DNA of 31,948 bases from positions 1-31,948 of the IMG/VR virus record IMGVR_UViG_3300034117_000749; one strand, 5' to 3'. The stretch comes from a virus. Below are positions 1 through 31,948 of the stretch, piece by piece. The translations under genes were made by a program, and so were the position numbers. Below the pieces are notes generated by a model that saw only the letters and a program-made list of their open reading frames with translations, was not told the origin of the DNA and did not search any database. Position 1 is the stretch's first letter. Every line of letters begins with the position of its first letter.

Positions 1-108
1 CCTGAGCGGGCGCTTTGGGAAGCAGATATACTTGCAAAATATGCAGACTGCAGCGTGAAGCATCGACTAACGGTTAAAGCGTGGGTAGATGCAGTATCTG
101 TAAAGTGA
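1..108 (+). CDS. C-terminal end of an unidentified protein (possible Rz-like lysis protein), partial
   Basis: The reading frame is open from the first base and ends at TGA 106-108, leaving 35 residues. The visible end reads ALWEADILAKYADC followed by SVKHRLTVKAW, a charged amphipathic segment with one Cys. Short ends of this kind, with a Tyr-x-x-Cys and a His followed by a Trp near the terminus, are found in some phage Rz-like spanins and small lysis proteins. That match comes from memory of the family's style and rests on no catalytic motif. A lysis gene just ahead of the tail genes would be reasonable in podovirus-like genomes. The start lies outside the window, so length, signal sequence and identity cannot be judged. 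Confidence 0.55.
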   Translation, partial: PERALWEADILAKYADCSVKHRLTVKAWVDAVSVK

Positions 109-187
109 TGTAACTTGAATTTTGTAAGGGTATCAGGTCTGTAGTTCAAAGTTGTGAAGCCTGAGGAATTGATGTAAGGATTATCAC
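109..187 (+). promoter_or_regulatory. Leader with ribosome binding site for the adaptor gene
   Basis: This 79-base gap separates the partial gene from the adaptor gene and is the longest non-coding stretch in the left block. AAGGA at 176-180, seven bases before the ATG at 188, is a good Shine-Dalgarno site and supports that start. No convincing -35/-10 pair or terminator hairpin was seen. Confidence 0.5.
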
Positions 188-841
188 ATGGCCACCGCGA
201 TGACATACACCAGTCTGCTCGACGACCTCCGGAATTATCTGGAGCGTGGAGCAACACTGGCTACCGACCCGTCGGTTTATGTGCAGCTCCCAAGTCTTGT
301 GGGACTTGCTGAACGTCGTCTGGCAAGAGAGCTCAAGATCCAAGGTACTGTCACTGTTGTTAATTCGACGATGACTCAGGGTCAGGCTACATACCCAAAG
401 CCTGATCGCTGGCGCGAAACCGTCAGTATGCGGGTCGGAACCGGAACTGGCTACAACACGACGCGAGAGATCTTCCCGCGTGCTTACGAATATATGCGCC
501 AGTATTGGCCGAATCAGACCGTCACTGGGACGCCGCGATTCTATGCTGACTATGACTATCAGCATTGGTTCTTTGCACCCACGCCGTCTGATGATTTCCC
601 TTACGAGCTGATTTATTATGAACTACCACCGCTTCTTGGCGATGACGTTCAGACGAACTGGTTTACGGAATACGCGCCAAACGCGCTGCTATATGCCTCG
701 CTTATGGAGGCTGCGCCGTTCCTGAAGAACGAAGAAATCATTCCAATTTGGCAGGCATTTTATGACCGTGCCGTCGCGGCACTTAACGGCGAAGACATCC
801 GCCAGATTGTTGATCGCGGTATTGTTCGCAGGGAGGACTAA
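188..841 (+). CDS. Head-tail adaptor protein (T7 gp11 / SU10 adaptor type)
   Basis: 217 residues. In short-tailed phages this adaptor forms the ring joining the portal to the tail nozzle. Support: the N-terminal helical part (about 1-55) has LAERRLARELKI, the typical opening of adaptor proteins, where a helix leads into a beta-rich section. The middle has a repeated Tyr/Trp/Pro pattern (TYPKPDRW, GTPRFYADYDYQHWFFAPTP, YELIYYELPPLL), also usual in this family. The C-terminal third (NALLYASLMEAAPFL onward) is a helical bundle. Length fits the roughly 190-220 residues of these adaptors. It precedes a tail fibre and a gp10-like nozzle gene, as expected for a tail module. The start is set by AAGGA at 176-180. 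The exact subfamily is inferred. Confidence 0.75.
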   Translation: MATAMTYTSLLDDLRNYLERGATLATDPSVYVQLPSLVGLAERRLARELKIQGTVTVVNSTMTQGQATYPKPDRWRETVSMRVGTGTGYNTTREIFPRAYEYMRQYWPNQTVTGTPRFYADYDYQHWFFAPTPSDDFPYELIYYELPPLLGDDVQTNWFTEYAPNALLYASLMEAAPFLKNEEIIPIWQAFYDRAVAALNGEDIRQIVDRGIVRRED

Positions 842-843
842 TA

Positions 844-3800
844 GTGCCTAGTTTTACAAATACCTTTGGTGGCACAGTCGTCTATCCGGCTGATGTAAGC
901 TATCGCGCTGTTGCTCTGACGGCGAACGTCACGCTGACATGGCCGACTGAGCTTGCGACCAACACAAACGTCGTATCGTCCATCATGGATGTCACACCGT
1001 CTGGCGCTGGCTTTACAATCCGTATGCCTGACGCAACTCAGGCGAGTGTCGGCCAGACCGCCCTGTTCTTCAACGTCGGCGCTTCTTCGTTCACAGTCGC
1101 TGACAACAGCGGCAACACGATTCAGACGATTGCCTCAGGTCAGGCATGGCAGATCTATCTCACGGACAACACAACCGTTAACGGTACGTGGCGTCCTATT
1201 CAGTATGGCGCTGGCACGTCTTCTGCATCCGCAAGCGCGCTGGCTGGCGCAGGCCTCAAGGCGATTACCACGACGCTGAATCAGGCGGCTCCAACAACAT
1301 TGCTCTCGGCTAACTACACGCTCACATCCGTTGACCGTGCCCGTGTAATCGTCTGGAATGGCGGCGCTGGCACGTTCACGCTGCCGTCCGCTGCGACCGC
1401 TGGCAATGATTGGTTCTTTGACGCACGCAACTCAGGTACTGGTGGCCTCACGATTCAGCCTGCCGGCGGTGAGCTGATCAACGGTCAGGCCAATTTAGTA
1501 TTTAATCCCGGCGATAGCGCACGCATCATCACTGACGGGATTAACTTCTACACGATTGGCTATGGTCAGAGCGCGACGTTCTCGTTCGATTATGTATCGA
1601 TCAGCCTGACTGGCCAGCCCAGCCCGTACACGCTGTCTGGCACGAACCTGAACCGCATCGCCTATCAGTTCAGCGGCATCTTGACCGCGAACATGGAGAT
1701 CATTGTTCCCAACACGATCCAGCAATACTGGATTCGGAACACTACGACCGGCAGCTACACTCTAACCGTGAAGACCTCCGGTGGAACGGGCGTTATCATT
1801 GTTCAGAACGGGGCATCTATCCTGTACTGCGACGGCACGAACGTCGTTCAGGCAGAGACTGCAAACCTCAGCGTCCCTGTCGCTATAGCTCAGGGTGGTA
1901 CAGGTGCAACAACGGCTGGAACTGCTCTGGTCAATCTTGGCGGAACATCGCTTGGTATCGGCATCTTTACCGCCACGAACGGCGCTACGGCACGCGCTTC
2001 TATTGGTGCGGCGGCATCTGGCGCGAACTCCGACATTACATCCCTGTCGGGCCTCACGACGCCTCTGAGTGTACCTCAGGGGGGCACTGGTCTTACAACA
2101 ACCCCTTCTGATGGTCGTTTGCTTATTGGTAACGGCACTAACTATACACTCGCAAATTTAACAGCAGGCGCTGGCATTAACATCACGAATGGCGCTGGCT
2201 CGATAACAATCGATAGTACGGGTGTTACGGCTTATCCCGGCGCTGGTATTCCAGTCAGCACTGGAAGTGCGTGGGGCACGTCATACGCCACCAGCGGCAC
2301 TGGTACTACGATTGCGCTTTCAGCCAGTCCCGCCCTTACTGGCACGCCGACCGCACCGACGGCAGCTGCTGGTACGAACACGACTCAGATTGCGACGACG
2401 GCATATGTCGTCGGAACAGCCTTCTCCTCTGCGCTTCCGGGTCAGGGCGGTAACGCCGGGAAGTTTGTTACCACTGACGGCACGACAGCCAGCTGGAGCT
2501 TCGTCCCGCTCACGTCTGGCGTGTCCGGCATACTTCCTGTCGCGAACGGAGGCACGGGGGCTTCGACTGCGGGCGCTGCGCTTACATCCCTTGGTGCGAC
2601 CACAATAGGTGGGAATATCTTCACGTTAACTAACCCAAGTGCAGTTACGTTCCCACAATTTAACGCTGACAATACTGTTTCCGCTTTGGATGCAGCGACA
2701 TTCCGCGCAGCAATCGGTGCTGGAACTAGCTCTTCTACAGGGACAGTCACATCAGTATCTGGCACTGGCACAGTCAACGGCATTACGCTTACAGGTACTG
2801 TAACCACGTCTGGTTCACTGACCCTTGGCGGCACTCTTTCTGGTGTTGATCTCACAACACAGGTCACAGGCATCCTGCCTGTAGCTAATGGTGGTACTGG
2901 CGCATCTACTTTGACGGCAAATAATGTTCTCTTAGGTAACGACACCAGTGCGGTTCAGGTAGTTGCTCCGGGGGCTTCTGGGAACTTGCTGACAAGCAAC
3001 GGCACGACATGGACATCCGCAGCGGCTCCATCGAGCGCGGTGCAATACCCACAAAACAGCCAGTCAGCCAACTATACGCTGGTTCTGGGCGATGCGGGTA
3101 AGCAGATATTTCACCCTGCGTCGGACCTTGTTTCGCGTACATACACCATTCCGTCTAATGCCAGTGTTGCGTTTCCGATTGGAACCGTTGTGTTGTTTAC
3201 GGTGGAAAATGGCGGCGCTTCGATTAGCGTGGCGATCAATAGCGATACGTTGGTACTCGGTTCCGGCGTTACGGGTACTGCGCCGGTATCGCCTAACAAC
3301 ACGCTGATGGCTATCAAAGTCACCGCGACGAAATGGATGGCGAACTATTTAACTCAAGATGTTCCTATTGCGCCGTATGTGTTTGCCGTAGCACACGCTG
3401 ATGCTGGCATATACCAAGCTGCTTATCCTTTCACCAGCGGCGTTGGATTTGGGACTAGGTACGCTAATCCAGCTACCACAATAAGCGGCGCAGCACTCTC
3501 TATTGATTTTGCACCCAGCGGTAACGCGGTAGCTTTTGGAACCAATACAAGCCCTTACTTGGACGTGTATAGATGGAGCGGAAATGGGTATGGCACTAGA
3601 TACTCAGACCCCGCAGTGCTACCCCCTTTTAATTGTGTTTCCGTCGCTTTTTCTTCTCAAGGGAATGCTATCGCAACGGCAAACAGCACAGCTAGCCCTC
3701 TGATTAATGCTTGGCAGTGGGACAGCCAGACTGGATTTGGCACTAAATATAGCAACCCAGCAACGGCTCCTTTTACCGCCACCCGTGCGATAGTCTTCCA

Positions 3801-4395
3801 CCCTTCAGATACTGCTGTCGCTGTATCTAACAGCAATTCACCATTCATAAATGCTTATGCTTGGACCAGTGCTTCAGGCTTTGGCACTAAATTCGCCAAC
3901 CCAGCAACTCTGCCTGCTGGTGGTCCGCAAAGTGGGACGCCAAAAAGCATTGCCTTTAGTCCTGCCGGTGACGCGGTTGCAATCGCGCACACGACAACTC
4001 CGTTTGTAACGGTGTATCCTTGGTCTGGATCAGGGTTTGGCACTAAGTTCGCCAACCCAGCAACTTTGCCAGTATCAAACGGCTTTGGCGTAGCGTTTTC
4101 GCCAGCGGGCGACGCTATAGCGGTAACAAATGGCGGCTCTCCTGCGGTCACTGCCTATCCTTGGAACGGTTCTGGTTTCGGCACAAAATACTCTAACCCA
4201 GCAACGCTTCCAACAGGATCATACTCACCTGCCTTTTCACCAAATGGAGACACTTTAGCGGTAGGTGATGTTGGTTCGCCTTTTATTCGCGCTTACCCTT
4301 TTAATAGCGCAACTGGTTTTGGGACCATATACGCTGACCCGGCTACTCTACCAACTGCAGCCGCCAACGACATATCATCCACATACAACTTCTAA
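844..4395 (+). CDS. Large tail fibre/tip protein with GGTG shaft motifs and C-terminal beta-propeller
   Basis: 1183 residues starting at GTG 844, two bases after the previous stop. Three parts are visible. Residues 1 to about 340 are beta-rich with repeats seen in tail-fibre heads (TLTSVDRARVIVWNGGAGTF; FNPGDSARIITDG). Residues about 345-700 carry four GGTG motifs near 350, 412, 568 and 681 (AQGGTGATT, PQGGTGLTT, and twice VANGGTGAST), a signature of trimeric fibre shafts in many phages. Residues about 840-1183 hold seven copies of GFGT-K/R-Y/F-x-N/D-PAT, with the first Gly at 868, 915, 964, 1012, 1064, 1111 and 1158. The spacing of 47-52 residues predicts a seven-bladed propeller. The propeller is likely the receptor-binding part. 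The next two genes are probably its helpers. No enzymatic motif was recognised. Confidence 0.85.
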   Translation: MPSFTNTFGGTVVYPADVSYRAVALTANVTLTWPTELATNTNVVSSIMDVTPSGAGFTIRMPDATQASVGQTALFFNVGASSFTVADNSGNTIQTIASGQAWQIYLTDNTTVNGTWRPIQYGAGTSSASASALAGAGLKAITTTLNQAAPTTLLSANYTLTSVDRARVIVWNGGAGTFTLPSAATAGNDWFFDARNSGTGGLTIQPAGGELINGQANLVFNPGDSARIITDGINFYTIGYGQSATFSFDYVSISLTGQPSPYTLSGTNLNRIAYQFSGILTANMEIIVPNTIQQYWIRNTTTGSYTLTVKTSGGTGVIIVQNGASILYCDGTNVVQAETANLSVPVAIAQGGTGATTAGTALVNLGGTSLGIGIFTATNGATARASIGAAASGANSDITSLSGLTTPLSVPQGGTGLTTTPSDGRLLIGNGTNYTLANLTAGAGINITNGAGSITIDSTGVTAYPGAGIPVSTGSAWGTSYATSGTGTTIALSASPALTGTPTAPTAAAGTNTTQIATTAYVVGTAFSSALPGQGGNAGKFVTTDGTTASWSFVPLTSGVSGILPVANGGTGASTAGAALTSLGATTIGGNIFTLTNPSAVTFPQFNADNTVSALDAATFRAAIGAGTSSSTGTVTSVSGTGTVNGITLTGTVTTSGSLTLGGTLSGVDLTTQVTGILPVANGGTGASTLTANNVLLGNDTSAVQVVAPGASGNLLTSNGTTWTSAAAPSSAVQYPQNSQSANYTLVLGDAGKQIFHPASDLVSRTYTIPSNASVAFPIGTVVLFTVENGGASISVAINSDTLVLGSGVTGTAPVSPNNTLMAIKVTATKWMANYLTQDVPIAPYVFAVAHADAGIYQAAYPFTSGVGFGTRYANPATTISGAALSIDFAPSGNAVAFGTNTSPYLDVYRWSGNGYGTRYSDPAVLPPFNCVSVAFSSQGNAIATANSTASPLINAWQWDSQTGFGTKYSNPATAPFTATRAIVFHPSDTAVAVSNSNSPFINAYAWTSASGFGTKFANPATLPAGGPQSGTPKSIAFSPAGDAVAIAHTTTPFVTVYPWSGSGFGTKFANPATLPVSNGFGVAFSPAGDAIAVTNGGSPAVTAYPWNGSGFGTKYSNPATLPTGSYSPAFSPNGDTLAVGDVGSPFIRAYPFNSATGFGTIYADPATLPTAAANDISSTYNF
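3370..4395 (+). repeat. Seven degenerate about 48-residue coding repeats (beta-propeller blades)
   Basis: Each repeat has a hydrophobic strand ending in a small hydrophilic turn (AFSPAGDAIAV, AFSPNGDTLAV, AFSSQGNAIAT), a second strand ending in Y-x-W/F (VYPWSGSG, AYPWNGSG, AYPFNSAT) and the GFGTKYxNPATLP loop. The layout resembles WD40-type or YncE-type blades, in which SPxGD turns are common. The protein ends soon after the seventh loop, and the first blade begins with a strand (YVFAVAH), which would allow the ring to close between N- and C-terminal strands. This is inferred from repeat spacing only. Confidence 0.75.
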
Positions 4396-4403
4396 GGCAT
4401 CAA

Positions 4404-4706
4404 ATGATTTACACTCAACTCAGCGACGATTACAAATATGACGTACTTGCGGACGCTATGTACGCCCGTGAGGTTGAGCATTTCCATTACGACTTTGACC
4501 GCAAAAACTTTGAGTATCTTTTGGCAAACGCTACGGATAACGAGTTTGCGGCGAACGTAGCAGAACGCCTCGACACCACACGCAAGCAGATGGGTAACGT
4601 GGTTTCTATCATGGCTGCATTACGAGAGCAGATCGACAATCAAGCCGCTTATGACGCAGCCGTCATTCGCGTAACTGCCAAGCGGGAAGCAAAGGAAGCA
4701 GAATAA
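4404..4706 (+). CDS. Small tail-module protein of unknown function
   Basis: 100 residues, starting nine bases after the fibre stop and sharing its last base with the next start. It is rich in Asp, Glu, Asn and Ala and predicted helical (for example NVAERLDTTRKQMGNVVSIM, then ALREQIDNQAAYDAAVIRV), without Cys, signal peptide or membrane segment. Its position between the fibre and a chaperone-like gene suggests a role in fibre assembly or attachment, but no family was recognised. Confidence 0.7.
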   Translation: MIYTQLSDDYKYDVLADAMYAREVEHFHYDFDRKNFEYLLANATDNEFAANVAERLDTTRKQMGNVVSIMAALREQIDNQAAYDAAVIRVTAKREAKEAE

Positions 4707-5161
4707 TGTGGTATGTCCAAGCCCAAGGCGACACTTTCATACGGCACATCTTTGATGCAGAGCCGACGCAGTGGGACGCGGATAACTATTGTTACGCCCG
4801 CCGGCTGACCGACGAGCAGGCAGCGCATTTCGGCGTACACAAGAAGCAGATCGTCACGCCACCTTACTTTGACCCCGCGACGCAAGTGCGCGAGGAAGGC
4901 CCAGCACTGTTGATCGATGGCATCTGGACCCAGAACTACATGGTGACAGACCTAGACGCAGACGCATCGGCGGCAAAGGTCGGTGCGCAATGGGCTGTGA
5001 TCCGCGCTGAACGTAACAAGCTACTGGCAGCCTGCGATTGGACACAGCTACCTGATGCCCCAGTAAACGCCGCTTCATGGGCTACATACCGCCAAGCGTT
5101 GCGCGACATAACCACGCAAGCTAATCCGTTTAACATCGTATGGCCTGAAGCGATCATCTAA
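4706..5161 (+). CDS. Tail fibre assembly chaperone-like protein
   Basis: 151 residues. The C-terminal 60 residues carry the pattern of phage tail assembly chaperones of the Phage_tail_APC type: RAERNKLLAACDWTQLPDAP, then W-A-T-YRQALRDIT and a Pro-containing end (NPFNIVWPEAII). Members of this family usually sit directly beside a fibre gene and help the fibre fold or trimerise, which fits this place behind the 1183-residue fibre. The N-terminal half (MWYVQAQGDTFIRHIFDAEP) is Trp/Tyr rich and unlike a known domain. The gene overlaps its neighbours by one base at each end (start at the A of the preceding TAA), so translation is probably coupled. Confidence 0.75.
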   Translation: MWYVQAQGDTFIRHIFDAEPTQWDADNYCYARRLTDEQAAHFGVHKKQIVTPPYFDPATQVREEGPALLIDGIWTQNYMVTDLDADASAAKVGAQWAVIRAERNKLLAACDWTQLPDAPVNAASWATYRQALRDITTQANPFNIVWPEAII

Positions 5162-6768
5162 TGACGCTCATCCCTGTCAACGTCAAATCAGAAGCTGGCA
5201 TCAAGCGCGATGGCACGAAGTTCGAAGGGAACTTCTACGTTGACGGACAGTGGGTTCGGTTTCAGCGCGGGCTTCCGCGTAAGATCGGTGGGTATCGGCA
5301 GATCACGAACTTCGTCGAAGGCGTTGTCAATCAGTTCCACCTGCAGTCTCTGAACAACTTCACCTACACCCATATGGGCTATGGTGAGGGCCTGCAGCGC
5401 ATGACAATCGATGTCACGGGCAGTACAAGCTCTTTGGTTTCACGCGCACCTACGACGTACACAGGCGGCCCAGAATTCATGTGGCAGTTCGACGCGCTCT
5501 ATGACGGCGCTGGTAGCTCAACTGTTCTTATCGCACACGCTACAGATGCTGCGCTGGATATTTCTACCGGCACAGATTACCCCGCCTATCTCGGCGACAT
5601 ATATGCCACGACGCCCTTGACGCCAATCCCGACAGCTGGCGTGAGCGGTGGGGTTGTGGTGCTGCACCCGTATCTGTTTCTGTTTTCCCAGAACGGATAC
5701 GTGAAGTGGTCGGATGCAAACGATCCCACGAACTTTACGACCGGCGACGCGGGTGATGCGTTCATTGCATCCTCGAAGATTGTGCGCGGGCTTCCGCTGC
5801 GTGGCGGTGGTCAGAACCCTGCCGGCCTTTTCTGGACGCTCGATAGCCTTATCCGAACCTACTACACGGGTGGCACGGATGTGTTCGCGTTCGATACGAT
5901 CAGCTCATCATCGTCGATCATCGCGGCCAATAGCGTCATCGAGTATGACGGGATTTACTTCTGGGTCGGTGATGGCCGGTTCATGATGTACAACGGTGTC
6001 GTTCGCGAAGTGCCGAACAGCCTGAACATCAACTATTTCTTCGATGGCCTGAACCGCCCGTATGCGAATAAGATCTTCGCCTATAAGGTTCCGCGATTCG
6101 GCGAGATCTGGTGGTGCTATCCGCGTGGCGATGCGACTGAATGCACGCACGCTGTAATCTATAACTTCCGTGAGCAGACATGGTACGACACGGAGCTGCC
6201 GAATTTGGGTCGTTCTGCTGGCATCTATGCTGGTTCTCTGAACCGTCCGATTCTTGCTGGCGTCAACCCAATAAGTCCCGGCGTTCCTGACATCCGCATA
6301 ACGGAAGGTAGTGATACGCGCATTACTGAAAGCGAAGCAATTCGCGTCGTCAGCAATGGCCCGGATCGCTACCGCATTTGGCAGCATGAGTTTGGTGTGG
6401 ACGAGATTGATGGCGCGCAGATCAATGCGGTCGAGAGTTATTTCGAGACGGGTGATATATCGTTGCTCACTAGCGATAATCCGCGCAACCGCTCCATTCA
6501 CGTTGAGATGATTGAGCCTGACTTCGTGCAGCAGGGCGACATGACCGCGCAGATCACCGGCAGAATCAACGCTCGTGCGCCTGAAGTCTTCGGCCCACTG
6601 CATACATTCCCGGCTGTGGCGAATGAGAAGTATGAGCAGCAGGTGTTCTTTAAGGAGCAGCGGCGTGAGCTTCGCTTTAAGTTCAGTTCGAACACGGTCG
6701 GCGGGGACTATCAGATGGGTAATATCATAGTCCACATCGAAGCTGCCGATGGCAGATACCAGTCATGA
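5161..6768 (+). CDS. Tail nozzle / packaged DNA stabilization protein (P22 gp10-like)
   Basis: 535 residues. P22 gp10 and related nozzle proteins sit under the adaptor ring, close the portal channel and hold packaged DNA. The opening MTLIPVNVKSEAGIKRDGT, followed by YVDGQWVRFQRGLPRKIGGY, is characteristic: these proteins begin by binding a position and stating a ground level for the beta-propeller-like body. The body is beta-rich and full of Gly, Tyr and Phe (NNFTYTHMGYGEGLQRM; DGIYFWVGDGRFMMYNG; GEIWWCYPRGD). The C-terminal end (RRELRFKFSSN, GGDYQMGNIIVHIE) closes the fold. The size is a little above P22 gp10 (472 residues). It follows the chaperone gene and overlaps the next start by four bases. 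Family assignment is by sequence style, not alignment. Confidence 0.8.
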   Translation: MTLIPVNVKSEAGIKRDGTKFEGNFYVDGQWVRFQRGLPRKIGGYRQITNFVEGVVNQFHLQSLNNFTYTHMGYGEGLQRMTIDVTGSTSSLVSRAPTTYTGGPEFMWQFDALYDGAGSSTVLIAHATDAALDISTGTDYPAYLGDIYATTPLTPIPTAGVSGGVVVLHPYLFLFSQNGYVKWSDANDPTNFTTGDAGDAFIASSKIVRGLPLRGGGQNPAGLFWTLDSLIRTYYTGGTDVFAFDTISSSSSIIAANSVIEYDGIYFWVGDGRFMMYNGVVREVPNSLNINYFFDGLNRPYANKIFAYKVPRFGEIWWCYPRGDATECTHAVIYNFREQTWYDTELPNLGRSAGIYAGSLNRPILAGVNPISPGVPDIRITEGSDTRITESEAIRVVSNGPDRYRIWQHEFGVDEIDGAQINAVESYFETGDISLLTSDNPRNRSIHVEMIEPDFVQQGDMTAQITGRINARAPEVFGPLHTFPAVANEKYEQQVFFKEQRRELRFKFSSNTVGGDYQMGNIIVHIEAADGRYQS

Positions 6769-7016
6769 TTGGCGTCGATCCTCGCGGAATTGACAGCTTT
6801 ATTGATTGGGCTGATTATATGTATCCTGATCTTGAGCAGTATGGCACTGTCGTTAAGATGATGCCCGGCGGAAACTGGCAGGATTGGGCGGCTGGCTTGC
6901 TGGCTGTAAACAAAATAGCTGAGAGTAGCGCCCCTAATCCATATCAGTTTGATGACTGGAAACTTTGGGCAATGCGGTTTATACAGACGCTGAATAGCGG
7001 CGGGAGTGGTTCGTAA
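6765..7016 (+). CDS. Small acidic virion-module protein of unknown function
   Basis: 83 residues. ATGA at 6765-6768 couples it to the nozzle gene, and its stop overlaps the next ATG by one base. The sequence is rich in Trp and Asp (DWADYMYP, GGNWQDWAAGLLAVN, FDDWKLWAMRFIQTL) and ends in a Gly/Ser tail. The aromatic helices suggest a small structural protein or a chaperone for the following large protein. No family is recognised. Confidence 0.7.
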   Translation: MIGVDPRGIDSFIDWADYMYPDLEQYGTVVKMMPGGNWQDWAAGLLAVNKIAESSAPNPYQFDDWKLWAMRFIQTLNSGGSGS

Positions 7017-9238
7017 TGTTTGAAGATTATTACCTTGACGATCCATACATGCAGCAGTCTTTGATTGACGCTGGGTATTACACGACATCTGACGGGCCCA
7101 TGACAACTGAAGCCGAGACCGTATCAGGTATCGGTTCTCCTGCTGCTACCACTGCGGCTACTAATCCTGCTGCTACTACGGCTGCTACCACTGCGGCAAC
7201 TACGGCTAATACCACTGCTACTACTAATCCTGCTGCGACATCTGGTAGTCAAAATTTGACATCCGAGCAGCTTGCGGACCGGAGGGCTCAGGCAAATACG
7301 CTTCCTCGCGGAACCTATTTTTTAGCACCTACTGGTGGCAGTGGTGAGACAACTGGCTTTGAAACTGCCGGCCAACAGAGCAACTCCTTCCAATACCGAG
7401 GCGGCCCTGTTCGTGTTGTAGACTTCAATGGTAATGTCCTGTTCAGCGGGGAAGGCGCCGAAGGCGCTGTGGCAGCAGCTCGGTTTGCACAGAACCTAAG
7501 TAATACTCAAGGTTCAAATGCCTCATGGATTATTGAAGAAGGTGAGCGGACGATTAACCCAGACGGTTCCGTGGGGCCTATGCGCTGGATTTCAGGGCCA
7601 TCCACCCGTTCCGCAGGCATGGGCACCTTTGGTGACTTAGTTGCATTCCTTCTGCCGATTGCCGTTGCAATTGCCGCCGGCCCCTTGGGTCTCGCCGCAC
7701 AAGTTGCTATGGCTGCTGGCGCAGGCGCTGTTGGTGCCGTCGTGTCAGGCAATGACCCGCTCATGGGAGCTTTAATTGCTGGGGCAAGCGCGGGCATAAT
7801 GAACGTATCTGGCGCTAACGAGGCCATAAGCGGTATCATTAGGGACGCGAGTAATGCGATTACAAGTAGCTTGGCACAGGAAGGTATAAGGGCAGGCGTT
7901 GAAGAGGCTACTGAACAGATTGTTGTCAGTGGCCTAACTACACTTGCTCAAAACGTGGGCACTGCCGCAGGCACTGCTGTAAGCAACGCTTTGTTGTCTG
8001 AAGCCGTGACTAGTGGAGCTGAAGCCGCGACTAGTGGAGCTGAAGCCGCGACTAGTGGAGCTGGTGAGGCTACTGAACAGATTGTTGTCAGCGGCCTCAC
8101 TGAACTTGCTCAAAACGCAGGTACTGTCGCAGGCAACACCTTATTGTCTGAGGGTATTGCAAACCTTGATAACTTAGTGAATTCGACTGAATTACAACAG
8201 GCGGCGGATGCGGAGGCGGCGCGTGATTCTAACGAAGACATAGTTGTTAATGCTAGAGATAATCTTACTGATGTGGTCTCTGGAATTGGTACCAGCGGTA
8301 CTACGCTGCTTGATAACTTAGTGAATTCGACTGAATTACAACAGGCGGCGGATGCGGAGGCGGCGCGTGATTCTAACGAAGACATAGTTGTTAATGCTAG
8401 AGATAATCTTACTGATGTGGTCTCTGGAATTAGTACCGGCGGTACTACGCTGCTTGATAACTATGTGAATTCGGCTGAACTTGAGGACGCAATTGAGGAA
8501 GAGAGAAACCGCGAGGACGACGAAAGATCCACGCTAGATACACTAAGGGACGCAGCTCAGGTGGCCGCCGCTGCAGCTACGGTTGGTGGAGTTTTGGCAG
8601 ACACCGTAGGCGGCAGCAATAACAGCGGGACGAGCACCACAGACACCAGCGGCTTAACCCTCACGACAGGCACGCTTAGGCCCACGATCCCCGGTGGCAC
8701 TGGCGGTACTGGCGGAATCGGTGGTACTGGCGGGACCTATCCTTATACGCCGCAGACTTATGGACGACGCGGTGGAGATCAAGAGACAGAGTATCTGTTC
8801 TTTACGAGAGACCCTGTGACGGGCCAAGGATCAGTACAGAGTGGAGTTCCAGTTACAACTACTGGTACCGCTACTGGTGCCACTACTGGCACCACTGGTG
8901 TTACCGGCAGAAAAGAAGGCGGCGAAGTCGATGATGATATGGTAAGGCATCTCGTCGAGTATCATAAGAATGGCGGTCATCAGGGCCCCGGACAGGTAAA
9001 GGGTATCGGCAGCGGTCAGGACGATAAGATCCCGGCGTGGCTGTCCGATGGCGAATATGTCTGGAGCGCACAGGATGTTGCTGATCTTGGTGATGGATCG
9101 ACTGATGAAGGCGTGCGCCGTCTTGACAAAATGCGCCAGATGGTGCGTCGTCAAGCTGGGCGCAAAGACGTAAAAAAGATTGCAAAACCCCAGAAGGGTA
9201 TAGATAGAATGCTTAAAGCTGTTGGAGGACTGGCATAA
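7016..9238 (+). CDS. Large internal virion protein with repeats and C-terminal D-x-IPAxLSxGEYV motif
   Basis: 740 residues. The start contains a Thr/Ala/Asn-rich low-complexity run (about 45-75). Residues about 205-265 are hydrophobic and Gly/Ala rich (LVAFLLPIAVAIAAGPLGLA), compatible with membrane insertion. A central section (about 290-490) consists of repeats: a 54-residue-spaced pair (EATEQIVVSGLT), three SGAEAAT units and a 48-residue tandem unit. The C-terminal part has GPGQVKGIGSGQDDKIPAW followed by LSDGEYVWSAQDV and a basic end. That motif recurs in internal or ejection proteins of many podovirus-like phages, which makes an ejected virion protein the best inference. The neighbours on the right are similar in style. 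No enzymatic residues were seen. Confidence 0.75.
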   Translation: MFEDYYLDDPYMQQSLIDAGYYTTSDGPMTTEAETVSGIGSPAATTAATNPAATTAATTAATTANTTATTNPAATSGSQNLTSEQLADRRAQANTLPRGTYFLAPTGGSGETTGFETAGQQSNSFQYRGGPVRVVDFNGNVLFSGEGAEGAVAAARFAQNLSNTQGSNASWIIEEGERTINPDGSVGPMRWISGPSTRSAGMGTFGDLVAFLLPIAVAIAAGPLGLAAQVAMAAGAGAVGAVVSGNDPLMGALIAGASAGIMNVSGANEAISGIIRDASNAITSSLAQEGIRAGVEEATEQIVVSGLTTLAQNVGTAAGTAVSNALLSEAVTSGAEAATSGAEAATSGAGEATEQIVVSGLTELAQNAGTVAGNTLLSEGIANLDNLVNSTELQQAADAEAARDSNEDIVVNARDNLTDVVSGIGTSGTTLLDNLVNSTELQQAADAEAARDSNEDIVVNARDNLTDVVSGISTGGTTLLDNYVNSAELEDAIEEERNREDDERSTLDTLRDAAQVAAAAATVGGVLADTVGGSNNSGTSTTDTSGLTLTTGTLRPTIPGGTGGTGGIGGTGGTYPYTPQTYGRRGGDQETEYLFFTRDPVTGQGSVQSGVPVTTTGTATGATTGTTGVTGRKEGGEVDDDMVRHLVEYHKNGGHQGPGQVKGIGSGQDDKIPAWLSDGEYVWSAQDVADLGDGSTDEGVRRLDKMRQMVRRQAGRKDVKKIAKPQKGIDRMLKAVGGLA
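8000..8062 (+). repeat. Three tandem 21-bp units inside the 740-residue virion gene
   Basis: Units begin at 8000, 8021 and 8042. The second and third are identical and the first differs by one base (GTG for GCG). They encode repeats of SGAEAAT. They lie between the two copies of a longer similar segment starting at 7904 and 8066. Confidence 0.9.
8168..8455 (+). repeat. Two tandem 144-bp units, 142 of 144 bases identical
   Basis: The units are 8168-8311 and 8312-8455. They differ only near their ends (GGTACCAGC against AGTACCGGC). They encode 48 residues each, starting DNLVNSTELQQAADAEAARD. A diverged third start (GATAACTATGTGAATTCGG) follows at 8456, again 144 bases on, so the unit has probably been copied more than once. 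Confidence 0.95.
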
Positions 9239-10167
9239 TGGCTGTCACACAAACCGTCACCGAGACCAAGCTACCCCAATGGCTTGTCGATGCCTATACC
9301 AAGAGCATTGAAAGGGGCTATGAGGCTACGACTTCGCCTTATCAGCCCTATACTGGTGGCCCTCGCCTTGCTGCTATCTCCCCACAGGAGCAGCAAGCCT
9401 ACGATATGACATCCCGGAACGTCGGAAACTTCCGGCCTTACACGCAGGTTGCTGGTAATTACATTGCAGGCGGGACGCAATCATTCACTAATCCGGGCGT
9501 CGCATCTCAGTATATGAACCCATACGTTCAGAACGTCGTCTCTGGGATTGGTTCCGCAGCTGGTCGCAACCTGTATGAGAATCTTCTTCCTCAGGTGAAC
9601 CGCACGTTTGTTGGCGGCGGCACGTTTGGTGGTAGCCGGAGCGCTGAGTTCACGGCTCGTGCGGTGCGCGATGCCAACGCTGCGGCTCTCTCGGCTCAGA
9701 ATGAAGCTCTGCAGAAGGGCTATGAAAGCGGCATGGGTCAGTTTAATACTGAAGCTGGACGCTATCTCACGGCAGCTGAGCGGGCGCAGAGCCTTGGTGG
9801 CGACGTTCAGAGATTGGCTGGAACTGAAACTGCTGCGCTTGAAGCTGCTGGTCGCGCACAGCGTGGGTTCGAGCAGGAGTCGCTTGACCTAGCGAAATCT
9901 GATTTCGAAAACCAGCGCGACTATGATTACAATCAAGCTATGCGCTTTCGAGATTTTGTTGGCACGCCCAGCGCAAGCGGCACTGGCACTGCTACTACGC
10001 AGGCTCCCGGTCCGAATAGGACGGCGCAGACACTCGGTGCCGTTGCTACCGCCGCCGGCGCTCTTGGAAACATCTTCGGTAGGAAGGACGGTGGCCCAAT
10101 CACCGCCGACGGCAAGCGTAACATCAAGCACCCAATGCACGGGCTTGGATGGCTGAAGGATAAATAA
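9238..10167 (+). CDS. Internal/ejection virion protein (309 residues)
   Basis: 309 residues, start ATG sharing its A with the last base of the previous TAA. The N-terminal 60 residues (LPQWLVDAYTKSIERG, PYQPYTGGPRLAAISPQEQQ) and the middle (QVNRTFVGGGTFGGSRSAEF; NAAALSAQNEALQKGYE) belong to a style common in podovirus-like phages, where a repeated helical heptad pattern follows a Gly-rich turn. The end is Gly/Ala/Thr rich with GRKDGGPI and a basic tail. T7-like phages have three ejected inner proteins upstream of the end of the late region, and this may be the smallest of this set. The assignment is by context and style. No catalytic site was seen. Confidence 0.7.
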   Translation: MAVTQTVTETKLPQWLVDAYTKSIERGYEATTSPYQPYTGGPRLAAISPQEQQAYDMTSRNVGNFRPYTQVAGNYIAGGTQSFTNPGVASQYMNPYVQNVVSGIGSAAGRNLYENLLPQVNRTFVGGGTFGGSRSAEFTARAVRDANAAALSAQNEALQKGYESGMGQFNTEAGRYLTAAERAQSLGGDVQRLAGTETAALEAAGRAQRGFEQESLDLAKSDFENQRDYDYNQAMRFRDFVGTPSASGTGTATTQAPGPNRTAQTLGAVATAAGALGNIFGRKDGGPITADGKRNIKHPMHGLGWLKDK

Positions 10168-10168
10168 T

Positions 10169-11617
10169 ATGGCGATGACAATCCAACAGGCGCAAATGAG
10201 AGCGTTGCAGTTGCGGTCACAGAGGCCTGAACTGCAGAACATGGCTGTTGAGGATTTGGTCTCGCAGATCATGGCAACTGAAGGTGCAGGCGCTCCGGGC
10301 GCTGGCAATAGTCTTGCGAATATATTCCAACCAAAGACGCTAACCCCATCATCTCCTGCGCCTATGAAAGCCGCTCTGCTAAAGGCTCCAAAGCCTACTG
10401 CTGAGATTGTTCCGGGTGTAGATGTTGGTTCTTTCCGGCGGGCACAGGAAGTTCGTGAGCGCACAGAGCGTGGCCCAACCCCCGATGAGAGAGCAGCTGC
10501 TAACGCACGGGTGCAGTCGCTCATTGCTGAATTGCCTACAGGTACCGAAGAGCGTGTGCCTGCTGTGGCTGCCGCTGCTCCTGCCGCTGCTCCTGCGGCT
10601 GCTCCTGCGGGGGTGGCTTCAGAGGCTGCGCCAAAGGCGCAATATAAATCCCGCTTCCGTCCCCTGCTTGAGCAGGCAGAAGCAGACCTTCAGCAGATGA
10701 ATGAACAGTTGGCGCTGACTGTAACGCAGGATGGGAAGCCTGATCCTGAACTGTCCTATAACTTAAAAATAAAATCTGGCGAAGTTTCTCGGCTGAAGGG
10801 TATGGTTGCGGCTGAAGAGGGTGCGGTTGTAGATGCTGAACGCGCAGCCCTATTGGAGCGTCAGGCGGCGCGCCTTGGCCGTGAAGAAGAGCTTATTGAG
10901 AAGACGCGCAAGCGCGCTCCGTTTGATGCACTGATTGCTGGCGGCGCTGCACTCGCAGGTGCGAAGCCCGGTGAGAGCTTCTCCTCTGCCTTGGCTCGTG
11001 GCCTAGCGGCTGGATCTGAAAAATATACAGGCGCTCGTGATGCGCGTGAAGCGGCGCTTCGTGGCATTGAAGAGAAGCGTGATACGTTTGCCACGCAGAG
11101 GATGGATGCGCTCGACAGCGCCCGTAATAAAGCGATTGAACTGGCAAATGCTGGAGTCGCGCTGACTAAAGAAGAGATGGCGTTGGTCAACTCAAGGGGC
11201 GAAGGCAGCCTCGCTGAGACTCTTCGTCCGCTTAAAATCAGCGCCGCCGAATCAGAGGCGAAGACAGCTAAAGTTTCGGCTGATTACGCAGAGCGTAATG
11301 CTATAGCTGATTTGGCTTACAGAGATGCTCAAACGAAAAGTGCATTAAGACCGCCGTCTACTGGGACTGGCGGAAGTGCAGGGAATAAGCCAAGCGCCAC
11401 CGTTTATAATGCTATTTCGAGTCAGGTTAATCTGCTTCGTAAGGCCATCAATGATCCGTTTGTATCGGCAGCAGATAAGGCTGCTTACAGGGCTCAATTG
11501 GCTCAGAAGCAAGAAGAGCTGGCGTACTACGGTAGGTTGCTTGGCATCGGCGCTCCGGCGGCAGCTGCTCCGGCAAAACCAGCAGGTAGAATTGTTTCTT
11601 CTACACCAATCAAATAA
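10169..11617 (+). CDS. Coiled-coil internal virion protein with Ala/Pro linker
   Basis: 482 residues, beginning one base after the previous stop. An N-terminal helical part (IQQAQMRALQLRSQRPELQN) is followed by an Ala/Pro linker at about 130-150 (AAAPAAAPAAAPAG). Long charged helices with coiled-coil character run from about 165 to 260 (LLEQAEADLQQMNEQLAL; AERAALLERQAARLGREEEL). Residues about 250-290 contain DALIAGGAALAGAKPGESF, a Gly/Ala segment shared by several phage internal proteins and suited to membrane contact. The rest is Lys/Ala-rich helix with a flexible end. The gene sits between two other ejection-type genes. Function as an ejectosome component is inferred. Confidence 0.7.
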   Translation: MAMTIQQAQMRALQLRSQRPELQNMAVEDLVSQIMATEGAGAPGAGNSLANIFQPKTLTPSSPAPMKAALLKAPKPTAEIVPGVDVGSFRRAQEVRERTERGPTPDERAAANARVQSLIAELPTGTEERVPAVAAAAPAAAPAAAPAGVASEAAPKAQYKSRFRPLLEQAEADLQQMNEQLALTVTQDGKPDPELSYNLKIKSGEVSRLKGMVAAEEGAVVDAERAALLERQAARLGREEELIEKTRKRAPFDALIAGGAALAGAKPGESFSSALARGLAAGSEKYTGARDAREAALRGIEEKRDTFATQRMDALDSARNKAIELANAGVALTKEEMALVNSRGEGSLAETLRPLKISAAESEAKTAKVSADYAERNAIADLAYRDAQTKSALRPPSTGTGGSAGNKPSATVYNAISSQVNLLRKAINDPFVSAADKAAYRAQLAQKQEELAYYGRLLGIGAPAAAAPAKPAGRIVSSTPIK

Positions 11618-11634
11618 TATGATAGGAGTGCCTC

Positions 11635-14600
11635 ATGGCAAACTATCGGTATACATATGAATATGGCGGAAGACGCTACGAAATCGAAGCTCCTAAAGGG
11701 GCTACGGCTGCAGATCTTCAGGCAATCGTTGACGGATCTGGCCGAGCAGCGGCTCCCGCGCCTGCTGCAGCTAAGCCTAAGCCGAAAAAGAAAGAAGACG
11801 AGTCGTTTCTTAGTGGTGTTATCCCGACGCTGAAGGCCGCAACTGGCGACATCGTTACGCTTGGCGGCAGAGCATTGGAGGTTTTTTCCCGCGCTCCATT
11901 TATTAGCTCCACCGGTCTATTGCAGGGAGTATCTCCAAAGCCTAGCGACAACATTCTAAGGCGGGCTGTTGAGAGTGCGGGGGCTTCGGCACGAAGCACT
12001 GGTCAGGGGATCACAAAGAGAGCTATTGCTGAGCTACCTGAAGCAAGTGTCGAAGATCGCCTCAGGCAGAAGGCTGAAGTGGCTAATGCAACGCCGGGCA
12101 TTGGGTCTGATATTTTTTATAGAATCAGTAAATCACTTGCAACCCCAAGCCCGAATCCTACGTTACTAGATTACGGCATTAGCACCTTGGCGCGTAACTT
12201 ACTTCCTCAAACCCCAGAGCGCGCCGCTCGTGAACTAGCAAAGGTTCAGGCACCATTTGGAACGTCGCGAGGTGCTGCTGAGTTTATTGCTAGTCAGGTT
12301 CCTGCCTCTCTTATCCCTCTTGGCGGTGGTAAAATTGCGCAAGTTGGAGGCCGTGCGATACTACCGCGTCTAGGAGTTGAGGTTTCAGAAGAGGCTCTTA
12401 AAAAGGCAGTTGGACGAGGTGTTGTCACTGCTGGCGGCGGAATAAATGCGGCTAGTGCGGGCAACCAAGCCTATGAAGATGTGATTAATGCAGGCGGAAC
12501 TAAGGAAGAGGCCGACCGCGCATTCAAGATAGCGTTCGCTGGTGCTGCTGCCGTGTCTGGTGCTGCAGCGCGGATGCCGGGCCTTGAGCAGCGAGTATTC
12601 TCTGGGGAGCCAACCAAGGGCGGCATCCTTCGCTCGGCTGGTCGCGCAGCTATTGGCGAAGCTCCGCAAGAGTTTGTTGAAGAAGGCGGCGCTACGCTGG
12701 CAACAAACGTCGCCAAGCTCGGAACCGAAGCGGAAGTGCCTATCGGCGAAGACGTTCTGTCTTCCGGCGCTATGGGTGCAATCGGCGGCGCGACAATCGC
12801 TGCCCCTATCGGCGGCCTTCAGGGTGCGTTCTCTGGTCGCGACGCGGGGCCAACCGCTCCAACGTCCGGTGCTGCACGCCAACCAAGAACACCTCCGCCA
12901 CCTCCGCCACCACCAGCAGACATGGGCGTTCTTGCTGAAGCTCTTGGCCCAGTCGGCGGCAAGGTCATTCTTCAGGAACCAACCGGGCCACAGGAATACA
13001 CGTTCGAGGGCTTCGACGAAGACGGCAGCGTTGTCCTGTCGGATGCGGATGGCGTGCTATTCTCCGAAGATCCTGATCAGATTCAGGCCGCAATTAAGGC
13101 CGGTGTTGCTGAGCCAGAAAGCGGCTTGGGTGGCATGGCCTTTGGCATGGATATTACTGAGGGTCTGGGTGATGTGACTGCTCCACCGCCTCCACCTCCG
13201 CCGCCTACCACTGGAATAGGATCTGAGCCGAAGCCGAAGTTTACCATTGAAACGGCGCAAGAAGAAGCGGCGCGGGAAGCTAAGGCCGCAATCAAGTCTG
13301 GCGCTGTGGCCCCGCCGGTATTCTCTCCGGATGTGGCCCCACCAATATTTTCACCGCCTGCTGGGAAGCCGAAGTTTACCATTGAGATACCGCCGCCGGA
13401 GCCACGGAATACAGAAGGTAAGTCTCAGGTTGGTAAGGTAATCTTCGACCAAGAAAATGGCGTCGGTCAGGTTCCGTTGAACCAGAGCGTGAATTATCGT
13501 GGCTTCACCGCCATGATGCGTCCATCAAAGTTCCTTGAATTGGCGGCTGATCTTGAAGCGCCAAAGAAGTCGAGCGTGGAATATATCCGGAAGGCTATCG
13601 ATCAAGGCAAAGGCGTTGGCTCTCCATTCCTGAATCTGGATTTTGAAACAGGTAAGGTTGATAGCCACGATGGTCGCCACCGGATGCTCGCTATTCTAGA
13701 AAAGAACGGCGACGCTCCTGTCCCGGTTCACATCTTTGGTAAAGGTGAACAGCGCGCAAGGTCGCTCGATGAGGGCAAGATCAACTCGTTTGCTTCGAGC
13801 ATGACTGGTGAAGACGGTAGGCAGTCTTCGGACAATTTCTCAGAAGCGTTTCTGGATGAAGTGTCAGTTCCTGTTTCTGCAGCAGCACCTGTACAAGAAC
13901 CTGTACAAGAACCTGTCGCCGAAGAACCTGAGCTTCCGCCTCCACCACCAGAGCGCGTCCGCACCGTCACCACCCCCGGCGGCTCTAAGATAAACACCGC
14001 CTTCGAGGTCGTGGATGCCAAGGATCTCACGGCAGCTACGGGCGACCTGCAGAACCGCGACCGCAGCCGGTCTTCCACTGACCTGCAGGTTCAGGACATC
14101 TTCGCTAAGTTTGACCCTGAGCGCCTTGGTGAGAGCCTTGAGAGCGACCGTGGTTCTCCGATTGTCGGCCCTGATAACACCGTCGAGAGCGGCAACGGTC
14201 GCGTCATGGCGATCAATAAGGTGTACAACGAGTCGCCTGAGAAGGCCGACGCCTATCGTAAGTTCATTGAAGGTCAGGGCTTCGACATATCTGGTCTTGA
14301 TCGTCCAGTTCTGGTGCGTCGCCGGACTGACCGGATGACGCCTGACCAGCGCTCGAAGTTCGTGCGCGAAAGCAACATGGACACGAAGCTGCAGCTGAGC
14401 ACCAGCGAGAAAGCTCAGACCGACGCGGCATCTTTGACCCCGGATGTTATGGCCCTCATGGCGTCTCCAGACGTTAGCGCCTCAGCCAATCAGGGCTTTG
14501 TGCGCGCCTTTCTATCGAAGCTGCCGGCGCAAGAGCAGGCTGCGTTCCTCGATAAAGATGGGCGGCTATCGGCTGACGGCATTCGCCGTCTTCGCACAGC

Positions 14601-16620
14601 TGTTAAATCAGCGGCATACGGTGATGCCGACCTGATCAACACGCTCGATGAGTCGCAGGACAATAACATCAAGAGCATTGGCGGTGCGCTTGAGGACGTT
14701 GCTCCGGCGTGGCGGCGGATGCTCGATGCAATCAAAGAAGGCGAAGTCGAGCCAGAAATGGACACGACCAAGCAGCTTGTTGAAGCGGCAAAGATTGTTC
14801 GAGATGTTCGTAACAAGAACATGAAGATTGGCGACTTCCTCTCGCAGCAGGACGCCTTCAATCCGCTGAATCCTGTGACGGAGCGGTTCATCCGTTCGTT
14901 CTATAACGAAACCTTGGGTCGTGCAGCTGGTCGCGAAGCTATTGCTGATGCGCTTGATAAGTATGTGCGCCGGGCCTCTGAGCAGACAACGGGCGAGGGA
15001 TTGTTTGGGCGTGAGTCTATGTCGCCTGTCGAAATCCTTGACGGCATCTTGGACGAGCGCGGCAGTGGCGCTGGGCAGTCCAATATGTTTGCCAGCATTG
15101 AGGCTCCATCAGGCACGCTGCAGCAAGACATCGAAGAGATACGGAAGATTCCTTCCCTTAAGCGCGGCCTTGCGAAGCTCATAAAGTACAAAGATGAGCA
15201 GCTCATCGATGATGCTGAGTTTGCGAAACAAGTCACTGATCTAAAAGATTACGTTGACTACATGCAGGAAGCAAAGAATTACCGCTTGGCCAAGAAGGGC
15301 CGTGTGCGCGGCGGTGATCGCGTGCTTTCGGCGCTGCTTGATGCTCGACGTGAGGGAGTTATAGATCCCGATAACGTTGATCTTATGATGTGGGCGCTTA
15401 ATGCGAATCCAAACCTTGCCGATGGCCTTGCAATTTCAATAGTTAAACCCAAAGAGGGTTCTCCGGCTGGTGACTATGAACCCGTTACTCGTGTCATGAG
15501 GCTCTTTAAGGGTAGGGCGTCCGATACAACTGCTGTTCACGAGCTGCTTCACCATACCGAACGCATGATGCCTGCTGATATTCAGGATGCTATCCGCACG
15601 ACGTGGTTGCGCGAATTTAACAAGCAGGCTGAGAAGTCCAAGGATAATTTTCTTGAAAAAGAATTCTTTAAGCACCTCAGGGCTTTCCATAGCGGCTCTC
15701 AAATCAAGATGGGTAAGGATACCTTACCATCCAGCAAGGGCATGGAACTAGCGCTGAACAGCATAAACAATGGATTCGTTCCGTACTCCTTCTATCAGTA
15801 CGTCAACCCGTCTGAGTTCTGGGCAGTGAATGCCACAGAAATTATGCAAAAGCGCTTTGATGTTAGCGATTCAATTCTTGGGCGTCTTCGTAACTGGCTG
15901 TCTGAGTTTGTGGAAAAAGCAAAGGGCCTCTTCAATCTTAGCGCAAAGTCGCCACTACTCAAGGCGCTCGACAGTCTCGCTAAGGCTGACGGTAAGTTCA
16001 ATTCTAAAGCGATGCTTTCTGAAGATAGCGAACGCTACATGGACGTTACGCCCATTTCGGATGCGCGTAACAGGAGCATATTGGCCAAGGCTCAGGCTGT
16101 CGTTGACAAAGGCAGTGCAGCCAAGCTCCGTGAAGTTGAGGATACCCTCGATGCCTTGGATGACGTTTATTCATCAGATGATGAGAACGCAAAGAAAGAG
16201 GCTGATCGCCTTGAGGAATCGCTCTATAACATGGAGCGTCAGATCCGCGAGAAGAGCAGGCCCTCTAATGACAACAAGCTAGAGACTGAAGTTGAAAAGG
16301 CGCAGCGTAAATATGATGCGGCCCGTAAGGCATTCGACAACCTTTTCTATTCCGCTGAAGATGAGCGCGCAAACAAGGACCGCCGGACCAAGGAACGCAA
16401 GGCTTATGAAAAAGAGCTGGATCAACTTGAGGCGGCCAAAGACGAAGCGTTTGTAAAGTGGGACAAGCTGTATCGTCAAGAAACCGAAGAGATGATGAAG
16501 GCCCTCACCAACGGCACGGCAGCTCAGATGCGGAATGCGGTTGCAAAAGCGCAGGAACGCACCGATAAGGTCATTGACGAAGGCGCTGACCTACAGAAAG
16601 ACAATCGAGGGTGTGACTGA
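11635..16620 (+). CDS. Giant multidomain ejected protein with ParB-like segments and zinc metallopeptidase motif
   Basis: 1661 residues, preceded by TAGGAG about 8 bases before the ATG. Visible parts: a small N-terminal module (YRYTYEYGGRRYEIEAP), long Gly/Ala-rich helical segments to about 415 (with ILRSAGRAAIGEAPQEFVEE at about 335, a motif of large phage internal proteins), and two polyproline runs (about 421-428 and 516-524). A ParB-like segment at about 600-740 contains DGRHRML (G680, R681, H682). A second, DdrB-like ParB segment at about 790-950 contains VESGNGRVMAIN (G853, N854, G855, R856). HELLHH starts at H1302 with NPSEFWA downstream (E1394), which fits an HExxH...E zincin site. 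The C-terminal 250 residues are charged coiled coil. Such polyvalent proteins are injected with the genome in some phages. Enzymatic activity is predicted, not shown. Confidence 0.8.
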   Translation: MANYRYTYEYGGRRYEIEAPKGATAADLQAIVDGSGRAAAPAPAAAKPKPKKKEDESFLSGVIPTLKAATGDIVTLGGRALEVFSRAPFISSTGLLQGVSPKPSDNILRRAVESAGASARSTGQGITKRAIAELPEASVEDRLRQKAEVANATPGIGSDIFYRISKSLATPSPNPTLLDYGISTLARNLLPQTPERAARELAKVQAPFGTSRGAAEFIASQVPASLIPLGGGKIAQVGGRAILPRLGVEVSEEALKKAVGRGVVTAGGGINAASAGNQAYEDVINAGGTKEEADRAFKIAFAGAAAVSGAAARMPGLEQRVFSGEPTKGGILRSAGRAAIGEAPQEFVEEGGATLATNVAKLGTEAEVPIGEDVLSSGAMGAIGGATIAAPIGGLQGAFSGRDAGPTAPTSGAARQPRTPPPPPPPPADMGVLAEALGPVGGKVILQEPTGPQEYTFEGFDEDGSVVLSDADGVLFSEDPDQIQAAIKAGVAEPESGLGGMAFGMDITEGLGDVTAPPPPPPPPTTGIGSEPKPKFTIETAQEEAAREAKAAIKSGAVAPPVFSPDVAPPIFSPPAGKPKFTIEIPPPEPRNTEGKSQVGKVIFDQENGVGQVPLNQSVNYRGFTAMMRPSKFLELAADLEAPKKSSVEYIRKAIDQGKGVGSPFLNLDFETGKVDSHDGRHRMLAILEKNGDAPVPVHIFGKGEQRARSLDEGKINSFASSMTGEDGRQSSDNFSEAFLDEVSVPVSAAAPVQEPVQEPVAEEPELPPPPPERVRTVTTPGGSKINTAFEVVDAKDLTAATGDLQNRDRSRSSTDLQVQDIFAKFDPERLGESLESDRGSPIVGPDNTVESGNGRVMAINKVYNESPEKADAYRKFIEGQGFDISGLDRPVLVRRRTDRMTPDQRSKFVRESNMDTKLQLSTSEKAQTDAASLTPDVMALMASPDVSASANQGFVRAFLSKLPAQEQAAFLDKDGRLSADGIRRLRTAVKSAAYGDADLINTLDESQDNNIKSIGGALEDVAPAWRRMLDAIKEGEVEPEMDTTKQLVEAAKIVRDVRNKNMKIGDFLSQQDAFNPLNPVTERFIRSFYNETLGRAAGREAIADALDKYVRRASEQTTGEGLFGRESMSPVEILDGILDERGSGAGQSNMFASIEAPSGTLQQDIEEIRKIPSLKRGLAKLIKYKDEQLIDDAEFAKQVTDLKDYVDYMQEAKNYRLAKKGRVRGGDRVLSALLDARREGVIDPDNVDLMMWALNANPNLADGLAISIVKPKEGSPAGDYEPVTRVMRLFKGRASDTTAVHELLHHTERMMPADIQDAIRTTWLREFNKQAEKSKDNFLEKEFFKHLRAFHSGSQIKMGKDTLPSSKGMELALNSINNGFVPYSFYQYVNPSEFWAVNATEIMQKRFDVSDSILGRLRNWLSEFVEKAKGLFNLSAKSPLLKALDSLAKADGKFNSKAMLSEDSERYMDVTPISDARNRSILAKAQAVVDKGSAAKLREVEDTLDALDDVYSSDDENAKKEADRLEESLYNMERQIREKSRPSNDNKLETEVEKAQRKYDAARKAFDNLFYSAEDERANKDRRTKERKAYEKELDQLEAAKDEAFVKWDKLYRQETEEMMKALTNGTAAQMRNAVAKAQERTDKVIDEGADLQKDNRGCD

Positions 16621-19600
16621 TGATAGGCTCTAACTGCTCCCTTGATATTGCAGATGTCGCTCTGGACAATCCTCCGGAGGCTCCGGTATTTTTGGACCCT
16701 GTACAAAACATTGGGGCCTTCTCGTCGTGGCTGCGTCCGGCGACTGCTGTTGCCCGGAAAAGCAAGTTCTTTGCCCGTATGCACAAGGCAACGAACGATA
16801 AGATCAAGATGCGCAACCTCCTCATGGCTGACTTTGAGGGGCTGCTGCATGAAGTGAATCAGCTGCCGAAGGAATCCAAGCAGAAGCTCAACGCGGTTTT
16901 CGAGTATCTCCGCCTGTCCAAGACGCCTGTCCGCGACACTGGGCGTAACTTTTCCCTCAAGACCCGTGAACTTCGGCGTGAAGGTGCGGACGGAATTGAG
17001 CGACGCGTTGCTCCTGAGCTATCGAAGCCCGGCGAAATACTGAAGCTGGATGCAAATGAAACCCGCCTGCTACATGAGGTGCGGGATTATCTGGAGAGCC
17101 GCTTTACGCTGGATGCCAAGTCGCGATTGGCTGCGCTTGGTTACGATGGCGAATACAGTCGTCAGGGAATTGAAGAGGGTGTTCAGGATGAGGAGTTCCG
17201 GGACGAACTTCTCCGCCTGTTCGATGCCATTGAGTCGCAGCGTCTGACATCGTACATCCCGTTCATGCGCTCAGGTGATACGCGCATCATGGTCTATGGC
17301 CCTGATGGCACGATAGACAGCGGCGCGTTCTTCATGTTGGACAGCCTTCAGTGGCTGAAGAATATGGTAGGCCCGAAGGCCGCCAAGCTGATCCCTGATC
17401 CGGGCATCAACAAAAAGATTGCGGAGATTCAGGAGAAGTATCCTTCCAGTGAAGGGTACAAGGTTGTCGTGAGCCGTCGCGCTGCTGACGCGAATGAGCG
17501 CCTGACTATCGACGACTTGTCCAGCTTAGACAAACTGTTGAACCTGATGGATGCCAATGCTGGCAAGATCATCAAGAATTACTTCGACCGGACTATGGGC
17601 GGCATGTTCTCTCAGGAGACTATCGGCGAACTCAGCGCGGCAAACGCAGAGCAGGTTGCCCGTGGCGTAATTGCTGGGCTGCCAAAGAGCGTGCGCTCCG
17701 TCCTGATGGAAGATCTGATCTCCAGTTACATGAAGCAATCCCGCGACATTCCGGGTTATGATACGAACTTCACGGATCGGCTGCTCGATTACAACCGCAT
17801 TGTGGCATCGACAGTCTCGCACCGTATGTACCGTGAGGAATACGCAGAAGCGTTTGATGATCTGAAGCGTAACGTAGGTGATGTTGAGCGCGAGTATGCT
17901 GAGGGCTGGGACGAATACGTAGATAGCCCTGAGCATGGTATGTTTCGTGCGCTCCGGACGATTGGCTTTTTCAACTCCATGTGGGGAAGCATTGCGTCAT
18001 CATCGGTAAACGCCATGTCTGTCTGGACAGTGACGGCCCCTCAGATGACAATCATGAAGGGTTCAGCTGGCCTTGATATTTACAAGATGTCAGCTCAGGT
18101 CATCGCCGGATTCCGTGGTCAGATTGGCTATGGAATGCACGTTGATCCATACGCAATACCGGGATTGACGGACGAAGAGCGAGAGGTTCTCGTTCTTGCA
18201 AACAAACGCGGAACCGTTCGGGCGCAGATGAACCCAGAGCTTATGGGTGTCGAAACCGAAATCATGGCGTCGCGTGGCGGCGGAATTAAGCAAACAGCGC
18301 AGCGGTATTTCCAGTATGGATCGAGCGTCATCTCTGTCACTGAAGAGATGAACAAGGCAGCTGCGTTCATTGTAGCGTATCGCTATGCCAAAGATCCGAA
18401 GGCCCTGAAGAACTGGCAGGAAGCCTATAAAGAGAACGAGCGCGCCAAGATAATCATGGAAGAGGGCTCCGACCCCTTCGACGTTGCTGAATTTATGGTT
18501 GAGACAGCGACGTTCATGGGTGGGCAGATCGAGAAGCCTCCCGTCATGCGTGGTGCCGGCGGCGTGCTGCTGCAGTTTTCCCAGTACGCTCTGCAGACTA
18601 TGTTCCTGCTATCTGAAAACCTGCGCAAGCAGGGGCCGCGTGGCAAGATAGCTGCCATGTTCACCATCATGACGATGTGGACTGTGGCTGGCCTGTTATT
18701 TGCGATTCCGTTCGGCGATGACGCGATCAATATCTTCCAGTATATCTACAACAAACTCAACGGCAGTAAGCTGGATATGCGCACTGAGGCGCAGATGATG
18801 CTGGCCGAGATGTTTGGTGGCGACGAAGATGCTCGTCGTGATGCAGAGGCTATACTGCGCGGCCCATCACGCGGACTGTTTGGCCTGAATATCAGTGAGC
18901 GCATTGGCTTCACGTCTCTCGTTCCTGAATTTGAAGACGGCCTCAGCATTGTTCCGGCCATCTCGACCAGCGTGCTGAAGATCCAAGAGTATCTTGATCG
19001 CCGCAACTCTGGGGTGCAGCCGATTGGTGCTTATGTGGCTGCCGTCTCTCCGTTTATCGGCAAGGGCCCATCGGATCTTCTGAAAGGCTTTGTGCAATAT
19101 CCGCAGGAGGGCGTCAGAACGCGCTACGGTACGCTCGTCAAAGCTCCTGAGGAAATGGGTTTCTTTGAAGAGCTGCTTCCTCGCGGGACAGGATTCCAGT
19201 CAGCTGACATTGCGCGGCGGCAGCAGGCAAAGCAGGCCGGATCAGAGATTGCGAAGTCAACGCAGAATGCGGAGCGCAACAATACGCTGCGTCTTGGCAA
19301 GATGTTGGCGGATATAACCAAGGCTGAGAACGCAGGGCAGTCCTCCAAGGCAGAAAAGATCCGCGCTGAATTTGACAAAGAGATACAGCTCATAGTCGAT
19401 AAGTTTCAAAAGGACATTGACGCTGGAAATATGGACAAGGCTGTCAAGCCACCCTCCACTCAGACGCTGAAAGAAGCGATGATGGCTGAGCTATATCCGG
19501 GCATGAAGCTAGACAACGTGGGCAAGCTGAAGCGCGAGGCTTACATCGATGCTTACCGGACGATCATGGTCGAAGATGATGAGGATGATCTCATTCCCGA

Positions 19601-19655
19601 CGAAGAAGAATTGGAAGAAGAGGAAGGCGACGCTGAGGCCGCCTTCCCCCAGTAA
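16620..19655 (+). CDS. Large internal virion/ejectosome protein with membrane segment and acidic tail
   Basis: 1011 residues. The start overlaps the previous stop (TGATG), so it is coupled to the 1661-residue gene and may once have been part of the same polyprotein. The N-terminal two thirds are long charged helices (KSKFFARMHKATNDKIKMRN; KLNAVFEYLRLSKTPVRD). A hydrophobic segment at about 680-705 (MFTIMTMWTVAGLLFAIPF), preceded by NSMWGSIASSSVNAMSVWTV at about 450, could cross a membrane. The C-terminal end is strongly acidic (EEELEEEEGDAEAAF). The layout, large with helical bundles and a late membrane span, recalls the biggest ejection proteins (T7 gp16-like) and proteins with large polyvalent-associated domains. 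No lytic transglycosylase motif was seen. It is the last late gene, and its stop codon lies one base from the converging early gene. Confidence 0.75.
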   Translation: MIGSNCSLDIADVALDNPPEAPVFLDPVQNIGAFSSWLRPATAVARKSKFFARMHKATNDKIKMRNLLMADFEGLLHEVNQLPKESKQKLNAVFEYLRLSKTPVRDTGRNFSLKTRELRREGADGIERRVAPELSKPGEILKLDANETRLLHEVRDYLESRFTLDAKSRLAALGYDGEYSRQGIEEGVQDEEFRDELLRLFDAIESQRLTSYIPFMRSGDTRIMVYGPDGTIDSGAFFMLDSLQWLKNMVGPKAAKLIPDPGINKKIAEIQEKYPSSEGYKVVVSRRAADANERLTIDDLSSLDKLLNLMDANAGKIIKNYFDRTMGGMFSQETIGELSAANAEQVARGVIAGLPKSVRSVLMEDLISSYMKQSRDIPGYDTNFTDRLLDYNRIVASTVSHRMYREEYAEAFDDLKRNVGDVEREYAEGWDEYVDSPEHGMFRALRTIGFFNSMWGSIASSSVNAMSVWTVTAPQMTIMKGSAGLDIYKMSAQVIAGFRGQIGYGMHVDPYAIPGLTDEEREVLVLANKRGTVRAQMNPELMGVETEIMASRGGGIKQTAQRYFQYGSSVISVTEEMNKAAAFIVAYRYAKDPKALKNWQEAYKENERAKIIMEEGSDPFDVAEFMVETATFMGGQIEKPPVMRGAGGVLLQFSQYALQTMFLLSENLRKQGPRGKIAAMFTIMTMWTVAGLLFAIPFGDDAINIFQYIYNKLNGSKLDMRTEAQMMLAEMFGGDEDARRDAEAILRGPSRGLFGLNISERIGFTSLVPEFEDGLSIVPAISTSVLKIQEYLDRRNSGVQPIGAYVAAVSPFIGKGPSDLLKGFVQYPQEGVRTRYGTLVKAPEEMGFFEELLPRGTGFQSADIARRQQAKQAGSEIAKSTQNAERNNTLRLGKMLADITKAENAGQSSKAEKIRAEFDKEIQLIVDKFQKDIDAGNMDKAVKPPSTQTLKEAMMAELYPGMKLDNVGKLKREAYIDAYRTIMVEDDEDDLIPDEEELEEEEGDAEAAFPQ
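19622..19647 (-). terminator. 8-bp perfect hairpin, possible terminator of the early (-) operon inside the end of the late gene
   Basis: GGAAGGCG (19622-19629) pairs with CGCCTTCC (19640-19647) around a 10-base loop. On the - strand the hairpin begins 9 bases after the SSB-like gene's stop and is followed by TCTTCTTCCAATTCTTC, a T-rich tract. On the + strand it is followed by CCCCCAG, not a T run. This favours termination of the - transcript. The T tract is not continuous, so strength is uncertain. Confidence 0.45.
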
Positions 19656-19656
19656 C

Positions 19657-19953
19657 TCAAAATGGGACATCATCTCCGTCAAGATCACGAGCCTTTGGCT
19701 GGTAGCCATCTGCCTTAGCGGCTGAGTGCGACGACTGGCCAGCGCTGTCCTTTGGTTCATAGAGCGACACGATGATGCTCTCACGGCCTTCGTTCCCGCC
19801 AACGCCAGCTGGGTTGAACGTGCGGTCGAGCAGGATGTAGGGGCCCTTGTCCCCGTCCATCATGACGCCGACGTTTTTGAACCGACCCTTGGTCTGGCCT
19901 TGGCCATCTGTGTATTCGCCAACCTTGACGACGAGATCATACTTCTTACCCAT
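19657..19953 (-). CDS. Small SSB-like protein with acidic DDVPF tip
   Basis: 98 residues. The start has a strong AAGGAG site. The body (about 1-65) is beta-rich and charged (KYDLVVKVGEY, GRFKNVGVMMDGDKGPYILL, ESIIVSLYEP). A Ser/Ala/Gly linker of about 20 residues leads to LDGDDVPF, which matches the acidic C-terminal tip of bacterial single-stranded DNA binding proteins (DDDIPF) that recruits partner proteins. The gene directly follows RecT and ends the recombination cassette, where phages often encode an SSB. At 98 residues it is shorter than a typical 150-180 residue SSB, so it may be a compact OB-fold or only a mimic of the tip. No alignment was made. Confidence 0.6.
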   Translation of the reverse strand: MGKKYDLVVKVGEYTDGQGQTKGRFKNVGVMMDGDKGPYILLDRTFNPAGVGGNEGRESIIVSLYEPKDSAGQSSHSAAKADGYQPKARDLDGDDVPF

Positions 19954-19964
19954 TTACTTTCTCC

Positions 19965-20996
19965 TTATTGAAACAGTTTCATTAACTTGGTGGTGTTGCG
20001 TGGAGCCATCAGCTCTGCTTCTTCAAGCATCCCTTCGTGCAATGCACGCCAAGGTTCACGCTCTTCTGGGGGCAGGCCAGCTACAATCTCAAATGCTGCA
20101 TTTGCCCAGCCGTCCCAATCGATCATGCCTTCTTCATCTTCAACCGCATGCACCATTTTTATGCGAACGGGCGCAGGCGCAGCCTTGGCTACAATCTTTT
20201 CTTCAAGGGTCTGCACCTGAGCTTCGGCTGCAGGAACGTCATCGAAGTCGGTGATGTCCATTTCGTCGCCGCTATATTCATCAGCCTCGATGATACCTTC
20301 TGCCTGATTGTCAGTCATCACAGCACGTTGCGCTTCGGTGGACAGTGGCATGTACTTGCTGGCCCGGCGGACCACAGTCTTGCGCCACATCTCAGGCTCA
20401 TCGGTATCCCAAGGGCCGACGATGGTTCCGTCCTTGGTCTTGGACGATGAGCGGTCACGGATAGCAAGGATCTCTTCCTTGCTCATGATCTCGAACTGCG
20501 TCTCACCGTTCTTCAGCTTCCATACGCAGTACGCGCCGATCTTCTCGCCGCGATCCGACAGGCCATGCTTGTGGATGATGCGCGACTCGATGCCTTCCTC
20601 GACCTCGAACAAGTCTTTGCTATATACCAGACGGCTCTCGATCTTCAGAACCTCACCACCCTGCAGCGCCAGCTTCATCAATCCCTTATAGCGCGGACGG
20701 AACTGGGCGACATTCTTCTTCATGCGGCCATCCCAGACCTTCAGGATGTCAGCCTCACCCATGCTCTTATTGAGCGACAAGCCAAGCTCAGCGGCGCTCA
20801 GGCACGCCTTCAGCAGCGAACCACGGTCGCAGTCCAGCAGGGCCATGTTGTCGGCGACAGCTGCCACCACAATGCCTTGGAACTTATCGACCGTCATGGC
20901 CTGCGGCAGAAGGCTGCGAAGATGTCCTTCGCGCATGGCCAGCTCCTGCTTAAACCGATCCATCGGCTTCACGGGAACCATCTCGTTACTTTGCAT
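19965..20996 (-). CDS. recT: RecT-family single-strand annealing protein
   Basis: 343 residues. RecT proteins anneal complementary single strands and work with a 5'-3' exonuclease. The N-terminal 230 residues follow the family: LRSLLPQAMTVDKFQGIVVA, then LLDCDRGSLLKACLSAAELGL, FRPRYKGLMKLALQGGEVL and a WRKTVVRRASKYMPLS end motif. The gene is beside a YqaJ exonuclease and an SSB-like gene. A C-terminal extension of about 85-100 residues (from about 245, starting SGDEMDITDFDDVPAAEAQ) is unusual in length and acidic, and it contains a Trp-rich helical part. Start ATG has AGAGGA about 9 bases upstream and lies within the last codons of the preceding mini-gene. Confidence 0.9.
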   Translation of the reverse strand: MQSNEMVPVKPMDRFKQELAMREGHLRSLLPQAMTVDKFQGIVVAAVADNMALLDCDRGSLLKACLSAAELGLSLNKSMGEADILKVWDGRMKKNVAQFRPRYKGLMKLALQGGEVLKIESRLVYSKDLFEVEEGIESRIIHKHGLSDRGEKIGAYCVWKLKNGETQFEIMSKEEILAIRDRSSSKTKDGTIVGPWDTDEPEMWRKTVVRRASKYMPLSTEAQRAVMTDNQAEGIIEADEYSGDEMDITDFDDVPAAEAQVQTLEEKIVAKAAPAPVRIKMVHAVEDEEGMIDWDGWANAAFEIVAGLPPEEREPWRALHEGMLEEAELMAPRNTTKLMKLFQ

Positions 20997-21147
20997 TTTT
21001 CAATTCCTCTTCTAAATCATCAATCATTAATTCAATGGCACGCTCAACAACGGCTCGAAGCGTAGGTTTCAGGGGGTGCTTGGCTGCGACATCGCGCAGC
21101 CTTGCCAGCAGATCCCTATCGACCCTCATCATAACAATATCTTTCAT
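20986..21147 (-). CDS. 53-residue ribbon-helix-helix-like mini-protein
   Basis: MKDIVMMRVDRDLLARLRDV opens with a short strand (DIVMMRV) followed by two helices (RDLLARLRDVAAKHP and LRAVVERAIELMIDDLE). This is the pattern of small ribbon-helix-helix DNA-binding proteins. The first ATG shares a base with the YqaJ stop (TGATG). Its last codons overlap the RecT start by 11 bases. Placed inside the recombination operon, it may be an autoregulator of the promoter at 22120-22155, but no binding data exist. It could also be a structural accessory of RecT. Confidence 0.75.
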   Translation of the reverse strand: MKDIVMMRVDRDLLARLRDVAAKHPLKPTLRAVVERAIELMIDDLEEELKNAK

Positions 21148-22082
21148 CAGGTAATCCTTACTGTAGTGTAACCAGAACGCTTGCCCGTCAGGGTGCCAAC
21201 CATGTCAGCGGTGATTTCCTTGCCGGGATTATCAGCAACTACACTGATCGACATCTTATGTTCGCCGCACTTGACCGAAGCCTTGTCCTGCGATGTATTC
21301 ATAAGCTCCAGCTTCGCACGAGCCTTCATCAAAATCATGGCCTTGGCTTCATCGGCACGGGCAGCAGCATTCTTCTCGTCTTGCTTGGCAGTCTTATAGT
21401 CCAAGAAGAGCAGCGCGTCTCCGTCATCGAGCACGACATCGCTCTTAGGTAACGTCCCCATGAGCTTCGTGATAGAGCCCACGTCAGTCGCATAGTCAGG
21501 CTCCGGCTCCGTGCCATCGGCAATCGACTGCCAGAACAGCGTAATCTGGTTCTTGATTGCATCAATGATGTTGTCATTGCGCGGAACCTTCATGCGGCGC
21601 GGCTCGTCATCGATCAGTGCAACCAACCATGCGTGGTCGGCAGTTGTGCAGGCCAGCTGGTGCTGCACCTGAAGCAGATAGTTCTCAGGCGCTTCATCGA
21701 TCTCTTCACCATTGTAGTGCCAGCCATAGCCACGCGCAGACCATTTGATCTCCACAGGTGCGCCGCCTGCCGTGATGTAATCGAACGATGCACCCATGCC
21801 GGGGCAGTCATCGACCGTATAGTAGTCACTGACCTTCCCAAGATCCATTGACCAACGATGCGACGCCCAGTTTGCAATGCCGCTCTCAAGGAATGTGCCA
21901 GCTTGCACAGCCTTATTGCCAGAGATGTCCTCCGGCGGCAGCTTGCCAGCCTTCTCCATCCACAGCTGCCAGCGGCTCGAATAGGGCGACAGCCCGAACA
22001 ACGCAGCAACATCGCTCCCACCAATGTGCTGGGAACGTAACTCGTGCCAGTGCTTCTGGTCACGTACTTGTATGATAGCCAT
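21147..22082 (-). CDS. YqaJ-type (lambda exonuclease family) 5'-3' exonuclease
   Basis: 311 residues. The lambda/YqaJ PD-(D/E)XK family degrades one strand of double-stranded DNA so that RecT can anneal the rest. Visible family elements: GGSDVAALFGLSPY near the N-terminus, LESG at about 65, GASFDYI with D101, VEIKW with E111 and K113 (the catalytic Glu-x-Lys), and YLLQVQHQL with Q138. The D...ExK...Q set is what is expected of an active enzyme. ATG at 22082 has CGGAGA upstream. The gene is the first of the recombination cassette (exonuclease, RHH-like, RecT, SSB-like) and is preceded by a promoter candidate. The C-terminal 100 residues include helical parts without a known domain. Confidence 0.9.
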   Translation of the reverse strand: MAIIQVRDQKHWHELRSQHIGGSDVAALFGLSPYSSRWQLWMEKAGKLPPEDISGNKAVQAGTFLESGIANWASHRWSMDLGKVSDYYTVDDCPGMGASFDYITAGGAPVEIKWSARGYGWHYNGEEIDEAPENYLLQVQHQLACTTADHAWLVALIDDEPRRMKVPRNDNIIDAIKNQITLFWQSIADGTEPEPDYATDVGSITKLMGTLPKSDVVLDDGDALLFLDYKTAKQDEKNAAARADEAKAMILMKARAKLELMNTSQDKASVKCGEHKMSISVVADNPGKEITADMVGTLTGKRSGYTTVRIT

Positions 22083-22100
22083 TTATTTTCTCCGGTTTAT

Positions 22101-22118
22101 GGCCGTATCTAGTCGGCC
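22101..22118. promoter_or_regulatory. Short inverted repeat in the leader of the recombination cassette
   Basis: GGCCG (22101-22105) and CGGCC (22114-22118) can pair around an 8-base loop, between the promoter candidate and the YqaJ start. It could be an operator half-site pair or an mRNA hairpin. The 5-bp stem makes chance likely. Confidence 0.25.
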
Positions 22119-22119
22119 T

Positions 22120-22155
22120 ACATGTGGCATACACTTGTCTACGGAGTTATGTCAA
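22120..22155 (-). promoter_or_regulatory. Sigma70-like promoter with operator-like inverted repeat, ahead of the exonuclease gene
   Basis: On the - strand, TTGACA (22150-22155) is a perfect -35 box. A weak -10-like TATGCC (22126-22131) follows after 18 bases. ACATGTG (22120-22126) and CACTTGT (22132-22138) form a 7-bp inverted repeat with one mismatch around GCATA, overlapping the -10. The -35 lies in the last codons of the nuclease gene, so the promoter would start an operon of exonuclease, RHH-like protein, RecT and SSB-like protein. The inverted repeat could be the site of a repressor. Confidence 0.45.
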
Positions 22156-22462
22156 GCGCCTTGTAAACATCTTCAACAGATCGCGCCAACACGTATATCC
22201 CGCCGCGCTTTTCCCACGCACTCTGCCATGCTGCCTGCGCAAGCCGCTGCTTTCCCTTCTCAGTCTTGACCTCGATAGCAAACGCTCGGCCCGGCGACAT
22301 AACCCCAAGCAGGTCGGGTGTCCCCTCAGGTGCAGACTGGATGACACGGGCTCCACCATCGAGCGGTCGGAACTTGCCCACGTTGATGCGGAACATCATG
22401 ATGTCCTGCCTCTGGCCCAGAGCGAGACGGATGTCCTGCTGGATTGCAGCCTCAGATCTCAC
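22139..22462 (-). CDS. VRR-NUC domain nuclease
   Basis: 107 residues starting at GTG 22462, overlapping the previous stop by four bases (GTGA). The VRR-NUC fold is a small PD-(D/E)XK nuclease, often a structure-specific endonuclease. Visible motif: EGTPDLLG with D50, then AFAIEVKTEKGKQRLAQAAW with E64 and K66 and downstream Gln residues, as the family requires. The length fits single-domain phage members. It sits behind a DEAH helicase, a common phage pairing. The substrate (branched DNA, Holliday junction or host DNA) cannot be told from this sequence. Confidence 0.85.
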   Translation of the reverse strand: MRSEAAIQQDIRLALGQRQDIMMFRINVGKFRPLDGGARVIQSAPEGTPDLLGVMSPGRAFAIEVKTEKGKQRLAQAAWQSAWEKRGGIYVLARSVEDVYKALDITP

Positions 22463-22683
22463 TGCAGGGTTTCCTGTTTCTCATCGCCATCCAGCTGCTC
22501 CATCGCAGCCTCAGTGGCGGCCATCATGGCAGCAAAGCACCGATGGATGTCGATCTCTTCGATCTTCCGGTCTTCATGCCACTGATCGATCACATGCAGC
22601 ATCTCAAATGTCAGCGCATGGATCAGGGACAGTGGCACTACTACCGAATGGAATCCTGTGTCTTCCCCATCGTCATCTTCCAT
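22459..22683 (-). CDS. Small acidic protein of unknown function
   Basis: 74 residues, beginning MEDDDGEDTGFHSVVVPLSL. The chosen ATG at 22683 has AAAGGG upstream and overlaps the end of the helicase gene by 43 bases. A longer open frame to 22794 has no good ribosome site. The N-terminus is very acidic, followed by a helix with HALTFEMLHVIDQWHEDRKI and an Ala/Met-rich end. It may be a partner of the helicase or nuclease, but nothing in the sequence shows this. Confidence 0.65.
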   Translation of the reverse strand: MEDDDGEDTGFHSVVVPLSLIHALTFEMLHVIDQWHEDRKIEEIDIHRCFAAMMAATEAAMEQLDGDEKQETLQ

Positions 22684-24131
22684 ATCGCTGCCCTTTCTTC
22701 TGCCGTCAGGCCGTTGGTTGTTTGAGCATCGCGCATACCGACCTTCTTGGCAAGTCGCGACGCCTCTTGCCCGCAGATAACATTGAATGCCCACTGCGTC
22801 GGGTTATTGTAGCCGCGTTTCCGGGCGACACTGGTGAGAACTCGATGCCTCTTCTGCATCAATCCCTCTTGTGTGCTGATGTCTGGATCATCGTCCCGGC
22901 TGGTCATCACCAGATCGCCATCAACATGCTTCACTTTTCTAGCCGTGACAGGATAAACGTGGCCGCACATAGGGCATGTAGGCGTCGGCTTGTGAACAGC
23001 GAAGCAGGCTGTGCATGTCCGAACAGACACGACCTTCTCCGCATTCTTGCCGCGTCCCGTTACAAAGCCATCGGCAAGGCTCCATTCTCTCTCATCGTCA
23101 ATGAATCCATGACGGGCGGTGTTGCCTGCGTGATCAAGAATAATCGTGCGCTCCTTGTCAGGGTGCGGTCTGATCGCTCGACCGCATTGCTGTAGGAACA
23201 GACTTAGGGATTTCGTTGGGCGCAGCAGGATTGCGACCTCAACGGACGGAAGATCGAAGCCCTCGCTCACTAGATCACAGCTGGTCAGGATCTGAACGCG
23301 GCCATCCTCGAAGGCTTTCAGTATACCATCCCGCTCAGTGTCGTCCATACCACCATCGATGTGGCTGGCTGCATAGCCAGCGTTGCGGAAGTCCTCTGCC
23401 ACATCCTTGGCGTGCTTGATGCTGACGCAGAACGCGATTGCCTTCTTGCCCGGCGCGTATTTACCATAGTGCTTGACCGCGCTGCCGGTGATAATCGGCT
23501 TGTCCATCGCGTCTTCGAGCTGCTTGGAAACGAAGTCCCCCATGCGCGTGCCGACAGAGCCCAGATCAGGCGTGCTCGGCGCATATACAATGGCGGGGGA
23601 CAGGAATCCCTGCGCGGTCAGCTCAGCGACTGTAGGCCCCATCACCATGTCATCGAACATCTGGCCCATACCTTTGCCGTCAAGGCGCTCAGGCGTAGCC
23701 GTAACGCCCAGCACGCGGGCAGTCGGGAAGCCAGCAACAGCCTTGCCCCAGCTGCTGTCAGGGGTGAAGTGATGCGCCTCGTCGCCAATGATAAGGTCGA
23801 ACGGCTTCATCATCTTCATGCGCCGCACCAGCGTGAACACGGATGCCACTACCACATTGGCAATGGGAATGCCCGGCGTCCCGCCAGACAGGACGGCATG
23901 AGATACACCCACCTTCCTCAGTGCGCTGCTGATTTGCTTGAGCAGCTCACGCCTGTGCGCCACGATCAGGATGCGCTTGTTGTTGCGCGCCATGCCTGCC
24001 GCAATGTAGCTGAAGATCACCGTCTTGCCCGATCCAGTAGGGGAAACGAGCAGGGTCTTCTTGTGCCCAGCGCGAAAGCTGTCACGCACAGCCTGAACGG
24101 CTGATTCTTGGTAGTCTCTAAGCTGAACCAT
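22641..24131 (-). CDS. SSL2/Res-type superfamily 2 DEAH helicase with zinc-binding segment
   Basis: 496 residues from ATG 24131, chosen for AAGGA 6 bases upstream. Motif I PTGSGKT (31-37), motif II DEAHH (117-121), motif III VTATPERLDG (143-152), then the C-terminal helicase domain with VSEGFDLP (288-295) and motif VI QQCGRAIRPHP (314-324) are all intact, so it should be an active ATPase/helicase. A four-cysteine cluster (C373, C376, C386, C389) probably binds zinc. The end contains GYNNPTQWAFN, similar to the KPGWA-type segment of phage Res-family helicases. Such helicases act in phage recombination or replication restart. It precedes a VRR-NUC gene. Confidence 0.9.
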   Translation of the reverse strand: MVQLRDYQESAVQAVRDSFRAGHKKTLLVSPTGSGKTVIFSYIAAGMARNNKRILIVAHRRELLKQISSALRKVGVSHAVLSGGTPGIPIANVVVASVFTLVRRMKMMKPFDLIIGDEAHHFTPDSSWGKAVAGFPTARVLGVTATPERLDGKGMGQMFDDMVMGPTVAELTAQGFLSPAIVYAPSTPDLGSVGTRMGDFVSKQLEDAMDKPIITGSAVKHYGKYAPGKKAIAFCVSIKHAKDVAEDFRNAGYAASHIDGGMDDTERDGILKAFEDGRVQILTSCDLVSEGFDLPSVEVAILLRPTKSLSLFLQQCGRAIRPHPDKERTIILDHAGNTARHGFIDDEREWSLADGFVTGRGKNAEKVVSVRTCTACFAVHKPTPTCPMCGHVYPVTARKVKHVDGDLVMTSRDDDPDISTQEGLMQKRHRVLTSVARKRGYNNPTQWAFNVICGQEASRLAKKVGMRDAQTTNGLTAEERAAIWKMTMGKTQDSIR

Positions 24132-24191
24132 GTGTTTCCTTATGTGGCAGACTATCTTCGCCCCGGCCTGCCAGCAGGGTTCCAAAGTGCC

Positions 24192-24350
24192 TTAACGACA
24201 CGACCGAAGCTGATCTTCTTCCAGCAGGTGATGCAGGTTGAGACGCTTGGCCTCGCGCTCAAGGCTTTGGACTTTGCGTCGCGCAAGCTCCAGCTGCGTA
24301 GGCAATATCCTGATCCGGTATTTCATGTATCTCAATTCATCGTCGGTCAA
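24192..24350 (-). CDS. 52-residue helical mini-protein with TTG start
   Basis: The frame starts at TTG 24350, whose last two bases overlap the TGA of the upstream 25-codon gene. AAGGGGAG about 8 bases upstream is an excellent ribosome site. The product is amphipathic helix (ELARRKVQSLEREAKRLNLH), strongly basic, ending in Cys-Arg. It is of unknown function, and a coiled-coil or DNA-contacting role is possible. Confidence 0.6.
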   Translation of the reverse strand: MTDDELRYMKYRIRILPTQLELARRKVQSLEREAKRLNLHHLLEEDQLRSCR

Positions 24351-24424
24351 AATCGAATCTCCCCTTCAGCCCAGTCGTAAATGTCCCAGCCGAAATTGGC
24401 GAACAGGAATTGGCGCAGGGTCAT
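24347..24424 (-). CDS. 25-residue aromatic micro-protein
   Basis: ATGA at 24421-24424 couples it to the previous gene, and its TGA overlaps the TTG start of the next gene by two bases. The residues MTLRQFLFANFGWDIYDWAE are aromatic and amphipathic. The tight overlaps on both sides are the main support. Without them it would be too short to call. Confidence 0.5.
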   Translation of the reverse strand: MTLRQFLFANFGWDIYDWAEGEIRF

Positions 24425-24615
24425 TTGCTTTGTTCCGCACGTTCAGGCAGCGTAAAATACACATCGTTCAGGTCCACCCTTTCCCCGTTGCGGGTAACCG
24501 TCATGCTATCCTCTATGAGGGTTTGAATAATAAGGCGCTCTAACTCAAAGCGTAATCTGCGCTCTTTATCGACCGCCTTCTGCATGTTGATTTCATAGAT
24601 TTCTGCGTCAGTCAT
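24421..24615 (-). CDS. 64-residue helical protein of unknown function
   Basis: ATGA at 24612-24615 couples it to the preceding gene. The N-terminal 45 residues are predicted helix (AEIYEINMQKAVDKERRLRF, then ELERLIIQTLIED). The rest has VTRNGERVDLNDVYF and ends in a short acidic/basic tail. It is a small phage early-gene type without a recognised family. Confidence 0.65.
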   Translation of the reverse strand: MTDAEIYEINMQKAVDKERRLRFELERLIIQTLIEDSMTVTRNGERVDLNDVYFTLPERAEQSK

Positions 24616-25031
24616 TGCCCCTTCTCCCGTATCTCAAAGCCAAGGGCGTCCAGTGCGGCGCGAACATCGCCAGCCCAATGTTGCGCGGCGGGTTTATGAA
24701 CGCCTAAGCTTTTCGCCACCTCCACCAGCGGGTCAGGCTTGGGCTTGGGGATGATGAATTGGTCGAACTCCTCCCAAGACTGGTGATTGGGGTTCATCCA
24801 AAACTCCAACTTATCGCTAACCTTTTGCTTATAGGCTTCGTGCTGTTCGATGGCGCGGCATAGTGCTTTAGCAGTCGCTCCATAATGCACTTGAACCCAC
24901 GAGAGCGGAATATTGTTAGTTTTAGCCCGTTCCTCATTTATCAGCGCCAAGGCTTTTGCTTCAATGCTATCGTCCGATGGCTGACCACCGGAGCGGCTAC
25001 CGTCGGTGTGGATTTTCCCATACTCGCTCAT
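24612..25031 (-). CDS. 139-residue protein of unknown function
   Basis: ATG 25031 was chosen because GGAGCAGGA lies just upstream and the N-terminus MSEYGKIHTDGSRSGG is hydrophilic. The frame is open to 25097 but without a better site. The protein is mostly helical with Lys/Glu (YGATAKALCRAIEQHEAYKQ; DKLEFWMNPNHQSWEEF), a Pro-rich turn (IPKPKPDPLVE) and a C-terminal helix (DVRAALDALGFEIREKG). No catalytic pattern or membrane segment is visible. It precedes a 64-residue gene with four-base overlap. Confidence 0.7.
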   Translation of the reverse strand: MSEYGKIHTDGSRSGGQPSDDSIEAKALALINEERAKTNNIPLSWVQVHYGATAKALCRAIEQHEAYKQKVSDKLEFWMNPNHQSWEEFDQFIIPKPKPDPLVEVAKSLGVHKPAAQHWAGDVRAALDALGFEIREKGQ

Positions 25032-25044
25032 GTGTCCTGCTCCC

Positions 25045-25578
25045 TTACTCTGCACGCCATACTTGCGTGGATATCTTGATGTCGGTCGGCCAGCCACTGT
25101 CTTCGGTGAAGCTGCGCTCCTCGAACAGAACCATGTTCGTCGGCCTGATCAGAAGCCGGTCGCCTTTCGTCCGCATAAACATGAACTCCTTGCTCTGGTC
25201 AGGGGATGCACTGAACCCATCACTGTGTGGGCAGGCGGTGAACAGGCACGTCGCCCGGTTATCCTTGCCATCGTAACGCGCATCGAGGTTTGCCAGATAT
25301 TCATAGCGGATCACGTCAAACTCCGTGCCGTAGCAGTCCCAGACCTGCGCCTGAGGCAGCGTCCACGAAGGCTCAGGCGTTGCGCTGAACGCCAGTGCGT
25401 GCGGCGGGACGTTGCGATAGACCGCGCCACATTCCAGCATCACATGACAACCCCAAGCTCGGTCAGGCTCGGATCTCAGGGCGAACCATACCGCAGGCTC
25501 GAATCCATTGCCTTCCTTGCGGATGAACGATCTGTCCACATAGACATACAGATGGTGCGGTAGGTTTCTACTGCTCAT
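25045..25578 (-). CDS. 177-residue cysteine/aromatic-rich protein of unknown function
   Basis: ATG 25578 overlaps the TGA of the preceding mini-gene (ATGA), which is why it is preferred to the ATG three codons earlier. The sequence has a compact beta-rich look (HHLYVYVDRSFIRKEG; WFALRSEPDRAWGCHVMLEC; YGTEFDVIRYEYLANLD), several Cys and His residues (CGAVY, LFTACPHSDG) and basic stretches near the C-terminus (FMFMRTKGDRLLIRP). A metal or nucleic-acid contact is possible. No signal peptide and no recognisable family. Confidence 0.65.
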   Translation of the reverse strand: MSSRNLPHHLYVYVDRSFIRKEGNGFEPAVWFALRSEPDRAWGCHVMLECGAVYRNVPPHALAFSATPEPSWTLPQAQVWDCYGTEFDVIRYEYLANLDARYDGKDNRATCLFTACPHSDGFSASPDQSKEFMFMRTKGDRLLIRPTNMVLFEERSFTEDSGWPTDIKISTQVWRAE

Positions 25579-25703
25579 CCCCACCATTCCTCTTCCATGC
25601 TCTTACGCTGCTCTTCTGTGATGACTGGGCGCGTGGCAATCAGGTAGGCGGTGAGCGCAGCCAGCCCGATGATTATGGCGAATAAAGGTGTATCGTTGCT
25701 CAT
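25575..25703 (-). CDS. 42-residue single-span membrane mini-protein
   Basis: Residues 5-26 (TPLFAIIIGLAALTAYLIAT) form one hydrophobic segment, followed by a charged tail ending in EEEWWG. The stop is ATGA-coupled to the next gene. It is 10 bases downstream of the preceding gene, with ACGGAAG just before the start. The N-terminus is short and polar. Candidate roles are a small membrane anchor, a holin-like or host-membrane protein. It does not sit in a lysis cassette, so holin is unproven. Confidence 0.6.
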   Translation of the reverse strand: MSNDTPLFAIIIGLAALTAYLIATRPVITEEQRKSMEEEWWG

Positions 25704-25713
25704 CTTCCGTTCC

Positions 25714-25965
25714 TTAGCGGCGGCTGCGCTTGATAAAGCGTCCCGTCTTTGGGTCGCGTGGGTCTACAGCCTTGGCGAGCTTCTCGTTGAGCTCGGTGAT
25801 GGTGCGACGCAGATTCTCGTTCTCTCGGCCTAGCGCTTTCAGCAGGATGTCCTTCTTGGCCCACTCTGCCTGCTGCTGTGTCTCCTCGACGCGATACGTT
25901 TCATAACCTTCTTCAAGCTGGGCCTTAAGTTTTCGAACCTCAGCCCACGGATTAAAAATACTCAT
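25714..25965 (-). CDS. 83-residue coiled-coil protein
   Basis: The ATG overlaps the stop of the HTH gene (ATGA). The heptad-like charged pattern (VRKLKAQLEEGYETYRVEET; GRENENLRRTITELNEKLAK) is interrupted by an Ala/Trp turn, and the end is basic (PKTGRFIKRSRR). It is probably a DNA-contacting or oligomerising accessory of unknown function. Confidence 0.7.
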   Translation of the reverse strand: MSIFNPWAEVRKLKAQLEEGYETYRVEETQQQAEWAKKDILLKALGRENENLRRTITELNEKLAKAVDPRDPKTGRFIKRSRR

Positions 25966-26132
25966 GTCAGTATCCTCTTCTTCAGTTTTCTATAGCGCCC
26001 CTCTACGGAAGCAATCGTCAGTCCCATCTGCTCAGCTATGTAGGCTGGCCTCAGGCCATGCTCATAATATGTCAGCAGCTGCGCGTCCTTCTCAGGCGTC
26101 CAGACACTTCGAGAACGCTTTACTATTGGCAT
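25962..26132 (-). CDS. 56-residue HTH protein (GcrA/Myb-like)
   Basis: The ATG has GAGGAAAA upstream. The region SVWTPEKDAQLLTYYEHGLR, then PAYIAEQMGLTIASVEGRYR has the tri-helical pattern of Myb/SANT-type or GcrA-type regulators: a Trp-x-x-E/D-x-x start, Leu-rich first helix, a turn before PAYIAEQMG and a recognition helix ASVEGRYRKL. GcrA is a cell-cycle regulator of alphaproteobacteria, and phages carry relatives. The basic end (KLKKRI) suits DNA binding. Its targets are unknown. Confidence 0.75.
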   Translation of the reverse strand: MPIVKRSRSVWTPEKDAQLLTYYEHGLRPAYIAEQMGLTIASVEGRYRKLKKRILT

Positions 26133-26296
26133 TCTATTTTCCTCAGCAGCGCACGCAATTCAACTATGGCGCTAAATATACTGGGCGTTACCTGCACATC
26201 GTTATCCATGCAGAAGTTAATAAAGCTGCGATGGATGTCGATGCGACCCTGAATGATACCTACAATACGGGAACGCTCTTCTTCTGCTTCAGTCAC
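26123..26296 (-). CDS. 57-residue helical protein with GTG start
   Basis: GTG 26296 is preferred to an earlier ATG at 26353, because the earlier start would lie deep in the previous gene, and GTGACTGA is the overlap with the previous TGA. The protein starts with an acidic helix (TEAEEERSRIVGIIQGRID) and has further helices (HRSFINFCMDNDVQV; SIFSAIVELRALLRKI). The end overlaps the HTH gene by 10 bases. Function unknown. A similar charged helix appears in the 71-residue gene upstream (EIERARIVAWL). Confidence 0.55.
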   Translation of the reverse strand: MTEAEEERSRIVGIIQGRIDIHRSFINFCMDNDVQVTPSIFSAIVELRALLRKIECQ

Positions 26297-26471
26297 ACTC
26301 AATCTCACGGGTCGCAGTCCAGACGAACGGCATATAGCAAATGTCTTCGCCATCCTTGGTCACGCTCCAGCCAAACAAATAACCAGTGTTGCCGACAAGG
26401 GTGGCCGCTGCTGCTGGAACTGCAGTGCCGGCAATCAACCCAATGATGAATCCAATCGATAACTTTTTCAT
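26289..26471 (-). CDS. 60-residue Sec-exported protein with two cysteines
   Basis: An N-terminal KK, a hydrophobic core (LSIGFIIGLIAGTAVPAAAA) and a small-residue cleavage site after about A23 form a signal peptide. The mature part of about 37 residues has VGNTGYLFGWSVTKDGEDIC and ends EIECD, with C45 and C59 able to form a disulfide in the periplasm. This style of tiny exported protein recurs in phage genomes, without known function. ATGA couples it to the preceding gene. A host-envelope role (superinfection exclusion or an inhibitor) is possible but not shown. Confidence 0.7.
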   Translation of the reverse strand: MKKLSIGFIIGLIAGTAVPAAAATLVGNTGYLFGWSVTKDGEDICYMPFVWTATREIECD

Positions 26472-26683
26472 TTCCCATGCTCCTTCAAGTGTTCGCCTTC
26501 TGCGATCCGCATAGCTATCCAGTTTGCTATTACTGTCCCGACGCCATCATTCAGCCACGCCACAATGCGGGCGCGCTCGATCTCTGCGCCGCGCTCCATT
26601 GCGCGCTCAAGAAACTGCGGTAGATTGTGGCCGGACACATACAGCTGCCCGTCAATGTCCATTGCCTCGACAATATCACTCAT
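26468..26683 (-). CDS. 71-residue helical protein of unknown function
   Basis: ATG 26683 overlaps the end of the previous gene by 8 bases. The visible sequence SDIVEAMDIDGQLYVSGHNL is followed by helices (PQFLERAMERGAEIERARIV, AWLNDGVGTVIANWIAMRIA). The alternative start at 26752 would overlap more and lacks a Shine-Dalgarno site. No recognised family. Confidence 0.6.
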   Translation of the reverse strand: MSDIVEAMDIDGQLYVSGHNLPQFLERAMERGAEIERARIVAWLNDGVGTVIANWIAMRIAEGEHLKEHGK

Positions 26684-26903
26684 AGCGCCATACCCGAACG
26701 CCGCCTTCAGCATCACGAGCAATGAACTTCTTGCCGTTGCGACGGCCAGCATGGGACGCAGTGCTGCTCATCGAGCGCAGCGCAACGCCTTCAACAAAGA
26801 AGCTCTGGCCCACATCCAACTGCGACCAAGGGTATTTCTCACGGCGACCATTGTGCTGCCGCGCAGCAGGGATCGCATGTTCATCTTCAATCTTAAAGCT
26901 CAT
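26676..26903 (-). CDS. 75-residue widespread phage early protein of unknown function
   Basis: The opening MSFKIEDEHAIPAARQHNGR followed by REKYPWSQLDVGQSFFVEG is a pattern seen in many small phage proteins, where a KYP...LxVGQSF motif precedes a basic half (SHAGRRNGKKFIARDAEGG) and a VRVWR end. Such proteins have no known function. CGGAGA is before the ATG, and an AT-rich promoter-like stretch lies directly upstream. Confidence 0.7.
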   Translation of the reverse strand: MSFKIEDEHAIPAARQHNGRREKYPWSQLDVGQSFFVEGVALRSMSSTASHAGRRNGKKFIARDAEGGVRVWRYE

Positions 26904-26921
26904 ATTGTTCTCCGTTCATCT

Positions 26922-26954
26922 TATATATATGATACATTCATCAACACAATTCAA
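26922..26954 (-). promoter_or_regulatory. AT-rich promoter candidate before the 75-residue gene
   Basis: The 52-base gap between genes contains, on the - strand, TTGTGT (26944-26949) and TATATA (26922-26927) 16 bases apart, and also TTGAAT (26949-26954) 17 bases from CATATA. The run TATATATA is the most AT-rich stretch in the right block. Transcription would start near 26915, just ahead of CGGAGA and the ATG at 26903. Neither pairing is perfect. Confidence 0.4.
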
Positions 26955-26955
26955 C

Positions 26956-27129
26956 TTAGAAATTACGGCGACGCCGCTCTTCCTTCAGCAGCCTTTCAGC
27001 AGTCTCCAAGCTAATGCCAAATGCAGCAGAAACTTGGTGCGGACGCTTACCCAGAAGCGTGGTGTCCGGCCAATCGCGGATGATTTTGAAAGCCAACTCA
27101 GAGCCCTCGTGCTTATTCTTTATTCCCAT
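26956..27129 (-). CDS. 57-residue HTH-like basic protein
   Basis: ATG 27129 overlaps the primase-helicase stop (TATGGGAATAA). The sequence has LAFKIIRDWPDTTLLGKRPH then QVSAAFGISLETAERLLKEE and ends in a basic tail (RRRRNF). A helix-turn-helix around VSAAFGISLETAERLL is plausible. Target unknown. A five-codon upstream extension has no ribosome site. Confidence 0.65.
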   Translation of the reverse strand: MGIKNKHEGSELAFKIIRDWPDTTLLGKRPHQVSAAFGISLETAERLLKEERRRRNF

Positions 27130-29534
27130 AGTCCTACTGGCCATTCCTGTTTCGGTAGATAGATTGCCCGTGACGTTGCGCCACCGAAGCGAACACTATC
27201 ATTGCTTCTCTTTGCATATGGGTGACGCATCAAAACGCCAGCCCAACCCTCAAAATAGACAGACGTTTGCATGATCCGGTTCATCGACTGGATGCTCTGG
27301 CCTATCCATACGCCCGTGACACTTCCGTATTCACGTTCGATCTTCATCCCATAGCGGGCAAGCGTGGCTTCCGCCACCTTCAACCGAACGTCCGTTGTGT
27401 CATCGCGGGTGAAGCAAACAATCAGAAGCTCACCAATCGTCCGCTCCTGTGAACCATGCACAGTATCAACCCGTATCATGCTCCCCACTATGTGATGCAG
27501 CAGCGATATGTCCTCGCGCTCGGCCTTAACCTGCAGGAACTCATCAAGGTTCACTGTGTTCAGGTATTTCTCGCACTGCTTCATGTCCAAACGCTTCGTG
27601 CTATACAGGCTGTAACACCCAGCCATCAGCGTCCCCAGCTGGTCGCCGATACGGCGGTTCGCCAGCACTGTAGCAATCGTCTCCTTGAATATCTCCACGT
27701 TGTGACGCAGCGTAAACAGATTGTGCAGCTGCCGTGCCAACAATCGCTGCGGCATATCCGGTGGTATCTCCGACGCAAGGCTCAGGAAGTCCTTGAACTC
27801 CTGCTCCTTCTTCTTCCTCTCGTCATGGCTGTAACTGTCTAGCGGCTTGATCGTCAGCACTGCCGTTCGCGTAAGGTCAGCCGCTTCCTTCAGGCCAACA
27901 CCAATCGACGACATCAAAAACGACGACCGCATCGTAAACGCCTGTGCGCTATGGTTCGCAGAGCCCTTCAGGATACGACCACGACCCTCGCTCGATGCCT
28001 GCCGCATCAGATCCAGAACCGCCTTGCGCCTCGCCTCCGCCTGCATCTTCTGCTTATCGTCGGCCTCGCTCTCGTCAAACACCACAGGCATAGCGTCGTT
28101 ACGCACCACCTGCCGGATGCCAGCCTCGGTCGTGGCTCCCAATGGATAGATAGCCAAGTCCCCAAGGCACGCGCCTGCAATCTCGTTCACCACTGTCGAT
28201 TTACCCGACCCCTGATTGCCCGTTACCCAAGCGTGCGTCCGCCATTGCAGCCCACCACAGACCACAGCCGTCGCAATCCAGCCAGCCAGCAGGTCGCCAT
28301 AGATAGGCGCATCCCAGCGCACCTTGTTGCACAGCTCACGGATCATGCGGCCATCGTCGTCACTGGCCCGTGCATTGTAATCGTCAACGTCCAAGATCAG
28401 GTCTGCGCTGCGCTCGTAAATCCAGCGGCTCCTGAAGCGAACGAACGGAATCTCCCGTGTCGCACCACCGGAACGACTGACCACCAGCTTACCACCCGTG
28501 TTCATCACTGCCCGCTCGACATTGTCCTCGGCCTTGTCGATCCAGATGCCACGCCCACGCAGCCGCTTCGGATCATAGACGCCAAGCTCATGGCAGCGAT
28601 CCATGATCGTGATGCCGGCCTGTATCCAGTCAACGCCCTTGCCATCCGGCTTGCCCTGCTGGCCACCCCAATAGGTCGCGTCACCATAGATATTCATGCA
28701 GCCTTTCTGACCCATCAGGCGGTCGGGATCGAACACATCCACCTGCTCCCGCTGCTGCGTCATCAGCATATACTTCATGTGATCATAGCCCAGCGGTCGC
28801 CACTCGCGCTCCGCATCCTCGTCATAGTCAATGACCGGCTTCTCTTTAACTGGCTCCGGCGCGTCCGGCGTAGCTACAGCTGCACGCTTCAGCTCCCTCC
28901 GCAGCAGCCCAGTAATGTTCTCCGCCTTGACCTTGGCAGGCAGCTCGTCGCCCAAGTCCCAGCCATCAGGAAACGCAGGGCTCAACCCAACAATCGAAAC
29001 CGGAACCGCATGGCGTGCCAGAATGTTCTGGATTTCAATCGCCGCTTGCGCTCCAGCCCCATCATTGTCCGGCCAGACAACAACGCTATGCCCCTCCAGA
29101 ATGTCCCAGTTGGTCTGCTCAACAGCGTTCGCACCGCCCTGCCACGTCGAAACAACCCAGCCCTCCGGCAGATACTGCGGCGCTGCATCCGCAGCCTTCT
29201 CACCCTCGACAATCAGCACAGGCGCGTTCGGCGCAGACGCTATCATGTCACTGTTATAGAGCGGTCGGTTCGGCCCAAACCCCGACGTGATAAACTTCTT
29301 CCCGTCCCAGACTATCGGTCGGATTTCCTTGCGCTTCCCTTCAGGGTTCCAACGCGCCACCGCACCAAAGGCAGAGCCATCAGCAATGCGGTATATCCAC
29401 ATAGAGTCCGGCTCACCACCAAGCGCAGCCTTCAGCTTCGATGGAACCTCAATCGGCTCCGGCATCGGCGTGACTATGCTCGGTGTGTCGGTTATGTCTT
29501 CGGCCTTGACCGCTGTCAGGTCTATCTTACGCAT
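27120..29534 (-). CDS. Toprim primase-helicase
   Basis: 804 residues. Such proteins combine RNA-primer synthesis with DNA unwinding at the phage fork. The N-terminal part has a Toprim domain: VLIVEGEKAADAA with E110 and VVVWPDNDGAG with D156 and D158 (metal-binding acids). After a long linker, an ATPase domain shows Walker A GNQGSGKST (439-447) and a VVFDESEADD Walker-B-like motif about 50 residues on. The rest is helical and likely includes the sensor and oligomerisation parts. The zinc-binding module usually found at the N-terminus is in the separate upstream gene, so the primase is split over two ORFs. This gene starts within the end of that gene (8-base overlap). Confidence 0.85.
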   Translation of the reverse strand: MRKIDLTAVKAEDITDTPSIVTPMPEPIEVPSKLKAALGGEPDSMWIYRIADGSAFGAVARWNPEGKRKEIRPIVWDGKKFITSGFGPNRPLYNSDMIASAPNAPVLIVEGEKAADAAPQYLPEGWVVSTWQGGANAVEQTNWDILEGHSVVVWPDNDGAGAQAAIEIQNILARHAVPVSIVGLSPAFPDGWDLGDELPAKVKAENITGLLRRELKRAAVATPDAPEPVKEKPVIDYDEDAEREWRPLGYDHMKYMLMTQQREQVDVFDPDRLMGQKGCMNIYGDATYWGGQQGKPDGKGVDWIQAGITIMDRCHELGVYDPKRLRGRGIWIDKAEDNVERAVMNTGGKLVVSRSGGATREIPFVRFRSRWIYERSADLILDVDDYNARASDDDGRMIRELCNKVRWDAPIYGDLLAGWIATAVVCGGLQWRTHAWVTGNQGSGKSTVVNEIAGACLGDLAIYPLGATTEAGIRQVVRNDAMPVVFDESEADDKQKMQAEARRKAVLDLMRQASSEGRGRILKGSANHSAQAFTMRSSFLMSSIGVGLKEAADLTRTAVLTIKPLDSYSHDERKKKEQEFKDFLSLASEIPPDMPQRLLARQLHNLFTLRHNVEIFKETIATVLANRRIGDQLGTLMAGCYSLYSTKRLDMKQCEKYLNTVNLDEFLQVKAEREDISLLHHIVGSMIRVDTVHGSQERTIGELLIVCFTRDDTTDVRLKVAEATLARYGMKIEREYGSVTGVWIGQSIQSMNRIMQTSVYFEGWAGVLMRHPYAKRSNDSVRFGGATSRAIYLPKQEWPVGLWE

Positions 29535-29919
29535 GATTAATGCCCAGCATTTCTGCGAATCCTTTTAATGTTTCCTGCAAGCTATCCCCGAATAGCCTCA
29601 TAGACAGGTCGATCATGTCGCCATGCTCTCCGGTCGCGAAGTCTTTCCAACGCCCAGTGCTAAGGGAAACCCCCAGCGAAGCGTTGCGATCATTGCGCCA
29701 CGGCGCACTGCAAACAAACCACCCACCCTGCCGCTTGCCATCCGGCAACCAAGCCTTGCACAGTGCTTCGATATGTGTGGAACTCAAGCGATCCTTAATA
29801 TCGCTTATAGATATTGACCGGGGATTGACGGCCTTGCCAGAGGGGGGGAAAGGGGCCCGCGCACTGGAAGCTATGTGGTTTTTAGGCGTGCCTTGGACAT
29901 CGCCACATTTCCCGGTCAT
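29527..29919 (-). CDS. Primase zinc-binding-like N-terminal module with few cysteines
   Basis: 130 residues. The segment GGWFVCSAPWRNDRNASLGV, then STGRWKDFATGEHGDMIDL resembles the CHC2 zinc module of DnaG-like primases (short strands ending in W-x-DF-x-GE-x-GDxIDL), but the second Cys pair is replaced (FATGE). Only one Cys is at the expected place, so zinc binding is doubtful. The start has AAAGG 10 bases upstream. A Ser/Pro-rich N-terminal 45 residues may be flexible. The gene overlaps the Toprim gene by 8 bases and probably acts with it as one primase. Confidence 0.75.
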   Translation of the reverse strand: MTGKCGDVQGTPKNHIASSARAPFPPSGKAVNPRSISISDIKDRLSSTHIEALCKAWLPDGKRQGGWFVCSAPWRNDRNASLGVSLSTGRWKDFATGEHGDMIDLSMRLFGDSLQETLKGFAEMLGINHA

Positions 29920-29923
29920 GTTC

Positions 29924-29952
29924 TTAATACCTTTCTAAAATCGCGCCGTCAA
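29924..29952 (-). promoter_or_regulatory. Weak sigma70-like promoter candidate next to the primase module start
   Basis: On the - strand, TTGACG (29947-29952) and TATTAA (29924-29929) are separated by exactly 17 bases. Transcription would begin at about 29917, at the ATG itself, giving a nearly leaderless message. That makes a chance match quite possible. Confidence 0.25.
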
Positions 29953-29998
29953 ACGCACAAACACTAATGCTGGCACAGCAAAACGAAACTGACAAGCC

Positions 29999-30328
29999 CT
30001 AACCTTCGCTGTCGTAAACGCCGCCAATGAAACTGTATCGATGAAACCGGATCGGGATCGCCTCTAAGCGATACACCTTACCCGCTGCATCCTTCCATTT
30101 CCCGTGCTTGTCCAGCCGGATACGGAACGTCAATGCCGTCGGATCAGGTGCTATCGTCCACTCCTGCTCATCTTCGTTCGTGCAGTGGCCCATGATCATG
30201 GCCGGACGCCAACCTTTCTTCAGGTCGGCAATCATCTCCCGAATCACAAACTCGTGTCCGCTTATGTGCTCCACCACCTCGAAGGGAAGAGTCCCCTTCT
30301 CCTCATAGCGGTTCGCATACTCCAACAT
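29999..30328 (-). CDS. 109-residue protein of unknown function
   Basis: The ATG overlaps the preceding TAA by one base (TAATG). The protein starts with NRYEEKGTLPFEVVEHISGH and contains basic and aromatic strands (FVIREMIADLKKGWRPAMIM; LTFRIRLDKHGKWKDAAGKV; RLEAIPIRFHRYSFIGG). The beta-strand rhythm is that of a small compact fold. There is no signal peptide or membrane span. It precedes the primase module, with a 79-base gap holding the promoter candidate. Confidence 0.65.
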   Translation of the reverse strand: MLEYANRYEEKGTLPFEVVEHISGHEFVIREMIADLKKGWRPAMIMGHCTNEDEQEWTIAPDPTALTFRIRLDKHGKWKDAAGKVYRLEAIPIRFHRYSFIGGVYDSEG

Positions 30329-30522
30329 TACGCAGCCTCGCCCAGCCTCGCACGCACCGCCTGCCTAAGCATAAGTGGCGTGAAGCCCCAGACCTTCGCC
30401 GCTGCGCTATACTGCGCCACCAGACCTTTGATCTCGCCATCGATCTCCTGCAGCCTACGCGCCGCCCTATCACGTTCATTAAAGGCGTCGCGTGCCTTCA
30501 GTATTATTTCATGCTCAGTCAT
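30328..30522 (-). CDS. 64-residue helical protein
   Basis: ATGA at 30519-30522 couples it to the preceding gene. The product has a long amphipathic helix (IILKARDAFNERDRAARRLQ, then EIDGEIKGLVAQYSAAAKV) followed by a shorter one (LMLRQAVRARLGEAA). A coiled-coil accessory is likely. Function is unknown. Confidence 0.65.
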   Translation of the reverse strand: MTEHEIILKARDAFNERDRAARRLQEIDGEIKGLVAQYSAAAKVWGFTPLMLRQAVRARLGEAA

Positions 30523-30800
30523 CCCACTATCTCCAAAATCTCAGGCTTGTCCGTGCAGTCCGCAACCACCTCGTCAGGGTCATTCCCATAGACCAGAAAG
30601 ATAACCCCGATCCTCTTACGATCCTCGTTAGCCACCTGCAGCCAATCCTCATCGCAATGGCCAAGCTCTGCCATAACCGCTTCAGGGTCATCGCTGTGCA
30701 TGATAGGATATTCCTCGCCGTCATACACCGACAACAGGTAGCCCTTGTCCAGTGCGCGCCCAACTATCTGCTTCACTACGAAACGCTCTTCCGTGTTCAT
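30519..30800 (-). CDS. 93-residue acidic protein of unknown function
   Basis: ATG 30800 overlaps the previous TGA (ATGA), which fixes the start. An earlier start at 30890 would lie inside the preceding gene. The sequence is strongly acidic (YDGEEYPIMHSDDPEAVMAE; LGHCDEDWLQVANEDRKRIG) and ends VIFLVYGNDPDEVVADCTDK. The VYGNDxDEVVAD segment is seen in small uncharacterised phage proteins. It shares its first five residues (MNTEE) with the upstream neighbour. Confidence 0.65.
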   Translation of the reverse strand: MNTEERFVVKQIVGRALDKGYLLSVYDGEEYPIMHSDDPEAVMAELGHCDEDWLQVANEDRKRIGVIFLVYGNDPDEVVADCTDKPEILEIVG

Positions 30801-31015
30801 CGTTCGACTCCATTGCACCGATCTAAAACCGAATCGCAAAGACGCAGCGCCATATCTACTGACTCCAGCCGCACTTCCTCGGACGACCAATTAGTTTCCT
30901 CAAGGTGCCACTTGCAGAATATCAGCGCAGCATAAAGGCTACCCGAATTTTCACGAACCCTCTGCTTTTGTTGCATCTCACTGATTATGCGGTTAAAATT
31001 CTCTTCCGTGTTCAT
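30797..31015 (-). CDS. 72-residue helical protein of unknown function
   Basis: ATGA at 31012-31015 couples it to the previous gene. It has a charged N-terminal helix (NFNRIISEMQQKQRVREN) and a second half with Cys (LYAALIFCKWHLEETNWSSE; DMALRLCDSVLDRCNG). The first 15 bases of the gene equal those of the downstream gene (CTCTTCCGTGTTCAT on the + strand). No family recognised. Confidence 0.65.
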   Translation of the reverse strand: MNTEENFNRIISEMQQKQRVRENSGSLYAALIFCKWHLEETNWSSEEVRLESVDMALRLCDSVLDRCNGVER

Positions 31016-31200
31016 ATCTTCCTCCTCGGCTCTCTCCGGCCAAACTCAATGAGCAAATCCATCGCCTTGTAATAATCATCCCACAGCGAAGGATCGATGT
31101 GCGGACTGTCATCGCCGTAAACGTGCTCATCAATCGAATTGACAACCAGATCCAGCATATCGAGCAGATCCAGCGCGTCTGCGCCGTCCAGTTTCATCAT
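31012..31200 (-). CDS. 62-residue acidic helical protein
   Basis: The start ATGATG at 31200 overlaps the preceding TGA. The sequence is Leu/Asp rich (LDGADALDLLDMLDLVVNSI, then DEHVYGDDSPHIDPSLWDDY) with a short basic end (RREPRRKI). The acidic surface resembles some phage proteins that mimic DNA or bind host enzymes, but that is speculation. Confidence 0.6.
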   Translation of the reverse strand: MMKLDGADALDLLDMLDLVVNSIDEHVYGDDSPHIDPSLWDDYYKAMDLLIEFGRREPRRKI

Positions 31201-31340
31201 GACTCGTCCTCCTCCAGAGCCATCGCCCACAATATCTCTTCCTTGCTGATCGACTTCAGCAATTCTTTCAGCTTCACCCGTGCGTCCAGCTCGTCAGCAG
31301 CCATCACCGAAAATGCCAGCGTGAAATTAAAAACCTTCAT
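31197..31340 (-). CDS. 47-residue protein of unknown function
   Basis: ATG 31340 lies inside the last codons of the zinc-ribbon gene (14-base overlap), the only well-placed start. MKVFNFTLAFSVMAADELDA is followed by an amphipathic helix (RVKLKELLKSISKEEILWAM) and an acidic end. The first 14 residues are hydrophobic but lack a positive start, so it is not a convincing signal peptide. Confidence 0.5.
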   Translation of the reverse strand: MKVFNFTLAFSVMAADELDARVKLKELLKSISKEEILWAMALEEDES

Positions 31341-31494
31341 TGTCCGTCCCTTCATAATCAAACGAATGATCGCAATGGGTGCACTCAACAATGGCATCCA
31401 AATAGGCCAGCTTCCAAGCGCCCAATTCGGGCATCCAAAACACCTCTACATTGCGGTATAGGTGCTTATCTTCGCCGCAGTTCGGGCATTTCAT
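31327..31494 (-). CDS. 55-residue zinc-ribbon protein
   Basis: MKCPNCGEDKHLYRN and a later VECTHCDHSFDYEG give two CxxC pairs about 33 residues apart, the pattern of a zinc ribbon. ATG 31494 is preferred because it places the first CxxC at the start and lies just behind the previous stop. Such phage mini-proteins are often nucleic-acid or protein binders. The longer frame to 31611 has no good start. Confidence 0.7.
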   Translation of the reverse strand: MKCPNCGEDKHLYRNVEVFWMPELGAWKLAYLDAIVECTHCDHSFDYEGTDNEGF

Positions 31495-31495
31495 A

Positions 31496-31678
31496 TCATG
31501 CGTTCCCTTCATATGCCGTGTAAGGCAGCAGCTTGTTGCGCTGCTCCACCAGAAACTCGCGCAGCGTATCAAACTCTGCTGGTTCGCTGATCGCAATGTC
31601 ATACACATCATCGCTGTCGATCAGATCGCACAGGTCGAAATAGATTTCCTGTAGGGTCGTTAATAACTTCGCATCCAT
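31496..31678 (-). CDS. 60-residue acidic protein of unknown function
   Basis: The ATG at 31678 follows the preceding TGA by one base. The residues MDAKLLTTLQEIYFDLCDLI, then DSDDVYDIAISEPAEFDTLR are acidic and helical, ending in FLVEQRNKLLPYTAYEG. Nothing in it identifies a function. Confidence 0.65.
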   Translation of the reverse strand: MDAKLLTTLQEIYFDLCDLIDSDDVYDIAISEPAEFDTLREFLVEQRNKLLPYTAYEGNA

Positions 31679-31679
31679 A

Positions 31680-31853
31680 TCAATATGCCTTCCCGTTTCT
31701 ATACTCGATTGTAGTTACCTCGCTGTCGCGCTCGTCAATCACAGTCCAAAGCCTGTCGTCCTCTTTGCTCAACGTAAGCGCAGCCCACATCGCGTGCGAA
31801 CCATACCTAAACCGCGCAATCTCCTGGCAATCCAGCTCCAACCTTACGTTCAT
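31680..31853 (-). CDS. 57-residue protein of unknown function
   Basis: The ATG overlaps the stop of the upstream partial gene (ATGA). MNVRLELDCQEIARFRYGSH, then AMWAALTLSKEDDRLWTVID, ends in a beta strand (VTTIEYRNGKAY), suggesting a small mixed fold. It is the first complete gene of the right block. Confidence 0.65.
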   Translation of the reverse strand: MNVRLELDCQEIARFRYGSHAMWAALTLSKEDDRLWTVIDERDSEVTTIEYRNGKAY

Positions 31854-31948
31854 GACACTATCTCCACTTCCAAAACTGAACCATCAGCATCAATGCCCAT
31901 CGCCTCTGTTTCCACCCATGTAAGGTCGCGCTCGTCGTTCAGCTCAAC
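31850..31948 (-). CDS. C-terminal end of an unknown protein, partial at the window end
   Basis: The frame is open from the window edge to TGA at 31850-31852 and gives 32 residues (ELNDERDLTWVETEAMGIDA, then DGSVLEVEIVS). It overlaps the next ATG by four bases. The start is outside the window. Confidence 0.55.
   Translation of the reverse strand, partial: VELNDERDLTWVETEAMGIDADGSVLEVEIVS

Follow-up and report, generated by a model that had tools for sequence, protein, structure and literature searches.

What does a single viral protein do with two ParB-like segments and the motif of a zinc metallopeptidase, and does it do so inside the infected cell? The question is raised by a long open reading frame (ORF) in the window analysed here, which is the entire IMG/VR record of an uncultivated virus (31,948 bases). 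An earlier note had read a GRHR and a GNGR segment as ParB-like and HELLHH with a downstream EFWA as a zincin, and suggested that the protein, if it enters the cell with the DNA, could disarm host defences. On the translated ORF the motifs fall exactly where that note placed them (GRHR at residue 680, GNGR at 853, HELLHH at 1302, EFWA at 1394). A GGAG resembling a ribosome-binding site lies upstream of the ATG at 11635. The parts of the gene are as follows.

11635..16620, plus strand: ORF of the polyvalent protein (1661 aa; ATG at 11635, stop at 16620), its class assigned by profile and BLAST matches
11635..12864, plus strand: N-terminal region, aa 1-410, Gly/Ala-rich, with mildly hydrophobic segments by hydropathy
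12892..13386, plus strand: proline-rich linker region with two P8 runs (aa 420-427 and 517-524) and two KPKFTIE copies (aa 533 and 578)
13441..13800, plus strand: probable first ParB/sulfiredoxin-like module, aa ~603-722, from alignment and AlphaFold2 model; without a Pfam model
13672..13683, plus strand: GRHR, aa 680-683, in the first ParB/sulfiredoxin-like module
13981..14328, plus strand: ddrB-ParB domain, aa 783-898, from the PF18763 profile match and structural matches
14191..14202, plus strand: GNGR, aa 853-856, in the ddrB-ParB domain
14350..15069, plus strand: helical domain, aa ~906-1145, following ddrB-ParB; common to P1 DdrB by tblastn, and seen in the model
15202..16017, plus strand: zincin-type metallopeptidase domain, aa ~1190-1461, from alignment, model and structure comparison
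15538..15555, plus strand: HELLHH, aa 1302-1307, with predicted zinc ligands H1302 and H1306 and predicted general base E1303, all invariant (n=54)
15793..15816, plus strand: Y1387 and E1394, 7 apart and both invariant; E1394, in EFWA (aa 1394-1397), is the predicted third zinc ligand
16483..16617, plus strand: constant C-terminal tail, aa 1617-1661, ending NRGCD, retained while upstream modules are exchanged

Neither the reading frame nor its motifs can be put down to chance. The protein's own composition predicts 0.003 occurrences of GRHR, 0.027 of GNGR, 0.003 of HExxH and 0.002 of EFWA, and the motifs are not accidental because they are invariant in alignments: GRHR in 17 sequences, GNGR, with its conserved active-site arginine, in 16, and the zincin residues in 54. 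Across all three modules dN/dS is 0.10-0.28 wherever it is computable. Conservation in viral relatives together with these ratios rules out a chance ORF.

A Pfam search matches the second ParB-like segment to PF18763 (ddrB-ParB) with E=1.1e-33 and 116.3 bits against a cut-off of 27.6. In an AlphaFold2 model covering residues 585-1165 (mean pLDDT 83), residues 775-919 align with structures of ParB, Noc, KorB and sulfiredoxin with Z up to 8.9; the ParB, Noc and KorB chains score Z 8-8.9, typically over 85-101 residues at 2.0-3.4 Å, and nearly all of the best 29 structural matches are chains of the ParB/sulfiredoxin superfamily. Profile search and structure prediction, the checks that the earlier note had proposed, thus bear out its reading of GNGR. 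A nuclease-type function is predicted for the ParB modules.

The GRHR segment is a different matter. Residues 585-745 form a conserved domain of about 150 residues, 61-89% identical in 16 relatives, so a real domain is there. Its affinity to ParB/sulfiredoxin, which the earlier note had read from GRHR, is probable and not firm. No Pfam match to residues 603-722 was found, and phrog_1033 (ParB-like partition proteins) matches 4 of the 17 members, with a best E of 8e-5 and 0.06 for the window protein. The AlphaFold2 model of this segment (pLDDT mostly 57-89) runs helix-strand-strand-GRHR-helix-strand, which is the ParB order; GRHR opens the helix that comes after the second of two strands. The only structural matches that cover the segment are Osa (Z 4.5-4.8) and free serine kinase (Z 5.5), both members of the ParB/sulfiredoxin superfamily. 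It probably belongs to that superfamily too, and the support is weak. A recent duplication of ddrB-ParB was considered as its source and rejected: comparison of its profile with that of the ddrB-ParB alignment showed no relationship. The segment has no real match in the phage records searched.

The metallopeptidase motif lies in a domain whose residues H1302, E1303, H1306, H1307, Y1387, E1394 and W1396 are invariant in 54 aligned sequences, a set retrieved in part by patterns that contain HExxH itself. In a motif-independent set, from loci fetched by the ParB region only, six of six distinct zincin domains keep both HExxH and SEFWA. The model of residues 1165-1475 (pLDDT 82) has a helix, three strands, the HExxH helix and, further on, a helix (model residues 228-245) that carries E1394, the arrangement given for the metallopeptidase (MPTase) class (PMC5512222). 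The protease domain of anthrax lethal factor is the best structural match (Z 7.2, 121 residues, 3.4 Å), followed by SprT-type proteins, IrrE and selecase, with middling scores overall (Z 4.9-7.2). The Y-x6-E spacing equals that of Y728 and E735 in lethal factor. Middling Z scores combined with invariant ligands in the right elements support a predicted zincin-type domain, as HELLHH and EFWA had suggested at the outset. Foldseek alone gave no PDB match at E<=0.001 for either the zincin or the ParB-region model, and sequence searches of the PDB, started from the whole protein and from each of the three domain alignments, found nothing meaningful. The module matches part of gp27 of Erwinia phage Pavtok at 39% identity, and a second-query search of phage records found it only in five Erwinia phage records. 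Five relatives of the zincin come from metagenome-assembled genomes (MAGs) whose contigs are classified as Burkholderiales, Rubrivivax, Methylomonas, Methylococcaceae and Thiobacillus, a hint of proteobacterial hosts.

Taken together, these matches indicate that the product is a phage-type polyvalent protein, a class already described. Such proteins are large, multidomain and late, carry ddrB-ParB with a zincin MPTase and show extensive domain shuffling; ParB and HExxH in one phage protein is a typical combination (PMC5512222). At least two described domains (ddrB-ParB and zincin) lie in this one large polypeptide, beside virion genes. The combination that the earlier note singled out is therefore real for ddrB-ParB and the zincin, probable for the first segment, and already known. 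Where the window protein differs from the class is in its additional second ParB/sulfiredoxin-like module, for which Pfam has no model; ddrB-ParB is stated not to be accompanied by other DNase domains (PMC5512222).

The prototype of the class, P1 DdrB, shares ddrB-ParB and the helical domain after it (aa 783-1207, 29% identity by tblastn). In both proteins an HExxH lies C-terminal to ParB, in P1 as HELGH near the C-terminus; this region falls outside the part aligned by BLAST, which did not match it to the zincin. P1 DdrB differs in being 995 aa long and in having neither the N-terminal part nor the first ParB-like module, and its gene neighbours are darA/ddrA, whereas those in the window are tail and ejection genes. 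A DarB-like giant protein of Erwinia phages Pavtok and PEp14 has the same zincin module (39% identity) but runs to 5007 aa with parts annotated as methylase, helicase and transglycosylase; the search found no ddrB-ParB match in it, and synteny with Pavtok beyond the zincin is undetectable by sequence. The third comparison is with the N4 virion RNA polymerase (vRNAP), an ejected protein that has an HExxH domain and, after it, a large C-terminal part made of helices (PMC12633501). Its N-terminal region is weakly similar to that of the window protein, but it carries an RNA polymerase where the window protein has ParB modules.

The surroundings of the gene also point to the virion. Upstream lie an SU10-type adaptor and tail genes, including a tail chaperone, and two further neighbours are these.

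9238..10167, plus strand: homologue of a DNA ejection protein, two genes upstream (phrog_4287, E=9e-14)
16620..19655, plus strand: tail-700/PLxRFG-like gene, next downstream, 1011 aa, overlapping the polyvalent stop (TGATG)

The polyvalent protein is thus encoded among late and virion genes. The tail-700 gene matches NF032893 with E=9e-28 and 97.1 bits, just below the cut-off of 100. In nine other phages a tail-700-like part forms the C-terminus of the polyvalent ORF, and one such fusion (L154) passes the cut-off; in the window lineage tail-700 is a separate ORF. Profile comparison of the zincin and tail-700 with N4 vRNAP yields nothing beyond the motif: with hhalign the zincin matches the N4 C1 domain at the motif only, and tail-700 against N4 C2 gives nothing. 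At the other end of the protein, phrog_2206 (an N4 virion RNA polymerase profile) matches six of seven sequences in their N-terminal regions, at similar profile positions, with E from 4e-5 (L059) to 0.07 and 0.059 for the window protein; hhalign of this region against N4 alone is weak. The N-terminal likeness may fit, weakly, a role in ejection. The two KPKFTIE copies in the linker are an exact 21-nt repeat. In the constant tail, GAGGG lies inside the last codons, 8 nt ahead of the next gene's ATG, and since NRGCD overlaps it, part of the conservation of NRGCD may serve translation of that gene. The only cysteine of the 1661 residues, C1660, lies within the same ending.

How fixed is the combination of domains? 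A non-redundant set of 71 ORFs with ddrB-ParB contains 35 with HExxH, which with few exceptions follows ParB on the C-terminal side; as 1.7 are expected, the pairing is not accidental. When relatives are compared along the protein in 40-residue steps, identity shifts abruptly at module borders. L107 has a zincin 98-100% identical to that of the window and lacks the first ParB-like module; in L064 the ddrB-ParB is about 50% identical and much of the zincin about 90%; in L060 the two ParB modules are present and the zincin is missing. The close relatives L060, L082 and L116 retain ddrB-ParB along with the constant tail at the C-terminus but contain no HExxH, so the zincin is dispensable in some members. 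A different HExxH domain replaces the zincin in L080 and L062, and L059 has both. This second module (HEAIH) lies at aa 1471-1790 of the L059 ORF 8246-13744. Most relatives retain the N-terminal part, and every one retains the last 45 residues. We tentatively suggest, at somewhat under even odds, that a constant delivery frame (the N4-polymerase-like N-terminus, the fixed C-terminal tail and the separate tail-700) carries interchangeable cargo cassettes, among them a second enzyme domain of ParB/sulfiredoxin type that had not been named before, so that the effectors loaded into the single ejection slot differ between related phages. The new points are modest: one unnamed module and a clear exchange of cassettes.

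What, then, would such a protein do? The reading that we prefer, with a probability of about 0.5, is a polyvalent protein akin to P1 DdrB. It would be made late, alongside the tail and ejection proteins, and would probably be packed in the head and probably leave with the DNA; we infer ejection from the neighbours and relatives. The packaging and ejection frame would consist of the N-terminal part and of tail-700, the protein encoded next, and the middle of the protein would hold exchangeable effector modules: ParB/sulfiredoxin-like, ddrB-ParB with its helical partner, and zincin. Most likely the zincin would cleave the chain at its linkers, proline-rich or other, either inside the head or once in the cell. 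Cleavage would free the two ParB-type modules, which could bind or hydrolyse nucleotide and bind or nick DNA as infection begins. Self-processing by its own protease has been proposed for DdrB (PMC5512222). Counted against this reading are the missing zincin of L060, L082 and L116, the position of the P1 HELGH outside the BLAST alignment, and the N4 vRNAP, which also has a zincin and is packaged uncut (PMC5512222).

The zincin and ParB modules might instead hit host targets at time zero, as the earlier note proposed. The zincin would then cleave host proteins, such as those of defence, and the ParB modules would either attack DNA or shield it. Such a role is possible, one of several candidates, though we think it rather unlikely. 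The catalytic residues are intact in the alignment, the nearest fold (Z 7.2), the protease domain of anthrax lethal factor, comes from an effector that is delivered, and the modules are shuffled among relatives as conflict would predict; moreover, the P1 Dar proteins are anti-restriction and are co-ejected with the DNA (PMC12810830). However, a substrate is not inferable from fold similarity, and the same zincin class is the one proposed for self-processing (PMC5512222), which here is at least as likely as a role against host defence.

The same parts could also serve the particle itself. The protein may be mainly a component of head packing or ejection, with the ParB and zincin folds used for binding and capsid maturation and not for attack, a serious rival that we nevertheless hold to be improbable. 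P1 DdrB is a head protein, listed in a table as aiding the addition of DarB to the capsid (PMC9024508), and the region of N4 vRNAP with the MPTase is required for encapsidation (PMC5512222); the tail-700 partner gene and the N-terminal resemblance to N4 vRNAP point the same way. Against this, the invariant zinc ligands and the low dN/dS agree with a catalytic role, and relatives with the same C-terminal tail miss whole modules, which is not easily allowed for an assembly part. Finally, a late intracellular protein that never enters the virion would suit a virus known from sequence, as an uncultivated record, yet this seems very unlikely given the ejection genes nearby and the homologous or similarly placed proteins found in virions: DdrB was detected in that of P1 by mass spectrometry (PMC9024508), and JC1 virions contain the DarB-like gp69 (PMC9144972). 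Since the search of phage records found the zincin only in the five from Erwinia phages, the mass-spectrometric evidence from JC1 concerns a similarly placed DarB-like protein and not the window zincin.

The intracellular action of polyvalent proteins is still mostly predicted, and the exchange among relatives makes this family useful for that reason. Natural variants have both ends in common and differ in single modules, gained or lost (ParB-like, ddrB-ParB or one of two zincins), so that comparison could separate the part of each in packaging, processing and host range; the separate tail-700 gene here allows frame and cargo to be studied apart.

Some observations concern the rest of the window. 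Promoter and terminator scans gave matches at chance level only. At 844-4395 lies a putative tail fibre with a repeated WD40-like pattern in its C-terminal part (AVAFSPAGDAIAV...GTKYSNPATLP). Between the tail and ejection genes, a 740-aa ORF (7016-9238) contains a 144-bp near-perfect tandem repeat at 8165-8515. Genes for RecT, a YqaJ-type nuclease and a ResIII-type helicase occupy 19965-24185 on the minus strand, opposite to the late genes. Also on the minus strand, a primase-helicase (27120-29919) appears as two ORFs, with a zinc-ribbon part at 29527-29919 and a Toprim-like/ATPase part at 27120-29534.
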